Part shown: positions 1 to 64,000 of the stretch, piece by piece
Position numbering within the stretch: position 1 is the stretch's first letter
How the letters are laid out: every line of letters starts with the position of its first letter
NCBI GenBank assembly: GCA_021778315.1
Contig: JAJYCQ010000003.1
Span: forward strand, 18,275-82,274
Origin: Acidobacteriota bacterium
Lineage (GTDB): Bacteria > Acidobacteriota > Terriglobia > Terriglobales > Acidobacteriaceae
Length of the DNA stretch: 64,000 bases
Direction of reading: 5' to 3'
Made by a program: the position numbers and the translations under genes
The notes under the pieces: model-generated
Database searches by the model: none
Told to the model about the DNA's origin: nothing
What the model saw: the letters and a program-made list of their open reading frames with translations, nothing else

Positions 1-622
1 CGACAGACAACGTTCCATCCGCATCACTAAATGCATGCGTCACATTGCCCACTGGATCGATCAGCACCTGCCCATTCAGCGCTCGATACGCCGCATACGC
101 AGAGCTCGCCGCCTCCCCCGCATTCACGCTCCATGGCACCGAGGCGCGCGCTGCAAACGCTCCCGTCGAAGGCACGGTCGCCCCCACTGCCACCGTCAAC
201 GCAGACGAGCCTCCAGCCTGCGCCCGCGAGGCCAACCGCGTCACCAGCGCCGCCCCGTTCAGACCCAGCGACATCGCATCGCGCAGTCCCGCCCCCGAGC
301 CCAGATTATCCAGCAGCCACTCATCACTCACCGCCGTGATCCGCGCCCTGTACACCGGCCCCGTCGAAGCATTGCCAGCATAGATCCTCACCGGTTCTGT
401 CGCCAGATATCCCGTGAACAACACCGTTGTATCCGCCGCCGTAACCGTCACTTTGCCCCGTCGCGCCGGAGCCGCCAACCCCTCGGCTCCAAGCACAATC
501 TCCGCCGTGCATCGCGAAGGAACATTCAGCGCTCGCTGCACCGTGATCGGTCCCTCTGCGGCCACCGCCTCGGTGTAATCAACCGCACCCAGTCCATCCA
601 AATTGTCGATCGTAATCCGCAC
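1..622 (-). CDS. Phage tail protein, 3' part cut by window edge
   Basis: A leftward frame stays open from a GTG at 622 to the window edge, giving 207 visible residues starting MRITIDNLDG. The GTG is preceded by a GGAGGAG ribosome site, and an in-frame TAG lies just upstream, so this start is well supported. It follows the 318-residue tail-like gene by about 20 bases and is the last visible gene of the late cluster. The sequence is beta-rich, with a segment (VLFTGYLATEP, then YRARITAVSDEW) of the kind seen in tail hub or baseplate proteins that process an in-plane beta domain. That family assignment is inference; position in the cluster is the firmer argument. The C-terminus is outside the window. 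Confidence 0.6.
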   Translation of the reverse strand, partial: MRITIDNLDGLGAVDYTEAVAAEGPITVQRALNVPSRCTAEIVLGAEGLAAPARRGKVTVTAADTTVLFTGYLATEPVRIYAGNASTGPVYRARITAVSDEWLLDNLGSGAGLRDAMSLGLNGAALVTRLASRAQAGGSSALTVAVGATVPSTGAFAARASVPWSVNAGEAASSAYAAYRALNGQVLIDPVGNVTHAFSDADGTLSV

Positions 623-643
623 AGTCTCTCCTCCACTACAAAC

Positions 644-1600
644 CTAGCCAGCCATATAACTACGGAAGCACACCACCGTCTCGCCATCCACCGGATCCTT
701 CACCGGCAGGGCGCGGAACGCTGCACTCAGCTGTACCTTCTCGTAGCCCCCGCCGCCTGCCACGTTCGCCTCCGCAACACCGCTCATCGCCTGTAGCCGA
801 GGATAGTGCCAGATCACGCGCTCGCCCTGCTGCCCCTCACCCACAAACACCGCCGACCACTCCTGAAAGAAGCTCGACCCCTCACGATCACAGAATCCCA
901 CCACGCCACTGACCTTCATCGCCGCGCTCGGAACTCCTGCAATCAGTGGCGACTCAAGCGTCAGCGCACCAACAGCACCGCTGATAACGATCGACGCAAT
1001 ACGCCCCACGTTCAACGTCACACGTCGCACATAATCCACATCAGTCAGCGCACTCTGCACATACGCTCCACTCACTCCACTACCGACGAACCCAGTCTGC
1101 ACGACATAGTCCACATCGACCGCAACCAACTCCCCCACGGCAAACGCAGCCGCAGCAGCAGCTCCCACCTGCAACACGCTCGCCGTCGATCCACTCTGCA
1201 GTACAACCGCCGCAACTCCAGCTCCGCCCGACCCGCCAGCTGCCGCACCTGCAGCTGCCGTCAACAGGTTCATCTGCTGCGTTCCAGCCGATAGCGCCAG
1301 CTGCAACTTCCCCCAACTCTCAAAGCTGAACGACACCGTAGCCTCGATCTCCGTTCTCGCCTGCAGCTGAGTCGTCGCCGGAGCGCCTGTCCGCACCGCC
1401 TCAACCTTTGTTCCGCACTTTCGCGCGAAACCTGCAATCCATCCCAAACCAACCCATGGCGCAGGTGGACTGCTCAACGCGAACGCACCACTCTGCGACG
1501 CATCGAATATGGTCGCCTGCTGCCCCGCACGATTCACCGGAGCAAAATACGCGCTCACCCGACCTACCATCGGAGCCATCATTCCCGTCACATCATTCAT
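644..1600 (-). CDS. Putative phage major tail/tube-like protein
   Basis: This 318-residue protein is coupled to the upstream gene by an ATGA overlap (its ATG overlaps the previous TGA). It lies after the capsid and connector genes and before another tail gene, where siphovirus-type clusters place the tail tube protein. Residues about 110-160 form an Ala/Gly/Val-rich stretch, followed by beta-rich sequence with repeated V-D-Y-V motifs. No signal peptide or membrane segment is visible. I recognise no specific family; the tube-protein role is inferred from position and size. It could equally be a baseplate or minor tail protein. Confidence 0.55.
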   Translation of the reverse strand: MNDVTGMMAPMVGRVSAYFAPVNRAGQQATIFDASQSGAFALSSPPAPWVGLGWIAGFARKCGTKVEAVRTGAPATTQLQARTEIEATVSFSFESWGKLQLALSAGTQQMNLLTAAAGAAAGGSGGAGVAAVVLQSGSTASVLQVGAAAAAAFAVGELVAVDVDYVVQTGFVGSGVSGAYVQSALTDVDYVRRVTLNVGRIASIVISGAVGALTLESPLIAGVPSAAMKVSGVVGFCDREGSSFFQEWSAVFVGEGQQGERVIWHYPRLQAMSGVAEANVAGGGGYEKVQLSAAFRALPVKDPVDGETVVCFRSYMAG

Positions 1601-2103
1601 AGCTCACCCGCTTCCTGGTAGCTCATCACGAAGACCGTCGCTGTCCGCGCCAACCGGTCTTCCTTGATGACTGTCTTCCCAAATGCAACCTCGCCCCACC
1701 AGATGCTGGTACTCATCGCAACCGCCGCCGCACCATTCACCAGACCCGCATAGTTCATCTTTTGCTCGGTCCTCGGCAGCGTATTCACCGCAGCCTGCAG
1801 CTCCGCATCCATCGCTGCAAGCGCCCGCCCACGGTCCATCCCTGCATTCATCGCGGTGCCTGCGGTCTCGTACTCAAACTCGCAAACCAGCGTAACCGTC
1901 GGCATAACACCATTTGCGTCGACGCCACTCACCGCCCATCGCATCCGAAAGCAATCTGGCAGTGTCACTGCGGACACAAGTTCGTTCTCCTCGACCAGCA
2001 CTCCCGGCCGCACTACACCGCGCAGCACAATGGTCCGGTACGAATTCAGCGCGGCCAACCTGCCTCGCAATACCTCATAGAACGTGTCTTTCGCGTTCTG
2101 CAC
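1597..2103 (-). CDS. Putative tail completion/terminator protein
   Basis: A 168-residue protein begins at a GTG directly behind an AAGGAGG ribosome site five bases upstream, which decides the start. It lies between the head-tail connector genes and the tail-tube candidate, the usual position of the tail terminator or head-tail joining protein, and its length fits that class. The stop codon overlaps the next start (ATGA), implying coupled translation. No domain is recognisable by eye; the assignment rests on synteny only. Confidence 0.5.
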   Translation of the reverse strand: MQNAKDTFYEVLRGRLAALNSYRTIVLRGVVRPGVLVEENELVSAVTLPDCFRMRWAVSGVDANGVMPTVTLVCEFEYETAGTAMNAGMDRGRALAAMDAELQAAVNTLPRTEQKMNYAGLVNGAAAVAMSTSIWWGEVAFGKTVIKEDRLARTATVFVMSYQEAGEL

Positions 2104-2139
2104 ATTAGCCTCCTTGGCTTTCCTTCGCTTCGTTGCTCT

Positions 2140-2538
2140 CTATCGAACCGGTGGCTTCAGCGTCAGGCAGTAGCAGTAAGGTTGGTCCATCGCCTGCGAC
2201 GCTACACTGTTCGTAATCACGTACAGCACGTCATCGACCTTTACTCCAACCGCCGTCTCAAACAGCACAGTCGCAGAGTCATACCCCAGTGATCCCAGTA
2301 CCGCTTGCACCGCGCTCGCCGATACCATCAACGTCGCGATACTTTTCGCCTTGCTAAACGTCGCCGGTCCCAGCACTACATCCTGAAACTGCGGAGTCGC
2401 CAGACCCAACTGCTCTGCATCGTTTCCCGCTACAGCCGGTGCCGCAATCCGCAACAGCACCGCTCTTCCACCCGCCACGCGCATCAACGCATCTGCCCCA
2501 CGGATCACACCATCGCCAGACTGCAGCAAATCATCCAT
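2140..2538 (-). CDS. Hypothetical phage head-tail joining protein
   Basis: This 132-residue leftward gene starts two bases after the stop of the connector gene upstream and ends about 36 bases before the next gene. It contains hydrophobic beta-like stretches (ADALMRVAGGRAVLLRIAAP; VDDVLYVITNSVA) and ends in a Pro-rich tail. Small genes in this position normally encode head closure or stopper proteins. I do not recognise the family, so the function is inferred from neighbours. Confidence 0.5.
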   Translation of the reverse strand: MDDLLQSGDGVIRGADALMRVAGGRAVLLRIAAPAVAGNDAEQLGLATPQFQDVVLGPATFSKAKSIATLMVSASAVQAVLGSLGYDSATVLFETAVGVKVDDVLYVITNSVASQAMDQPYCYCLTLKPPVR

Positions 2539-2540
2539 CG

Positions 2541-3152
2541 CTAACCCAACCTCTCTGCCACATAAGGCTGCAGCAGCGCCTGCACCTGGCTATCAATCAA
2601 TGAGTCACTAAAATATTGCGTCTGCAGCGTGTCCATCTTGCTCGACTTCACATTGAGCCCCGGAGTCGCCTGAGCATTCCGAACAATCTGCGCACACGCA
2701 ACCTGCACAGCAGTCGGCACTGTCGTCAGACCGCCCGTATACGTCACCTCGGCCTCGGTATAGCGCATCCCCATCACGTTCCATGGGAAGCGAAATTCAC
2801 CCGTGGGCAAGCTCACATACAGGGTTGTCGGATCCACATCTACCCACTGTCCCGGCAAAGCGAATGCAACCGCAAAGCCGGTCTGATATGCAAAGTCCCC
2901 ATAGAAGTCATCTCCATATCCAGGTCGCGAGTACTGCGCTCGCACTGCATCCACGCTGATCAGCGGTCCATAGCTCAGCCGCACCGACTGCGCTCTCAGC
3001 GGAATTCGCATTCGCTCGGTATAGCTCGCCGACATCAGCGATGGTCGGCGGCAATAAGCCTCGATCATTGCGGAAGCCGTCGTCACCCACGCATCGGCCG
3101 TGTCCGCCGTCAGTCCAAACGCCACATAATCTGCTGGCAATAAATATCCCAT
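2541..3152 (-). CDS. Phage head-tail connector (gp6-like adaptor)
   Basis: A 203-residue protein with the pattern of HK97 gp6/SPP1 gp15-type adaptors: an N-terminal helical part in which a residue pair around MIEAYCRRPSL begins the DNA-packaging connector fold, a central beta part, and a C-terminal helix ending LLQPYVAERLG. It is the first gene after the major capsid protein, the standard place for the adaptor that docks on the portal. A purine-rich GAGAAGAG site precedes the ATG. A hairpin at 3195-3217 separates it from the capsid gene. Family membership is likely but not certain. Confidence 0.6.
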   Translation of the reverse strand: MGYLLPADYVAFGLTADTADAWVTTASAMIEAYCRRPSLMSASYTERMRIPLRAQSVRLSYGPLISVDAVRAQYSRPGYGDDFYGDFAYQTGFAVAFALPGQWVDVDPTTLYVSLPTGEFRFPWNVMGMRYTEAEVTYTGGLTTVPTAVQVACAQIVRNAQATPGLNVKSSKMDTLQTQYFSDSLIDSQVQALLQPYVAERLG

Positions 3153-3194
3153 TACTCTTCTCCCTCTTCACTCGCACCCACATCAGGGACGAAG

Positions 3195-3217
3195 CCGGAG
3201 CGCCCACCACGCTCCGG
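3195..3217 (-). terminator. Hairpin after capsid gene
   Basis: A perfect 8-base-pair stem (CCGGAGCG/CGCTCCGG) with a 7-base loop lies between the capsid stop and the connector gene. There is no long T tract, so it may be a partial terminator or mRNA stabiliser that keeps capsid mRNA in excess over tail genes. The stem is seen directly; the role is inferred. Confidence 0.5.
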
Positions 3218-3245
3218 CCACCTTTCACTCGGTCACCACTTACGA

Positions 3246-4217
3246 CTAGCGATCGACCAGCACCTGATAATGCGCATAGCTCGCACCCTTGACCACAACG
3301 GCACCAAACTTCACCGCTGCATACTGGCTAGCCAGCGAACCCTGCAGGCCAAGCTGGAACACCCTCGGATTCGGCTCGCCCAACCAGTGATACTCGATCA
3401 GGTCCTCAGTGACGATGTACGCCGGTAGCACAGCAGTACCCGATCCCGGTACACCCGTATACGGCAGTGTCCACTCAGGAATCAGGGGAATATCACCAGC
3501 CTGTGTGCTCAGTGTCTTCACCGTCAGGCCGCCCTCGATGGTCTTCGTGTTGAGGACTACATTGAACTCCGCCTTCATTTCGCGATCGATCAAGTCAAGC
3601 AGCACTGGATTCGCATAGATCGCAGTCGGCCGAACACCGAAGCTGCTGTTCGCCAGCATCTGTGCAATCGTCGACTTTAGGCCGTCCACGATGCTTTGTG
3701 CCGCTCCGATTGTCGTTGTGTTACCACCTGCCGCGATCTGTCCAACAGCGCCGAAGTACTGCGCAGTAGTCGGTGAGCTCAGACTGGTGTCCGTACCGTT
3801 CCACAGAGCGATATCATGCGTCCGCAGAATGCCATCCACAGTATCGGTCAGATCCTTCGCCTGCAGATACGAAAACTGGCTCTGCTGCTTGCCCAGTTCA
3901 AGATCGAACAGGTTGTAGTTGATCTGCGCCACCAGCGCCTTCAGGGGAACGCTGTGCTCGACGCGTGTGGGCTGCACAATCGATGGAACGATATTGCGCG
4001 GATCCACAAACGCTGCCGTCGCGGCCGCTGCCGGAATTGCCGTCTCCTCGAAGAACCGAGAAGGATGACCCGTTGCAGGAACCTGCTTGATGCGCTGTCC
4101 GAACACGCCACGGCGACGCACCAGGTCGAGAATCTCTGTCTGATAAATCGGTACTTCAATTGCACCAGGTCCGATGTAGTCCGCCGTTGCGCTGATCTCC
4201 GTAAACTTTGCGTTCAT
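3246..4217 (-). CDS. Phage major capsid protein
   Basis: This 323-residue protein occupies the capsid position, right after the scaffold-like gene and before the connectors. The start at 4217 (MNAKFTEISA) is preferred because GAGGAG lies seven bases upstream; a longer frame adds ten residues without a better site. The sequence resembles capsid proteins of the HK97 fold: N-terminal arm, a region around VPLKALVAQINYN, a long helix-rich P domain with AQSIVDGLKSTIAQML, and a C-terminal beta segment (LVTEDLIEYHWLGEPN-like). Lack of a long cleaved delta domain agrees with a separate scaffold gene upstream. The subfamily cannot be named by eye. Confidence 0.75.
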   Translation of the reverse strand: MNAKFTEISATADYIGPGAIEVPIYQTEILDLVRRRGVFGQRIKQVPATGHPSRFFEETAIPAAAATAAFVDPRNIVPSIVQPTRVEHSVPLKALVAQINYNLFDLELGKQQSQFSYLQAKDLTDTVDGILRTHDIALWNGTDTSLSSPTTAQYFGAVGQIAAGGNTTTIGAAQSIVDGLKSTIAQMLANSSFGVRPTAIYANPVLLDLIDREMKAEFNVVLNTKTIEGGLTVKTLSTQAGDIPLIPEWTLPYTGVPGSGTAVLPAYIVTEDLIEYHWLGEPNPRVFQLGLQGSLASQYAAVKFGAVVVKGASYAHYQVLVDR

Positions 4218-4327
4218 TCTGTTTCTCCTCGTATCTCTGTTAAGCAAACGGCGCAGCTCGGACCGTAGTCCTGCCGCGCCATGTTATTTCTGACTCACGA
4301 TCATCTCGACCGAAGTATCCCGACGAA

Positions 4328-4759
4328 CTAACCCAGCAAACCTGCGCGTCTCAGCTCGGACTTCACCGCAATCCGCTGCTCAATGCCCAGACTCGACAGC
4401 GCACCATCTAGTGCCGATGCCTCCATCGAGGAGCCGCTTGCACCCAAATCCAGCGTCACGCCCTGCTTTGCCAGCATAGATGCCATACCCACCGGCAACG
4501 TCTTGCGGCCCACCACCTGAGGAGCAGCCGATGCGGTCAGCTCACTGATCCTCGCCTCTGCCTCTGCAAGTCGCCGCTCCAGCTCTGCCTCACGAGCCGT
4601 CTCCACCGTAGCCACAATCCGGCCAACATGCTCCTCAGCCTCCGCAGCCAACGCAACCTGTCGCTCCACCAGCCGCGAAGCCGCCTGCTCCAGTGCTTCC
4701 GCCACAGCTTCAAGACGCTCTGTCGCTTCCATCAAATCCACTACATTCCGATCTTCCAT
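4328..4759 (-). CDS. Putative capsid scaffolding protein
   Basis: A 143-residue, highly charged protein. Residues about 10-75 are almost entirely heptad-like Ala/Glu/Leu/Arg sequence (LERRLAEAEARISELTA), a clear coiled coil. The C-terminal half carries a conserved-looking LPVGMASMLAKQGV and a helical tail ending ELRRAGLLG. It sits between the protease and capsid genes, where scaffolds are encoded. GGAGGA precedes the ATG. Function is inferred from coiled coil plus position. Confidence 0.6.
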   Translation of the reverse strand: MEDRNVVDLMEATERLEAVAEALEQAASRLVERQVALAAEAEEHVGRIVATVETAREAELERRLAEAEARISELTASAAPQVVGRKTLPVGMASMLAKQGVTLDLGASGSSMEASALDGALSSLGIEQRIAVKSELRRAGLLG

Positions 4760-4788
4760 TGCCTATCCTCCATCTTTCTCACGTCCAT

Positions 4789-5385
4789 CTAAACGCCCTG
4801 CTTCCCCACAGCCACCCGTGTCGGCCGATGGTCGGTCCTTCGACACACACGAAACGATGTGCCGCGATACGCCGCCTTCTCACGCAGCAGAATCGCCGCG
4901 CCCGTAAACGTCGCCCGCGTCAACCGCCACACCACATCGCGCATATCCGCGACATGCGCATCTGCCAACTCGTAGCTCATCCCCATTGCGCTGGCGGCTC
5001 CGGCTGTAACTCCGCCAACCTTCTCTTCCATCTCTGGAAAATCCCGCGCAAACAGAAAGCCACTCACCAGCAGCTTGCTTCCGTCCAGGTGAGCCGACGT
5101 GATAATGCCGCACTTCTGCCGCGCGTCATGTCCATCCCACCCAGCCTTGTAGTCCACCGCCATACCCAGCAAACTCGGCAGTGCCGTCTCCGCTGCCTCC
5201 TTCGTGAGCATCACCCGATGGCCGCGAGCTCCGCTCGGTGCCTTATCGCTGGCCACATCGACCAACGTCAAGCAGCCCTCAAACGGCAATCGATTCGGAT
5301 GTCCCGCAACCTCCGGAAAATCCACCGCCATCGCCCGCAGCTCGCGTCCACTACAACGTGGCCGCACCACTCGACGCAACTGCAT
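4789..5385 (-). CDS. Putative prohead maturation protease
   Basis: A 198-residue protein between portal and scaffold, the canonical place of the capsid protease. The ATG at 5385 (MQLRRVV) has GGAGAG four bases upstream and is preferred to a TTG 14 codons earlier. Likely catalytic elements of the herpes/HK97-type serine protease fold are visible: a His in WDGHDARQKCG, then an Ala/Gly-rich segment with Ser (AASAMGMSYEL). In this family the protease removes scaffold after assembly. The Ser/His assignment is by pattern, not alignment. Confidence 0.6.
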   Translation of the reverse strand: MQLRRVVRPRCSGRELRAMAVDFPEVAGHPNRLPFEGCLTLVDVASDKAPSGARGHRVMLTKEAAETALPSLLGMAVDYKAGWDGHDARQKCGIITSAHLDGSKLLVSGFLFARDFPEMEEKVGGVTAGAASAMGMSYELADAHVADMRDVVWRLTRATFTGAAILLREKAAYRGTSFRVCRRTDHRPTRVAVGKQGV

Positions 5386-5444
5386 TGCTCTCTCCACACG
5401 TCCTCCTCTTCGCTTTCCTTCAGTCAAGCCTCAGCGTGCATTCA

Positions 5445-6716
5445 TCACACGCCTTGCGGCTCAACCAACGGACTCGCTAACTCTGCCGGTGCCAGGCCTC
5501 GCAGCGCCCGCACCTCGGCCACCGACAGAACTCCTGCAGCCAGCAGCTTCGTCTGGATCTCCATCTCGACCGTCTCATCCCGGCTCTCGAGATCGCTCCA
5601 TACAAACCGCAGATCGCCCCAACCCAGGCGTTTCACAATCACATCCCGCGTCAGGTGGTCAGCAATTAACTTGGCCAGTGGAACAATCGCATTCTGGAAG
5701 GCCTCGTCCGCCAGCTCGCCAGCAGTAGAGCGGTTTACACTCTGTGATACGCCCAGCATCATCGCCGGCAGATCAAAGGCATTCGCAATCATCGTCAGCA
5801 GAAACTGCTGCCACTCCAGCCGCAGATCCGCATCCGTACCAGCCGCAAACTTCAGCACCTCGGGCTTCTGCTCCGAGCTCAGCACAGGTACCCGTCCCGA
5901 CCCCTCCACCTCATCCTGCCACCAGCGAATCAGTCGTTCATGCTGCTCCGGAGTCCGCTCATTCAGCCACAGCGCATACTGCACCACGCTGTTCGAAGCC
6001 AGCCTTGCAGCATACCGGTGAGCCTGCAAAAAGTGCGAGATCGATTCAAACGCAACCTCCACCTTCCCCAATCCAAACGGAGTATGACTGCGAGGGTTCA
6101 ACCGCACATACATTAGCTCGTCATCGCGCAGCGGCAGCAGCGCCTCCTTGCCAAGTTTGCCTGTCACCTGTGCATACCGCGGATCACTCGGATTGCCCTT
6201 CCAGTTCGCGTTCACCTGGATCGACGCACCATCCACCGGATAGAGCCGCACCGGCAACTCACTATCGCCCGTATCGATCTCCGCCGCGCCAAAGCCTCCC
6301 ACCAGCGTGTCCTCGATCACCTGCTCGATCATCGTCCGAAAGCTGTCGCTCTCATTCGGCATCTCGAACGCCCGCGTAAGCGCCTCCGCTCTTTTGCCGC
6401 GATCGCCCGTCAGGTCCTCACCCGCACTCTGCCGCACCTCAATCCGCCAATCCATGCAAGCGATCCTGTCCTTGATACAGTTGATCGCCCGCCGCGCTGT
6501 AGGCGTCTCCGCAAACCGTCGCAGATTCGCCGCCGTTGGCTTGGGCAGCGCATTCTGTATGCCTGTCGTCCGAAACGGCGCGAAGATGGAGTTCATTCCC
6601 AGCGGTGTCACCGTTGTCTTCCGCTCGCCAACGTTCACCACCGAAGGATCCACTCCACTCGCTTCCACTCCAGCAGCCCGCTTCCATATCTCTTTCACTG
6701 ACGTTCCCAAACCCAT
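5445..6716 (-). CDS. Phage portal protein
   Basis: A 423-residue protein, the usual size of HK97-type portals, which form the dodecameric ring through which DNA is packaged. The start MGLGTSVKEIW at 6716 follows a strong GAGGAGGAGG site and replaces a longer frame that runs through a terminator-like hairpin. Typical portal features are seen: NCIKDRIACMDWRIEV in the N-terminal wing, a stem region (HRYAARLASNSV), the LSSEQKPEVLKF segment, and FDLPAMMLGVSQSVN with the following stem helices. It lies upstream of the protease and capsid genes. Between it and the terminase sits an unexpected kinase/DUF3037 pair. Confidence 0.85.
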   Translation of the reverse strand: MGLGTSVKEIWKRAAGVEASGVDPSVVNVGERKTTVTPLGMNSIFAPFRTTGIQNALPKPTAANLRRFAETPTARRAINCIKDRIACMDWRIEVRQSAGEDLTGDRGKRAEALTRAFEMPNESDSFRTMIEQVIEDTLVGGFGAAEIDTGDSELPVRLYPVDGASIQVNANWKGNPSDPRYAQVTGKLGKEALLPLRDDELMYVRLNPRSHTPFGLGKVEVAFESISHFLQAHRYAARLASNSVVQYALWLNERTPEQHERLIRWWQDEVEGSGRVPVLSSEQKPEVLKFAAGTDADLRLEWQQFLLTMIANAFDLPAMMLGVSQSVNRSTAGELADEAFQNAIVPLAKLIADHLTRDVIVKRLGWGDLRFVWSDLESRDETVEMEIQTKLLAAGVLSVAEVRALRGLAPAELASPLVEPQGV

Positions 6717-6737
6717 TCCAACCTCCTCCTCAAATAC

Positions 6738-6763
6738 AAAAGGCGTAGCCATTTGGCCACGCC
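6738..6763 (-). terminator. Terminator-like hairpin in portal leader
   Basis: On the minus strand a 9-base-pair stem (GGCGTGGCC/GGCTACGCC, one G-T pair) with a 4-base loop is followed by TTTTGTATTT and, at once, by the portal ribosome site. It falls after the DUF3037 gene. As an intrinsic terminator it would separate the kinase pair from portal transcription unless read through. Confidence 0.65.
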
Positions 6764-6796
6764 CTCTCAACTCCGTCATTCCTGTTCCCTACAGCT

Positions 6797-7618
6797 CTAA
6801 ACTCTCAGCTCCAGCCGTGCCGTCTCCGCCACGCGTCCCAGATCAGTAACCGTCAACACCCGAATCGCCTCCTGCTCCATAATGCTCACGCCAAACCCAT
6901 ACTGCTCCTGGTCCGCAATGGCACTAATCGTCTCCACCACGGCCGTCAACTCCAAGTCCACTCCCTCGCTGCGCATCACACCCCTGCGAAGAGCCTCTAC
7001 CGAGTACGCAATCCCCTTCGCCGCCTCCACATCATTCTCTAGCGACACCGCATGAAACATCCGCACCTTGCCATTGCGATACCCGCAGTCAATCTTCAGC
7101 GGATCACCCACCTGCGTATACTGCGCCGCGGCAATCTTCTTTCGCATCAGCTTCCAAACACCAGCGCGCTCAAACGTATCGCGCATGTTCGTCACAATCG
7201 CTCCGCGCCCACTCGCCTTCCGCCGCGTCGACGGCAGCTTCAGCGGTTCCACATACATCCGCAGCAGCTGCTCCATCTCCGCCGGCAGGCTCTCCGCCAG
7301 CGTCCCTCGCATCTCCGTCAACTGCACGCTGTTCGACAGCGAATCCTCCAGCGTCTCCAGCATCGGCTTCGCATTCACCCGCAGCTCAACCCCTGCCTGC
7401 AGCCGCAGCGCAATCTCTGCCTCCAGCAACTCCAGCAGCTCCACATCGGCGTCCGGATCCATGCACTTCACCCGGCTCCAGTCGCGAGTAAACTTCACCG
7501 TCGCGGAATCCTCCCGCCCGGCCTCGCGCAGCACCACGCCAATATTCGCAAACTCTCCCTTCACCACATCCGGCACATACCGGATGAGAGAAAATTCGCA
7601 CTGCAGTCGCTCACGCAC
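6797..7618 (-). CDS. DUF3037 domain protein, partner of HipA-like kinase
   Basis: A 273-residue protein whose N-terminus (FSLIRYVPDVVKGEFANIG) is the hallmark opening of DUF3037, a family of unknown function commonly encoded beside HipA-like kinases. The GTG at 7618 is preferred because GGAGGG lies five bases before it; a TTG four codons upstream has no site. No signal peptide, membrane segment or nucleic-acid motif is obvious. It starts about 28 bases after the kinase stop, so the two are surely co-transcribed. Both stand inside a phage late operon between terminase and portal, which is not a normal structural position; they are probably accessory (moron) genes. A toxin-antitoxin, kinase-regulator or defence role is inference. 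Confidence 0.75.
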   Translation of the reverse strand: MRERLQCEFSLIRYVPDVVKGEFANIGVVLREAGREDSATVKFTRDWSRVKCMDPDADVELLELLEAEIALRLQAGVELRVNAKPMLETLEDSLSNSVQLTEMRGTLAESLPAEMEQLLRMYVEPLKLPSTRRKASGRGAIVTNMRDTFERAGVWKLMRKKIAAAQYTQVGDPLKIDCGYRNGKVRMFHAVSLENDVEAAKGIAYSVEALRRGVMRSEGVDLELTAVVETISAIADQEQYGFGVSIMEQEAIRVLTVTDLGRVAETARLELRV

Positions 7619-7646
7619 CCAACCCTCCAAAGTCTTTACGCCAACT

Positions 7647-8513
7647 CTACATTACAAAGTCTTCATGATTTGCCCTAACCTCAAAGTTACCCGGTACCAC
7701 AATTCTCTTCACCGCTCCCCAGTTCGGGAATGGCTCCCGATTGGACACTCTAAACTGCTCGATCAACTCTCTTACCCGCGATCTTCGCTTCAACAGCATC
7801 TCCATCAGGCGCTCAATCACCGCAGTGTCGCCACCGTACCACTCCGGAGGAATCTCCTCCGCAATCTTCCACAACCCCTCCGCCGCGAACCCTTCCACCC
7901 GGTTCAGCCACGGCTCAAAGCTCTCCCATCCCCGTACCTTCGCATACACCTGGTTACGAGCAAACACTCCTCGCAGCGGAGCATCCGGAAACGTCCACTC
8001 CCCCGCGTTGAAGCAAAAACCCTGGTCAATAAACGTGGCCCGGTACTTCCTCTCTCGAGGCTTCCGTTCAAACACCGCCTGTCGTCCATTGCAGTTGCCC
8101 GTCCACTTGTCCAGCACCAGCATCCCTGCAAACTCCGCCAGATTTCTCACCTCATCCATCTGCGGCTCGGGCAGATAATCCACCACCTGCCCCGGCATCA
8201 GACCTCCCACAAACCTGCTCCCAAACTGCAACCCACTCGCACATCGTTCGCGAACACCACGCCCCAGATCGACCATCATCTCCGGGCTGTTCGCAATCAA
8301 CCAGTCACTCACCTCAACCACATCGCTCTTCGGCACCGACAACCCAACCGCCTCGGCCATCCGCGTCGCAATCAGCTCATTCGCTAGCACCCTCAGATGC
8401 TGCGCATTATTCTTGAACTTCACCACCCACAGGTTGCCATCCGCACCCAGCATCAACTGGCTCTGCGCTCCACCCCGCATCCGACGAATCGCCTGCACCG
8501 CCGTCACTGCCAA
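7647..8513 (-). CDS. HipA-like kinase
   Basis: A 288-residue protein with the kinase motifs of the HipA_2-type family: the lysine-bearing strand WVVKFKNN (residues 29-36), a conserved Glu in ANELIATRMAE (E46), the catalytic-loop equivalent LDKWTGNCNG (D135, N140, N142), and a metal-binding Asp in FIDQGF (D163). All key residues are present, so catalytic activity is plausible. It begins at a TTG with GGAGGG eight bases upstream, 18 bases after the terminase stop, and is followed by the DUF3037 gene. HipA kinases of toxin-antitoxin loci phosphorylate GltX, but this shorter branch has no established substrate. No HipB-like antitoxin is seen nearby. Confidence 0.75.
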   Translation of the reverse strand: MAVTAVQAIRRMRGGAQSQLMLGADGNLWVVKFKNNAQHLRVLANELIATRMAEAVGLSVPKSDVVEVSDWLIANSPEMMVDLGRGVRERCASGLQFGSRFVGGLMPGQVVDYLPEPQMDEVRNLAEFAGMLVLDKWTGNCNGRQAVFERKPRERKYRATFIDQGFCFNAGEWTFPDAPLRGVFARNQVYAKVRGWESFEPWLNRVEGFAAEGLWKIAEEIPPEWYGGDTAVIERLMEMLLKRRSRVRELIEQFRVSNREPFPNWGAVKRIVVPGNFEVRANHEDFVM

Positions 8514-8531
8514 CGCGCGTACCCTCCACCA

Positions 8532-10037
8532 TCACCTTATTCCATCTGCCCAACTTCCGTGCAACCTGGGCAGCATCTCTGCCCTCACCGCCTGCGCCAC
8601 GGCCATCGCCATCACCAGGTCATCGTGCGAGCCATTCGCCGCTCCCGTCTTCCCTCGTTCCCGTCCCACAAACGTCCTGCACTCGCCCAGCAGCCGCTTG
8701 CTCTGGAAGATCTCCGGCCGCTCCTCCAGCAGCGTTTCCAGCCTCGCCGTCATCTCCGGCTTCGAAGCCGCAGTCGTCAGCCACCCCGCCTCGCTCCCCT
8801 GCCGGTACACCTTGGTATAGAGTTCGCTCGCCTCGATATACGCCAGCACCGCGGCTCCATGATTATTCCGCTCCACCGCAATCATCGCGTTGCCATACTC
8901 CCTCGCCAGCTCCACCGCCGCCTTCGCCAGCTCCCACGGCTTCAATCTCTCCTGCAACTCCGCGCACTGCAGCCCCGTCAGCCGATCAATCACCTGCACC
9001 GCCGCAAAGTCACCCTCCTCGCCTCCGCCCGCCGAGTCCACCGCAACCAGGTAGCTCCTCCCCTCCTTCGGAGGAAGCCAAACCAGCAACGCTCCCCCAC
9101 GTCGAACCGACGCCACTGAACCCACCTCTAACATCTGCCGCTCAATCGCTTCCACATTGAAGAAGCAAGTACCCGTCGCCCGAAAACATGTCTCCGCATC
9201 TTCAGCAAACTCCTGCGACCGCAGCCCTCCGTAACTCCGCTCCAGCCCTCGCCGAAACCCGATCTGCTCTCCGCTCAATCCATACCGCTCCACCAGCGCC
9301 GACTCCACCTCCGTCATCGCAGCAGGCTCCACCCAAGCCCCCACATAAGCCGGCTCCAGCCACCACGGCAGAAAGTGCCGCACCATCGCATCCCCGTCTC
9401 CGCCTGCGTTCACCGCCGAGCACCACTCCTCATAGAACGCTCCATACGCTCCATTCGGCGTACTCTCCAGGACCAGTTCACCGCTCGGTGCCAGCGCCGC
9501 CCGTAGACCCGCCAGCGTCATCGCCGCATCTCCCGGCCACCGGCTCACCTCGCTGCAATGCAGATTCTGCAAGCTCATCCCGCGTCCTGCTCCTATATCG
9601 CAAGCACTCGCCACCCGGTACTCGCTATCCAGCTCCGGAAACACCATCTGTCCCGCATTCGCCCTGCTCCGCACCAGCGGCCCTCTGCGAAGATCCTCCG
9701 GCAGCTCTTCCCACATCCGCTGCACGATGCGGAAGATCCCCTCCGCCGCCTCCCGCGTATGCGCCACCTGCAGCGTCAGCGTTCCCGGCCTGGTGATCGT
9801 ACGAAGAAAAAACCTCCCCGCCACCCAGGTCGTCACGCCCATCTGCCGAGCCTTCAGCACAATGTTCTGCCGTCCCCGCCGCTCTTCAAATCTCCTCTGT
9901 GCCGCATTCGCGACAAGTGGCTTCAGGCGACCCTCCCGATCACGTACCCGAAGCCACGCCTCCGCTTCCCTTATCACCCTCTCAGGACCGCGCTCCATCG
10001 CCCGGCCCAGTACCTTCAGCGCGCTAGTCTCCTCCAC
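8532..10037 (-). CDS. Phage terminase large subunit
   Basis: A 501-residue two-domain packaging motor. The ATPase domain has a deviant Walker A, LKARQMGVTT (residues 61-70), and a Walker B-like segment in LHCSEVSRWP, followed by the coupling-type LVLESTPNG. The C-terminal RNase H-like nuclease shows its acidic residues in YLVAVDSAGG, a second in AVERNNHG and the last pair in SHDDLVMAMA. It cuts concatemeric DNA and translocates it through the portal. The start is a GTG with only a weak G-rich site. Upstream (rightward) lie the fibre-like genes; the likely small subunit is not adjacent. Confidence 0.9.
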   Translation of the reverse strand: MEETSALKVLGRAMERGPERVIREAEAWLRVRDREGRLKPLVANAAQRRFEERRGRQNIVLKARQMGVTTWVAGRFFLRTITRPGTLTLQVAHTREAAEGIFRIVQRMWEELPEDLRRGPLVRSRANAGQMVFPELDSEYRVASACDIGAGRGMSLQNLHCSEVSRWPGDAAMTLAGLRAALAPSGELVLESTPNGAYGAFYEEWCSAVNAGGDGDAMVRHFLPWWLEPAYVGAWVEPAAMTEVESALVERYGLSGEQIGFRRGLERSYGGLRSQEFAEDAETCFRATGTCFFNVEAIERQMLEVGSVASVRRGGALLVWLPPKEGRSYLVAVDSAGGGEEGDFAAVQVIDRLTGLQCAELQERLKPWELAKAAVELAREYGNAMIAVERNNHGAAVLAYIEASELYTKVYRQGSEAGWLTTAASKPEMTARLETLLEERPEIFQSKRLLGECRTFVGRERGKTGAANGSHDDLVMAMAVAQAVRAEMLPRLHGSWADGIR

Positions 10038-10120
10038 GTCTCATCCCCACCTCTGCTCATCGAGCCTTGCAGTCTCCTGCCGCGCCCTTCAGGCTGGACT
10101 TCTCCCCGCTCCCGGACAGC

Positions 10121-13100
10121 TTACTGCGCCCTTACCTGCCCCACCGGAACAGGGTTTTCCAAGCTGTTCAGCATCCACTGGTACACCGGAGAGGGCCCAC
10201 CCGAACTCGCCGACGATGTTATGCCCGAGTAGATAATCGAGTACTGATTGCTGCACGTCGACGACGTGAATGTATCCGTCCACACGCCGCTCGGCTGCGT
10301 GACCGTATCCGTCCCGCACACCGTCGAAGGATAGGCTGTCAACGTAACGCCAGTCCCCGTCGGAGAGACCAGATTGAGTGTCGGAGCCGACGTACAGCCA
10401 TACCCATAGGTGCTGAACACCGATGCACTGCTATAGCCCCCCCAGGTCGTGTGAATCCCGTTAGGAATACCCCCCGACGCCGACATGTACCCCGCCACAT
10501 GGCAGTTCGCTCCTCCTCCTGTTGACGTGATTGCCGTTTCATTCGCGTACCCCGTTCCGCCGCTATAGCCAATCTGCACCCCTCCCTGGAACACCGGAGT
10601 AAGAATCATCATGGTCCCCAGCGAATCCCACGCCGTCCGACTATCGTTACCGTAGGTCACCGACGCCAGATACAGCGGGTCATTACTGGTTCGAGTCACC
10701 AGAACTCCCGGCCCGTTTGGAGCCGGACTCCCTTCCATCAGATAGGTCGGCATACCCCCCAGGTGCGCGATCACGTACTGCCCTTGAGTTGGGTAATACA
10801 TCGTATTGTCACCCGTCACACTCGTAACACACGGCGTCGTCGCTGGGAGCGTGGGCAGAGTAGGGCCTGCGCCGCCGCACGTTGGCCCGCCCTCCAGATA
10901 CATCGACCCTCCATTCGTCACGTTTTGCGCCCACAGTTGTGCTCCCGTCAGCGGCGATACGCTGTCCGCCGCACTGGTCATAAAGTCATACATCCCATAC
11001 AGCAGGGTTGGAATCAGCAGCGTGATCGGCGTCGTCGGATGCGCCGCGAAGATCTTCCGGTACATGCTCGCCGTCGTCGGATACCCGGTATAGCTTTGCG
11101 GTGTCGATGCGTTATACGCCGTGATATTCGCCGGAACACAGAACGCCTGGGCTCCCGGGGCGATCGTATTTGAGTTCGAGGCCATCGACAGAGGAATATC
11201 CGCCAGCCCCGCCTGATCCAGCATCTGCCGAAAAATCGCCGCTCCCACACCCGAGTCCGACTCAATCGCGATCCCCAGCAAATTGATGTATCCCAACTGA
11301 TGCAGTCGGATCGCCACCGAGATCGTCGTCGTCGAATCATAGTCGGCGCACACAATCTCGTTCACAATCACCGGAATATGCTGCGGAACCGCTGGAAAGA
11401 TCCCCTGGTACATCTTCGTCAGATAGAACAGAGTCTGAATCTGCGAGGAAGTCAGCACTCCGGGAAACAGTGCAAACTCATCCACATTCGTCGCTGTCTG
11501 CGTACTGTCGGACTGGTCAATTCCGTTGTACGCTCCCGAGCTCACTCCTCCCGGTACCATCAGCGGCAGCGTAGTCGAGTTCATCGACGCCCCTCCCAGA
11601 TGCACCGTAATTGTTGCCCCCGTCCCCGTCGGCGACGTCAGCACGATCGTCGGAAGCGACGTGCAACCGTAATTGTTCTGTCCCGCTGCTGAGTTGATCG
11701 TCGTCGGCACCCCGTTCACTGCCGTCATCGATCCCGCAACATGGCAATTCGGCCCTCCCCCCGTTACCGTAAAGGCTGTCGAGTTCGCGTAGCCCGTGCC
11801 TCCCGATACACTCTCCCACGTCGCTCCAAAGCCCGCACTGTAGGACTGCGACGATACCGCCGTCGGAGCATAGCTGCTGTTCAGTCCATTGACGTACAGT
11901 CCCAGCGAAGCTACGCACCCCGTGCACTGGCCACCCGCCCCCGAGGCCCCTACTCCATTGTTCGTTACAACAATGTCATAGTTATAGCCATTCGCTAAAT
12001 CGTAGTTCGTGCAGATCGTGTCGCCAGCATTCTGGAACGGAGCCCCCGGCCCGTTCGCTCCATTGCGAGCAAAGCAAAGCTGATCAATTCCAGGGCCATT
12101 GCCCGGCCCCGTCAGCGTCAGCTTCCACCAGTTATTCAATGCGCTGGAACTGTCCCCTTTGCTCGCCAGCACCAGCGTCCCTGTCCGGTTCCAGTTCAAG
12201 CGATCGATATGCAACAACATCGTCCACGGATTCATCCAGTCAATCGCACCCAGCGTGTCATTGGGTGCGATGGCGAATCCGTTATAAGGAAAAGCCGCAG
12301 AGTAGTTCGCCGGATTTGTGTTGTCGAAACCCGGCTGCTGGGTCGCGACCGCGCCCGAAGTAACCACCGCTGCCTTCAACGCCACAACCAGCGCACCTCC
12401 GCCTGTACTGCCACTCGCCAGCGTGAAATTGAACCCATACGACCCAGGTGACTCCGCAAAGAAATAGCCGCCCGTCGTGTTGACCCCATCCCCTCCAACA
12501 AACGTGAAGGTCGGAGCCCCCGCGTACAAATGAACATAAGCTCCAGAGTTCCCAAAGCCTACAAGCATGTCATTATTCTGCGTTGTCGTGACCGAACCGC
12601 TGCTGATGGCCGACCCTGTCGTCGTAAACGCTCCCGAACCAACCCCATCCACAGGAGAGGACGCAGCCACTCCGCTGAACGCCTGCACAATCAGCAGCGG
12701 GTAGGATACCGCCGCACTCAGCGTCACCGTAATCGTATGCGACCCCGCCCCCACATTGGCGCACACATACGCCGCACCAAGGTTGGCTCCGCTGGCCCAG
12801 GAGCTACCCGGTACAGCCGTCGGCGTACATCCCGCCGAGTCGGCCACATTCGAGATCGTTCCCGCCCCCGTAGCAATTCCAATTACCAGCGCATTTCCTG
12901 CCGTCGCCGTCAGCGCACACGATACCGTTGCTGCCGACGACGGCTGCGACGTACACTGAGCCACATACGTCGGCCTTGCCGGTGCAACTCCCCCAAAGCT
13001 CACCCCCGACACGCTGTCCGCAAAGTTCACCGTGGCATCGTTATAGTTCAACAGCAGCGACGGATTCGCCATCTGCTCCTCCGCCGCATAGTTCGTCTGC

Positions 13101-13174
13101 GGATTCACATTCTGCCCAAACACCGCTGCACAGAAGAGGCACAGCACAATCAACACATCGATCACTTTCTTCAT
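10121..13174 (-). CDS. Exported fibre-like protein, LamG and nucleoside hydrolase-like parts
   Basis: This 1017-residue protein starts with a clear Sec signal peptide (residues 1-20, MKKVIDVLIVLCLFCAAVFG, then QNVNP). Residues about 60-270 are Ser/Thr/Gly-rich beta repeats. About 285-600 resemble a LamG/ConA-type lectin fold. From about 600 a segment starting IPVIVNEIV and containing ADYDS resembles nucleoside hydrolase-like proteins, with the metal motif altered. A module with GGTGYAN...TGGG.NCHVAG occurs twice (around 470 and 880). The start ATG overlaps the previous stop (TAATG), so the two giants are translationally coupled. It looks like a glycan-binding fibre, but a signal peptide is unexpected for a tail fibre. 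Domain names are by eye only. Confidence 0.6.
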   Translation of the reverse strand: MKKVIDVLIVLCLFCAAVFGQNVNPQTNYAAEEQMANPSLLLNYNDATVNFADSVSGVSFGGVAPARPTYVAQCTSQPSSAATVSCALTATAGNALVIGIATGAGTISNVADSAGCTPTAVPGSSWASGANLGAAYVCANVGAGSHTITVTLSAAVSYPLLIVQAFSGVAASSPVDGVGSGAFTTTGSAISSGSVTTTQNNDMLVGFGNSGAYVHLYAGAPTFTFVGGDGVNTTGGYFFAESPGSYGFNFTLASGSTGGGALVVALKAAVVTSGAVATQQPGFDNTNPANYSAAFPYNGFAIAPNDTLGAIDWMNPWTMLLHIDRLNWNRTGTLVLASKGDSSSALNNWWKLTLTGPGNGPGIDQLCFARNGANGPGAPFQNAGDTICTNYDLANGYNYDIVVTNNGVGASGAGGQCTGCVASLGLYVNGLNSSYAPTAVSSQSYSAGFGATWESVSGGTGYANSTAFTVTGGGPNCHVAGSMTAVNGVPTTINSAAGQNNYGCTSLPTIVLTSPTGTGATITVHLGGASMNSTTLPLMVPGGVSSGAYNGIDQSDSTQTATNVDEFALFPGVLTSSQIQTLFYLTKMYQGIFPAVPQHIPVIVNEIVCADYDSTTTISVAIRLHQLGYINLLGIAIESDSGVGAAIFRQMLDQAGLADIPLSMASNSNTIAPGAQAFCVPANITAYNASTPQSYTGYPTTASMYRKIFAAHPTTPITLLIPTLLYGMYDFMTSAADSVSPLTGAQLWAQNVTNGGSMYLEGGPTCGGAGPTLPTLPATTPCVTSVTGDNTMYYPTQGQYVIAHLGGMPTYLMEGSPAPNGPGVLVTRTSNDPLYLASVTYGNDSRTAWDSLGTMMILTPVFQGGVQIGYSGGTGYANETAITSTGGGANCHVAGYMSASGGIPNGIHTTWGGYSSASVFSTYGYGCTSAPTLNLVSPTGTGVTLTAYPSTVCGTDTVTQPSGVWTDTFTSSTCSNQYSIIYSGITSSASSGGPSPVYQWMLNSLENPVPVGQVRAQ

Positions 13175-16100
13175 TACTGGCTCCTTCCCGTCACCAGGGT
13201 CACTCCCAGCAGATTCGCATTACCAGCAGCCGTATCCGATGCCGCCCGATAGATCCGGTATGTAACCAGCGAGCCCGGTGTCGTCGTTCCAGCCGCACAC
13301 CCGTTCGTTCCCGGAGTCGCAACGCCCGGCAACACCGCCGTCGTCACTCCAGCTCCCGACGTCGAACTCACCGTCGCCGAAACCGCAACCGCTGTCCCAA
13401 ACGCCGGAGCCCCCATCACCGAGCCATCGTTCACGCACGCCGTCTGCACATACCAGGTCACCGCTCCCGTTGTAGCCTGCGAGTAGAACTTGATGTACAA
13501 GTTCGTGCCCGTCCAGTACGGAGGCGTCGCTACCGTTGCCTCTGCATATTGCGGAAGCGCCGGCGCCGCATTGAACGCTAGGTACCCCAGCGAGCTACTC
13601 GCCGGTAACACGCACCCTGCCTGTGGCTGATTGTTGTTGTACCGTGTCAGCCCCGAAGCAAAGCTGGCCCCGCCATCACACACCGCCGCCGCATAATACT
13701 TGATCTCCGCCGGTGGAGTGGAGCTCCCCGTCGCAATCGTGCACGTTCCGCCCAGCACACAGGTCTGCCCATTCACCGTCGTCGCACTGTTGGCCAGCGC
13801 CGCGTTGGGAATCGCACTCGCCGTCACCGCAACCGTAGGAGTCGTCGTCGCGTTGGTCACCGTAGGCGTCAGCCAGCTCGGCCACGTTCCTGTCGCAACG
13901 CTGCTAACAGTGCCTGTCCCGCCCCCGAACGCCGGGCAGTTTGTTCCATCCTGCAGGCACGGTAAGATGCCGCCAACCGTCGATCCCGCGGCAAACTTGC
14001 TCGCTCCCGTCGTCGCCGTGATCGATGGCAAACTTAGATTCCCGGTAAGCGAGAACCCACCGTTCTGCGGGTTGAATCCAAAGGAACCTCCCAACGCGTC
14101 CGTAAAGATAAAGTAAGGCTTCGCATTCGTTGAGACCGGCTCCCCTCCCTGCACAAACAGAATCGATCCGTTATTCGCTGGTCGATACCCAAAGTAAAAA
14201 TCATTCGCGTAAGACCCCTGTACATAAAACATCTCTTGCGCGACACCATTCGTCGTCTTGTTCAATGCCGCATACGCCCTGGTCAACTGCGCTGGCCCAT
14301 TGTCAAACACCATCATCCCCTGCGATGCCCTGCTTCCATCGATCGGTGACGTTTGTCCGATATACAAATTGAATCCGGAGTTCTGAAACTCCGAGGTCGG
14401 CGCCCCCGCTACCGTATCCCCAGCCGCGAACGGAACCGTATTCGTCGCCAACTGCACATTGCCGGCAACTCCATTATTTGTCCCCGTAATGAATGCCGAC
14501 GGATAAAACGTAATGCTCAGCGGAGGAGTGGAGACCGTCCCCAATGCAGTCGCCGTTTCATCCGCGCCCGTCTCTGCCCAGGTAATATTTGCCGCGGCCC
14601 CGGCACTGCCATCCTCGCTATTGGTCGCCACGGTGTACGTCCCATTCAAATCCGATGGACTCGCTCCCGTCACAACGATCGTTGACCCCACAGGAAAGTA
14701 AGTCACCTTCGGCCCCATCCCACTCAACTTCACCACGTTCCCTGCCCGCACCATCGAGTTGCCATAAGCCAGAACGCCGCTAAACGACAGCGGAGTCGAC
14801 GGAAGAATGTTTCCCGTCCCCGCACCCACCCCGTTACAACTTCCACTCAGGCAGTTGCTGATAAATACCTGCGTCGGAGACGTAGCACCCACCACCGCAT
14901 ACGCAATCGGCCACGTCGTCGCCGCGTACGTTGCCACAATCGATTGCCCGCCCGGGCCACCCTGCATCACCAGCGCCGCGTCCCAGCTCGAATTCCACGC
15001 ATAGCGAGTGTTGAACGTAATCGACTGCACTCCACCCGAAGCCGCACCAACAGCCACCACCGCCGCTTCCTCTTCAAACGGGCCCGATAGAAAAATATCC
15101 TGCCCCGCTACAAAATTCCCAGGACTCGCCGGAGACGTCCCCAGCGTCACATTGCACGTAGTCGCCGTATAGTTCTGCCACTGCCCACTTCCGTTGTTCG
15201 TACAAGAGCTCGGAATAAGATTGCCCCACGCCGTCGAAGGAGTGACCGTCCCCGAACCCAGCGTGTACGCCATCCCATTGAGCACCTCAGCCTCTCCTGC
15301 CAGCGTCGCCGTGCCCACGCTCTTCGACATGTCCAGCAGAATCCCTCCATCAGCAAACTGAGCATTCTGCACCGTCGTACAAAACCCATGACAGCTCATC
15401 GAATTCGTCGTCAACAGATTTGATCCCGTCACTCCTCCCGTCGCGATGACTCCCGTGAAGTAGCCAATCTGATTCGTCTGCGCGACCGTATGCGTCACCG
15501 CTTCATCCGACGATGCCACCGATCCTCCGAACGACGTCAGGTACGTGTAGTACGCCGCCGTATCCCCCTGCGCAAAATGGCTAAAGTCTCCCGCGTGCAG
15601 CTGCGATATCCCTCGCGTTGCCGACTCTTCTGTATCCGATTCGAGCGCACAGGTAGACCACCCATTCGCAGACGTTCCATTGTTCCCAAGATCAAACCCC
15701 GGCTGGAAGCAGTTCAACGAATTCGTAAACTGTGCATACCCCGCAACATTAGGATTCGCCGCCGTCGTCGCCGAAGTAATCGTCATCTGCGACGCGGTCC
15801 CCGCACCAGCGAAGGTCGTGTTCGCATACGTCCCCGCAATGCCAAAAGTCGTCCCTGTCGGCTGTGCCACCACCTGCGTCGCTCCTGGCAGCAGGCTCAC
15901 CTTCTGTCCCATCCCCGCTGCCGTCGCAGCTACGTTCACGTCCACATAATGTTTGTCCGCGGCCTGGTTCGGGCTCACCGGATCCCCCGGCAGCACCAGC
16001 GGCCCCGTCATCGTTCCGCCCGCCGTCGGCACATAAATATTCGAGCTCAGCGAAGTCCCCGTCTGCACTGCCGCAATCGCGTTGTCCACATACTGCTTGG

Positions 16101-16533
16101 ATACCGTCTGCATCGCCACACTGATCGGCAGCACCTGGCTCTTGATCGACGCCAGCGTCACCGCAGCGCCCCCCGTCACCGTCGCAGGAACCACCCAGTA
16201 CTCCCGGCTCGTCGTTCCATCACTCAGGTGATACACCGCCGTGTAGTACGTCCCCATCGGCGTCGACCCCGCATTCGGTGCCAGCGCCACCGTCAGCAAC
16301 CCTCCCGCACCGATCGTCGTCGACAACGTTCCCGACGGCACCGACTGCCCGGCCGCCGTCGTAAACGCGTTCCAGCTCACCAGCACCGTTCCGCTTGCCG
16401 GACTTCCATTCGCGCTGTAGATCGTGTCCTGGACAGTCGTCGTCGCCACCTGTGCCTCTGCCGAGTTCACCCATCCGGCCATCATCGCCACCAGTACCGC
16501 CAGCAGCATCAACCCTCGCCTTATTCCGCTCAT
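13174..16533 (-). CDS. Exported tail-fibre-like protein
   Basis: A 1119-residue protein beginning MSGIRRGLMLLAVLVAMMAG with signal-peptide cleavage likely after AEAQ near residue 29. The ATG at 16533 has GGAGG four bases upstream and is preferred over a frame 16 codons longer. Residues about 115-200 contain the tail-fibre motif 'N-Q-A-A-D-K-H-Y-V-D' and a related KQYVDNAIAA. Near residue 900 is the fibre-type GTVSSVATGTW and TTVNGQTCVLGGTC. Most of the rest is Thr/Ser/Gly beta repeat. It is co-translated with the 1017-residue protein. Fibre modules are seen; export is inferred. It could be a receptor-binding fibre, a decoy, or a host adhesin built from phage parts. Confidence 0.65.
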   Translation of the reverse strand: MSGIRRGLMLLAVLVAMMAGWVNSAEAQVATTTVQDTIYSANGSPASGTVLVSWNAFTTAAGQSVPSGTLSTTIGAGGLLTVALAPNAGSTPMGTYYTAVYHLSDGTTSREYWVVPATVTGGAAVTLASIKSQVLPISVAMQTVSKQYVDNAIAAVQTGTSLSSNIYVPTAGGTMTGPLVLPGDPVSPNQAADKHYVDVNVAATAAGMGQKVSLLPGATQVVAQPTGTTFGIAGTYANTTFAGAGTASQMTITSATTAANPNVAGYAQFTNSLNCFQPGFDLGNNGTSANGWSTCALESDTEESATRGISQLHAGDFSHFAQGDTAAYYTYLTSFGGSVASSDEAVTHTVAQTNQIGYFTGVIATGGVTGSNLLTTNSMSCHGFCTTVQNAQFADGGILLDMSKSVGTATLAGEAEVLNGMAYTLGSGTVTPSTAWGNLIPSSCTNNGSGQWQNYTATTCNVTLGTSPASPGNFVAGQDIFLSGPFEEEAAVVAVGAASGGVQSITFNTRYAWNSSWDAALVMQGGPGGQSIVATYAATTWPIAYAVVGATSPTQVFISNCLSGSCNGVGAGTGNILPSTPLSFSGVLAYGNSMVRAGNVVKLSGMGPKVTYFPVGSTIVVTGASPSDLNGTYTVATNSEDGSAGAAANITWAETGADETATALGTVSTPPLSITFYPSAFITGTNNGVAGNVQLATNTVPFAAGDTVAGAPTSEFQNSGFNLYIGQTSPIDGSRASQGMMVFDNGPAQLTRAYAALNKTTNGVAQEMFYVQGSYANDFYFGYRPANNGSILFVQGGEPVSTNAKPYFIFTDALGGSFGFNPQNGGFSLTGNLSLPSITATTGASKFAAGSTVGGILPCLQDGTNCPAFGGGTGTVSSVATGTWPSWLTPTVTNATTTPTVAVTASAIPNAALANSATTVNGQTCVLGGTCTIATGSSTPPAEIKYYAAAVCDGGASFASGLTRYNNNQPQAGCVLPASSSLGYLAFNAAPALPQYAEATVATPPYWTGTNLYIKFYSQATTGAVTWYVQTACVNDGSVMGAPAFGTAVAVSATVSSTSGAGVTTAVLPGVATPGTNGCAAGTTTPGSLVTYRIYRAASDTAAGNANLLGVTLVTGRSQ

Positions 16534-16602
16534 TTTTCCTCCACGCTCAACCGCTGTCTCGCAACCCAACACCACGCACACCTCTTCCCCGCGACGCGCA
16601 GC

Positions 16603-16857
16603 CTAACCGGCTACGGCTATGCTCGCACTAGCAGGAGCGTTGATCGCAATCGGTGCGGCCGCAACAACACCCATCGCCGCCGCCGGGGCCACACTCGCCA
16701 CAGGAGTAATCGCATTCAGAAACAGCCCATTCACCATCTGCGCCAGCTGAATAAAATCTGTGCTCCCAAAGTGCCCCACCGACACACCGCTGTTATGCGC
16801 AATCGCCAGGCCAATATTCAAATATCCAAGAATCATCTGCAGTTCATTCGTCTTCAT
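16603..16857 (-). CDS. Small hydrophobic hypothetical protein
   Basis: An 84-residue protein starting MKTNELQMIL at 16857 behind GGAGGAG seven bases upstream; longer frames lack a site. The first half is mixed helix (LGYLNIGLAIAHNSGVSVG), the last 30 residues are Ala/Val/Pro-rich and strongly hydrophobic. It is the first gene of the leftward run that continues into the fibre-like genes (69 bases to the next start). No family is recognised; a holin-like or structural-appendix role is possible but unsupported. Confidence 0.6.
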   Translation of the reverse strand: MKTNELQMILGYLNIGLAIAHNSGVSVGHFGSTDFIQLAQMVNGLFLNAITPVASVAPAAAMGVVAAAPIAINAPASASIAVAG

Positions 16858-17071
16858 ACTGTTCTCCTCCGCCTTAGCGGCGCTTCTATACCCTTCAAAC
16901 TCGATCCCGTCCTTCGCCCGCTCCAGCGGCTCCTCCACTCCGACGCCCCCGCGTCGACTCGCTTCCACCGCCTCCACTCGCTCAATGCCCAACTCTTCGC
17001 CGCCCCCACGTTGCAACCATCTCCGTCCAACCGCTACCATCACCTTTAGTAACGAGCTCCGAAAGGCACCC

Positions 17072-17302
17072 ATGGAATCCAATAGCAACTCCGCTCCTCG
17101 TCGTTCTGAAGACATCGCTCTCGACCTCCTCAAGTTCGTCTCCACCCACGCCAACCTCGGCAGCAAAGCTCCCTCCTCCACCGGCTTCGGACTTCCCTCC
17201 GCGCCCAAGTCTGAAGACCAGGTCGCCCAGATCTTCGAGCTCTACGCCCGCTGCCGCGAGGCCGTCGAAGCCCCACTCCCCGACTCCTCGGCAAAGAAGT
17301 AG
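17072..17302 (+). CDS. Small conserved-looking hypothetical protein
   Basis: A 76-residue soluble protein (MESNSNSAPRRSEDIALD...) starting at the ATG preceded by GAAAGG. It is two bases upstream of the oxidoreductase GTG and must be co-transcribed with it. Sequence is helix-rich (VAQIFELYARCREAVEAP) with a Ser/Pro-rich middle. Third-position C bias matches the host genes, unlike the leftward phage genes. Function is unknown. Confidence 0.65.
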   Translation: MESNSNSAPRRSEDIALDLLKFVSTHANLGSKAPSSTGFGLPSAPKSEDQVAQIFELYARCREAVEAPLPDSSAKK

Positions 17303-17304
17303 CC

Positions 17305-18417
17305 GTGCCACCTCTTCGCGTAGCTGTCATCGGCGCCGGCGCCTTCGGGCGCAACCACCTCCGCGTCTACCGCGAGCTCGAACTAGCTCACCCCGAGCTC
17401 GTTCTCCTCACCGCTCTAGTCGAGCCCGACGCCGGTCGCCGCAACGCCTCCGCCGGCACCTACAACATCCCCACCTTCGCCACCCTCGCCGAGCTCCTCG
17501 ACGCCAAACTCCACCTCGACGCCGCTTCCATCTGCGTCCCCACCATCCACCACGCCGCCGTCGCCGAGCAACTCCTTCTCACCGGCCTCGACCTCCTCAT
17601 CGAGAAGCCCTTCGCCGCTACCCTCGCCGATGCCGACCGCATCCTCGAGCTCTCCACCACCCTCAACCGCATCGTCGCCATCGGTCATCTCGAGCGCTTC
17701 AACCCCGCCGTCACCGCCACCCTCGCCGAGCTCAACCACCCCATGTTCTTCGAGGCCCACCGCCTCAGCATCTTCACTCCGCGCTCCCTCGACGTCGACG
17801 TCGTCCTCGACCTCATGATCCACGACCTCGACATCGTCCTCTCCCTCACCAACTCCCCCGTCCGCGAAGTCCGCGCCGTCGGCCTTCCCGTCCTCTCCCG
17901 CAAGACCGACATCGCCAACGTCCGCGTCGAGTTCGAATCCGGCTGCGTCGCCAACTTCACCGCCAGCCGAGTCTCCACCGAGCAGGTCCGCAAGCTCCGT
18001 CTCTTCCAGCCCCACCAATATCTCTCGCTCGACTTCGCCCGCCAGGAACTCCTGACCATCAGCGTCGATCCAGCCGTCATCGCAGCCGCAATGGCAGCGA
18101 CGGCCGCTGCAGGTTCGCCCCCGAGCCCTGCACCCACCCCGACCGCCGCCACGCATCCCACCGCACCCCACTCCGCTGCCCCCAACGAGCCGCCCCCGCT
18201 CGCTGCAGCCGTACACCCCACCGCCGGCCTCTCCCTCACCAAGGCCGACATCCCCAAAGGCGAACCCCTTCGCCTCGAGCTTGAAAACTTTCTCCACGCC
18301 GTGCAAACCCGCACGCAGCCCCGCGTCCCCGCCGAAGCAGGTCGCGCCGCCCTATCGCTCGCTCTCGCCATCAACGACCAGATCGCCGCCCACGCCCACC
18401 GCACCGGCCTGCTCTAA
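17305..18417 (+). CDS. Gfo/Idh/MocA-family oxidoreductase
   Basis: A 370-residue NAD(P)-dependent oxidoreductase starting at GTG two bases after the upstream stop. The Rossmann motif VAVIGAGAFGRNH (residues 6-18) and the family's EKPFA (catalytic-lysine motif, about 99-103) are intact, followed by the GHLERFNPA segment typical of the sugar-nucleotide branch. Residues about 270-305 are an Ala/Pro/Thr-rich low-complexity insertion that interrupts the C-terminal domain. Members similar to this act on UDP-GlcNAc-type sugars in lipid A or surface polysaccharide synthesis; that substrate is inference. It stands between two phage-like blocks. Confidence 0.8.
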   Translation: MPPLRVAVIGAGAFGRNHLRVYRELELAHPELVLLTALVEPDAGRRNASAGTYNIPTFATLAELLDAKLHLDAASICVPTIHHAAVAEQLLLTGLDLLIEKPFAATLADADRILELSTTLNRIVAIGHLERFNPAVTATLAELNHPMFFEAHRLSIFTPRSLDVDVVLDLMIHDLDIVLSLTNSPVREVRAVGLPVLSRKTDIANVRVEFESGCVANFTASRVSTEQVRKLRLFQPHQYLSLDFARQELLTISVDPAVIAAAMAATAAAGSPPSPAPTPTAATHPTAPHSAAPNEPPPLAAAVHPTAGLSLTKADIPKGEPLRLELENFLHAVQTRTQPRVPAEAGRAALSLALAINDQIAAHAHRTGLL

Positions 18418-18560
18418 GCAACCTCGGCTCTAGTCCCCGCTTCGCAAGGGCGGCACTTCACTCCCGCCGTAACTCCGGCCTGCTCCACGCGGCTTTAGCC
18501 GCCGAAACGACCTGGCGCCTTTCAACTGTCTACCCTCTACTGTCTGCGCCCCGCGCCCCG

Positions 18561-19451
18561 CTACGGCATCTTCTGCACCACAGTCCCCGCCGGAATCTTC
18601 AGCTCGAACTGGTCTGCCTCGAACGCCTCGTTCAGCGTCAGCTTCGTCACATCGATCTTCAGCGAGTACTCATCCAGCGGCCTCCGAATCGTAATCACCA
18701 TCGGAAACTGCTGCTCCCCAAACGCCTGGTACGCCTCATAGGTCGCCTGCGTCACCACCCGTCCGTTCTCGTCATAAATATCCTGCTGAAACGGCAGCAT
18801 CGTCACGCGGCTGATGTGGACGACTCGCTCCACCTGCAGCACATTCCCGCTCTTCGTCTTCAACACATTCAGGTCGTAATCCGGCTCCGCGATCGCGTCC
18901 TTATGATGTGGATCCGGCTGAATAATCCGAGTCGACTCCGTCAGCGTCACAAACTCATCCGGCTTCACTCCCGGCACCAGCAGCGAATCCAGAAACACCG
19001 CCGGCCTCAGATTCTCCAGCCCGTTCTTCGAAGGCTTCGTCACCAGGTCGCTGCCCTGCATCCACACATTCCCATGCGACGACGCTCTCTTCAGCGTAAA
19101 CGTCTCTCCATCGCTCACCATGTCCAGCGCGCTCGACCCAATCAGCGGAAGCTGCAGAATCACCCGCAGATACGCCGGCTTCTGCACAAAGATGTACCCC
19201 TTGAACGAGGTATATTCCTTGACCTTGCCTTCCTTCGATCCGCCCGTCGCCGCAACCACCAGCACCTGCGCATTCAACGTCTTCACCGCAGCGTCCCGGT
19301 CCGATACACCCTTCTCCACCTGCTCGACGCTCTCCGTCTGATACGCCTCCGGTGCCTGCGTCTTCAACACGGCGCGGGTCGTCGACAGGCAGCCGGTTAA
19401 CCCGACTCCCATCGCCATGATCAGTATGGGCAGCACTCTCAAATGTCTCAT
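18561..19451 (-). CDS. Outer-membrane lipoprotein, DUF4292/LolB-like
   Basis: A 296-residue lipoprotein with signal peptide and lipobox LTGC (Cys about residue 21). After a helical linker (QTESVEQVEKGVSDRD) the rest is a long curved beta-sheet pattern (GYIFVQKPAYLRVILQLP; SALDMVSDGETFTL), as in LolA/LolB-like lipoprotein carriers and DUF4292 proteins. It faces the oxidoreductase gene convergently across a 140-base gap that contains palindromic repeat sequence. Role in lipoprotein or lipid transfer to the outer membrane is inferred from fold resemblance. Confidence 0.65.
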   Translation of the reverse strand: MRHLRVLPILIMAMGVGLTGCLSTTRAVLKTQAPEAYQTESVEQVEKGVSDRDAAVKTLNAQVLVVAATGGSKEGKVKEYTSFKGYIFVQKPAYLRVILQLPLIGSSALDMVSDGETFTLKRASSHGNVWMQGSDLVTKPSKNGLENLRPAVFLDSLLVPGVKPDEFVTLTESTRIIQPDPHHKDAIAEPDYDLNVLKTKSGNVLQVERVVHISRVTMLPFQQDIYDENGRVVTQATYEAYQAFGEQQFPMVITIRRPLDEYSLKIDVTKLTLNEAFEADQFELKIPAGTVVQKMP

Positions 19452-19536
19452 CAGTCGCAGTTACTCAGTATATCGACTCCCGCCAGCCCCTTAACGATGC
19501 ACTATCTCTCCGTCCCGCTCCCTCTACCTCGTCCGC

Positions 19537-19782
19537 TCAGTCCACCGGACGCCCCAGAACGCTTTCAACATGGCTCCAGATCGCGCCATACGTCGCAATC
19601 CACGGCTTACTCACGATCTCCACCGCCACCTGCCCCGCTCCCAGCGTCCAACTCAGCGTCACACCGTCCGCTGTCGCCCTCCCGCTCGGCTGCGTCAGGT
19701 CGATAGCAGGCCCCCCAGACGCCTTCACCTTTGCGGCGATGGCGGCTGGGTCCGGGATGCTGTAATGTTTTGTCTCGCTCAT
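19537..19782 (-). CDS. Small phage-associated hypothetical protein
   Basis: An 81-residue protein from MSETKHYSIP at 19782, one base after the upstream gene's TAG, so it is co-translated with it; a longer frame starts inside that gene and is unlikely. It reads as a soluble alpha/beta protein (IDLTQPSGRATADGVTLSW, then VEIVSKPWIATYG). No family recognised. It is the last gene of the second phage-like block. Confidence 0.6.
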   Translation of the reverse strand: MSETKHYSIPDPAAIAAKVKASGGPAIDLTQPSGRATADGVTLSWTLGAGQVAVEIVSKPWIATYGAIWSHVESVLGRPVD

Positions 19783-19783
19783 C

Positions 19784-20242
19784 CTAAGCCACCACCGGTA
19801 CCGAACTCGCCACCGCCACCTTACTCGCCGGCACCGCATTCAACAGCGCCGTAAGCTCTGCATCGATGATCGACACATACTTCTCAATCGAGCTCAACGT
19901 CGCCGGATTGCTCACCTTCAGCGCCGCCAGCAGCTCCGGAAGCTGTGCCTGGATCCCGGCCAGCAGCGTCGGCAGACTCGTCGCCGCATTCGCACTCGAC
20001 GTAACCGCAAACGCCGTCGCCAGGTCCGCCTTGATGTTCGAAATAATCCTGTTCGCCTCCGCCCCCAGCACCGGCCCGCCCCCTACCGCCACAATCGTCA
20101 CCACGATCGGCCCCAGATACGTCAGAACTCCCTGCGCAATCGCAATCCACGACGGTGCTTCCCCAAACAGCTTCTTGAACGCGCCCTCTACCTTTGACGC
20201 GAACGACTCAATATCCCTGATAAACGTCCCAAAAATGCTCAT
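19784..20242 (-). CDS. Phage-associated protein with hydrophobic segment
   Basis: A 152-residue protein, start MSIFGTFIRDIE at 20242 behind GGAGGAG. The N-terminus is amphipathic (ESFASKVEGAFKKLFG); residues about 30-60 are hydrophobic (IAIAQGVLTYLGPIVVTIVAVGG), a probable membrane segment; the C-terminal 90 residues are Ala/Leu-rich helices ending in ALLNAVPASKVAVASS. The build (short amphipathic head, one membrane segment, helical tail) would suit a phage holin or a membrane-associated structural protein, but this is only a suggestion. Confidence 0.6.
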   Translation of the reverse strand: MSIFGTFIRDIESFASKVEGAFKKLFGEAPSWIAIAQGVLTYLGPIVVTIVAVGGGPVLGAEANRIISNIKADLATAFAVTSSANAATSLPTLLAGIQAQLPELLAALKVSNPATLSSIEKYVSIIDAELTALLNAVPASKVAVASSVPVVA

Positions 20243-20333
20243 GCCTGTCTCCTCCGGGAATCCCCGGCCTTCCTGCAAATCTCAACCTTGGTTCGACCAC
20301 CCACATCGCCCTACTCCGCCCTACTCTCTGCTA

Positions 20334-20675
20334 CTACTCCCCGCTACTTCCCGCCGCCGCTCCCTGCGCTTCCTTCCACGCCCGTTCCCGCTCGATCATC
20401 TCCCGCTCCATCTGCTCCAGGTGCTTCACCACTGAACCCTTCCTCCGCGACGGGCTCTTCCGCACCGGCTTCAGCAGCTCGTTCGCCAGCTTTACATGGG
20501 GGCAGCTCCCCTTCTTCGCCGCCTCCACAAATCCCTGCACAATCCCCTCAAACTCCCGCGCCAGCGTCCGCCTCATATGGCTCCGGCACTCCCCCGGCCG
20601 CATCGGCTTCACTTTCGCCACGCCAACAGCGACCTTCACCCCATCCACAGCCTCATCCTGCCCATTCCCTGCCAT
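20334..20675 (-). CDS. Basic phage-associated protein, possible small terminase
   Basis: A 113-residue charged protein starting MAGNGQDEAV after a GGAGGGG site. The middle (CRSHMRRTLAREFEGIVQGF, then CPHVKLANELLKP) is helical and basic, followed by RKSPSRRKGSVVKHLEQMEREMIERE, probably a DNA-binding and coiled-coil tail. It lies downstream of the HTH regulator and has its own promoter and hairpin leader. A small terminase subunit role is conceivable because none is found beside the large subunit, but no signature proves it. Confidence 0.55.
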   Translation of the reverse strand: MAGNGQDEAVDGVKVAVGVAKVKPMRPGECRSHMRRTLAREFEGIVQGFVEAAKKGSCPHVKLANELLKPVRKSPSRRKGSVVKHLEQMEREMIERERAWKEAQGAAAGSSGE

Positions 20676-20690
20676 TGCCCCTCCAAAACA

Positions 20691-20721
20691 AAACGGGAGG
20701 CCCCAGTGGGGTCTCCCGTTT
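20691..20721 (-). terminator. Strong hairpin in 5' leader
   Basis: Minus strand: 14-pair stem (AAACGGGAG-G/T-CCCC with GGGG-CTCCCGTTT) and 3-base loop, followed by TTTTGTTTTGG and the ribosome site of the 113-residue gene. It has the form of an intrinsic terminator but sits only about 15 bases before a start codon, in a leader between promoter and gene. Confidence 0.75.
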
Positions 20722-20752
20722 GCTCTACAAATATTTTGTCTACTTCTTAAGA

Positions 20753-20782
20753 ATAGCAGGTTGGCTACACCCGCTATGCCAA
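20753..20782 (-). promoter_or_regulatory. Promoter TTGGCA-N18-TGCTAT, shared with 48.7 kb
   Basis: Minus-strand -35-like TTGGCA (20782-20777) and -10-like TGCTAT (20758-20753), 18 bases apart, just after the HTH gene stop. The same arrangement, with identical spacing and conserved flanks (upstream TTCCA-(G)AAAGTTGGCATAG, downstream AGACAAAA), occurs at 48736-48765. Conservation between two unlinked leaders makes a real promoter likely. Confidence 0.55.
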
Positions 20783-20804
20783 CTTTCTGGAACTTTTATT
20801 TGAC

Positions 20805-21443
20805 TTAGAATGAAACACTTCGGGGAATCTCCTCGCCTCGACCCCCTTGACAGCTTTTCAGCGGTTCGAGCAGCCGAGCCTCCAGAAACATCTCCGTCAG
20901 CCGGTCCAGCGCCCGCCCATACTGCCGGATGCAGTTCCGCAGACTCAGCCCCAGCATCCCCGCAGCTTCGCCCTGCGTGTACTGCTGCAGCGCGATCCGC
21001 TTGATCAGCTGCTGGTCCATCACCTGCAACCTACCCAGCCGCTTCTCCACATCGAAGCAGAAGATCACAGCATCCTCAAAGCCATGCACCTTATAACTCG
21101 ATATATTGCCCTGAAACAGCTCCCGCCCCAGCAGCGACGGTACCCGTCCCGCCTGCATCGACAGCCGCAGATACCGCCGCAACATCCCCTCCGTGTACTT
21201 GCGATAAAACGCCAGTTCCACCTTCGGTTCGCTGCTCTCAGCGGCTGCTGACTCCCGCACCGTCGCGGCATAACTCTCCGCAACCGCCCATACCCGTGGA
21301 AGATTCAACGCGTTGGATCGTCTCGCGACCACCCTCCCCGTACTTCCCTCGCGTATCTCCTGCTCATGCTCTACCGCTAGCACTCGCCGCGGAACCAGCA
21401 TCAGCCCGGCTCCCTGCTCTCGCATACCCAGTTGCTTCTTCAT
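20805..21443 (-). CDS. HTH regulator (sigma/ArpU-like), phage-type
   Basis: A 212-residue protein. The ATG at 21443 overlaps the previous stop (ATGA) and has GGGAGG upstream; a longer frame of 47 extra residues overlaps the zinc-ribbon gene and is rejected. The N-terminal half is helical (VELAFYRKYTEGMLRRYLRL), and residues about 140-195 (MDQQLIKRIALQQYTQGEAA, then GLSLRNCIRQYGRALDRL) form a helix-turn-helix resembling sigma region 4 or ArpU-type late transcription regulators. It is the second gene of the promoter-21.9 kb transcript and lies directly before another promoter, so it may control the late genes. The target is inference. Confidence 0.65.
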   Translation of the reverse strand: MKKQLGMREQGAGLMLVPRRVLAVEHEQEIREGSTGRVVARRSNALNLPRVWAVAESYAATVRESAAAESSEPKVELAFYRKYTEGMLRRYLRLSMQAGRVPSLLGRELFQGNISSYKVHGFEDAVIFCFDVEKRLGRLQVMDQQLIKRIALQQYTQGEAAGMLGLSLRNCIRQYGRALDRLTEMFLEARLLEPLKSCQGGRGEEIPRSVSF

Positions 21444-21634
21444 CGAGCACCTCCCATGCACGCCGCTGTACTCACAGTGGTGCACCGCTGTACTCGACGA
21501 CTCGACGCCAGCGGTGCCGGAAACTCCGACAACCACTGAGCGCATCCACGGCAGTAAACTCCATGCCCCATGGCGCGCAACCACAGCGCCCCACAGGCTT
21601 CACATACCTTCAAATCAACGCGGAAGTCCTTCAT
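21440..21634 (-). CDS. Small zinc-ribbon protein
   Basis: A 64-residue protein starting MKDFRVDLKVCEACGALWL. Two Cys pairs, C-x2-C at residues 11-14 and C-x2-C at about 29-32 (CRGC), make a zinc ribbon. GGAG lies nine bases before the ATG. It overlaps the HTH gene by four bases, so both are made together. Zinc-ribbon microproteins of this size usually bind nucleic acid or a protein partner; partnership with the HTH regulator is the obvious inference. Confidence 0.7.
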   Translation of the reverse strand: MKDFRVDLKVCEACGALWLRAMGHGVYCRGCAQWLSEFPAPLASSRRVQRCTTVSTAACMGGAR

Positions 21635-22143
21635 TTCTTTTTTCTCCAGGCACTACTCTCCCCGGCGAGCCTCGGTCATTTTTCAGCGGTCGGATGGGCT
21701 CGCTCAGTTGCTATTAGGTCTGCTCGCCCTCGGTCTTCGGTCTCCGTCGGAGTCCCGGCTGGTGGCATTACCTGCTGTTGTCGTCTTTCGCCGGACTCGG
21801 CCCTGGAAATGCCCGCCCGCCTCCTGCTTTCCCCTCGAAGTCTTTCGCCTCCCCCGCAGCTCCATTTCATGGGCTCCGGCAAAGAATCGCCTTCGTTCAA
21901 GTTCTGCGGTTATAGCGCCGAACCCTATTCCCGTCAACTTCTATTTTCAAAGAGAGCTAAATCGCTCTAACCACAATAACTACAATAAGTTGGGTGTATA
22001 TTCCCAAAACTCTGTCTGTGGATATTCGCTAAATGTTCGCCTCTCAATAGGTTGCCCGCTTTTTGCCTAAATTTCATCCCCTTCCACCCCTATAACTTGC
22101 GTTCCTCCCACCCTCACCACAAGACGATTCCCCCGTCCGCCTC
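21635..22143 (-). other. Intergenic: long leader of phage-like block
   Basis: About 510 bases between mltG and the zinc-ribbon gene. The half next to mltG is AT-rich for this genome and contains no convincing gene. A near-consensus leftward promoter at 21909-21937 leaves a leader of roughly 270 bases. Short frames inside the leader lack ribosome sites and I do not annotate them; a structured RNA cannot be excluded. Confidence 0.5.
21909..21937 (-). promoter_or_regulatory. Sigma70 promoter TTGACG-N17-TATAAC
   Basis: On the minus strand TTGACG (21937-21932) and TATAAC (21914-21909) are exactly 17 bases apart. Each differs from consensus by one base. It points toward the zinc-ribbon/HTH operon. 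It is the best promoter seen in the window. Confidence 0.75.
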
Positions 22144-23160
22144 CTACCGTTTTGCCTCCGCGCGGTACGTCGCCACATTCGCGTTATGCTCCTCCAATGT
22201 CGCCGCAAACCGCGTCGCCCCCGCCGAATTCGCCACAAAATACAAATAATCCGTCCGCGCCGGCCGGAGCACCGCCTTCAGCGCTGCCACTCCCGGGTTA
22301 CAGATCGGCCCCGGCGGCAGTCCCGCATGCACATACGTGTTGTACGCCGAGTCCGACTTCAGCTCGCTCTGGTGAATCACCCCCGTCCACGTCCCCCGCA
22401 GCAGCGACGCATAAATCACCGCCGGATCCGTCTGCAGCGGCATCCCCGCCGCCAGTCGGTTCTCAAACACGCTCGCTACCACCGGCCGCTCCGCGTCAAT
22501 ATGAACCTCCTTCTCCACCAGCGACGCCATCGTCACCGTCCGCTCCACCTCCCCGCGATGCATCCCCAGCCGCGTCACCTCCTGCCCAAACCGGTGCACC
22601 ATCGCCGTCAGCATCTGCGCTGCCGTCTCATGACGCCCAAACTTGTACGTATCCGGAAACAGGTACCCCTCCAGCGACCTCGCTCCTCCCGTCGGAACCC
22701 ATGCCTCAATCAGCTCCGTATGCTGCTCCTCCGCCAGCAGAAAATCCTCCCTCGAATCCAGTCCCGCCGCCGCCACCGCGCCCGCAATATCAAAGATGTT
22801 GAACCCCTCCGGAACCACCACCGTCACGGTATATACATCTCCCCTGCGCAGCCGGTCGTACACCTCCGCCATCGTCGCCGCGTGGTCGAACCGGTACTCC
22901 CCGGCCTTCAGCGTCCCCGCGCCCGGCCCTCGCACGCTCTTCCACACCGTCAAAGCGTCAAACGCCACCGCACTGCGAACGATCCCCGCCTTCTGCAACG
23001 CCCTCGCAATCCCCGCCGTCCCCGTCCCCGGAGCAATCTCCACAAACGTCTCCGCCCCCGGCCCAAACGGCACCAGCACAAAGAACCCCACCGCCACCGC
23101 CACCAAAACCGCCACCACCACCAAAGTCTTCAGCACCCTCACAAGCACCACCTCACCCAA
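22144..23160 (-). CDS. mltG: Endolytic murein transglycosylase
   Basis: A 338-residue inner-membrane enzyme that cuts nascent glycan strands and limits peptidoglycan chain length. One N-terminal membrane helix (about residues 7-30, TLVVVAVLVAVAVGFFVLV), a LysM-like middle (VPEGFNIFDIAGAVAAAGL), then the YceG catalytic domain with the conserved Glu in TMASLVEKEVHID and the family signatures YLFPDTYKF and LQTDPAVIYA, ending SDSAYNTYVHAGLPPGPICNPG. Length fits the family. It is divergent from ruvX across 70 bases, a common pairing (mltG next to yqgF). Confidence 0.9.
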   Translation of the reverse strand: MGEVVLVRVLKTLVVVAVLVAVAVGFFVLVPFGPGAETFVEIAPGTGTAGIARALQKAGIVRSAVAFDALTVWKSVRGPGAGTLKAGEYRFDHAATMAEVYDRLRRGDVYTVTVVVPEGFNIFDIAGAVAAAGLDSREDFLLAEEQHTELIEAWVPTGGARSLEGYLFPDTYKFGRHETAAQMLTAMVHRFGQEVTRLGMHRGEVERTVTMASLVEKEVHIDAERPVVASVFENRLAAGMPLQTDPAVIYASLLRGTWTGVIHQSELKSDSAYNTYVHAGLPPGPICNPGVAALKAVLRPARTDYLYFVANSAGATRFAATLEEHNANVATYRAEAKR

Positions 23161-23229
23161 GCATTCTAGTCATAACTCCCAACTGTCTACTGTCTACCTG
23201 TCCGCCCCTCTCCCCCGTACACTAACTCC

Positions 23230-23730
23230 GTGCCCCATCCCCGCATCCTCGCGCTCGACGTCGGCGACCGCCGCATCGGCCTCGCCATCACCGACCCCCT
23301 CGGTCTCACCGCACAGCCTCTCTTCACCCTCCACCGCGCCAGCCCCAAACCAAATATAAGAGCCGACCTCAAGTCCATCGCCCGCTTCATCCGCCAGCAC
23401 AAAGTCGAAGCCCTCCTCGTCGGCAACCCCCTCCACGCCGACGGCACGCCCAGCCCCCAGGCCGCCAAAGCCCAGGCCTTCGCCCAGGCCCTCCACGAAG
23501 CCTACCCCACCCTCCCCCTCCATCTCCTCGACGAGCGCCTCACCACTCACGACGCCCACGCCCTCCTCGACGCCTCCGGCAACTTCCCCCGCTTCGCCTC
23601 CGGCTCCAACGCCCGTTCCACCCGCCTCGACCGCACCGACATCATCGACCAGGTAGCCGCCACCCTCCTCCTCCAGAGCTTCCTCTCCGCCTCCAGCCCC
23701 ACTCTTCTCCCCGATCCTGACGCCTCGTAG
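23230..23730 (+). CDS. ruvX: Holliday junction resolvase-like RuvX (YqgF)
   Basis: A 166-residue RNase H-fold protein implicated in 16S rRNA 5' maturation and possibly junction resolution. The opening ILALDVGDRRIGLAITDPLG carries the first acidic residue, VEALLVGNPLHADG the family's central motif, LHLLDERLTTHDA the second acidic pair and RTDIIDQVAATLLLQ the C-terminal Asp. It starts at GTG. The C-terminus has a short Ser/Pro tail. Divergent neighbour is mltG; greA follows after 65 bases. Confidence 0.88.
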   Translation: MPHPRILALDVGDRRIGLAITDPLGLTAQPLFTLHRASPKPNIRADLKSIARFIRQHKVEALLVGNPLHADGTPSPQAAKAQAFAQALHEAYPTLPLHLLDERLTTHDAHALLDASGNFPRFASGSNARSTRLDRTDIIDQVAATLLLQSFLSASSPTLLPDPDAS

Positions 23731-23795
23731 CCAAACTCCTCGTCTACCATTTCGTATAATCGACTTTTAACTCCCCTGCCCTGCCGACTTACGGC

Positions 23796-24314
23796 ATGGC
23801 CAGCAAAGCAGACCCAAGCATGGAAGACATCAAAAAAGCCCTCGAAGAGCAGATCAAAGCCCTCGAATACGAGCTCACCACCGAACTCCCCGCCGAGATC
23901 AAGAAAGCCGTCGCCCTCGGCGATCTCTCCGAAAACGCCGAGTATCACTCCGCCAAACAGCGCCAGGAGTTCGTCAACGCCCGCCTCGGCCAGCTCAAAA
24001 AGCGCATGGGCGAGCTCGCCATGGTCAACCTCGACAACATCCCCCGCGACAAAGTCGGCTTTGGCTCCACCGTCGTCGTCTTCGACTCCACCAAGGAAGA
24101 GCACATCACCTACAAGCTCGTCACCAGCGAAGAATCCGACGTCACCAAGGGCCTCATCTCCACCACCTCCCCCATTGGCCGAGCCCTCCTCAGCAAAGAA
24201 ATCGGAGACACCGCCACCGTGATCACCCCCAACGGCAAGCGTGAACTCGAAGTCCTCAAACTCACCACCATCCACGAAACCATCAAAGTCACCACCCTCA
24301 AGGTCCCCGAGTAG
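23796..24314 (+). CDS. greA: Transcription elongation factor GreA
   Basis: A 172-residue factor that rescues backtracked RNA polymerase by stimulating transcript cleavage. The N-terminal coiled coil (about 8-80) carries the acidic tip LGDLSENAEYHSAK with D43 and E46, and the C-terminal FKBP-like domain includes SPIGRALLSKEIGDT and the usual VITPNGKRELEVLKL. Length is about 15 longer than E. coli GreA, mainly at both ends. A TATAAT at 23755-23760 could be its -10 element, but no good -35 is seen. Confidence 0.93.
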   Translation: MASKADPSMEDIKKALEEQIKALEYELTTELPAEIKKAVALGDLSENAEYHSAKQRQEFVNARLGQLKKRMGELAMVNLDNIPRDKVGFGSTVVVFDSTKEEHITYKLVTSEESDVTKGLISTTSPIGRALLSKEIGDTATVITPNGKRELEVLKLTTIHETIKVTTLKVPE

Positions 24315-24396
24315 CCTCACCCGCACCTCCCACTCCGTCCTCTCGACCGCAGGCGCGCCTCCTTTTGCGCGCCGCCGTCAGGAGTCCCCTGTGCCG

Positions 24397-24486
24397 TTGC
24401 CTTTGCTTTTGCCTTTGCCTTTGCTTTTGCTTTTGCCTTTGCCTTTGCCTTTGCTTTTCTGGCTGTCATCCCGCAGGGATCTGCTT
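24397..24486. repeat. TTGCYT minisatellite plus palindrome element
   Basis: Ten consecutive hexamers TTGC(C/T)T run from 24397 to 24456, directly followed by an element TCTGGCTGTCATCCCGCAGG... (24458-24486) with inverted repeat ATCCC/GGGAT. The 365-base gap between greA and the next gene also holds a GTCATTCCGAGGCGCAG-type repeat near 24518 and nothing else recognisable. Related composites occur at 28.5 and 33.8 kb. Confidence 0.8.
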
Positions 24487-24679
24487 CTTCTGTTGCCCTT
24501 GCACTTGCCTTTCTATCTGTCATTCCGAGGCGCAGCCGGGGAACCCGCTTCTCGCGAGCGAAGCAAGCACCCGTTCTCCAGCGCGCCCTCTAAATCCCCG
24601 TCATCTCCACCACCGCAGCACTCCGTCACAAGCACTAGCCCCCCGCAGCCCCACATCCGCGATAAACTGATAGGACGCA

Positions 24680-25315
24680 ATGACCTGGACACGTGCCTTC
24701 GGCAACGGCAGCGGCTGGCTGCTACAAAAGATCGTCAACGGTCTCGCCCTCTCGCGCATCTCCCCCAACACCCTCACCTTCATCGGCCTCATCATCAACG
24801 TCGTCGCCGCCTTCTTCTTCGGCTACGCCCGCGCCAACAACTACGTCCGCATGTTCCTCTACGCCGGCCTCGTCATCATCGGTGCAGGCCTATTCGACAT
24901 GGTCGACGGCCGAGTCGCCCGCCAGACCAACCAGGTCTCCGTCTTTGGCGCCTTCTTCGATTCCGTCCTCGACCGCTACTCCGACGTCGCCCTCTTCTTC
25001 GGCCTGCTCGTCTTCTACGCCCGAGGCAACCGCTTCTTCTATGTCTTCCTCGTAGCCTTCGTCATGACCGCCTCGCTCATGGTCAGCTACACCAGAGCCC
25101 GAGCCGAAGCCCTCATCGGCTCCTGCAAAGTCGGCTTCATGGAGCGCCCCGAGCGCATCGTCCTCGTCATCCTCGGAGCCCTCTTCGAGCGCTGGGACGC
25201 CATGGCCCCCGCCCTCTGGATCCTCGCCATCATGGCCACCCTCACCGTCATCCACCGCATCCGCTACACCTACCTAGAAACCGAACGCCGCAAACTCCAG
25301 CTCTCTCCCAAATGA
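24680..25315 (+). CDS. CDP-alcohol phosphatidyltransferase
   Basis: A 211-residue membrane enzyme of phospholipid synthesis. The family signature D-G-x2-A-R-x8-G-x3-D-x3-D is complete in DMVDGRVARQTN...GAFFDSVLDR (about residues 74-102). Several hydrophobic helices follow (IVLVILGALFERWD; ALWILAIMATLTV). It transfers a CMP-activated phosphatidyl group to an alcohol (inositol, glycerol or similar); the acceptor cannot be read from sequence. Its stop overlaps the isoaspartyl peptidase start (ATGA). Confidence 0.85.
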   Translation: MTWTRAFGNGSGWLLQKIVNGLALSRISPNTLTFIGLIINVVAAFFFGYARANNYVRMFLYAGLVIIGAGLFDMVDGRVARQTNQVSVFGAFFDSVLDRYSDVALFFGLLVFYARGNRFFYVFLVAFVMTASLMVSYTRARAEALIGSCKVGFMERPERIVLVILGALFERWDAMAPALWILAIMATLTVIHRIRYTYLETERRKLQLSPK

Positions 25316-26559
25316 GTTCAAACCCCAGCACCAGGCCGCAACCCGTCCTCCTCATCCACGGCGGAGCCTGGGCCATGCCCGACGACGCCGTAGCCGCCCA
25401 CGAGCGAGGCATCGCCGCCGCCCTCGCCGCCGGCTGGTCCGCCCTCTCCCGCGGCGGCACCGCCGTCGATGCCGTCGAAGCCGCCGTCACCATCATGGAA
25501 GACGACGACACCTTCGACGCCGGCCGCGGCTCTTTCCTCACCCGCGACGGCCGCGTCCAGCTCGACGCCCTCCTCATGAACGGCTCCGACCTCCGCACCG
25601 GAGGAGTCGCCTGCGTCGAACGTCTCCGCAACCCCATCCAGGCCGCCCGCCTCGTCCTCGAAAAATCCCCCCACGTCTATTTCGTCGGCACCGGAGCCGA
25701 GCGCTTCGCCACCCAGCACGGCATGCGACTCATCGACAACACCGAACTCATCGTCCCCCGCGAGCGCAACCGCCTCATGGCCTTCCAGCGAGCCGAAGCC
25801 GCCGGCGCACCCGACACCACCTTCTCCGGCAACTCCGAATTCACCAACCCCACCGCCCCCGTCATCTCGACCGAAGCGCAGTCGGCGTCCCCGGCGGACG
25901 TTCTTCGTCCGATGGGGTGGGAGCGCAGTGGAGAGACCTCTGTATTCCCCGCCGCCAATAGTCCCACAAGCTCATCCCACCTCAGCTCTGTCCGCCTTGA
26001 AGGGGACGGGCTTCAGCCCGTCCATTCAGCCCCCAAAGCAGCAGGGGCTTTAGCCCCGGAGGGAGCGCTCGCCCAGACCGCCCTCGACGCCGAAGCCCTC
26101 CGCACCCTCCCCGACGAGCTCCGCATCGAAGACCCCACCCTCCACTCCCACGACACCGTAGGAGCGGTCGCCCTCGACCAATACGGCAACATCGCCGCGG
26201 GCACCTCCACCGGAGGAACCCTCAGCAAAGCCCCCGGCCGCGTAGGCGACAGCTCCCTCATCGGCTGCGGCTGCTACGCCGACAACCTCTCTGCCGCGGT
26301 CTCCCTCACCGGCTGGGGAGAGCCCATCATGAAACTCGTCCTCGGCAAGTGGGCGGTCGACCGCGTAGCCGCAGGAGCCACCCCGCAAGACGCCGCCTCC
26401 GAAGCCATCGCCTACCTCTACAACCGCCTCGGAGGCCACGGAGGCATCATCCTCCTCGGCCCCGACGGCCAGATCGGCATAGCCCACAACACCCCCCGCA
26501 TGGCCTGGGGCATCGCCACCGCCGCCGGCCACCAACTAGGCATCACCCGCAACCCCTGA
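25312..26559 (+). CDS. Isoaspartyl peptidase/L-asparaginase with repeat-derived insertion
   Basis: A 415-residue N-terminal-nucleophile hydrolase that removes isoaspartyl residues from peptides and hydrolyses asparagine. The start MSSNPSTRPQ overlaps the previous stop. N-terminal HGGAWAM and DAVEAAVTIMEDDDTFDAGRG match the alpha subunit; the autocleavage nucleophile is T282 in HDTVGAVALDQ, followed by TSTGGTLSKAPGRVGDS. E. coli IaaA has its Thr near 179 in 321 residues, so the alpha part here is about 100 residues longer. The extra part (about residues 180-252) is low-complexity and encoded by intergenic-type repeats. It lies in the disordered tail before the cleavage site, where it should be tolerated. 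Confidence 0.88.
   Translation: MSSNPSTRPQPVLLIHGGAWAMPDDAVAAHERGIAAALAAGWSALSRGGTAVDAVEAAVTIMEDDDTFDAGRGSFLTRDGRVQLDALLMNGSDLRTGGVACVERLRNPIQAARLVLEKSPHVYFVGTGAERFATQHGMRLIDNTELIVPRERNRLMAFQRAEAAGAPDTTFSGNSEFTNPTAPVISTEAQSASPADVLRPMGWERSGETSVFPAANSPTSSSHLSSVRLEGDGLQPVHSAPKAAGALAPEGALAQTALDAEALRTLPDELRIEDPTLHSHDTVGAVALDQYGNIAAGTSTGGTLSKAPGRVGDSSLIGCGCYADNLSAAVSLTGWGEPIMKLVLGKWAVDRVAAGATPQDAASEAIAYLYNRLGGHGGIILLGPDGQIGIAHNTPRMAWGIATAAGHQLGITRNP
25861..26066. repeat. Intergenic-type repeats inside a coding region
   Basis: 25861-25948 resembles the GTCATCTCGACC...AGTGGAGAGACC class of acidobacterial intergenic repeat. 25996-26066 holds two palindromes of the class found at 30.6 and 37.8 kb: GACGGGCTTCAGCCCGTC and GGGGCTTTAGCCCC. 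All are in frame within the isoaspartyl peptidase gene. Confidence 0.75.
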
Positions 26560-26622
26560 CAAACGCGCCTGCTCCTGCTTTTGCTAAACGCTAAAAGCCA
26601 ATCCCCACATCATCCAACTCCC

Positions 26623-27384
26623 ATGCCCCCCGAACCCCTCCCCGAGCCCGACTCCCCCCACCCACCCCTCACCCCCGAGCAGGCCGACAAGCTCCCCCAC
26701 ATCCATCGCCTGCTCCTCGGCTACTACGGCCAGCCCAAGCCCCACACTCCCACCGACCCCCTCACCCAGCTCATCTATTCCATCCTCGCCTCCCGCACCA
26801 AGACCCTCGCCGCCCAGCAAGTCCTCCGCGACCTCGAGCGCACCCTCCACGCCGGCCCCAACAACTGGGAGCCCCTCCGCGACGTCTCCCTCCCCGACCT
26901 CGAGCGAGCCCTCGCCATCGTCACCTTCCCCGAGCAGAAGGCTCCGCGACTCAAAGCCCTCCTCGAACAAATCACCGCCCGCGTCGGCTCTCTCACCCTC
27001 GACTTCCTCGCCAGGTACCGCACCGAAAAAATCCGCGACTGGCTCGAGCAATTCGAAGGCATCGGCCCACAAATCTCCGCCGCTGTCGTCAACTTCAGCA
27101 CCCTCCGCCGCCGCGCCCTCTCCATCGACGCCAACCACCTCCGCGTCATCCAGCGCCTCTGCGTCGTCCCCCGCGCCGACGCCGCCACCACCGAATCCCG
27201 CCTCATGCGCCTCGTCCCCGAAACCTGGGACGCCGCCCTCCTCGACGACCACCACACCCTCATCCAGCTCCACGCCCACACCCTCTGCACCTTCGCCCAC
27301 CCCAAATGCGCCCCCTGCCCCCTGCTCAAAATCTGCCCCTCTGGCCAGCGCAACCTCGCCGAACTCCATCTCACCAGCACGTAG
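26623..27384 (+). CDS. Endonuclease III-like DNA glycosylase, Lys replaced
   Basis: A 253-residue HhH-GPD protein of base-excision repair. The helix-hairpin-helix is FEGIGPQISAAVV (about 144-156), the catalytic Asp is D169 in LSIDANHLRV, and an iron-sulphur loop is formed by C222-x6-C229-x2-C232-x5-C238, exactly as in Nth. The Nth lysine that forms the Schiff base (GVGRKTA) is Gln150 here (GIGPQIS), so AP-lyase chemistry should be absent and the enzyme may be a monofunctional glycosylase, as MutY is with Ser. The N-terminal 18 residues are Pro/Glu-rich. The start was taken at the ATG at 26623; upstream sequence is repeat-like. Confidence 0.8.
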   Translation: MPPEPLPEPDSPHPPLTPEQADKLPHIHRLLLGYYGQPKPHTPTDPLTQLIYSILASRTKTLAAQQVLRDLERTLHAGPNNWEPLRDVSLPDLERALAIVTFPEQKAPRLKALLEQITARVGSLTLDFLARYRTEKIRDWLEQFEGIGPQISAAVVNFSTLRRRALSIDANHLRVIQRLCVVPRADAATTESRLMRLVPETWDAALLDDHHTLIQLHAHTLCTFAHPKCAPCPLLKICPSGQRNLAELHLTST

Positions 27385-27527
27385 AGAATCTCTCCAGCGG
27401 GTACCAGCCAAGGCACCCTTGCCGCTGCTTGTTCTCATGTCCTCAGGCCCCAGCGTGCAGCTTCCCGACGCGCTCTTCTTTGCGTTCGTTCCTTCCAGCT
27501 CTGCGCGCCAAGCATCTAAACTAATCC

Positions 27528-28469
27528 ATGATGGATCTCCAGAACCTCACCGACCACTTCGCCATCCCCGGCGTCCTCGCCTTCTCCCAAAATGAGAACG
27601 GCCTCCTCCGCGCCTCCATCACCACGCCCGCCTGCACCGCCGAGCTCTACCTCCAGGGCGCTCACCTCACCCAATGGCAGCCCGCCGACCAGCAGCCCGT
27701 CCTCTTCCTCTCGGAGCGCTCCGCCTTCACCCCCGGCAAGGCCATCCGCGGAGGTATCCCCCTCATCTTTCCTTGGTTCGGAGGCCGCACCGCCACCCCC
27801 GAAAACCAGCGCACTGACGGCCCCTCCCACGGCTTCGCCCGCACCAGCGACTGGACCCTCGCCTTCGCCGCCCTCGCCGGAGACGACCTACACCTCACCC
27901 TCACCCTCTCGCCCAACGACGCCACCCGGGCCCTCGGCTACGACCACTTCCAGCTCGTCTACCAGCTCACCCTCGGCGCCGAGCTCCGCCTCCAACTCAC
28001 CGTCGCCAACCAGGCCACCACCCCCCTCACCTTCGAGGAAGCCTTCCACACCTACCTCTCCGTCGGCGACGCCCAGCAGATCTCCATCACCGGCCTCTCC
28101 GACACCGACTACCTCGACAAAACCGATGACCTCAAGCCCAAACACCAGACCGACACCCTCCTCAAGCTCACCCACGAAACTGACCGCCCCTACCTCAACA
28201 CCATAGCCACCCTCAACCTCGACGACCCCATCCTCCACCGCCGCATCACCGTCTGCAAAGCCAATTCAAAGTCCACAGTCATCTGGAACCCCTGGTCCGA
28301 GCTCACCGCCAAACTCGCCGACATGGACCCCAACGGCTGGCTCACCATGACCTGCATCGAGACCGCCAACGTAGGCCCCAACGCCATCACCCTCGCCCCC
28401 GGCCAGCAGCACGCCATGGAAGCCCACCTCTTCGCCCAAACCTTCGCCCCCAACTTCACCCCTGAGTAA
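27528..28469 (+). CDS. D-hexose-6-phosphate mutarotase
   Basis: A 313-residue aldose 1-epimerase-fold enzyme of the YeaD/Ymr099c type, which interconverts anomers of glucose-6-phosphate. Signatures: GAHLTQWQP, RGGIPLIFPWFG, SHGFARTSDWTL (catalytic His region), FEEAFHTYLSVGD, and the C-terminal ETANVGPNAITLAPGQQH. Length fits the family. It stands alone, followed by a repeat-filled gap. Confidence 0.87.
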   Translation: MMDLQNLTDHFAIPGVLAFSQNENGLLRASITTPACTAELYLQGAHLTQWQPADQQPVLFLSERSAFTPGKAIRGGIPLIFPWFGGRTATPENQRTDGPSHGFARTSDWTLAFAALAGDDLHLTLTLSPNDATRALGYDHFQLVYQLTLGAELRLQLTVANQATTPLTFEEAFHTYLSVGDAQQISITGLSDTDYLDKTDDLKPKHQTDTLLKLTHETDRPYLNTIATLNLDDPILHRRITVCKANSKSTVIWNPWSELTAKLADMDPNGWLTMTCIETANVGPNAITLAPGQQHAMEAHLFAQTFAPNFTPE

Positions 28470-28513
28470 CCCAACCCCAAGCCCCAATTCTTCGCCTTCG
28501 CCGCTGCCCTCAC

Positions 28514-28666
28514 CCTTGCCGTTGCCTTTGCTCTTGCCCTTGCTTTTGCTTTTGCTTTTGCTTTTCTGGCTGTCATTCCCGCAGGGAATCTGCTTCTGCC
28601 CTCGCCCTTGCCGTTGCCGTTGCCTTTGCCCATGCTCTTGCTTTTCTTTCTGTCATTCCCGCAATG
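28514..28666. repeat. Second TTGC-rich minisatellite with palindrome elements
   Basis: Imperfect TTGC(C/T)T-type hexamers at 28514-28566 run into TTCTGGCTGTCATTCCCGC... with inverted repeat ATTCCC/GGGAAT (28575-28589). Compared with the 24.5 kb copy, the stem has gained a matching base on each side. A second degenerate element near 28649 has a broken stem. More TTGCCTTT units continue to 28693. Confidence 0.75.
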
Positions 28667-28742
28667 AATCTGCGCCCGTCCTTGCCTTTGCCTTTAGCTA
28701 GAAGCTAAAGGCTAGAAGCTAGTACCCACCACCCAATCCCCA

Positions 28743-29303
28743 ATGACCCTCATCCTCGCCTCCGCCTCCCCCCGTCGCCGCGACCTCCTCCTCCAGGCCG
28801 GCCTCCGTTTCGACGTCCTGCCCGCCGACATCGACGAGTCGCTCCGCCCCAACGAATCTCCCACCAAATACGTCCAGCGTCTCGCCCTCGAGAAGGCCCG
28901 CGCCCTCCACGCCCTTCACCCCAGGGCCACCATTCTCGGCGCAGACACCACCGTCGTCCTCGACTCCAAAATCCTCAACAAACCCACCGACCTCGCCGAC
29001 GCCGAGCGAATGCTCTACGCCCTCTCCTCCCGAGCCCACCAGGTCCACACCGGCATCGCCGTCCTCACCCCCACCTCCCGCCGCACCCACGTCGAGACCA
29101 CCACCGTCTTCTTCTCCCCCATTCCCGACGAAGACCTGGCCCACTACCTCTCCACCGGCGACTCCCTCGACAAAGCCGGAGCCTACGGCATCCAGGGCTA
29201 CGCCGCCCGCTGGATCCACCGCATCGAAGGCGACTTCTTCAACGTCATGGGCCTCCCCATCGCCGCCACCATCCGCCTCCTCCGCGAATCCAACGCCCTC
29301 TAA
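28743..29303 (+). CDS. maf: Maf-family nucleotide pyrophosphatase
   Basis: A 186-residue house-cleaning enzyme hydrolysing non-canonical NTPs (dTTP/UTP type). Opening LILASASPRRRDLLLQAGL is the phosphate-binding signature; ILGADTTVVLDSKIL carries the catalytic Asp; KPTDLADAERML and the closing DKAGAYGIQGYAARWIHRIE are diagnostic. Length is normal. It is preceded by a repeat-filled gap and converges with the M20 peptidase gene. Confidence 0.92.
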   Translation: MTLILASASPRRRDLLLQAGLRFDVLPADIDESLRPNESPTKYVQRLALEKARALHALHPRATILGADTTVVLDSKILNKPTDLADAERMLYALSSRAHQVHTGIAVLTPTSRRTHVETTTVFFSPIPDEDLAHYLSTGDSLDKAGAYGIQGYAARWIHRIEGDFFNVMGLPIAATIRLLRESNAL

Positions 29304-29369
29304 CTAACCCGCCTGTCTCCCGGCTATCTCCCGCCGTCCCCACACGACCCGGGTTCGCAGCATCTCTGT

Positions 29370-30503
29370 TCAAACCTCCGCGATCATTCCAGCCAGCAGC
29401 GCCGTCCGCTCCACCAGATGCCCCACCACCACATGCTCATGCGCCGCATGAGCCCCCCCCCCCCCCGCACCCATCCCATCCAGCGTCGCGACTCCCATCG
29501 CCGCCGTAAAGTTCCCATCCGACCCCCCCCCGGTCGCGGCCTCCTCCAGCATCATCCCCATCTCCCCCGCCAACCTCTTCGCCAGCCGAAACAGCTTCAC
29601 CGTCCCCGCCTTCCGCTCCATAGGAGGCCGATTAATCCCCCCCGACACCGTCAATCTGCAAGCCGAATCCGTCACCTTCAACCCCCGAAACATCTTCTCC
29701 ACCCGCGCCGCATCCCCCGCCTTCGCAATCCGAATGTCCACCTCCGCCACGCACTCCGCGGCCACCACATTCGACCGCGTCCCCCCCGCAATCACCCCCA
29801 CATTCACCGTCAACCCCCTGCTCAAATCCGTAAACCCCGACACCCTCTCCACCAGCCGAGCCATCTCCAGCACCGCCGAGTGCCCACTCCCAAAATCCAC
29901 TCCAGCATGGGCCCCCACACCCTCCACCCGCAGCTCGAAGTGCCCCACACCCTTCCTCGCGGTCTTATAGGCCAGCCCCTGCGCAGGCTCCATCACCAAC
30001 ACCGCCTCACACTCCGCCGCCACCCGCTCCGTAATCCCCCGCGACACCGGACTCCCCACCTCCTCCTCGCTCACCAGCAGCAGCGTCACCGGCCGCAATA
30101 GCCCCAACTCCCTCACCGCCGCGATCGCCTCCAGCGCCATCACCACCCCGGCCTTCATATCCACCACCCCGGGCCCCCAAAGCTTCCCCTCGGCCTCCCG
30201 CCATGGCATCTTCGCCAGCGTCCCCATCGGCCAAACCGTATCCAGATGCCCCAGCAACAGCACCCTCCCCACTCCCCTCCGCGCCACCCCAAACGGAATC
30301 TCCAGAACATCCCCAAACCCCTTTTGCCGATGCCGCTTGACCTTCCCGCCGAGCTCCTCCGCCCACCCCACCACCAACTTCCCCGCCCGATCCACCGCAG
30401 CCTTATCCTCACTAGGCGACTCGACCTCCACCAACTCCCGCAGCCGCGCCCTCAGCCGCCCCTCCCCCGCCTCAACCACCCGAACCACATCCATCATTCG
30501 CAT
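29370..30503 (-). CDS. M20-family metallopeptidase (carboxypeptidase G2-like)
   Basis: A 377-residue zinc peptidase. Metal and catalytic motifs are in order: LLLGHLDTVWP (His and Asp), WGPGVVDMKAG (bridging Asp), LLVSEEEVGS (catalytic and metal Glu), VMEPAQ (Glu), and a C-terminal AHAAHEHV (His). The lid domain (VGAHAGVDFGSGHSAVLEM) is present. No signal peptide is seen. The coding strand has a run of 14 G at 29466-29453, encoding a Gly stretch beside the last metal ligand, and one of 9 G at 29531-29523. One slippage event would frameshift the gene. Substrate may be an N-acyl or glutamyl compound; not determinable. Confidence 0.83.
   Translation of the reverse strand: MRMMDVVRVVEAGEGRLRARLRELVEVESPSEDKAAVDRAGKLVVGWAEELGGKVKRHRQKGFGDVLEIPFGVARRGVGRVLLLGHLDTVWPMGTLAKMPWREAEGKLWGPGVVDMKAGVVMALEAIAAVRELGLLRPVTLLLVSEEEVGSPVSRGITERVAAECEAVLVMEPAQGLAYKTARKGVGHFELRVEGVGAHAGVDFGSGHSAVLEMARLVERVSGFTDLSRGLTVNVGVIAGGTRSNVVAAECVAEVDIRIAKAGDAARVEKMFRGLKVTDSACRLTVSGGINRPPMERKAGTVKLFRLAKRLAGEMGMMLEEAATGGGSDGNFTAAMGVATLDGMGAGGGGAHAAHEHVVVGHLVERTALLAGMIAEV
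29453..29466 (-). repeat. G14 homopolymer in M20 peptidase gene
   Basis: Fourteen consecutive C on the plus strand (G on coding strand), with a second run of nine at 29523-29531. Both are within the open reading frame near its 3' end, where slippage would alter or remove the last metal-binding His. Confidence 0.85.
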
Positions 30504-30559
30504 CCCAATACCCTACCGCCCCACCCCACCCACCGTCACCTCCGCTATTGCCTGATCCA

Positions 30560-30640
30560 CCGGAGGGAGCAGGGGCCTTCAGGCCCCTGAATTCATCCGC
30601 CCAACGAAAAGGGGCTTCAGCCCCGGCCCCCAGCCACGCG
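30560..30640. repeat. Palindromic GGGGCCTTCAGGCCCC / GGGGCTTCAGCCCC pair
   Basis: Two palindromes about 30 bases apart just upstream of lpxC, of the same class as those at 26.0 and 37.8 kb. They overlap an in-frame upstream extension of lpxC and argue that the true start lies downstream. Confidence 0.75.
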
Positions 30641-30667
30641 AAGCCTCCCGCCCTCCGCGCAGCAGCT

Positions 30668-31702
30668 GTGGTAAATTTGCCACACTCCCCCCTCGAAATC
30701 TCGTTATACCCTTCCATTTGTCAGCCTCTGCGAGCGCCCAGCCTGTCCAACACTCCCCAATTCGAGCACACGATTCACGCCCCCCTCGACTTCCAGGGCA
30801 TCGGCCTTCACTCCGGCGCCGCCGTCACCATGCGACTCATCCCCGCTCCCGCCGGCTCCGGCATCGTCTTCCGCCGCTCTGACCTCGACAACTTCGAGAT
30901 CCCCGCGACGGGTCGCAATGTGGCGCGCGTCTCCTACGCCACCTCCCTCATGCGCCAGGGCGTACTCATCCAAACCACCGAGCACCTCCTCTCCGCTCTC
31001 ATCGGCCTCGGCGTCGACAACATCATCGTCGAAATCGACAACCTCGAGGTCCCCATCCTCGACGGCAGCTCCCTCCCCTACGTCGCCGCCATCCTCGCCA
31101 ACGGCCTCAAGCGCCAGCGCCGCAAGCGCGAGTACATCCGCATCCTCAAGCCCATCGAAGTCAAGGAAGCCTCGCCCCAGGGCGACAAGTTCATCGGCCT
31201 CTATCCCGGCGACGGATACTCCATCCACTACTCCATCGACTTCCCCGAGCCCATCGGCCACGACACCTTCACTGGCGACCTCGAAGCCGGAGCCTACGCC
31301 GACCTCATTGCCCCCGCCCGCACCTTCGGCTTCAAAGAAGACGAGGCCATGCTCCGCAACATGGGCCTCATCCGCGGCGTATCCGACGACTCCGCCATCA
31401 TCGTCACCCGCTCCACTCCCACCCACACCGGCTCCGTCCAGAACGGCCCTCTCCGTTTCTCCGACGAGTTCGTCCGCCACAAAGTCCTCGACCTCATCGG
31501 CGACCTCGCCCTCGCCGGCCGCCGCATCTGGGGCCACGTCGTCGCCGAGCGAGCTGGCCACGCCATGCACACCGCCCTGGTCCAAAAGCTCCTCCGCGAC
31601 CGCTCCACCTGGGAGCTAGCCCACCGCTTCGAGACCCCCACCAACTCCACCCACACCAGCTCCGAAGCCGAAGCCCCCGTCCTCGCCTTTCAAAACATTT
31701 GA
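30668..31702 (+). CDS. lpxC: UDP-3-O-acyl-GlcNAc deacetylase LpxC
   Basis: The committed zinc enzyme of lipid A synthesis. Core motifs are present: HTIHAPLDFQGIGLHSG, the zinc-binding LIQTTEHLLSALIGLGVDN (His), LEVPILDGSSLPYV, the FGFKEDEAM loop, HKVLDLIGDLALAG (His and Asp) and RAGHAMHTALV. The homologous part begins near codon 70 of a frame open from 30548. I place the start at the in-frame GTG 30668 because the upstream part is palindromic repeat; a TTG at 30677 is also possible and none has a clear ribosome site. The C-terminus has a short Thr/Ser/Glu tail. Confidence 0.92.
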   Translation: MVNLPHSPLEISLYPSICQPLRAPSLSNTPQFEHTIHAPLDFQGIGLHSGAAVTMRLIPAPAGSGIVFRRSDLDNFEIPATGRNVARVSYATSLMRQGVLIQTTEHLLSALIGLGVDNIIVEIDNLEVPILDGSSLPYVAAILANGLKRQRRKREYIRILKPIEVKEASPQGDKFIGLYPGDGYSIHYSIDFPEPIGHDTFTGDLEAGAYADLIAPARTFGFKEDEAMLRNMGLIRGVSDDSAIIVTRSTPTHTGSVQNGPLRFSDEFVRHKVLDLIGDLALAGRRIWGHVVAERAGHAMHTALVQKLLRDRSTWELAHRFETPTNSTHTSSEAEAPVLAFQNI

Positions 31703-31718
31703 CCTCATCCAGACGCCT

Positions 31719-31756
31719 GTCATCCTGAGCGCAGCGCAGCGGAGTCGAAGGACCCC
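31719..31756. repeat. GTCATCCTGAGCG... intergenic repeat
   Basis: A copy of the GTCATCCTGAGCGCAGCG...GTCGAAGGACC element between lpxC and folK. Related copies lie at 33888-33913, 37691-37712 (truncated) and 38151-38204 (with inserted palindrome), all in the same orientation and all left of 41 kb. Confidence 0.75.
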
Positions 31757-31819
31757 GAGAAACTCCGCCCCGCCCATACCGCACGCTCCTTTCAGCCACT
31801 ACAGCCGGAATAATCCTCC

Positions 31820-32311
31820 ATGACCGCCGCCATCGCCCTAGGCTCGAACCTCCCCTCCGCTTTCGGCCCTCCCGACGCCAACCTCCGCGAAGCCCTCCAC
31901 CGCCTCGCCACCCTCGGCCGCGTCACCGCCGTCTCCAGCTTCCACGCCACCGACCCCGTAGGCTATCTCGATCAGCCGCAATTCCTCAACGCCGCCGCCC
32001 TCCTCGACACCACCCTCCCCCCACTCGACCTACTCCACAGCCTCCTGGCCATCGAGCACGCCATGGGCCGCGACCGCACCAATACCCCAGCCAAAGGCCC
32101 CCGCATCATCGACCTCGACCTCCTCCTCTACACCGACGACCACGCCGTCTCCCAACTCGTCACCACCCCCGAGCTCACCCTCCCCCACCCCTCCCTCCAC
32201 GAGCGCCGCTTCGTCCTCGCCCCCCTGGCCGAAATCGCCCCCACCCTCCAGCACCCCACCCTCCACCGCACCATCGCCGACCTCCTCCAATCGCTACCCG
32301 CACATCCCTAA
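31820..32311 (+). CDS. folK: 2-amino-4-hydroxy-6-hydroxymethyl-dihydropteridine pyrophosphokinase
   Basis: A 163-residue folate-pathway enzyme transferring pyrophosphate from ATP to the pterin alcohol. N-terminal AIALGSNLPS, SSFHATDPVGYLDQPQFLNAA, LLAIEHAMGRDRT and the signature KGPRIIDLDLLLY (two metal-binding Asp) are all present, followed by LPHPSLHERRFVLAPLAEIAP. Length is typical. Its stop overlaps the convergent gene's stop by four bases. Confidence 0.92.
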   Translation: MTAAIALGSNLPSAFGPPDANLREALHRLATLGRVTAVSSFHATDPVGYLDQPQFLNAAALLDTTLPPLDLLHSLLAIEHAMGRDRTNTPAKGPRIIDLDLLLYTDDHAVSQLVTTPELTLPHPSLHERRFVLAPLAEIAPTLQHPTLHRTIADLLQSLPAHP

Positions 32312-33237
32312 AACGGCAGCCGCGCCGTAAGAATCGTCGCGTGGTTATACGTATTGAAGTGCGTCAACGATATCTGCTCGCCCGCACCAAACGTCAAGCC
32401 CAACCGCCCCGGCCTTCCCGCCGCATCATGCGTCAGCGCGATCCTCCCAATCACAATCCCCGGAGTCGCATACGTCACACTCTTCCCGTCATTCGCCCCG
32501 CCCTTGAAGAAGCTCGAATTGAACTCCACCTCCGGCCAGAACAGCCGGGCCACGCCCCTCTTCGCCAACCGGTATTGAATCGTGTTGTTCCACGCAATCA
32601 CATGCCCCAGCCCCTTCGTATTCGTCACCGGCAGCGATCCCCCCGCAGTCGACGTCAGCGCCAGCAGCCCAAACCCCTTCCCCACCGCCAGCGTCGGAGT
32701 CACCACCGCGCAGCACAACCCGTTCGCGTTCTTCCCCGTAGGAATCGACCCCGCCAGAAACACCGTCACAATCCCATTTCCATGCTCCTCGTTCCGCGCG
32801 AAGAACCTCTCCTTCGCCAGAAACGACACATCCCCAAACCCATCCGACTCGCCATTCGACCGATTAAGAAACGGCGGAACATTCACAATAATCTCCGTAT
32901 GCTTCTCCGGAATAAACTCCAGCCCCTTCCCATTCCCATAGTTCCAGATCGCCTTCCCACTAGTCGTGTACTGATGCACAAAGTCCGTCCGCAACTCCTG
33001 CTCCAGCCGAGGAGTCACCGTCACCAGCGGAGTCACCCAATGCGGCTGCGCATCCTGCGTCGCCGTCACCCGAGCCTGGTACCTCCCAACGAACGTCTCC
33101 GCCCCCTTCACCCCACCCGCCTGTTGCGCTCCCGCACCCACAGCACCCACAATCAGGAGTACCGCAAACATACGTGCCCGCGCACGCACAACTCGCCCAC
33201 ATTCCAAAGCAACAACACAACTAGAAGTAGTTTTCAT
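32308..33237 (-). CDS. Secreted outer-membrane beta-barrel-like protein
   Basis: A 309-residue protein with an N-terminal signal sequence (hydrophobic MFAVLLIVGAVGAGAQ at about 22-37; the true start may be that Met). The mature part alternates short beta strands with aromatic ends (FVHQYTTSGKAIWNYGNG; GIVTVFLAGSIPTG; ATILTARLPF), ending in a terminal Phe as outer-membrane barrels do. It resembles transporter-like barrels seen in Acidobacteria. Function unknown. Confidence 0.7.
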   Translation of the reverse strand: MKTTSSCVVALECGRVVRARARMFAVLLIVGAVGAGAQQAGGVKGAETFVGRYQARVTATQDAQPHWVTPLVTVTPRLEQELRTDFVHQYTTSGKAIWNYGNGKGLEFIPEKHTEIIVNVPPFLNRSNGESDGFGDVSFLAKERFFARNEEHGNGIVTVFLAGSIPTGKNANGLCCAVVTPTLAVGKGFGLLALTSTAGGSLPVTNTKGLGHVIAWNNTIQYRLAKRGVARLFWPEVEFNSSFFKGGANDGKSVTYATPGIVIGRIALTHDAAGRPGRLGLTFGAGEQISLTHFNTYNHATILTARLPF

Positions 33238-33321
33238 ATCAATACGATTTTACATAACGATTTTTCGATGTCCCTCCCGAACACACTCCACCCCTAAAAT
33301 CCTCATCAGGAGACCCACCCC

Positions 33322-33735
33322 ATGCCCGACGCAGACATCCTGCTCAAACCCCGCGAAGCCGCCACCGCCCTCGGCGTCAGCTACCCCACCCTCAAGCAGT
33401 GGATCCTCGCCGGAACCCTCAAGACCATCAAGACTCCCGGAGGCCACCACCGCATCCCCCAGTCTTCCCTCACTCCACTCATGAAGTCCAAACCCACCAC
33501 CACCCGCACCGCCTCACGCGAGCGTTTCCGCAACGTCAGCGGCCGCAATCAACTCGTCGGCACCATCGCCGAAGTAAAAATCAGCGGCCTCCTAGCCCAG
33601 GTCGTCCTCAAAATAGGAGACCAGTACATCACCTCGATCATCACCTCCGACGCCGCCCGCGAAATGCAGCTCCGCAAAGGCCAAACCGCCGGTGCCCTCA
33701 TGAAAGCCACCGAAGTCATGATCGTCCGCGTCTAA
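33322..33735 (+). CDS. HTH (MerR/excisionase type) plus TOBE-domain protein
   Basis: A 137-residue regulator. Residues 7-50 form a DNA-binding domain of the excisionase type (LLKPREAATALGVSYPTLKQ, then TIKTPGGHHRIP), and residues 70-137 a TOBE/mop domain (LVGTIAEVKISGLLAQVVLK; REMQLRKGQTAGALMKATEV) that binds molybdate or similar oxyanions. AGGAGA lies upstream of the ATG. Such two-domain proteins are molybdate-responsive regulators by analogy; no mod transport genes are adjacent. Confidence 0.85.
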   Translation: MPDADILLKPREAATALGVSYPTLKQWILAGTLKTIKTPGGHHRIPQSSLTPLMKSKPTTTRTASRERFRNVSGRNQLVGTIAEVKISGLLAQVVLKIGDQYITSIITSDAAREMQLRKGQTAGALMKATEVMIVRV

Positions 33736-33779
33736 TCCACCCACCCACCGCATCAACTACCGAAGCCCCACCACCGCCC

Positions 33780-33980
33780 TTGCTCTTGCCTTAGCTGTTG
33801 CTTTTGCCGTTGCTCTTGTCCTTGCTCTTGCTCTTGCTCTTGCTCTTGTCTTTGCTGTTGCCCACTCTCGCACCCAGCGAAAATCCCGTCATCCTCGAGC
33901 GAAGCGAAGGACCACTGTATTGGCTCTTGCCTTTGCCTTTGCTTTTCTGGCTGTCATCCCGCAGGGATCTGCTTGTGCAG
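33780..33980. repeat. Third TTGC-rich composite repeat
   Basis: Imperfect TTGCTCT/TTGCTTT hexamers (33780-33862), a GTCATCCTCGAGCGAAGCG element (33888-33913), more TTGCCTTT units, then TTCTGGCTGTCATCCCGCAG... with stem ATCCC/GGGAT (33945-33974). Same parts as at 24.4 and 28.5 kb. Confidence 0.75.
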
Positions 33981-34002
33981 TTGCACCAGCTCTCACTCCC
34001 AC

Positions 34003-34386
34003 CTACCTCAGCCCCACCACCACCGCTCGCCCCTCTCCATCGCGAAACTCCACCACCTTCTCACTCATCGACGTAGCCTTCGCCCCCTCGCTCCCCTTCA
34101 GCAGCGTCGCCACATCCGCATCCAGCAGGCACGCCACATACGCCATGCAATGAATCTCCGCCGGAGCTCCCACCCGCTCTCCATGCTGCACCAGCGTCAC
34201 ATACATCGGAACGTTATAGTTCGTCAGCAGCACCTCATTCGACGCGTTGATATACACCTGCGCGCCGCTCTCCTTCGCCCCATCCCGAGCCACACTCCCC
34301 AGCGGATCCCGCACATAAATCCTCTGCCGGTTCCACACCACAAACACCACCGCCACCACCAACACCAGCAAAATTACCTTCCTCAA
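34003..34386 (-). CDS. Membrane-anchored hypothetical protein
   Basis: A 127-residue protein. The TTG at 34386 follows GGGAGG by five bases and begins just before the membrane helix (VILLVLVVAVVFVVWN); an ATG 20 codons upstream lacks a site. The rest is a soluble beta-rich domain (GAQVYINASNEVLLTNYNVP; YVTLVQHGERVG) with several Cys (HCMAYVACLLDAD). The conserved look suggests a small periplasmic domain tethered to the inner membrane. Function unknown. Confidence 0.65.
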   Translation of the reverse strand: MRKVILLVLVVAVVFVVWNRQRIYVRDPLGSVARDGAKESGAQVYINASNEVLLTNYNVPMYVTLVQHGERVGAPAEIHCMAYVACLLDADVATLLKGSEGAKATSMSEKVVEFRDGEGRAVVVGLR

Positions 34387-34471
34387 ATCACCCTCCCAAC
34401 AACCACGAACTCCAATCCACAATTCAAAAACGTTGCGCCCCGCCAAGCCCTCGCCCTGCGTGCAGCAGCAC

Positions 34472-34927
34472 CTACTGGAGAGCCTCGCCCCTGAAGCAAA
34501 CCATCACCTGCTCCATCGCCACCGCAGGATGCACCGGCTTGGCCAGCGACGAAAAGTCATATCCCTCCGCTCTCGCATGCATCACCCCGCCATTCGTCTC
34601 GCAGCTCGAAAACAGCAGCACCTTGCATCCCGGAATCGCCTGCACCACCAGCATCGCCAGCTGCACTCCATCGATCCCGCGAATCCCGACATCGCTCACC
34701 AGCAGCTCTGGACTCACCGCCAGCGCCATCTCCAGCGCGCTCCGGCCATCATACGCCGTCCTCGCCGCAAACCCCGCCCTCCTCAGCAGCGTCGCCATAC
34801 ATTCCGCCACCACCACCTCATCATGCACCACCAGGATCATCCCCCGCCCTCGCCCCTCCGAGTGCATCAAATCCCCCCGAGGAACCTCGACCAGCGGTAC
34901 TACCTCAACCCTCATCGCAACAACCAT
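34472..34927 (-). CDS. Single-domain response regulator, variant acidic pocket
   Basis: A 151-residue receiver protein without output domain. ILVVHDEVVV (about 31-40) replaces the usual DDE/DDD pair by HDE; the phospho-acceptor Asp is in LLVSDVGIRGIDG; a Ser in LLFSSCE and the Lys in SLAKPVHP complete the site. The first 30 residues are an extension; the start could be further in. No kinase gene is adjacent. Confidence 0.8.
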   Translation of the reverse strand: MVVAMRVEVVPLVEVPRGDLMHSEGRGRGMILVVHDEVVVAECMATLLRRAGFAARTAYDGRSALEMALAVSPELLVSDVGIRGIDGVQLAMLVVQAIPGCKVLLFSSCETNGGVMHARAEGYDFSSLAKPVHPAVAMEQVMVCFRGEALQ

Positions 34928-35133
34928 GGCCCTTACCTCTAGTCACACCCTAGGCCTCTCGGGTTGCCACGAGTTAACTCTTTTTTATCTCTTCTTTTCA
35001 CGAATATTCTTCGCCTCCCCCCTCTCCGATCAAACCTCCTCCACGTCACGTCGCATCAAATCTTCCCATGCTTAGCGTCTCGATATCGCGTCATCAGTTT
35101 TGCTTCAACCCTATCTCATACGAAGGAGGCACC

Positions 35134-35427
35134 ATGGAAGGAAGCGACAGTACCCCCCTCGACGGCATGCGTTTCAACTCCATCCTGCAAGCCGACGTCC
35201 CCAAAGGCCGCGAAGGCAAACACAAACGAATCATCACCCAGCTCCTCAGCGACATCGAGAAGCTCCAACAAGGCTCTGCCCTCAAAATCCCCCTCACAGA
35301 TCTACCCGACACCAAAGAAAACATCCGCTCCGCCCTCAGCCGCGCCGCCTCCCAGGCCAAACTCGCCATCGCCACCTCCAGCAACGACCAGTTCCTCTTC
35401 GTCTGGAAGACCAACACGCCACGCTGA
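35134..35427 (+). CDS. Small conserved-looking hypothetical protein
   Basis: A 97-residue soluble, helix-rich basic protein. The ATG at 35134 follows GAAGGAGG by five bases, which decides the start. Sequence: [20 protein letters not shown], then [20 protein letters not shown], ending with [11 protein letters not shown]. It resembles small acidobacterial DNA- or RNA-associated proteins only in general character. The upstream 206 bases probably contain its promoter. Confidence 0.65.
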
Positions 35428-35605
35428 TCCCGCACCACCCCCCAACAACCTGTGCCAACCCCTCGCCCATCCGCACAGAACCTTGTGCCCGGCCAGCGAA
35501 GCCTCTCGCCGTCAGCGCAGGACCCGCGCGTATGCTGTTGAGTGGAGACTTGCGTCGCCCGCACTCCTCGGCGCGTCCAAACTTATTTCTCTCGAAAGGC
35601 CTTCC

Positions 35606-36577
<972 letters not shown>

Positions 36578-36591
36578 CCCCAACAGCGTTA

Positions 36592-36634
36592 TCCCCGGCC
36601 CTCCACGCTCCAAACGGAACGGGAGGGCCGGGGA
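36592..36634. terminator. Bidirectional terminator hairpin
   Basis: A 12-base-pair perfect stem (CCCCGGCCCTCC/GGAGGGCCGGGG) with 17-base loop between convergent cysK and the nitroreductase gene. T tracts are poor, so termination may depend on the stem alone. Confidence 0.65.
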
Positions 36635-36666
36635 CAATCTCCTCCGCGCAGTTCAACGTCTGCACA

Positions 36667-37269
36667 TCAGAAGTGGTTCCGAATCACGACCTGCTCCGCG
36701 CTCAACTGCCCCGGCTTCGGCCACACGTCTCTCGTCTTCTTTCCAATCGCAACGATAAACGAGATCACATGGTCCGCCGGCAGGTGAATCAGCTCCGCCA
36801 CCGCCTTGAAGTCGAACCCATCCATAGGACAGCTATCCAGCCCCAGGTCGCGAGCTGCCAGCATCAGCGTCTGTCCGGCAATCCCGCACGTCCGCATCGC
36901 CTCATCGCGCTGCACCTGCGGCTGGTCCCGGTAGTACCCATCGATCGCTGGCACCATCATGTCGCGCACGGCCTCCGGAGCATGCTCCCACACTTTGGCC
37001 GCGTATTTCTGCCAACTGCCCGTATCCGCGCACAGGATCACCAGCATCGACGCATCCGTGATCTGCGCCTGGTCCCACGCCACCGCGCGAATCTTCTTGC
37101 GCAGCTCCATATCCTCGACCACAACAAACCGCCAGTGCTGAAGGTTGAAGGCTGTAGGAGCCTGCATCGCGAGATCCAGCAGTTCAGCCTGCTGTTCGCC
37201 GGAAATCTTGTACTCGGGATCAAAACTCTTCACCGCACGACGAGTGCGGATTGCTTCTTGGACCTGCAT
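36667..37269 (-). CDS. Nitroreductase-family FMN oxidoreductase
   Basis: A 200-residue flavoprotein. AIRTRRAVKSFDPEYKISGE is the FMN-binding start of the family, followed by QAPTAFNLQHWRFVVVED, the dimer helix and the C-terminal LPADHVISFIVAIGKKTRDV. AAGGAGAAACG precedes the ATG. Members reduce nitro compounds, quinones or flavins with NAD(P)H; the natural substrate is unknown. Convergent with cysK. Confidence 0.87.
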   Translation of the reverse strand: MQVQEAIRTRRAVKSFDPEYKISGEQQAELLDLAMQAPTAFNLQHWRFVVVEDMELRKKIRAVAWDQAQITDASMLVILCADTGSWQKYAAKVWEHAPEAVRDMMVPAIDGYYRDQPQVQRDEAMRTCGIAGQTLMLAARDLGLDSCPMDGFDFKAVAELIHLPADHVISFIVAIGKKTRDVWPKPGQLSAEQVVIRNHF

Positions 37270-37710
37270 CGTTTCTCCTTAATCCAAATCATGTAGCTGT
37301 GGAATGAACACGCCATCACCATGCCTAAGTCGTCATGACAAAGAACCTGACTCATCCCCATCATCAAACGAACTCATCTCAATCAATAGCTGATCCGGGA
37401 TCCAAAGCCAATCACGGACCCGCCACCAGCCTGTGACCTCATAGCAGCCACCCTCTCCAGGACAGCTTGGCTAAGCGATGGCCTCACGTTGGATGTTCCT
37501 GCAGCGGCCAAAGTTTCTAGCCTCAAACAATCAACCCTCCGCACCGCCCGTCCCCCAAACTTCTGCCAAGTTCCGCCACCGACCACGCGCCACCGGGTAC
37601 CCCACCTTCGCGACAGCCTCATCGTCGCTAAGGTGGGCCTGCGCAGGGCTCCACGCCGGGCACCCCCACCTCTCCACCGCACTTACATCCCGTCATCCTG
37701 AGCGAAGCCG

Positions 37711-37757
37711 GGTGCCCCATTCATGGCGCTTTTGCCATGGGTGGGGTTGCGAACGCC
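37711..37757. repeat. GGTGCCCCATTCATGGCG element, copy 1
   Basis: 47 bases with internal stem ATGGC/GCCAT, ending TGCGAACGCCC. A near-identical copy lies at 38426-38473 in the same orientation; loops differ (GCTTTT against GCTCTCT) while stems are kept. Confidence 0.8.
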
Positions 37758-37994
37758 CCTCCCACCGCAAACCTCAAACGACGCCCCCACAACAACCTCT
37801 TCGCTTTAGACTCCCTCCTCCAACCGTCACGCCGCTTTGAAGGGGCGGGGCTTCAGCCCCGCCATCAACACCCCACCGTACCCGGGCTTCAGCCCCCGAG
37901 GTAACGCATCCACCCCCAACGAAACATCTCCCACCCAAACCACCCCCGCCTGTCTCCGCCCCAACCAAACACACGGTCCTCCTGAGAATTTCAA

Positions 37995-38080
37995 GGGCCA
38001 ACGGCCCGACACATCACAGCCTAGGCCGCAGGCCTAGGTCCCCATCACCCAACCCCCAAAGGGCTGAAGGCCCGACCCAT
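37995..38080. repeat. 88-base composite palindrome unit, copy 1
   Basis: Order: GGGCCAACGGCC, CCTAGGCC-GCA-GGCCTAGG, spacer, GGGCTGAAGGCCC. A second copy with the same order lies at 38310-38399, with CCTAGGCC-GAA-GGCCTAGG. About 315 bases separate the copies. Confidence 0.8.
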
Positions 38081-38309
38081 AAGTGCGCCCACCAATCCGC
38101 ACTCACGCCCAGCAACGCGCCTCATCCGACCCTCCACCCACCACAACCCCGTCATCCTGAGCGCAGCCTCTCGCGCATTTGCGAGAGGCGCAGCCGAAGG
38201 ACCCGCCACCAAGCCCGCACCACCCACACTCTTCCTCATTTCAAACCACAAATCCACCCCCTCTCTCCCCAAATCACAGCCAACAATCTGCGCGTCAAAC
38301 CCACCCCCA

Positions 38310-38399
38310 AAGGGCCAACGGCCTGCCCCATCACAGCCTAGGCCGAAGGCCTAGGTCCCCGAACACTCCACCCCCAGAGGGCTGAAGGCCCGACACATA
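38310..38399. repeat. 88-base composite palindrome unit, copy 2
   Basis: Second copy of the unit at 37995-38080. Stems are conserved, while the spacer between the second and third palindrome differs, which suggests selection or mechanism acting on the palindromes. Confidence 0.8.
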
Positions 38400-38595
38400 G
38401 GCGCGCCCAAACTCCAACCCAACCAGGTGCCCCCTTCATGGCGCTCTCTGCCATGGGTGGGGTGCGAACGCCCATGGCCTTGCATCTGACGACAACTTTT
38501 GCCAACTGGCCGAAACGCCGACTTTCAGACAAAGTCGGCGATCAAGTGACGATCAATCAACACAACGGCGTTTATCGTTAGTTGAAGAGGTTACG

Positions 38596-39264
38596 ATGTA
38601 CACCCCAATCGCCAACCGGGAGGATAATCCCGGCACGCTCAAAGCCTTCATGCGAGAGAATCCATTCTGCTCGCTCGTCACGATGACCAAAGCCGGGCTC
38701 ATAGCAACACATCTTCCTACCGTTTTACGCGAGACCGGCGATGGATTCGGTGTTCTGCAAGGGCACGTGGCACGAGGCAACTCGCAGTGGCGCGAATTCT
38801 CGCCGGATGTCGAGGCCATGGCGATCTTTACCGGTCCACAGCACTACATCTCGGCAAACTGGTATCCGGGAAAACAGACGCACGGTGAAGAAGTTCCAAC
38901 GTGGAACTATGTCGCTGTTCACGCTTACGGTCAATTGCGGTCCGTCGAAGACCCGCAATGGATCATCGACCACGTCAGTTCGTTGACGGACCAGGCGGAG
39001 ATCATCTCGCCCGTTCCGTGGAAGGTTTCCGACGCACCACCGGAGTTCATCTTGAAGATGGCACGGGCGATCGTTGGTCTGGAGCTGGAAATCACCAGAG
39101 TTCAGGGGCGTTGGAAGGCCAGCCAGAATCGCGAAGAGAACGAGGCGGATTCCGTGATGACAGCGCTCGATCAACTCGGCACGCCCGCAAGCGCGGCTAT
39201 GCGCGATCTAATCGATGAGCGACGTCCACGTCCAGGACGACCCAGCGGATCTACTTCGCGGTAG
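38596..39264 (+). CDS. PaiB-type FMN-binding regulator
   Basis: A 222-residue protein of the FMN_bind_2/PaiB family, which resemble flavin-binding split-barrel proteins and act as negative regulators in Bacillus. Typical parts: MYTPIANREDNPGTLKAFMR, NPFCSLVTMTKAGLIATHLP, GHVARGNSQWREF, FTGPQHYISANWYPGKQ and VPTWNYVAVHAYG. Codon use is balanced and less C-biased than neighbouring host genes, hinting at acquisition. Its end overlaps the lysE remnant on the other strand. Confidence 0.88.
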   Translation: MYTPIANREDNPGTLKAFMRENPFCSLVTMTKAGLIATHLPTVLRETGDGFGVLQGHVARGNSQWREFSPDVEAMAIFTGPQHYISANWYPGKQTHGEEVPTWNYVAVHAYGQLRSVEDPQWIIDHVSSLTDQAEIISPVPWKVSDAPPEFILKMARAIVGLELEITRVQGRWKASQNREENEADSVMTALDQLGTPASAAMRDLIDERRPRPGRPSGSTSR

Positions 39265-39631
39265 CTACGTAAACGCCCAAACCGATCATCCCTGCGCCCG
39301 ACGCGGTTCGCTGCCTGCGCGTGAAGTTCGGATTGTCTCGCAGTTTGTGGGCGATGGCTCCTGCCAAGAAAGCCACGATCAGGTCGGCAAGCGTGTTCAA
39401 CCCCACAGAGATGCTCCCAAGGACCAGAAACTGGAGAACAATGTGACCACGTGAAGCCGAGACGAACTGCGGGATGAACGAGAGGAAAAATAAGGCCGTC
39501 TTTGGATTCAGAACTTCCGTCCAGATACCTTGCAGGAAGTGTCCATTTAATCTGTCATTGCAGTATCTCAGACCAAAACAATGTTGCAGGCGTCGCCTGT
39601 ACGTAGCGTCGGTATCGATAAGTCGGCTCAT
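39251..39631 (-). pseudogene. LysE/RhtB-family exporter remnant
   Basis: The frame codes for the C-terminal half of a LysE-type amino-acid exporter: QGIWTEVLNPKTALFFLSFI, then HIVLQFLVLGSISVGLNTLA and a last membrane helix with GMIGLGVYVATAK. Full-length proteins are about 205 residues; here only about 95 match and the first 30 residues ([15 protein letters not shown]...) are unrelated. The N-terminal three membrane helices are missing, with no candidate upstream, so it is a truncated gene. Confidence 0.75.
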
Positions 39632-39676
39632 CGGAAGTCACCCCCCCCCACCCCCCGCGCTATCATCAACCCAGCC

Positions 39677-40438
39677 ATGAACCTCTTCCAATCCATCCGC
39701 GAAGACATCCGCACCGTCCTCGAGCGCGATCCCGCCGCCACCTCCCGGCTCATGGTCATCCTCTGCTACCCCGGCCTCCACGCCGTCTGGGCCCACCACA
39801 TCCAGCACTGGCTCTGGTGCCATAACTTCAAGCTCCTCGCCCGCCTCTGCTCCCAGGTCACCCGCTTCTACACCGGAATCGAAATCCATCCCGGTGCCCA
39901 GATCGGCCGCCGCCTCTTCATCGACCACGGCATGGGAGTCGTCATCGGCGAAACCGCCATCCTCGGCAACGACATTACCCTCTACCAGAACGTCACCCTC
40001 GGCGGCACCGGCAAAGCCTGCGGCAAACGCCACCCCACCCTCCGCGACGGCGTCTTCGTCGGCAACAACGCCAACATCCTCGGCAACATCATCATCGGCG
40101 AACGAGCCCGCGTCGGTGCCGGCTCCGTCGTCCTCCGCGACGTCCCACCCGACTCCACCGTCGTCGGCGTCCCCGCCCACATCGTCTACCAGCAGGGCAA
40201 GCGAGTCCTCATCACCGACCCCCGCGAAATCAACGACCCCCTCTCCGACATCCTCATCGCCCTCGGCGACGAACTCACCTCTCTCAAAACCCGAGTCGAG
40301 AGGCTAGACGGAGAACTCCAGCAAGCCGTCCGCCAGGAGCCCGCCCAGGCCCTCGTCTCCGAACAGCAGGAGAGCGCCCAGTACCGCTCCGAGCAGCTCG
40401 ACCGCTCCGATTTCATGACCATGGGAGAGGGAATTTAG
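39677..40438 (+). CDS. cysE: Serine O-acetyltransferase
   Basis: A 253-residue enzyme that makes O-acetylserine for cysK. N-terminal helical part ([19 protein letters not shown]), then left-handed beta-helix hexapeptides ([20 protein letters not shown]; catalytic His in [24 protein letters not shown]). It carries an extra C-terminal helical tail of about 60 residues ([19 protein letters not shown]), possibly coiled coil. The start is the ATG at 39677; a poly-C tract (9 and 6 C) lies 20-35 bases upstream. Confidence 0.92.
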
Positions 40439-40647
40439 CCCCCGCAACCCCAACCTTCCCTCAGTCACGCCACTTGCAGCCCCAGCCACCCCGGAATCTG
40501 TTCAAAAACCCACACATTCACAGGCTTCCGTGTAATAGCGCACAATCCCCACCCTTAAATAGTCATGACCCACTCACCATGCGTATCGCTGGCGAGCGGG
40601 CCATTCTGAATTCAGTCTTCCCTGCTAACCCTCGGGTTATGAGGTAC

Positions 40648-41310
40648 CTAAGGCTTCGAGGGAGTCGAGGACGATGCCGTTACTTCTGTCCGCGGCAACA
40701 CACTCGCCGGCAAAGGTGGCGGCGGCACTACATGTGCCTCCCGATCCCTCTCCGCAGGAGCAGAAAGCGGCCAAACATATGGAGAATCAGCAACATCGCC
40801 GAACCCCATCCGAGGATATCGACCCACAGCCATCGCGCTGTGATCTACCCGGACATACACGTCCGTAGATTTACCCTTGTTTTTAGCCAGCAAACTATCC
40901 TTGCTGCTCAGCTCAAACGTGTGCCCACCCGCAACAAAGGTAAGCGTCTTTCCATCGAAGGCATTCGCTACCCTCTCCGCATCCGCAATCGGTGCCCGTG
41001 AAACTACAGCCGTTCCCATGCCAGGAACAAAGAAATAAAGGTAGCCGACACGCTGAATGTCATAGTTTAACTGGACTTTTGCGACCATTCCGTCGATCGT
41101 CAAAATTCCTTCACGCACCTGAGCTGTGATCAGGCGATCGGGCAAACCATCATGAAACCTTGCATTCGATGCAACAGTTGAGTTACTGGGGCTGGACGTT
41201 GTTGACATAGAAACAGGCGTTGCTCGCACCTGCTCCTGGCATGCAGCGGCCAATGGTAAAGCCGTAGCTAAGATCAACACTATAGAAACTCTGGGAGAAA
41301 AGTGATACAT
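40648..41310 (-). CDS. Secreted hypothetical protein
   Basis: A 220-residue exported protein. The ATG at 41310 has GGAGG five bases upstream, so MYHFSPRVSIVLILATALPL begins the signal peptide; cleavage or a lipobox-like site lies around AAACQE (Cys about 24). The mature part includes a Ser/Thr linker, then a beta-rich domain (LTFVAGGHTFELSSKDSLLA; VYVRVDHSAMAVGRYP), and a Pro-rich tail (HVVPPPPLPASV). Function unknown. Confidence 0.7.
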   Translation of the reverse strand: MYHFSPRVSIVLILATALPLAAACQEQVRATPVSMSTTSSPSNSTVASNARFHDGLPDRLITAQVREGILTIDGMVAKVQLNYDIQRVGYLYFFVPGMGTAVVSRAPIADAERVANAFDGKTLTFVAGGHTFELSSKDSLLAKNKGKSTDVYVRVDHSAMAVGRYPRMGFGDVADSPYVWPLSAPAERDREAHVVPPPPLPASVLPRTEVTASSSTPSKP

Positions 41311-41780
41311 GGGTGCCTCCAAACCGACGTCTCGTCGTACGTCGACCTATTCATTACTATCCCACTATCTAAAAGACTTGTGGGCAAAATCATCGCAAAG
41401 ATCAAACAACAATCTGTGTAAAAGTTGTAGATAAAAACAGGGGTATAATTCTACGGCCAAAATACTAGCCCTTGGATTCTACATAGTCAACCCTGAACTT
41501 CGGGCTGATTTCGGGTAGCGACTCGCTACTCCTATTGGCTCAGCAGGGCTAACTATGCATTGGGTGTATACCCCGTGAATCAATAGAAATTTGGCGTTGT
41601 ACGAAGCAACTGCATTGATTGGTCACGAATCGGCCAAAATGGATGTGCGTCCCAAGACTGGAGCTTCGCTCCCTCACGGATACCGGCCTTCCGGGAGCGA
41701 GTGGAGTCATGAACTGGTCTCCATTACTCAGACGTGCCGTTGCGGTGAGAGGTTGTCTCGATGCCTGCACAAGGCATCTG
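41311..41780. other. 470-base gap at base-composition switch, origin candidate
   Basis: No gene is supported. The segment 41340-41470 is AT-rich for this genome and contains TGTAGATAA (41426-41434) and TGTGTAAAA (41415-41423), each one mismatch from the DnaA-box pattern TGTGNATAA. It lies where plus-strand bias changes from C>G to G>C. A short motif TTGGGTGTATA (41560-41570) also occurs at 21990-22000. Confidence 0.35.
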
Positions 41781-42833
41781 TCAGCCGGGCTGGGATGTTC
41801 CCGGGGCCAATCGCGGTAACAATCTTCCAACACTCGCACCCAGCAACTCGATGCCGTGAAGCATACGAGCGTGAGGCAACGGGCCCCCACTCATCATGAG
41901 AGTGATCCGCGAGACGCCGCCGAGCACATCGCTAACGCGAACCATTTTCCTCGCGACGGTCTCTGGGTTGCCGACGAAGAGGGCTCCGTCCTCGGAACGC
42001 TGGGCATCGAAGGCCGCTCGGGTTGTCGGCGGCCAACCTCGCTCGCGGCCGATGCGGGTGAAGGTGGTGGAATAGGCTGGCCAGAGCACATCTGCGGCCT
42101 CTTGCGTCGTGTCGGCGAGGAAGCCGATGGCATGGACCGCTACGTCGAGGGCTTCGGGAGCGTGGCCCGCGCGACGACCGGCTTCGCGGTAAACATCAAT
42201 CATGGGGCGGAAGCGATGCGGCTGGCCACCGATGATCGCGACGGTCAGAGGCAGTCCCAGAGCGCCCGCACGAGCGAAGGACTGTGGTGTTCCTCCGACG
42301 CCTATGCGGATGGGAAGGCGCGGCTGCAGCGGTCGCGGCCACACTCCTTGCCCAGTGAGCGATGGGCGGTGTTTGCCTTCCCAGCTGACCCTGGTCTGCT
42401 CGCGGAGCTCGAGCAGGAGGTCGAGTTTCTCGGCGAAGAGTTCGTCGTAGTGCCTGGTGTCGTAGCCGAAGAGCGGATAGGACTCGATGAAGGAGCCGCG
42501 ACCCACGATGATCTCTGCACGCCCCTGCGAGATGAGGTCGAGCGTGGCGAAATCTTGGAAGACTCGGACGGGATCGTCGGAGCTGACCACCGTCACAGCT
42601 GACGTAAGGCGGATGTTCTGTGTGCGAGCGGCCGCCGCGGCGAGGAGCACTGCCGGCGACGAGGCGATGTACTCTTCGCGGTGATGTTCGCCGATGCCGT
42701 AGACATCGACTCCGACGCGATCGGCTAGCTCGATCTCCTCGAGCAAGTCGCGGACTCGCTCGGCGCCGAGTTCACCGGGCGAACGGCCTGAACCCACAAT
42801 CGTCTCCACAAAGCTGTCAATGCCGATCTGCAT
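41781..42833 (-). CDS. LLM-class flavin-dependent oxidoreductase
   Basis: A 350-residue luciferase-like TIM-barrel enzyme using reduced FMN/F420. Family features: MQIGIDSFVETIVG start, RVGVDVYGIGEHHREEYIAS, TSAVTVVSSDDPVRVFQDFA, GRAEIIVGRGSF, and RIGVGGTPQSFARAGALGLP. The ATG at 42833 is chosen as the first Met at the conserved strand; an earlier TTG is possible. No ribosome site is clear. It stands divergent to ychF. Substrate unknown. Confidence 0.86.
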   Translation of the reverse strand: MQIGIDSFVETIVGSGRSPGELGAERVRDLLEEIELADRVGVDVYGIGEHHREEYIASSPAVLLAAAAARTQNIRLTSAVTVVSSDDPVRVFQDFATLDLISQGRAEIIVGRGSFIESYPLFGYDTRHYDELFAEKLDLLLELREQTRVSWEGKHRPSLTGQGVWPRPLQPRLPIRIGVGGTPQSFARAGALGLPLTVAIIGGQPHRFRPMIDVYREAGRRAGHAPEALDVAVHAIGFLADTTQEAADVLWPAYSTTFTRIGRERGWPPTTRAAFDAQRSEDGALFVGNPETVARKMVRVSDVLGGVSRITLMMSGGPLPHARMLHGIELLGASVGRLLPRLAPGTSQPG

Positions 42834-42930
42834 GGTGGATTCGATGAGGGAGGGCAAGCGGAGGACTCAGGTGAGGCTGCAGCGATGCGGCGCGCATGTT
42901 CCAATAGAGATGAAAAGGAATCTCTGAACT

Positions 42931-44031
42931 ATGCCTCTGAACTGCGGAATCGTCGGGCTGCCGAACGTCGGCAAGTCCACCATCTTCAACGCGCTTACGG
43001 CCTCGAAGGCTGCGGCTGCGAACTACCCGTTTTGCACGATTGATCCGAATGTCGGGATCGTGCCCGTTCCTGATGCGCGGATGGATCGCATCGTGACCAT
43101 GGTGAAACCGAACTCGATCGTTCCGACGACCATGGAGTTTGTGGACATTGCCGGCATTGTGGAAGGCGCGAGCAAGGGCGAAGGCTTGGGCAACCAGTTT
43201 CTGAGCCACATCCGCCAGACAGACGCGATTCTGCATGTGGTTCGCTGCTTCTCTGATCCTGAAGTGATCCACGTTGCGGGTGGAGTGAACCCGCTGCATG
43301 ACATCGACATCATCAATACGGAGCTGCTGCTGGCTGATCTCGACACAGTCGAGAAGCGCAGGAACAAGGCTGAAAAGGCGGCGAAGAGCAACTCGGCGAC
43401 TGCGGCGCAGAAGTCGGAGTTGTCTACGATTGTGAAGCTCGCGGACGTGCTGAATGCGGGTAAGCCAGCGCGGACAGCGGAGCTTGCGGATGACGAGAAG
43501 CTGATTGCGCGAGACCTCTTTCTGATCACCATGAAGCCACAACTATATGTGGCAAATGTGGATGAGGACGGGATCATCGGCGGCAACGAATTTACGAAGC
43601 TGGTGGAGCAACGAGCCACCGAGGAAGGTAGTGAAGTGGTTCGCATCTGCGGCGCGATGGAGGCCGAGATCGCGCAACTGGAGCCTGCCGAGCGCGCTGA
43701 GTTCCTGGAGGCAGCTGGGCTGGAAGAGCCAGGGTTGAATCGGCTGATCCACTCGGCTTACAGGCTGCTGAATTTGATTACGTACTTCACGTCGGGCGTG
43801 CAGGAGGTTCGCGCGTGGACGATCAAGCGGGGAACCAAGGCTCCAGGAGCCGCAGGCGTGATTCACTCGGACTTCGAGCGTGGATTCATCAAGGCCGACT
43901 GCTATGCGTGTGAGGACCTGTTCCGGCTGGGCAGTGAGCAGGCGGTGAAGGAAGCTGGGCTGCTGCGGTCCGAGGGTAAGGAATACGTCGTGAAGGACGG
44001 TGACATTCTGTTCTTCAAATTCAATGTGTAG
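42931..44031 (+). CDS. ychF: Ribosome-associated ATPase/GTPase YchF
   Basis: A 366-residue OBG-family NTPase. G1 is GLPNVGKSTIFNALT, G3 is DIAGIVEGASKGEGLGNQF, and the C-terminal TGS domain ends with DCYACEDLFRLGSEQAVKEA and DGDILFFKFNV. Length fits (E. coli 363). The YchF branch prefers ATP, is linked to ribosomes and oxidative-stress control. First gene on the G-rich side of the composition switch; ddl follows after 24 bases, probably one operon. Confidence 0.94.
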   Translation: MPLNCGIVGLPNVGKSTIFNALTASKAAAANYPFCTIDPNVGIVPVPDARMDRIVTMVKPNSIVPTTMEFVDIAGIVEGASKGEGLGNQFLSHIRQTDAILHVVRCFSDPEVIHVAGGVNPLHDIDIINTELLLADLDTVEKRRNKAEKAAKSNSATAAQKSELSTIVKLADVLNAGKPARTAELADDEKLIARDLFLITMKPQLYVANVDEDGIIGGNEFTKLVEQRATEEGSEVVRICGAMEAEIAQLEPAERAEFLEAAGLEEPGLNRLIHSAYRLLNLITYFTSGVQEVRAWTIKRGTKAPGAAGVIHSDFERGFIKADCYACEDLFRLGSEQAVKEAGLLRSEGKEYVVKDGDILFFKFNV

Positions 44032-44055
44032 CTGGAGCAAGCTGAGGGGCGCAAC

Positions 44056-45171
44056 ATGGCACGGAAGAGACTTCGCGTAGGCGTTTTGTTTGGCGGCAAG
44101 AGCGGTGAGCACGAGATCTCGCTGCGTTCGGCACGCTCGATTTTGAAGGCGATCGACCGGAAGAAGTACGACGTGGTGGAGCTGGGAATCACCAAGGAGG
44201 GTCGCTGGCTGCAGAGTGGCGCGGCGCAGGGACTGCTGGGTGGCGAGACGGCCGATGCAGATTCTGGCAGGGAGAGTGGGCTGTCGATTGTGACCGCGGC
44301 TGCGGAGCCGGAGGCAGGCACTGGACTGGATGTGGTGTTCCCGGTGTTGCATGGGACGTTCGGCGAAGACGGAACCATTCAGGGGCTGTTTGAGCTGGCT
44401 GATATCGCGTACGTTGGATCGGGTGTTCTGGGCTCGGCTGCGGGCATGGATAAGGATGCAATGAAGCGGATGTTCTTTGCGGCTGGTCTGCCGTTGACTC
44501 CGCATGTGACGCTGCTGCGGAGCGAGTGGAGAGCTGATGCGAAGAAGGCTACTCGTTCGATTGAGAAGGCGCTGACGTATCCGGTGTTTGTGAAGCCTGC
44601 GAACCTTGGGAGTTCGGTGGGAATCAGCAAGGTGAAGTCGCGCAAGGACCTTGCAGCAGCGATGGATCTGGCTGCGAGCTTCGACCGGAAGCTTGTGATC
44701 GAGCAGGGAGTTGGTGGACCTGGAGTGAAACCTCGGGAGCTGGAGGTTGCGGTGCTTGGTAATGATGCTCCAGAGGCAAGCGTCGTCGGCGAGATTGTGC
44801 CGGCGAAGGAGTTCTACGACTACGAGGCGAAGTACGAGCTGAATGGCGCGGATGAGAGCGTCAGCATCATTCCTGCGAAGTTGTCGAAGGCGGAAGAGAA
44901 GAAGATTCGTGCGATGGCCATCGCTGCGTTCAAGGCTTGCGATTGCGCAGGGCTGGCGAGAGTGGACTTTCTGATGTCGCCTGCAAGTAAGGGCAAGCCC
45001 TCGGAGATTGTGCTGAACGAGGTGAATACGATGCCTGGCTTTACGTCGATCAGTATGTATCCGAAGCTGTGGGCAGCGAGCGGCGTGTCGTATACGAAGC
45101 TGATCGACAAGTTGATTGAGCTGGCGCTGGAACGGCACAGAGAGAAGCAACAGACGAGCTTTAGCCGCTGA
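44056..45171 (+). CDS. ddl: D-alanine--D-alanine ligase
   Basis: A 371-residue ATP-grasp ligase of peptidoglycan precursor synthesis. VGVLFGGKSGEHEISLRSA starts the N-domain; FPVLHGTFGEDGTIQGLFEL and SGVLGSAAGMDK form the second; YPVFVKPANLGSSVGISKVK the ATP-grasp; ARVDFLMSP and LNEVNTMPGFTSISMYPKLW the metal-binding end. GAGGGG precedes the ATG. The ychF-ddl pair is convergent with ilvA. Confidence 0.94.
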   Translation: MARKRLRVGVLFGGKSGEHEISLRSARSILKAIDRKKYDVVELGITKEGRWLQSGAAQGLLGGETADADSGRESGLSIVTAAAEPEAGTGLDVVFPVLHGTFGEDGTIQGLFELADIAYVGSGVLGSAAGMDKDAMKRMFFAAGLPLTPHVTLLRSEWRADAKKATRSIEKALTYPVFVKPANLGSSVGISKVKSRKDLAAAMDLAASFDRKLVIEQGVGGPGVKPRELEVAVLGNDAPEASVVGEIVPAKEFYDYEAKYELNGADESVSIIPAKLSKAEEKKIRAMAIAAFKACDCAGLARVDFLMSPASKGKPSEIVLNEVNTMPGFTSISMYPKLWAASGVSYTKLIDKLIELALERHREKQQTSFSR

Positions 45172-45174
45172 CCT

Positions 45175-46404
45175 CTACAACACGCGACTGTGGCGGTAGC
45201 CGGCGTCAGTCATCGCAGCGAGCAGCTGATCTACCTGTTCGCGCCCGCGTGTCTCCATGGTGATATCGATGGTCGTATCGCCAAGGTTCACACCGTAATA
45301 CGCGCGGTTGTACAACGTATCCACAATGTTCACGCGATGCGCTGCGATCAGCGTTGTCAGTTCTGTCAGCGCACCAGGCTTATCGAGCAGGTGGATTCGC
45401 AGACGAATGAGACGGCCATCCTGCACCAAACCTCGCTCGATGATTCTGCTCAACAAGGTGACATCGATGTTGCCGCCGCAGACAAGGACCGCCGTTCGCG
45501 TCCCCTCGGCGAGGGAGGTGCGCTTCTGCAGGAGCGCGGCGAGGGCGGTTGCGCCAGCACCTTCGGCAAGCGTCTTCTCACGCTCCAGGAGCGTGAGAAT
45601 CGCGCTTGCAATCTCGTCTTCATCGACCGTGACAATCTCGTCGACATACTTCTCGACGACCGGAAAGGTGACCTCACCGGCACGGCGCACGGCGATACCA
45701 TCGGCGATGGTCGTCGCCGGCTCGAGGGTGACGGGATGATGTGCCGCGATCGCATCCTTCATGGAAGGCAAGCGAGACGTCTGCACACCGATCACACGCA
45801 CGCTGGGCTTCATCTCCTTCACCGCACAGGCGATACCACCAATCAATCCGCCTCCGCCGATCGGCACTACGACAGCCTGAAGGTCGTCAATCTGCTCCAG
45901 CAGTTCGAGGCCAATAGTTCCTTGTCCAGCCATCACCAGTGGGTCGTCGAAGGGGTGGATAAACGTCATGCCCTGTTCCTCACACAGACGCGTCGCCTCG
46001 GTGCAAGCCTCATCGTAGTTGCCACCGTGCAGCACTACTTCTGCACCAAACCCACGCGTCGCTGTGACCTTCACGAGCGGTGTCGTCAGCGGCATCACAA
46101 TCACGGCACGAATGCCTCGACGCGTCGCATGATACGCAACACCCTGTGCGTGGTTGCCTGCGCTGGCCGCAATCACGCCGCGCTTCGCCTGCTCTGCCGT
46201 GAGCATCGCAATCTTGTTGAGAGCGCCTCGCTCTTTGAAGCTGCCTGTCATCTGCAGGTTCTCAAGTTTCAGGAAGACGTTTTGCCCCGTCATCCGCGAC
46301 AACATCTCCGATCGCGTGCACGGCGAACGATAGACCGAGCTCTCGATCCGAGCTCTTGCCGCGAGGATGTCCGATAGTGCCAACGTAGTTGTCATGGTGT
46401 CCAT
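45175..46404 (-). CDS. ilvA: Threonine ammonia-lyase with ACT domain
   Basis: A 409-residue PLP enzyme deaminating threonine to 2-oxobutanoate for isoleucine synthesis or degradation. SFKERGALNKIAML holds the PLP lysine, AASAGNHAQGVAYHA the substrate loop, VVPIGGGGLIGGIA the Gly loop. The C-terminal part (RLRIHLLDKPGALTELTTLI) is a single ACT regulatory domain, as in the short TdcB/IlvA class. Base composition is less skewed than in neighbouring genes. Confidence 0.88.
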   Translation of the reverse strand: MDTMTTTLALSDILAARARIESSVYRSPCTRSEMLSRMTGQNVFLKLENLQMTGSFKERGALNKIAMLTAEQAKRGVIAASAGNHAQGVAYHATRRGIRAVIVMPLTTPLVKVTATRGFGAEVVLHGGNYDEACTEATRLCEEQGMTFIHPFDDPLVMAGQGTIGLELLEQIDDLQAVVVPIGGGGLIGGIACAVKEMKPSVRVIGVQTSRLPSMKDAIAAHHPVTLEPATTIADGIAVRRAGEVTFPVVEKYVDEIVTVDEDEIASAILTLLEREKTLAEGAGATALAALLQKRTSLAEGTRTAVLVCGGNIDVTLLSRIIERGLVQDGRLIRLRIHLLDKPGALTELTTLIAAHRVNIVDTLYNRAYYGVNLGDTTIDITMETRGREQVDQLLAAMTDAGYRHSRVL

Positions 46405-46508
46405 TGTGGTTATCGTAATCCTCTGGAGCGAGGTTCGCTGGAGCAGGAATCTGGATTGCTATTCTTTGTGGAGAAGGTTGCGCGATAGGCTTAACGCAGA
46501 GGTGTTGC

Positions 46509-47838
<1,330 letters not shown>

Positions 47839-47947
47839 TAGGTTACGCCCAAAATATTCATTCGATTGGAGTTATGAGGTGAAGAGGGAGGGCTGCCGGG
47901 GTGGTTGCCGACGTGCGGCCCATTCGACTTTGAGTGCAGATTCCGGT

Positions 47948-48646
47948 TCAGGTTCCGGAGGGCATCATGCTGACGTTCACTCCCTGGACCTTGCAGGTGT
48001 AGGGAGTGGGAGTGGAGCCGCTGTCCAACTGGAAGGCGCAGTGGAGGTAGTCGCTCTGGACTTTGGCGGTTGCAGGACGCGTGACGTTGACGGGGTAGAC
48101 GACGCCGTTGAGCGAGAGGGAGACGTGGGTGAGGGTACCGGCTTGCCCTCGCAGGAAGATGGCTTCGACGACGTTCCATTCGCCGGGAGCGATGCTGACG
48201 GGGATGCTGGTGGGGATCCATTGGGAGGTGTTGTAGTCGAAGGTTCGCCAGAGTTTGCTTCCGGCGATGTCGGCTTGCCAGGCCATGTTGTAGATGTGGC
48301 TGCCGACGTTCTGCTGGAGTTCGAACTCGACGGCCTGAGAGGCGGCGAGGTCGGCGGCGGTGGGGAGCATGAACTGGAGTTGGTAACAGAAGTAGGTCAT
48401 GGCGTCCCAGGCACCGGGGATGACGCGATACCAGTAGCCGTTGTTGTAGGCGTAGTTCCCCTGGGCGGAGAAGGTAGCGGGAGCGGCCGGGATGGCGGCT
48501 ACGGCCGGAGTCTCAAGGGTTGCGGGGGTCATGAGAAAGGTTCCGTTGGGCTTGGTGGAGCCTCCGCCCGTGTCTCCGGTGTTGCTGGGCTGAATCCAGT
48601 CGGACTGGTGCTCGAAGGCGAGCAGGGTGGTGGCTGTGTTGGGCAT
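47948..48646 (-). CDS. Hypothetical protein, LamG-like beta fold
   Basis: A 232-residue protein starting MPNTATTLLAFEHQSDWIQP at 48646 behind CAGGAGA. No signal peptide. Aromatic-rich beta strands (NYAYNNGYWYRVIPGAWDAM; KLWRTFDYNTSQWIPTSIPV; EWNVVEAIFLRGQAGT) suggest a jelly-roll or LamG-type carbohydrate-binding fold. Leader carries a promoter and hairpin like the phage-like gene at 20.3 kb. May be a phage-derived or secreted binding protein; unproven. Confidence 0.65.
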   Translation of the reverse strand: MPNTATTLLAFEHQSDWIQPSNTGDTGGGSTKPNGTFLMTPATLETPAVAAIPAAPATFSAQGNYAYNNGYWYRVIPGAWDAMTYFCYQLQFMLPTAADLAASQAVEFELQQNVGSHIYNMAWQADIAGSKLWRTFDYNTSQWIPTSIPVSIAPGEWNVVEAIFLRGQAGTLTHVSLSLNGVVYPVNVTRPATAKVQSDYLHCAFQLDSGSTPTPYTCKVQGVNVSMMPSGT

Positions 48647-48674
48647 GAAGATCTCCTGATTCTGGAGCAAAGGA

Positions 48675-48713
48675 AAAGGGCTGCAAGCGGCGATTGCCGG
48701 CCTGCAGCCCTTT
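48675..48713 (-). terminator. Hairpin in 5' leader
   Basis: Minus strand: 11-base-pair perfect stem (AAAGGGCTGCA/TGCAGCCCTTT) enclosing 17 bases, followed by TTTCCTTTGC, between promoter and the 232-residue gene. Same design as at 20691-20721. Confidence 0.7.
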
Positions 48714-48735
48714 AAGTTTTGTCTCTGCTTTAAGT

Positions 48736-48765
48736 CTAGCAAGTCGAGTGGGGTAACTATGCCAA
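48736..48765 (-). promoter_or_regulatory. Promoter TTGGCA-N18-TGCTAG, twin of 20.7 kb
   Basis: Minus strand TTGGCA (48765-48760), 18-base spacer, TGCTAG (48741-48736). Preceded by TTTCCAAAAG and followed by CTTAA and AGACAAAA at the same distances as at 20.75 kb. Confidence 0.55.
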
Positions 48766-48896
48766 CTTTTGGAAAGATAATTCGCCAAGGTTGATAGGGG
48801 TTTTGGCGATTATGGAGGGGTTGAGGGGCTTGACAGTCCGGCGCGGACGGCGGGAGGGGGAGTAGGGGAATTCTGGCGCGGTGGCCGCTGCGACGG

Positions 48897-51875
48897 CTAT
48901 CGCTCGACCCGATGCAAACTCACGGTGATGGCTGCGGGCATGTGGAAGGATGAATTCAGCGATGGATCGGATCCGTTGGGTGGAGGTCCAATGGCCGGTT
49001 GCGGGCCGGTAGGCACCTCAACTTGAGGCCTATGGAAGGGGGTTTCCACCTTTCGCTGGAGCTCGAGGCGGCCTTCCACTATCGTTCCAGAATAAGTGCT
49101 GTTGCCAGCCTTGAAGGAGACATTTTTGCCTTCCACTTTGCCGTCTTCAATGGGGGTAGGGGTTTCGCCTCCGCTGAAGAAGCCGCCTCCTCCTTCGACG
49201 GTTCCGGTAAGGTTGTTTCCCTCCTGATGCAGCGTGAAGACCATGGCTCCACTGCCTACGAGGAAGGCGACCATGCCCGTAGCAGCCTTCTCCGACGGCA
49301 AGGGGCGCCACAGACCGGTGATCCCTGTACCGGCAGGAACTTCGCGCCTCCACGCTTCCACTTGCGGACGGAGCGAAGCCTTCCTCGCTTCGATTGTCAC
49401 GCTGGCTGATTCGAGGCCGGGCGAAGTAGCTCGAACGGTGAGGGGCCCTCTCGCTTTGGTGGACTGGACGATGGCAATGCAGAGGCCGGAGAAGGCCTTT
49501 CGCGATGTGCCTTTATCGGATTCCTGGTCGGTGGGGTCGCCGTTGCCAACGCCGATGAGTCGACCGCTGCCTGAGACTTTGAAGGACACCTCATTCCTGG
49601 TGATGGGAACGATGCGGTCATGGGCGTCGCGAACCTCGACCGCGAACATGGCAACATCTTCGCCATCGGCGTTGAGGGTCTGGCGGTCGGCTTTCATCAC
49701 AAGCTTTGCGGCTGGGCCGGTGGTCTCCCGCTTATCGGTCATCGCCAGCTTGCCGTCCTTGTAGCCGCGAGCCTCGATCGCTCCAGGAGCATAGGTGACG
49801 TTCCAGGCCAGGTGCGAATTTTTTTTGATCTCCTTGGTGCCGAGGCTTTTGCCATTGAGCAGCAGCTCGACCTGGTCCAGGTTCGAGTAGACCCACACGG
49901 CAATTTCTTTACCCTCCATGCCGGGCCAGTTCCAATGAGGAAAGAGGTGGAGAACCTGCTGGGAGGTCCACCACGACTGGTAGTAGAAGAAGGAGTCCTT
50001 GGGGAAGCCGCAGGTATCGATGATGCCGTACTGGGAGCTGATGTTGGGCCACTCGTTGGGAGAGGGCTCGCCGCGGTAGTCAAAGCCTGTCCAGACGAAG
50101 CCTCCGGAGAGCCAGGGCTGGGCATCGCAGAAGCTCCACCAGCCTTCGGCCGAGGCGCGACCGGTTGTGGTGTAGGGATCATACGAACCGACGTAACCCT
50201 TTGCCGGGTCGGTAATGTAGATGCCGCGAGTGCCAACGGCGCTGACGGTCTCGGTGCCGATGACGGGTTTGCCGGGGTTGGCCTTATGGTAGGCCGCGGC
50301 ACCGGGATCCATGTAGTTGTAGCCGATGACGTCGCATACGGCGAGACCACCGGTTCCGATGGCACCGGTGGGAGCGATGGAGACGGGCCGCGTGCCATCG
50401 AATTCGGTGGCTACGGCTTTCATCGCTTCGAGGATCAGCACGCCTCGCTCAGTGTTCGCGACGCGCTCCTCATTTCCCATAGACCACATAAAGACGCTGG
50501 GATGATTGCGGTCACGACGGACAAGGTCTCCGAACTCGCGAAGGCCTTCGGGATTGGAGGACATCATGCGCGTCTCATCGAAGACGAGCATACCGAGTTG
50601 ATCGCAGGCATCGAGGAGCTCGGGAGTGGGAGGATTATGCGAGGTTCGCAGGGCGTTGCAGCCCATGTCCTGGAGCTTCTGGATGCGGTACGACTGTACG
50701 GCGTCGGGGAGCGCCACGCCAAGCCCGGCGTGGTCCTGATGATTGCAGGTCCCTTTTATCTTGACGGGCTCGCCGTTCAGAAAGAAGCCCTTGTCCGCGT
50801 CGAACTTGATGGAGCGAATGCCAAACGGAGTCTCGTAGCGATCCACCACCTCGTCTCCGGCACGGACCTCTGTTATGAGTTTGTATAGGTTTCTCTCCTC
50901 GAGAGACCACAGGAGAGGGTTGTTCACCACAAATTTCTGCTCGTAGGTGTGGTCATACCCCTTGGGGATGGAGGCAACAGCGGTGGCGACCTTTTCAACG
51001 GCCTTGCCCGAGGGGTCCAGCACGGTTGAGATAACGCGTGCACTCCGGGCGGACGTGTCCCGGTTACTGACCTCGGTTCGCACAGAGAGAGACGCCTTGC
51101 CAGACTCAACCTCGGCTGAGACGAATGTTCCCCACTGCTTCACATGAATGGGATGGGTCTTGACGAGCCATACGTGGCGGTAGATGCCTGCGCCTTCGTA
51201 AAACCAGCCGTCGCTAAGGGTCGCATCGACGCGAACGAGCAACACGTTCGCTCCGCCGGGATTGGCGAAGTCGGTTACATCGAAGCTGAAAGGATCGTAT
51301 CCGCCGCTGTGGTTGCCGATGAAAAAGCCGTTGAGCACGACCATGGTTTCGCGGTAGGCTCCGTCGAATTCGAGCGTAAGCCGCTTGCCGGCGTCGTCTG
51401 CAGGAAGATCGAAGACGCGGCGATACCAGCCTACGCTGGTAGTGGGATAGGTGCGGCCGAGCGGGTAGTAGCCCTTGCTGGCAAGTGCGGGATCGTTGTG
51501 GAACGGCAGTTCGACGGCCCAATCATGAGGCAGATTCACAGGCTGCCAGGCACCATCGTCGTAGGCCAACGCTCCGGCGGGAAGGAAGTTTCCGGTCTTC
51601 TGGAAGTTGCCGGTCCTGCCCTGACCAAAATCGAAATCCCTGGTTGGATCGTCGGCGTTGCCGAGGTGGAAGCGCCAGTCGAAATCGAGGAGGAGGCGCT
51701 CGCGCCCGGCACCGGGAATGGCGGCTTCACGAGCTGCAGAGATAGGGAGTGGTTCAGAGTTTTGTCCTGCGATCTGGAGCGCGGAGCCCATGGGTCCCAG
51801 ACCTTGGGCGGCGGCGATTCCGGCTGGCATCATGATACTTGTCTTCAATAAATCGCGGCGTGAAACCGTTTTCAT
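48897..51875 (-). CDS. TAT-exported GH2 glycosidase (beta-galactosidase type)
   Basis: A 992-residue enzyme. The twin-arginine signal is MKTVSRRDLLKTSIMMPAG. The GH2 order is jelly-roll (DWAVELPFHNDPALASKGYY), Ig-like domain, TIM barrel with acid/base Glu in WSMGNEERVANTE, and nucleophile Glu in PVIGTETVSAVGTRG. Then a DUF4982-like and Ig-like domain. The last 140 residues (GTGITGLWRPLPSEKAATGM, then TVEGGGGFFSGGETP) form an extra beta domain with a Pro-rich linker that I do not recognise. Start ATG follows TCTGGAGG. Likely acts on plant or fungal beta-glycans outside the cell. Confidence 0.9.
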   Translation of the reverse strand: MKTVSRRDLLKTSIMMPAGIAAAQGLGPMGSALQIAGQNSEPLPISAAREAAIPGAGRERLLLDFDWRFHLGNADDPTRDFDFGQGRTGNFQKTGNFLPAGALAYDDGAWQPVNLPHDWAVELPFHNDPALASKGYYPLGRTYPTTSVGWYRRVFDLPADDAGKRLTLEFDGAYRETMVVLNGFFIGNHSGGYDPFSFDVTDFANPGGANVLLVRVDATLSDGWFYEGAGIYRHVWLVKTHPIHVKQWGTFVSAEVESGKASLSVRTEVSNRDTSARSARVISTVLDPSGKAVEKVATAVASIPKGYDHTYEQKFVVNNPLLWSLEERNLYKLITEVRAGDEVVDRYETPFGIRSIKFDADKGFFLNGEPVKIKGTCNHQDHAGLGVALPDAVQSYRIQKLQDMGCNALRTSHNPPTPELLDACDQLGMLVFDETRMMSSNPEGLREFGDLVRRDRNHPSVFMWSMGNEERVANTERGVLILEAMKAVATEFDGTRPVSIAPTGAIGTGGLAVCDVIGYNYMDPGAAAYHKANPGKPVIGTETVSAVGTRGIYITDPAKGYVGSYDPYTTTGRASAEGWWSFCDAQPWLSGGFVWTGFDYRGEPSPNEWPNISSQYGIIDTCGFPKDSFFYYQSWWTSQQVLHLFPHWNWPGMEGKEIAVWVYSNLDQVELLLNGKSLGTKEIKKNSHLAWNVTYAPGAIEARGYKDGKLAMTDKRETTGPAAKLVMKADRQTLNADGEDVAMFAVEVRDAHDRIVPITRNEVSFKVSGSGRLIGVGNGDPTDQESDKGTSRKAFSGLCIAIVQSTKARGPLTVRATSPGLESASVTIEARKASLRPQVEAWRREVPAGTGITGLWRPLPSEKAATGMVAFLVGSGAMVFTLHQEGNNLTGTVEGGGGFFSGGETPTPIEDGKVEGKNVSFKAGNSTYSGTIVEGRLELQRKVETPFHRPQVEVPTGPQPAIGPPPNGSDPSLNSSFHMPAAITVSLHRVER

Positions 51876-52099
51876 TTTGCCTCCAGAAAAGCCATGGCGA
51901 GTTCGAACTCAGTACCGCGAATGAGTATAGCCCAAGAGCGCCACGACCCACACGCGTGCCACTCCGCCGGGCTCTGGTCAGTCCGGGAGGACATATCTTT
52001 GCCTTACTGGACAGCCGTTACGGCGACAAGACAATATGCCTGAGATCGATGCACTTTCTCTGTTCGGGCGCATGTGCAAATGTGGCAAGTGACGAAGGA

Positions 52100-53284
52100 T
52101 CAGATGCGCATGGGCATGAGGATGTAGCGGTATTTGACGTCTTCGTTGGCGTCTTCGGGGCGCATCTGGCCTGCGGACTGGGCGTCCTTGAACTCCAGGC
52201 GGACTTCGCCTGTGTTGCCGGTGGCGCGGAGGAAGTCGACCAGGTAACTGCTGTTGAAGCCTACGACGATGGGGTCGTAATTGTAGGGGGTTTCGATGAT
52301 GTCCTCGGACTCGCCGGCGTCGGTAGACTGGGCGCTGATCTTGAGCTCGTTTTGTTCGAGGCGGATCTTGATGGCGCCGCTGCGCTCATCGGCGAACTGC
52401 GCGACGCGCTGGATGGAGGCCATGAGGTCTTCGCTGCGGACGATGACGAACTTGGTGTTGTCTCGGGGGAGGACGGCCTCGTAGTTGGGGAACTGGCCGG
52501 TGAGCTTGCGGCTGGTGAGGACGCGGCCACCGACCTTGAAGAAGAGGGTCTGGTCGTCGTCACCGAACTCCAGATGGTCCGCGTCGGAGGCGGAGAGGAG
52601 GCTGGCGAGCTCGGCGAGTGCCTTGCGGGGGATGAGGGTCTTCTTCTCGCCGGAGATGCCTTCGAGGGATTCGCCGAGCTTTTCGATGTGGGCGAGGCGG
52701 TGACCGTCGGTGGCGACCATGGCCATGGACTCGGCCTTGAGGACCAGAAGGGCACCGTTGAGAGTATAGCGAGATTCTTCGTTGGAGATGGCGAAGATGG
52801 TCTTCGCAATCATGTTGGCGAGCGCGGGAGAGGAGATTTTGTAGGCACCCACGGAGGGGAACTCGGGGACCTGGGGGAAGTTGGCGCGGGCCATGCCGAC
52901 CATCTTGGTGTTGGAGCGGCCGGAACGGATCTGGACCCAGTGGTTATCCATAAGCTTCATGGAGATGTCGCCGTCGGCGAGGAGCTTGATGTAGTCGTAG
53001 AGCTTGCGGGCGGGGATGGTGCAGGCTCCGGGCTTCTTGACCTTCGCAGCGCAGGAGGTGCGGAGAGACTGGTCGAGGTCGGTGGCGGTGATGGTGAGGC
53101 GGCCTGCTCCGAGCTCGTCGACGGTGGCTTCGAAGAGGAAGTTCGAGAGGATGGGGATGGTGGTTTTGCGCTCGACGACGGACTGAGCGGCGGTGAGCTC
53201 GCGGAGGAGTTCGGCACGGGAGACGGTGATCTCGAGGTTGCCGGTGGGGGCTGCTACGTCGGGTGTGATGGTGGCGGTGGACAT
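52100..53284 (-). CDS. dnaN: DNA polymerase III beta sliding clamp
   Basis: A 394-residue clamp with three similar domains. ITVSRAELLRELTAAQSVVE opens domain I, TTIPILSNFLFEATVDELGA follows; TDGHRLAH and FPNYEAVLPRDNTKFVI are typical of domain II/III; it ends MLMPMRI-like (YRILMPMRI). It tethers polymerase to DNA. The region upstream (53285-53974) has DnaA-box-like words. It is not adjacent to dnaA, which is 6.6 kb away. Confidence 0.95.
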   Translation of the reverse strand: MSTATITPDVAAPTGNLEITVSRAELLRELTAAQSVVERKTTIPILSNFLFEATVDELGAGRLTITATDLDQSLRTSCAAKVKKPGACTIPARKLYDYIKLLADGDISMKLMDNHWVQIRSGRSNTKMVGMARANFPQVPEFPSVGAYKISSPALANMIAKTIFAISNEESRYTLNGALLVLKAESMAMVATDGHRLAHIEKLGESLEGISGEKKTLIPRKALAELASLLSASDADHLEFGDDDQTLFFKVGGRVLTSRKLTGQFPNYEAVLPRDNTKFVIVRSEDLMASIQRVAQFADERSGAIKIRLEQNELKISAQSTDAGESEDIIETPYNYDPIVVGFNSSYLVDFLRATGNTGEVRLEFKDAQSAGQMRPEDANEDVKYRYILMPMRI

Positions 53285-53974
53285 GGTGTGGTCTCTCCCC
53301 TGGGCTCCTGGCGGTCGTTCGCTGAAGGCTTTTCCCGGTGCGGCGGTTGCCTTGATTTTAGGGCGTGAAGGGGGTTTCGTGCGAGTCTGCGGGGCTGTGA
53401 ATTTCAGGGGCCGCGTTGTGCAGGTCGTGATCTTGGTCCTGCACGGACGGCGGGAGGCTTCGCGTGGTGGTGGCCAGGACTTTGGTGAGAGATGAATGCA
53501 TGGCGGGAGAATGCTTCTAAGAAACTAAGTGAAAGGATAGATATTTCTAGTAGTAGTAACCGTTGTGGGTGGAAGAGTGGATAAGAGGACGGAATCCGCA
53601 TGGATACTGGGTGGATAGTGGGTACATGGTTTCCAAAAGTTGGTGGAGGTGAAGACTGGAGTTTGGATAAGACGATGGGGTGAGGGAGTTTGGGGTGGGG
53701 TTTTCCTAGCTGCGCACAGGAGGGTGTTGATGGCCGGAGGCGAAAGCTGGGAGGTGTGTGGGGAGTGAGACGAAAACTGCGTGGATAGCGGGCGCTGAAG
53801 GGGTGGGGTTTTCGACAGGAGGAAGGAAGCGCGAGGAAATGTGGTCCCGCGTGAATGGCGGGAGTTTAATTGTCGCCGGGACGGTTGGGGGGACCTGCGC
53901 GGATGGGAGTGGGTGCGACCGGGCTGCGGCGGAGGAGGGATCCGCGTAGAGGGGCTGGCCGGGGGAAGGCTGCT
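53285..53974. other. 690-base gap between dnaN and jag, DnaA-box-like cluster
   Basis: No gene supported. Words resembling TGTGGATAA: AGTGGATAA (53576-53584), TTTGGATAA (53662-53670), and weaker GGTGGATAG and CGTGGATAG near 53611 and 53780. A short AT-rich stretch lies at 53521-53561. TTTCCAAAAGTTGG near 53630 equals the upstream part of the promoter at 48.77 kb. A copy of the CCTGCACGGACGGCGGGAGG repeat is at 53436-53457. Confidence 0.4.
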
Positions 53975-54544
53975 TTAGTAGCGGCTGGAGGTTGTAGGGC
54001 GGCGGGGGGAGCGGCGCCGGTCGCGGTCGTTACGGGAGGGCTCGGCGGGGATGCGGTAGCCCTCGGGATAGAGGACGACGAAGCGGCGCGGCCCTTCTCC
54101 GGAGCTAGCGGTCTGGAGGCCGGAGTCCTTGAGGAACATGTGGAGCATGCGGCGCTCTCGGGAGTTCATGGGAGGGAAGCGGAAGGGCTCTCCGGTGTCG
54201 TCGACCTGATCGATGGCGTCGTCGGCTGCGTCCTGCAGGGCACGGGCACGGGAGGCCTTGAAGCCGTTGGCGTCGAAGGAGACGCGGTCGTGCTCGTCGG
54301 GTTCGAGGCGGAGCATCTTGGCGGAGAGATGTTCGAGGGAGCGAAGGAGTTCGGCATCGCTGGCGAGGAGGAGATCGGTGTCGGGACCCTTGCACTCGAC
54401 GTAGATGTCGCGGCGTTCAAAGCCGTTGGGATCAACTGCACCAGCACCCGCGGTGATGCGGTACTTGAGGCGAAGACCTCCAGTGGTGGTAAGTAACCTC
54501 ATGAGAGTAGCTACGGTTTCGGCTGCTTGAGTTAGATCTTCCAT
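53975..54544 (-). CDS. R3H/KH RNA-binding protein Jag (KhpB)
   Basis: A 189-residue protein. N-terminal part resembles a KH-like domain (LLTTTGGLRLKYRITAGAGA, VECKGPDTDLLLASDAELLR SLEHLSAKML), then an R3H domain (RALQDAADDAIDQVDDTGEP with PPMNSRERRMLHMFLKDSG and VVLYPEGYRIPAEPSR). The Jag N-terminal domain of firmicutes is absent, so it is the shorter type. It follows yidC in the usual yidC-jag order and binds RNA by family analogy. Confidence 0.8.
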   Translation of the reverse strand: MEDLTQAAETVATLMRLLTTTGGLRLKYRITAGAGAVDPNGFERRDIYVECKGPDTDLLLASDAELLRSLEHLSAKMLRLEPDEHDRVSFDANGFKASRARALQDAADDAIDQVDDTGEPFRFPPMNSRERRMLHMFLKDSGLQTASSGEGPRRFVVLYPEGYRIPAEPSRNDRDRRRSPRRPTTSSRY

Positions 54545-54704
54545 GAAAGGATTTATTCCTATCTCTATTTATGATACGAACGAAACAACTAACAGAGAGG
54601 TAATTGATGCAGTGGTACGAAGAAATGATGGAACAAACTTAGGGCATTATGTCACCTGGGGAGGGGCAGACTCTACGTCCCAAGACCCATAAGCGCAAGG
54701 CCCT

Positions 54705-56531
54705 TTATTTTCTACCCTGGATTGTCCTGGAGTTGGAGGCCCGAACGCCGGGTTTGGATGCAGCGGCCTTGCGGCTGGCTCGCTTGGCGGCGATTTCCTT
54801 CATCTCGATACCGAGGGAGGTGCGGTTCATGACCTGTTGCTGGAGGATCATGACGAGGTTGCCGATGTTCCAGTAGAGGGCGAGGCCGGAGGCGTAGTTC
54901 CAGGTCATGTAGCCGGAGAAGGCGGGCATCATGAAGGCCATCATCTTCTGCTGCTGGGGGTCGACTCCGGGCGAGGGGGTGTAGTACTGGGCCACGAAGG
55001 AGGTGATGACCATGAGGATGGGGAGGATGTGCCAGGGGTCGGCCGAGGAGAGGTCAGGCAGCCAGAAGAAGTGAGCCTGGCGGAGTTCGACGACCTTGGT
55101 CATCATGGTGAAGAAGGCGAAGAGCAGAGGCAGTTGAATGAGCGATGGGATGCAGCCACCGAGCATGCTGACGCCGTTGGCCTTTTGCAGGGCCATGACC
55201 TCGGCGTTCATCTCTCCGGCCTTGGGATCGGTGGCCTTGGGGTTCTTGTATTTAGCTTTGATGGCGTCGATCTGGGGCTGGATGCGCTGCATCTTCACAG
55301 CGGACTTCATACCCTGGACGCGGAGGGGTAGGAGAACGATGTTGATGAGGATGGTGAAGATGACGATCGCCCATCCCCAGGAGTAGTTGTGGACTCCGTT
55401 GTCATGCGGGGCGATGGCGGAGTGGACGGCGCGGAGGCCGAGGAAGAGGTACTTGCCGATGGGGCCGAAGAAGCCGAAGTCCAGGAGTGGCTCGAGGGTA
55501 TTGCCGTCGGCGGTGTGGATGCTCTTGAGGACCGAGATGGCCTTGGGACCGACGAAGACGCTCATCGCGTTATGGCCGGAGAGCGAGCCGACCGCGGCAC
55601 CGAGGACGGGCAGAAGGACGGCTGACTTGCCGGGGATGATGGTGTTGGATACGGCGCTGCGCTTGACCTTGGTGACGTCGATCTTGTTCTGAAGGGTGAC
55701 GAGAGAGGCGTTGCTGGGCTGGTCAGGGATGAAGATGGCGGCGAAGTACTGGTCGCTGACTCCGGCGAAGTCGAAGGGGCCGGGGAGGGTATTGCCGCCG
55801 GAGACTTTCTTGAAGGAGAGGTGTTCGTCCTTGCCGCTGGAGCTGGTGTCGACCTGGGCTCCGTTGTAGGCGAGGGCGGTCTCGAGGTCGCCGAGGCCGG
55901 CGGGCCAGGAGAGCAGAGCGCGGAGGGGAGCCCCGTCGCGGAGGACGACCGTGTCCGCGTGGACAAGGTAGTCGGCACCGAAGGTAAAGGTCTTGGATAC
56001 GGATAGATTGCCGGCGGAGTACTTGAAGGTGAGGGTCGCGGGGGCCTCGAGGGTTCCGGTGGAGGAAGCGACGTAAAGGGCGCTGGAGAGCTGGCGCGTG
56101 AGGCCTTCGTCATAGGTATAGAGCGAGAGCGGATAGCCGTAGAGGGAGGAGGCTCCGGCGTGGACAAGGTCGAGGGGATGGCCTTCGGTGTCCTTGTACT
56201 TCTTGAGGATCCAGGAGGTGACCTGACCTCCACGGTTGGAGAAGGTGATGCGGTAGAGCTCGTTTTCGACAACGGTGGAGGATTCTGCCGCGGCGGCGAC
56301 GGCGGGAGTGGCGGCGGTGCTGGTCAAGGCGGTGGCGGGTGTCGCAGAGGTGGAGGCCGCGGGAGCCGCGACGGTAGTCTGCTGGTCTGGCGGAGCGACC
56401 GGAGGGTTGTGCTGGGTGCGCCAGTATTGGAGACCGAAGATGACGCTGATCATGACGATCATCATGATCAGAAAGGAGTGATTGTCCTGGCTTCCGCCAC
56501 CGCCCTGATTGGGATTACGAAACTCTGGCAA
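54705..56531 (-). CDS. yidC: Membrane protein insertase YidC
   Basis: A 608-residue Gram-negative-type YidC. The TTG at 56531 (MPEFRNPNQGGGG) has AGGA six bases upstream. First membrane helix SFLIMMIVMISVIFGLQYW, a long periplasmic beta domain (about 100-350), then the five-helix conserved core with YSWGWAIVIFTILINIVLLP, the hydrophilic hairpin, LGGCIPSLIQLPLLFAFF and WILPIL-like segments. The tail is basic (RASRKAAASKPGVRASN), helping ribosome contact. It inserts membrane proteins with or without Sec. Confidence 0.94.
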   Translation of the reverse strand: MPEFRNPNQGGGGSQDNHSFLIMMIVMISVIFGLQYWRTQHNPPVAPPDQQTTVAAPAASTSATPATALTSTAATPAVAAAAESSTVVENELYRITFSNRGGQVTSWILKKYKDTEGHPLDLVHAGASSLYGYPLSLYTYDEGLTRQLSSALYVASSTGTLEAPATLTFKYSAGNLSVSKTFTFGADYLVHADTVVLRDGAPLRALLSWPAGLGDLETALAYNGAQVDTSSSGKDEHLSFKKVSGGNTLPGPFDFAGVSDQYFAAIFIPDQPSNASLVTLQNKIDVTKVKRSAVSNTIIPGKSAVLLPVLGAAVGSLSGHNAMSVFVGPKAISVLKSIHTADGNTLEPLLDFGFFGPIGKYLFLGLRAVHSAIAPHDNGVHNYSWGWAIVIFTILINIVLLPLRVQGMKSAVKMQRIQPQIDAIKAKYKNPKATDPKAGEMNAEVMALQKANGVSMLGGCIPSLIQLPLLFAFFTMMTKVVELRQAHFFWLPDLSSADPWHILPILMVITSFVAQYYTPSPGVDPQQQKMMAFMMPAFSGYMTWNYASGLALYWNIGNLVMILQQQVMNRTSLGIEMKEIAAKRASRKAAASKPGVRASNSRTIQGRK

Positions 56532-56650
56532 AGGTTTTCCTACTCTTTCCAAGGCCGGCGTGAGAGCGCAGCCAGCTAACTACTAATGGTAAATGGTGAA
56601 CGGTCCTGCGCGGTGCTACGCGCACGGCGAGAGAGGGCTTTGGTGCTCGG

Positions 56651-56899
56651 CTAGGGGACGGGGTCGTGGCCTCCGGAGGTGAAGGGGTGGCAGCGGGCGA
56701 TGCGGCGGACGGCGAGCCAACTGCCTCGTGCCCAGCCGTGGCGGACGACGGCGACGTACGCATATTCGCTGCAGGTGGGGAGGTACTTGCACTGCGTGAC
56801 GGCGAAGACGTGCAGGAGGGGAGAGAGAACTCGCTTGTGCAGCGCGAGGAGACCGGCGGCGATGCGTTCGCGGTGGGAGCTGTAGGGGAGATCGCTCAT
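56651..56899 (-). CDS. yidD: Membrane protein insertion efficiency factor YidD
   Basis: An 82-residue small protein. Family signature is complete: LLALHKRVLSPLLHVFAVTQ, CKYLPTCSEYAYVAVVRHGW and the end RIARCHPFTSGGHDPVP. Its ATG overlaps the rnpA stop by four bases. It aids YidC-dependent insertion. Order rnpA-yidD-yidC is the standard one. Confidence 0.92.
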   Translation of the reverse strand: MSDLPYSSHRERIAAGLLALHKRVLSPLLHVFAVTQCKYLPTCSEYAYVAVVRHGWARGSWLAVRRIARCHPFTSGGHDPVP

Positions 56900-57354
56900 G
56901 GCTGCGGCGTGGCGGCGACGACTTTGGCGGGATTGCGGGCTGATCTAGCTTCGTTGTTCGGGGAGTTCGGTGCTTTGCCCACTGCGTTTCGGTCGCACGC
57001 GGCCTGTATGCTGCAGAAGATGGTGGTGACCTCTCGCTTGAGTTGGGCGAAGTCGAGATCGATGACGGAGCGGCGAGGATGCAGGACGACGTCGACGGGA
57101 GAAGTGAGGAGCGGGAGCGCGGCGCGGACGGCCTCGCGCATGCGGCGCTTGATGCGGTTGCGATCGACGGCCTTGCCGAGGGCCTTGGGCACGGTGAGGC
57201 CGATGCGCGGGCCGGGGGTGTCGGACCGGCGGTCAGCGGGACGGAGGGCGTGGAAGTAGGCGAGCTGCTTGCCGAACTGCTTGCGGCTGGCTTTGTAGAC
57301 GAGCTGGTAGTCGGCGTGTTTGCAGAGGCGGAAGTTTTGGGTGGATGGATGCAC
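56896..57354 (-). CDS. rnpA: RNase P protein component
   Basis: A 152-residue protein, longer than the usual 110-125 because of a 30-residue C-terminal tail (SPNNEARSARNPAKVVAATP). The RNR motif AVDRNRIKRRMREAVRA is intact, as are FRLCKHADYQLVYKASRKQF and VDVVLHPRRSVIDLDF. It supports M1 RNA in 5' tRNA processing. Normally paired with rpmH directly upstream; here rpmH lies 1.8 kb away behind a plus-strand gene. Confidence 0.92.
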   Translation of the reverse strand: MHPSTQNFRLCKHADYQLVYKASRKQFGKQLAYFHALRPADRRSDTPGPRIGLTVPKALGKAVDRNRIKRRMREAVRAALPLLTSPVDVVLHPRRSVIDLDFAQLKREVTTIFCSIQAACDRNAVGKAPNSPNNEARSARNPAKVVAATPQP

Positions 57355-57425
57355 GGCTGCCCTAGGGAATAGAGCTGGTTGCTCTCCTGTTTGTAGTATA
57401 GATGCGAGTGGCGGAGAGAACCTTT

Positions 57426-59063
57426 ATGGCGTGCGGGCGGAGATGGGACGCGGGCATGGAACAGAGCGGTGGATCTTGTAGCGGGGCGGCGTTGAAGAGG
57501 CTTGTGGTGTGGGTGGTGGTGTGGACGGGGTGTCTGTCTGGTGGTGGGAAGGTGCTGGCGCAGAGTTCGGCGATGGGGTTTGTGACGCGCGTTGTTTCTC
57601 CTACGGAGTTTTCGATTGGCACCTTGCAGGTGGTGGTGGATGGCGGAGCGGAGTGTGGAACGGCGAAGCACTTCTTCTTGATGTATCGCGACTATCGCAA
57701 GCCGCCGTCGAATAGGAGCCGTCCGTTTGCCAAGCGCTATGCCCATGCGGTCCCTGCGGCTTGCGCCGACCTGATGGTGGTGCCGGGGTCGATGGTCTAT
57801 GTGGATGGCGCAGGCTCGGCGCCGGGTGCCGTGTTTCACGCCCGCGACGTGGTGCGATTCCATCCGAAGCAGACAGCCACGATCCAGGGCGGCGTGTTGC
57901 AGGAGGAGGATTCCACCCTGAGCCATACGGCGGAGGGCTGGTCGGGCAAGCTGTGGGTCGATGGCTACCCGCTGGCGGTTACGCAGAAGACCATGCTGGT
58001 TGCCGAGCCGGACGACACCACGATGCGGTATTACTATCGGGGACTACCGGACAGAATCAATGTGCGACCGGGGCGACACTCGAAGCCGGTGTCGACGGCG
58101 ATGAGGGCCGAGTTGCTGAAGGCTGATACGTGGGTTGCGTATCGTGCCGCGCGTGCTGCGGACGGCAGCCTGGTGGCGACGGAGCTTCATTTCTGGCCTA
58201 ATCGGATCTCATCCAAAGAAGCTGCCTATTTGAAGCGGTATGCCACTGCTGTAACGCCTGCCAATCCAGGCACAGGACGGCCCGGCATCCTTCAGTATGC
58301 GGGGGAGACACCGATCCGGATCGTTCCGAACGATGCGATCCAGTGGTATGTTTCGGAGCTTGGGATGAAGCTGGTTCCGCAGTACCAGAAGGAGCTGCCC
58401 GACACCGACCCAACGAAGATTCACTTTCGCTTCTATGTGGTCGAGCCGTTCCTTGTGGCGCACAAGAACTTCTTTCAGGACGTGAGCGGCGACTGGCCCT
58501 CCTACAAGTTCTTTCAGTCGCCCAGGGACGTGGTGTACAACAGCCCACGGCCAGGGAAGATGGCAAAGGATGCCCTCTCGACGCCTGACGGGACGGTGCT
58601 CATTCCGACCAGCGTGGTTCAGTCTCTTCACAACGAAGCGCAGATTGCATTTCTTTTGTCGGCGGCGATTACAACGATCATCCAGAAGCAGGGATTCGCC
58701 GCGTGGCCCTTGATCACGGGGCCGCATGTGAAGATTATCAATGGCATCCCCGCAGAGGACGGGGAGACGTTTAGCGCGATGCAGTACGACCAACTCTGGC
58801 GGTTGAGTGCGCGGAGTCTTGTGCAGACGGGCTACAACCCGGTCGATGGCGCGCAGGCGGTGCTGGTCGCGCGAGGCTATAGCCTGCAGAATCCTCGGCC
58901 GTTTCCCCGGACTTGGACGGAGCAAACCGAGGTCGTCGACTACATGATGAACTTCCTTAGTCAGCACTACACGGCGGCGGAGTATGCGCCACTGAAGACG
59001 GGTGCGGAAGAGTATGCGAAGGCGAAGTTGCTGCTCAACGCGCCGGCAGTCTCTACGAAGTGA
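57426..59063 (+). CDS. Secreted M48-like protein lacking the zinc motif
   Basis: A 545-residue exported protein; start at the ATG preceded by GGAG (57426), with a hydrophobic signal core (RLVVWVVVWTGCLSGG) and cleavage around VLAQ. A central beta-rich domain (57-300) precedes a helical part. Near residue 399 the sequence SLHNEAQIAFLLSAAITTII resembles the M48 peptidase block before and at HExxH (NEAQLAFVLAHEIAH in active relatives), but the His, Glu and second His are replaced by Ser, Ala and others. The later Glu-Ala-Asp block is also altered (YDQLWRLSARSLVQTGYNP). It is thus probably a catalytically dead M48 homolog. It lies between rnpA and rpmH on the opposite strand. Confidence 0.65.
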   Translation: MACGRRWDAGMEQSGGSCSGAALKRLVVWVVVWTGCLSGGGKVLAQSSAMGFVTRVVSPTEFSIGTLQVVVDGGAECGTAKHFFLMYRDYRKPPSNRSRPFAKRYAHAVPAACADLMVVPGSMVYVDGAGSAPGAVFHARDVVRFHPKQTATIQGGVLQEEDSTLSHTAEGWSGKLWVDGYPLAVTQKTMLVAEPDDTTMRYYYRGLPDRINVRPGRHSKPVSTAMRAELLKADTWVAYRAARAADGSLVATELHFWPNRISSKEAAYLKRYATAVTPANPGTGRPGILQYAGETPIRIVPNDAIQWYVSELGMKLVPQYQKELPDTDPTKIHFRFYVVEPFLVAHKNFFQDVSGDWPSYKFFQSPRDVVYNSPRPGKMAKDALSTPDGTVLIPTSVVQSLHNEAQIAFLLSAAITTIIQKQGFAAWPLITGPHVKIINGIPAEDGETFSAMQYDQLWRLSARSLVQTGYNPVDGAQAVLVARGYSLQNPRPFPRTWTEQTEVVDYMMNFLSQHYTAAEYAPLKTGAEEYAKAKLLLNAPAVSTK

Positions 59064-59120
59064 AGGTGTGTCCGTTCCTGCACCGGGGGCGCCGGGTGGG
59101 AAGGCTTCCAAGACACAAGG

Positions 59121-59152
59121 AGGCCGCCGCAAAGGAAACGTTGCGGCGGCCT
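59121..59152. terminator. Bidirectional terminator, 12-bp perfect stem
   Basis: AGGCCGCCGCAA/TTGCGGCGGCCT with 8-base loop between the M48-like gene (plus) and rpmH (minus). Both genes read toward it. No long T tract, but the stem is very stable. Confidence 0.75.
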
Positions 59153-59192
59153 GCTTGCTCTCGCGCGAAGGCGATGGAGTGGAAACGGAAGA

Positions 59193-59348
59193 CTAGTCGC
59201 GGAAGCCGGCGGAGACGGCGATCTTGTGGCGGCCCTTGGCGCGGCGGCGGCTGAGCACGGCGGCTCCGGCCTTGGAGGCCATGCGGACGAGGAAGCCGTG
59301 GACCTTGCTACGGCGGCGGCGGTTGGGTTGGAAGGTGCGCTTGGGCAT
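59193..59348 (-). CDS. rpmH: Ribosomal protein L34
   Basis: A 51-residue protein, [20 protein letters not shown], then [22 protein letters not shown]... with a slightly longer tail (IAVSAGFRD) than the 44-46 residues of most bacteria. It belongs to the 50S subunit near the exit tunnel. It is divergent from dnaA across 539 bases. Confidence 0.95.
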
Positions 59349-59887
59349 CGTGTTTGTCCTGTCTCAAATATTGTGTGCTGGCCCTATGCCGGTGTCGCCT
59401 GAAATGGGGGGCGAATGTTCAGGCTATGGGCACTGGAGTGGGCGGAAAAGCCAACTCGGCAGCAAGATTTGAGTATATCCGAGTTGAGGAAAACAGGCAA
59501 TGAAATAGAGCGTATGTCGGGTGGGAGGGGTTTCGTGAATCCGGTTACCGGAGTGGATTGCTGATTCTTCACAAAGGTTGGTGCAACTAAAAAAAAGTTT
59601 CACGATTTGGGTAATTTGGCTTGGTAGAGAGGCCCTGTTCACATGCTAGTATCGATTCCGTTCCGTGATGTGTGAATCTCTCGCGGCTAACTTTTTCCGA
59701 CGAGCCGACGTACTGCTTCACTCCTCCAACACGCCGAACGGTGTTGGGCTTCAAAGGCATCCTAAGGATGGACTGGCTTCGCGACTGGATCGCGGGGATT
59801 GGTTGTTTATTGCATCTTTTTGAATTTGATCAGTTACCGAAGTTGCCACATGTGGACGACTTTATGAAAGTAAGGAAGACTTAGACG
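59349..59887. other. Intergenic region between rpmH and dnaA
   Basis: 539 bases that must hold divergent promoters for rpmH and dnaA. AT-rich stretch at 59586-59622. I see no consensus DnaA box; TTCACAT and TGTGTGAA near 59638 and 59671 form a loose inverted repeat. A short frame 59672-59884 (GTG start, 70 codons) ends three bases before dnaA but has no ribosome site or recognisable product. Confidence 0.5.
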
Positions 59888-61300
59888 ATGTCATTTGTTC
59901 CAGTCCCGGCCGCAGTGCTGAACCAGTGGGTTCGGATTCTTGGCGCGCTTGAGAAGAAGATTAACCGCCAGAGTTATGAGACGTGGCTTAAGCCGACACG
60001 CTACTCGCATGTAAGTGACCGAACGCTGCACGTGAGGATTCCGTCGGAGGAGTTTCAGCATATCGGGGATCGCTATGGCGACCTGATTGGCGAGGCGATT
60101 GAGAATCTCGGGTTGGAGATCGACCAGGTGGTGTTCCAGGTTCCTCCGCAGGAGGCTCCGGTGCGAGTGCGCGAGGATGGAGGCTTTGCTCCGCAGCCGA
60201 GCCACAGCCAGAATGCTCCGCGGCGTGGCAATGGTGGGCCGATGCCGGCGGGTCCCGAGCAATCGCGGTTTGATTGGAATACTGCGGCGCAGTTGAACCC
60301 TCGCTACCAGTTTGATTCGTTCGTGATTGGCAGCGGTAATCAGTTCGCGCAGGCGGCAGCGCAGGCGGTGGCAGAGCGGCCGTCGAAGGCTTACAACCCG
60401 TTGTTCCTGTATGGCGGAGTGGGGCTGGGCAAGACGCATTTGATGCAGGCGATTGGACACCTGGTGAAGGCTCGCAATGCGCAGGCGGCGGTGAGCTATG
60501 TGTCAGGCGAAAAGTTCACCAACGAGATGATCAACTCGGTTCGCTATGACAAGATGACCGGGTTTCGTGATCGCTATCGCAATGTGGATGTGCTGCTGAT
60601 CGACGACATTCAGTTTCTTGCAGGCAAGGAACGGACGCAGGAAGAGTTCTTCCACACGTTCAATGCTCTGCATGAGCAGAATAAGCAGATTGTGGTGGCG
60701 AGTGACCGGCCTCCGAAGGAGTTGAACGACTTCGAGGATCGTTTGCGGTCGCGCTTTGAGTGGGGGCTTGTGGTGGACATTCAGCCACCGGATCTGGAGA
60801 CGAAGGTTGCGATTCTGCAGCGCAAGGCTGAGCTGGAACAGACCGTTCTGCCTACGGATGTGGCGTTGTTTATCGCGGGCAATGTGCGGACCAATGTGCG
60901 TGAGTTGGAGGGAGCGCTGGTGCGGTTGATTGCGTGGTGCTCGCTGCATGGCGTGGAGATTACGTTGCCGACGGCGCAACAGTGCCTGAAGCAGTTCATC
61001 GACACGCAGGTTCGCAAGATCACGATTGAGGCGATTCAGCGTGCGGTTGCGGAGAGCTTCGGGATGCGTGTTGCGGAGTTGAAGCAGAAGAATAATTCGC
61101 GGCAGATTGTGGTGCCGCGGCAGATTGCGATGTATCTTGCGAAGCAGTTGACCGAGGCGAGTCTGCCGGAGATTGGAAGGCAGTTCGGGGGCAAGCACCA
61201 TACGACGGTGATGCACTCGATCTCCAAGATCGACGAGCAGCGGCGGAACGATAAGGACCTGAACCGCACGGTGAATAAGCTGATGGAGACGCTGGGGTAA
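59888..61300 (+). CDS. dnaA: Chromosomal replication initiator DnaA
   Basis: A 470-residue AAA+ initiator with four domains: domain I (residues 1-85, WVRILGALEKKINRQSYETW), Pro/Gly-rich linker II (about 95-130), AAA+ III with Walker A GGVGLGKTHLM (G176-T183 region) and Walker B VDVLLIDDIQFLAG, sensor-2 arginine region, and the DNA-binding domain IV with the diagnostic IGRQFGGKHHTTVMHSI. It melts the origin. Start MSFVPVPAAVLNQW at 59888 with GGAAG upstream. A terminator follows the gene. Confidence 0.96.
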   Translation: MSFVPVPAAVLNQWVRILGALEKKINRQSYETWLKPTRYSHVSDRTLHVRIPSEEFQHIGDRYGDLIGEAIENLGLEIDQVVFQVPPQEAPVRVREDGGFAPQPSHSQNAPRRGNGGPMPAGPEQSRFDWNTAAQLNPRYQFDSFVIGSGNQFAQAAAQAVAERPSKAYNPLFLYGGVGLGKTHLMQAIGHLVKARNAQAAVSYVSGEKFTNEMINSVRYDKMTGFRDRYRNVDVLLIDDIQFLAGKERTQEEFFHTFNALHEQNKQIVVASDRPPKELNDFEDRLRSRFEWGLVVDIQPPDLETKVAILQRKAELEQTVLPTDVALFIAGNVRTNVRELEGALVRLIAWCSLHGVEITLPTAQQCLKQFIDTQVRKITIEAIQRAVAESFGMRVAELKQKNNSRQIVVPRQIAMYLAKQLTEASLPEIGRQFGGKHHTTVMHSISKIDEQRRNDKDLNRTVNKLMETLG

Positions 61301-61330
61301 GGGCAGAGTGTAGAGGATAGAGAAGTGCGA

Positions 61331-61352
61331 AGGCCGCCAGGGATGGCGGCCT
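61331..61352 (+). terminator. dnaA intrinsic terminator
   Basis: AGGCCGCC/GGCGGCCT stem with 6-base loop followed by TTGATTT, 30 bases after dnaA. Confidence 0.75.
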
Positions 61353-61379
61353 TTGATTTGGGTGTGGAGATGCGCTGGG

Positions 61380-61940
61380 TTAGGCGTCGAGGAACTGGCG
61401 CCACTGGTCGGACTCGGCGAGAGCCTTGAGGCGGGCGAAGCGCTGGCGGCAGAGGCTGCGGATGTGCGGGGCGAGGAGGAGAGTTGCGGCGATGCGACCG
61501 AGGGGGCCGAAGGGGAGGGTGAAGCGGACTTTGTCTTCGAGCTCGGTGATGGGTGATCCGGTGGCGGGGTCGGGCGACTCGTAGAAGTGGTGGTCGTGCT
61601 GGAAGAAGGCAAAGCGGCCGCGTTCCTGGGTGTCCTGGAAGAAGGCTTCCTTGGTGATCTCGTGGTGGTCGATGCGAATGAAGTGGGTGTGGGGCTCTTG
61701 ATAGCCGGTGATGAGGGTGTGGTGGGTGGTGGGGAGGCCGAACTTCCAGCCTCGCCAGACGACGCGGCTGTTGTTGGTGATGTGGCCGGAGGAGACGTAG
61801 CCTGCCTGGCCTGTGTCGACGAGGTTCATGCCGAGGGTTTCTTTGACTAGCTCGACGCGCGTGGAGAGAGCGAAGACTCGCTCGATGGGAGCGTGGATGA
61901 TGGCGGACTCGTGGATGGGCTCGCGGGTGAAGTCTCGCAT
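61380..61940 (-). CDS. SRPBCC-fold (START/Bet v1-like) protein
   Basis: A 186-residue protein of the polyketide cyclase/START type. It begins ESAIIHAPIERVFALSTRVE, the classic first strand-helix of SRPBCC ligand-binding proteins, with later FVHFIRIDHHEITK-like strands (THFIRIDHHEITKEAFFQDT) and C-terminal helix GPLGRIAATLLLAPHIRSLC. Ligand unknown. Convergent with dnaA. Confidence 0.8.
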   Translation of the reverse strand: MRDFTREPIHESAIIHAPIERVFALSTRVELVKETLGMNLVDTGQAGYVSSGHITNNSRVVWRGWKFGLPTTHHTLITGYQEPHTHFIRIDHHEITKEAFFQDTQERGRFAFFQHDHHFYESPDPATGSPITELEDKVRFTLPFGPLGRIAATLLLAPHIRSLCRQRFARLKALAESDQWRQFLDA

Positions 61941-62064
61941 AGAGGTTTAGTATGCGCGCGAAGGCTCGCCGCTTGCAGAGAAGGTTGCGGCGATGTTTCG
62001 CGTTACGCAAAAGAAGGCTTGTTGCGTGTAACCAACGAGGACGAGTTCGGTGGACGGAGTTGAG

Positions 62065-64000
<1,936 letters not shown>

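Follow-up and report, generated by a model that had tools for sequence, protein, structure and literature searches.

A HipA-like kinase and DUF3037 pair in a probably domesticated phage head cluster of Acidobacteriaceae

Introduction

Why do genes for a HipA-like kinase and a DUF3037 protein lie between the terminase and portal genes of a phage-type head cluster, and what keeps them there? The locus that raises this question belongs to an Acidobacteriota bacterium (Acidobacteriaceae; assembly GCA_021778315.1, contig JAJYCQ010000003.1, positions 18,275-82,274); the 64,000-nt stretch analysed is called the window hereafter. The original prediction saw in the pair a moron carried by a phage cluster, able to control lysogeny, exclude rival phages or act as an addiction module.

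Results

Gene content of the window

The cluster lies on the minus strand, where the terminase large subunit (8532-10037; PHROG match at 3.4e-25), the kinase (7647-8513), the DUF3037 protein (6797-7630) and an HK97-like portal protein (5445-6779) follow one another with intergenic gaps of 16-18 bases. Behind the portal come a putative prohead protease (4789-5427), a conserved head gene assigned by position, and a small conserved, scaffold-like gene of the head cluster (4328-4759), also assigned by position. The putative major capsid protein (3246-4247), called from position and conservation, served as the marker for genome counts; neither it nor the putative protease has a Pfam or PHROG match. 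A head-tail adaptor (2541-3152; PHROG 442, 7.5e-16) and three more conserved genes recognised by genome comparison (2140-2538, 1597-2103 and 644-1600) complete this side. Upstream of the terminase lie two long fibre-like proteins (10121-16581, minus strand), which vary between genomes, and a left-edge ORF (16603-17208, minus strand) that adjoins gfo. Both long proteins have signal-peptide-like starts by our own reading, and in most other genomes only a few hundred residues of their relatives align. The region therefore appears to be a rapidly changing module for fibre or surface proteins.

Two host genes named by Pfam are the left chromosomal neighbours: gfo (Gfo/Idh/MocA oxidoreductase; 17305-18417, plus strand), part of a conserved flank, and mltG (YceG; 22144-23160, minus strand). 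Some 43 kb separate the dnaA gene (59888-61300) from the cluster's left edge. Since it carries mltG, gfo and dnaA, the window is host chromosome and not simply the phage cluster of the original prediction; the distance to dnaA perhaps places it near the replication origin. At the left edge of the cluster, a protein encoded at 20805-21584 has relatives (loci L115-L117 and others) with weak likeness to sigma-70 region 4 (0.0015 in one of them), the window copy itself having no Pfam match, and a divergent HTH_26 regulator is present there in many genomes. The sigma-70 region 4-like protein and the HTH_26 regulator are candidate switches for cluster expression.

An intact kinase with its DUF3037 partner

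In Pfam, the kinase matches HipA_2 at 43.2 bits (cut-off 27), its partner DUF3037 at 85.2 (22.6) and the portal Phage_portal at 171.8 (39.1). DUF3037 is the only family over cut-off in the partner, a putative antitoxin or regulator of the kinase, and DUF1829 is absent from it. PADLOC assigns the kinase to PDC-M66A (3.4e-8) and the partner to PDC-M66B (1.3e-14), the pair being the PADLOC candidate PDC-M66; NCBIfam has no name for either protein. By structure comparison, the 288-residue kinase has a minimal HipA/HipT-like fold, in which residues 15-259 of the model align with residues 151-433 of HipA 4pu4 and the HipA N-terminal subdomain is absent. K32, D135, N140 and D163 are invariant across 28 aligned kinases; from HipA motifs, we take them to be the ATP lysine (K32), the catalytic Asp/Asn (D135/N140) and the DFG-like Asp (D163). 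The DUF3037 gene adjoins the kinase gene and is co-oriented with it, and no HipB-type HTH antitoxin stands next to the kinase, whose neighbours are the terminase and the DUF3037 protein. Family scores, PADLOC matches, gene order, invariant residues and fold thus bear out the intact HipA-like kinase with a habitual, co-oriented partner between terminase and portal that had been predicted. Nor is the pair a recent, decayed insertion: its coding in the window shows no decay, and relatives keep both genes.

A fixed slot between terminase and portal

Searching the genomes of 84,980 species with a profile gave 455 relatives. Among the best 80 of these 455, the order terminase-pair-portal was found at 62 loci; eight others have a consistent order that is cut by a contig end or partly resolved, seven have the pair adjoining gfo with no terminase between them (two of these contigs end soon after), and three fit neither arrangement clearly. 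Viral contigs repeat the pattern. The first 12 with the kinase (57-68% identity) all read terminase-kinase-DUF3037-portal-protease-capsid, and terminase-pair-portal was found in 21 of 22, the remaining contig ending within the kinase. So constant a slot, in 62/80 loci and 21/22 viral contigs, is at odds with a moron inserted into a phage.

In the host family, the pair adjoins head genes in 110 of the 113 resolvable capsid-positive genomes, a count raised from 108 after reading loci L210 and L212; the other 14 of the 127 capsid-positive genomes have contig ends at the locus (by sequence or coordinates) or a kinase place beyond the matches listed. Three genomes have no adjacent pair: in G042 other ORFs occupy its gap, and G130 and G021 lack the terminase as well as the pair upstream of portal. 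The cluster occurs in two gene orders, A (in 93 genomes) and B (in 15), and the terminase-pair-portal block is intact in both. The A/B rearrangement (L103-L138) went together with the change of left flank.

A conserved hairpin after the pair

A terminator-like hairpin (6738-6767, minus strand) follows the DUF3037 gene at the portal start and runs on T-rich to 6732; it folds at -23.8 kcal/mol (z -4.7), a value equalled by 0 of 200 shuffles. In a simple scan of our own, 85 of 90 loci had a hairpin with a T-run where DUF3037 meets portal, as against 61 of 450 shuffles of single letters. The same scan gave 13/92 for terminase-kinase, 5/104 for kinase-DUF3037, 3/54 for portal-protease and 31/69 for capsid-adaptor, the scanned stretches being longer at DUF3037-portal (mean 370 bases) than at these junctions (170-255). 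Being strong and recurrent, the hairpin that had been noted before portal is therefore a real, conserved feature. In the window it lies inside the opening codons of the portal ORF as called; judging from the sequence, the true portal start is probably the ATG at 6716, which follows GGAGG by our own reading.

The head cluster in the chromosomes of the family

Of 200 host-family genomes, 127 match the capsid protein, exactly once each, at 69-89% identity; under a Poisson model of equal mean, a single copy in all 127 has a probability of about 1e-30. The 73 of 200 with no capsid match may mix draft-genome gaps with true loss, and copies beyond 1e-20 would escape the count. Seven of the 127 matches have a TGA inside the matched range, where frames of 322-327 residues suggest that the TGA precedes the true start. 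As a control, the general portal family matched at least twice in 8 of 60 family genomes, in two of which (G017, G071) one gene was apparently split by contig ends; other prophages are therefore visible to the method. In a phylum-wide draw, the capsid was found in 29 of 297 genomes, all of them already in the family draw. The kinases of three loci titled Verrucomicrobia or Rhodanobacteraceae (L024, L025, L062) are nested among those of Acidobacteriaceae, and these are likely mis-binned metagenome contigs.

Flanks were compared over a 60-kb region in each of 12 genomes, together with the window, with greA, ruvX, mltG, gfo, purE, purK, lipB and hemB named by Pfam and sucB, lpd and mutS2 by our own reading. 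On the right, purE and/or purK lie directly beside the cluster in 9 of 12, mostly followed by sucB and lipB. On the left, the six order-A genomes have gfo (five) or mltG (one) directly beside it, and the window carries gfo and mltG on the matching side. The right neighbours differ in G001, G002 and G003, and the order-B genomes share another left flank; rearrangement has therefore occurred. Between genomes, the distances of cluster proteins track those of rpoB (r 0.77-0.86, 20-27 genomes), and in 13 of 13 regions the GC of cluster and flanks differs by at most 0.03. Among the cluster proteins scanned, several ORFs of which have no family, no replication gene was recognised, and Pfam and PHROG gave no integrase match save a chance hit at 0.092.

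Single copy, housekeeping neighbours, rpoB-like distances and 110/113 linkage together make it probable that this is a domesticated, possibly gene-transfer-agent-like head cluster, of which the pair is a fixed part. In other genomes the pair recurs in this slot of such clusters; the clusters themselves look host-inherited, single-copy and following the host phylogeny in the family, which again disagrees with a phage-borne moron. Some IMG/VR contigs carry the cluster, and purK was found in 0 of 6 records in a test that had no positive control; mobile relatives of the cluster may exist.

Such loci have been called prophages, as acidobacterial prophage cluster 153 (PMC5900883), whose element in strain KBS 89 is our locus L082 by scaffold name and position (scaffold00005, 60000-90000 versus 69317-90180). 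The accessible text of that report mentions neither vertical inheritance nor the kinase pair and gives strain KBS 146 as having no detected prophage (PMC5900883). Strain KBS 146 (G003; L127-L128) carries the head cluster. Among cultured bacteria, Edaphobacter modestus and Granulicella rosea have it in full. The literature searched, mainly by keywords and titles, yielded no description of a domesticated acidobacterial capsid cluster.

The pair outlives the head genes

At 1e-15, 44 of the 200 family genomes have no kinase match, and pair loss is therefore possible. Another 33 match the kinase and not the capsid, the kinase places being taken from the 150 places among the matches listed. In eight of these (G006, G108, G194, G161, G180, G131, G100, G174), the pair stands alone beside gfo at the old site. 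On the right, six of the eight have purE or sucB no more than about 250 bases away; in G100, sucB lies 7.7 kb beyond the pair, and G174 has no recognised right neighbour. In Terriglobus albidus, some 435 bases separate the pair from gfo and some 222 separate it from purE, and at the seven other measured pair-only loci gfo lies 307-726 bases from it, all distances running between match edges. No head genes were found near the pair within the stretch examined at these seven loci. The left-edge ORF was also detected at 6 of 8 measured pair-only loci. As for the other kinase-positive, capsid-negative genomes, two of the 33 have clusters truncated at contig ends, four carry a pair that is more distant and lies close to sucB or lipB, one (G039) has a kinase near sucB, and in 18 or 19 the kinase is elsewhere, with no DUF3037 recognised by the query used in 14 of 18. 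G113, G094 and G127 have 5-8 kinase matches each; the kinase also spreads outside this site.

An rpoB tree (36 genomes) and a kinase tree (37 rows) force at least three separate pair-only groups, and both place these lineages inside head-bearing ones. A single pair-only clade was rejected (AU p 0.0014) on rows picked after viewing a 129-row tree, so that the test was not blind. A 28-genome rpoB tree lacking the window's relatives forces only two groups, as does the quick kinase tree of 129 rows, where parsimony needs four changes; that tree dropped loci with less than 85% coverage or a stop, which left 144, 129 of them distinct. The dN/dS of the pair is 0.03-0.10 after head loss (six comparisons) and 0.03-0.19 in clusters (ten). 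From these sequences, it seems that at least three lineages lost the head genes and kept the pair at its old site under purifying selection.

Discussion

Our preferred reading, to which we give a probability of about 0.6, is that a HipAD/PDC-M66-type module became fixed in a phage head cluster, later domesticated in its chromosome by an ancestor of part of Acidobacteriaceae, and that its toxin, held by the DUF3037 protein, has been kept for defence and/or addiction. What the sequences themselves show is the constant site and gene order, the catalytic residues, the single copy, mostly shared flanks, a host-like phylogeny, purifying selection, the hairpin and at least three head losses. By the example of published homologues, the kinase would be a growth-arresting toxin restrained by the DUF3037 protein; an infecting phage would disturb this hold, and the freed kinase would phosphorylate a host target, aborting growth. 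The host would keep the pair for cell defence and/or because losing DUF3037 alone does harm, which may be why the deletions spared exactly these two genes.

The pair type is already known; the setting is what surprises. HipAD was reportedly first described by Brenes and Laub in 2025, on E. coli prophages by the title. In the accessible text of another study, DS-6, renamed HipAD, is a HipA kinase/DUF3037 pair whose two proteins are predicted by AlphaFold3 to bind each other and whose catalytic mutant gives no defence (PMC13092281). Like HipAD/DS-6/PDC-M66, our pair joins a HipA-family kinase with retained catalytic residues to a DUF3037 protein, but DS-6B has a DUF1829 part that our partner lacks (PMC13092281). 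Ours also differs from HipAD in its vertical inheritance as a single copy, either within a head cluster or by itself at its site. The pair of Retron-Sda1, a two-gene module of this type, protected E. coli from phage Bas51 even when the retron was absent; in the part of that paper at hand, deletion of HipA ended defence and deletion of DUF3037 was toxic (PMC12548924). That pair adjoins a retron, whereas ours is fixed between terminase and portal (PMC12548924). The original prediction knew of no established function, which these defence and toxin-antitoxin tests correct (PMC12548924, PMC13092281); by analogy, they make the exclusion or addiction role that it offered likely. HipBA and HipBST share the HipA-like kinase fold; unlike them, our pair has no HipB-type HTH antitoxin and its kinase no HipA N-terminal subdomain. 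Gratiaviridae gut phages also encode a HipA-family kinase inside the head module, for which an immunity role was proposed (PMC8008677). That kinase lies between portal and capsid, with an ATPase and a glycosyltransferase, in five phage genomes and not in a chromosomal lineage, and the accessible text names no DUF3037 partner (PMC8008677).

That the pair stayed by itself at its former site in at least three lineages, and that DUF3037 loss was toxic in a homologue (PMC12548924), would also suit a purely selfish toxin-antitoxin pair whose loss harms the cell and which brings no defence benefit. We consider this unlikely, because homologues gave phage defence (PMC12548924, PMC13092281), the pair did not stop the loss of head genes and 44 genomes do without the kinase. 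Somewhat less likely still is a kinase in the service of the capsid cluster, phosphorylating head or packaging proteins or arresting the cell during particle making. The slot kept in 110/113 genomes through both gene orders and the hairpin directly after the pair fit such a role, but the pair remains under selection at loci where no head gene was found next to it, and three clusters still exist without the pair. The kinase may regulate particle making; where the head genes are gone, such control cannot be the reason for retention.

That these are ordinary temperate prophages sharing an insertion hot spot seems very improbable, even though the loci were earlier called prophages (cluster 153; PMC5900883), related contigs occur in IMG/VR and flanks differ in some genomes. 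Ordinary prophages are mobile and vary in copy number and site, whereas here there is one copy in 127 of 127 positive genomes, with host neighbours mostly identical; the rpoB-like distances, the GC and the integrase result argue the same way. Least probable is that the pair came first to the gfo-purE site and head genes assembled around it later, as the pair-only loci there might suggest: those lineages are nested within head-bearing ones, most retain the left-edge ORF, and viral contigs have the identical slot.

Gene transfer agents such as RcGTA are single-copy, vertically inherited head clusters among housekeeping genes. The probably domesticated cluster described here resembles them in all these respects and differs in the kinase pair inside it. 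A wider picture, which we offer tentatively and hold to be rather doubtful, is a family-wide gene-transfer-agent-like cluster whose welded kinase toxin-antitoxin guards the cell and also arrests or kills cells that make particles or are infected by phage, the site now being a permanent immune locus that outlives the particle genes.

Repeated natural deletion suggests that a kinase/DUF3037 module of phage origin is of greater value to the host than the surrounding capsid genes, and cultured pair-only strains such as Terriglobus albidus make the choice between defence and addiction testable. The locus points as well to a capsid cluster that is widespread and vertically inherited in a soil-bacterial family.
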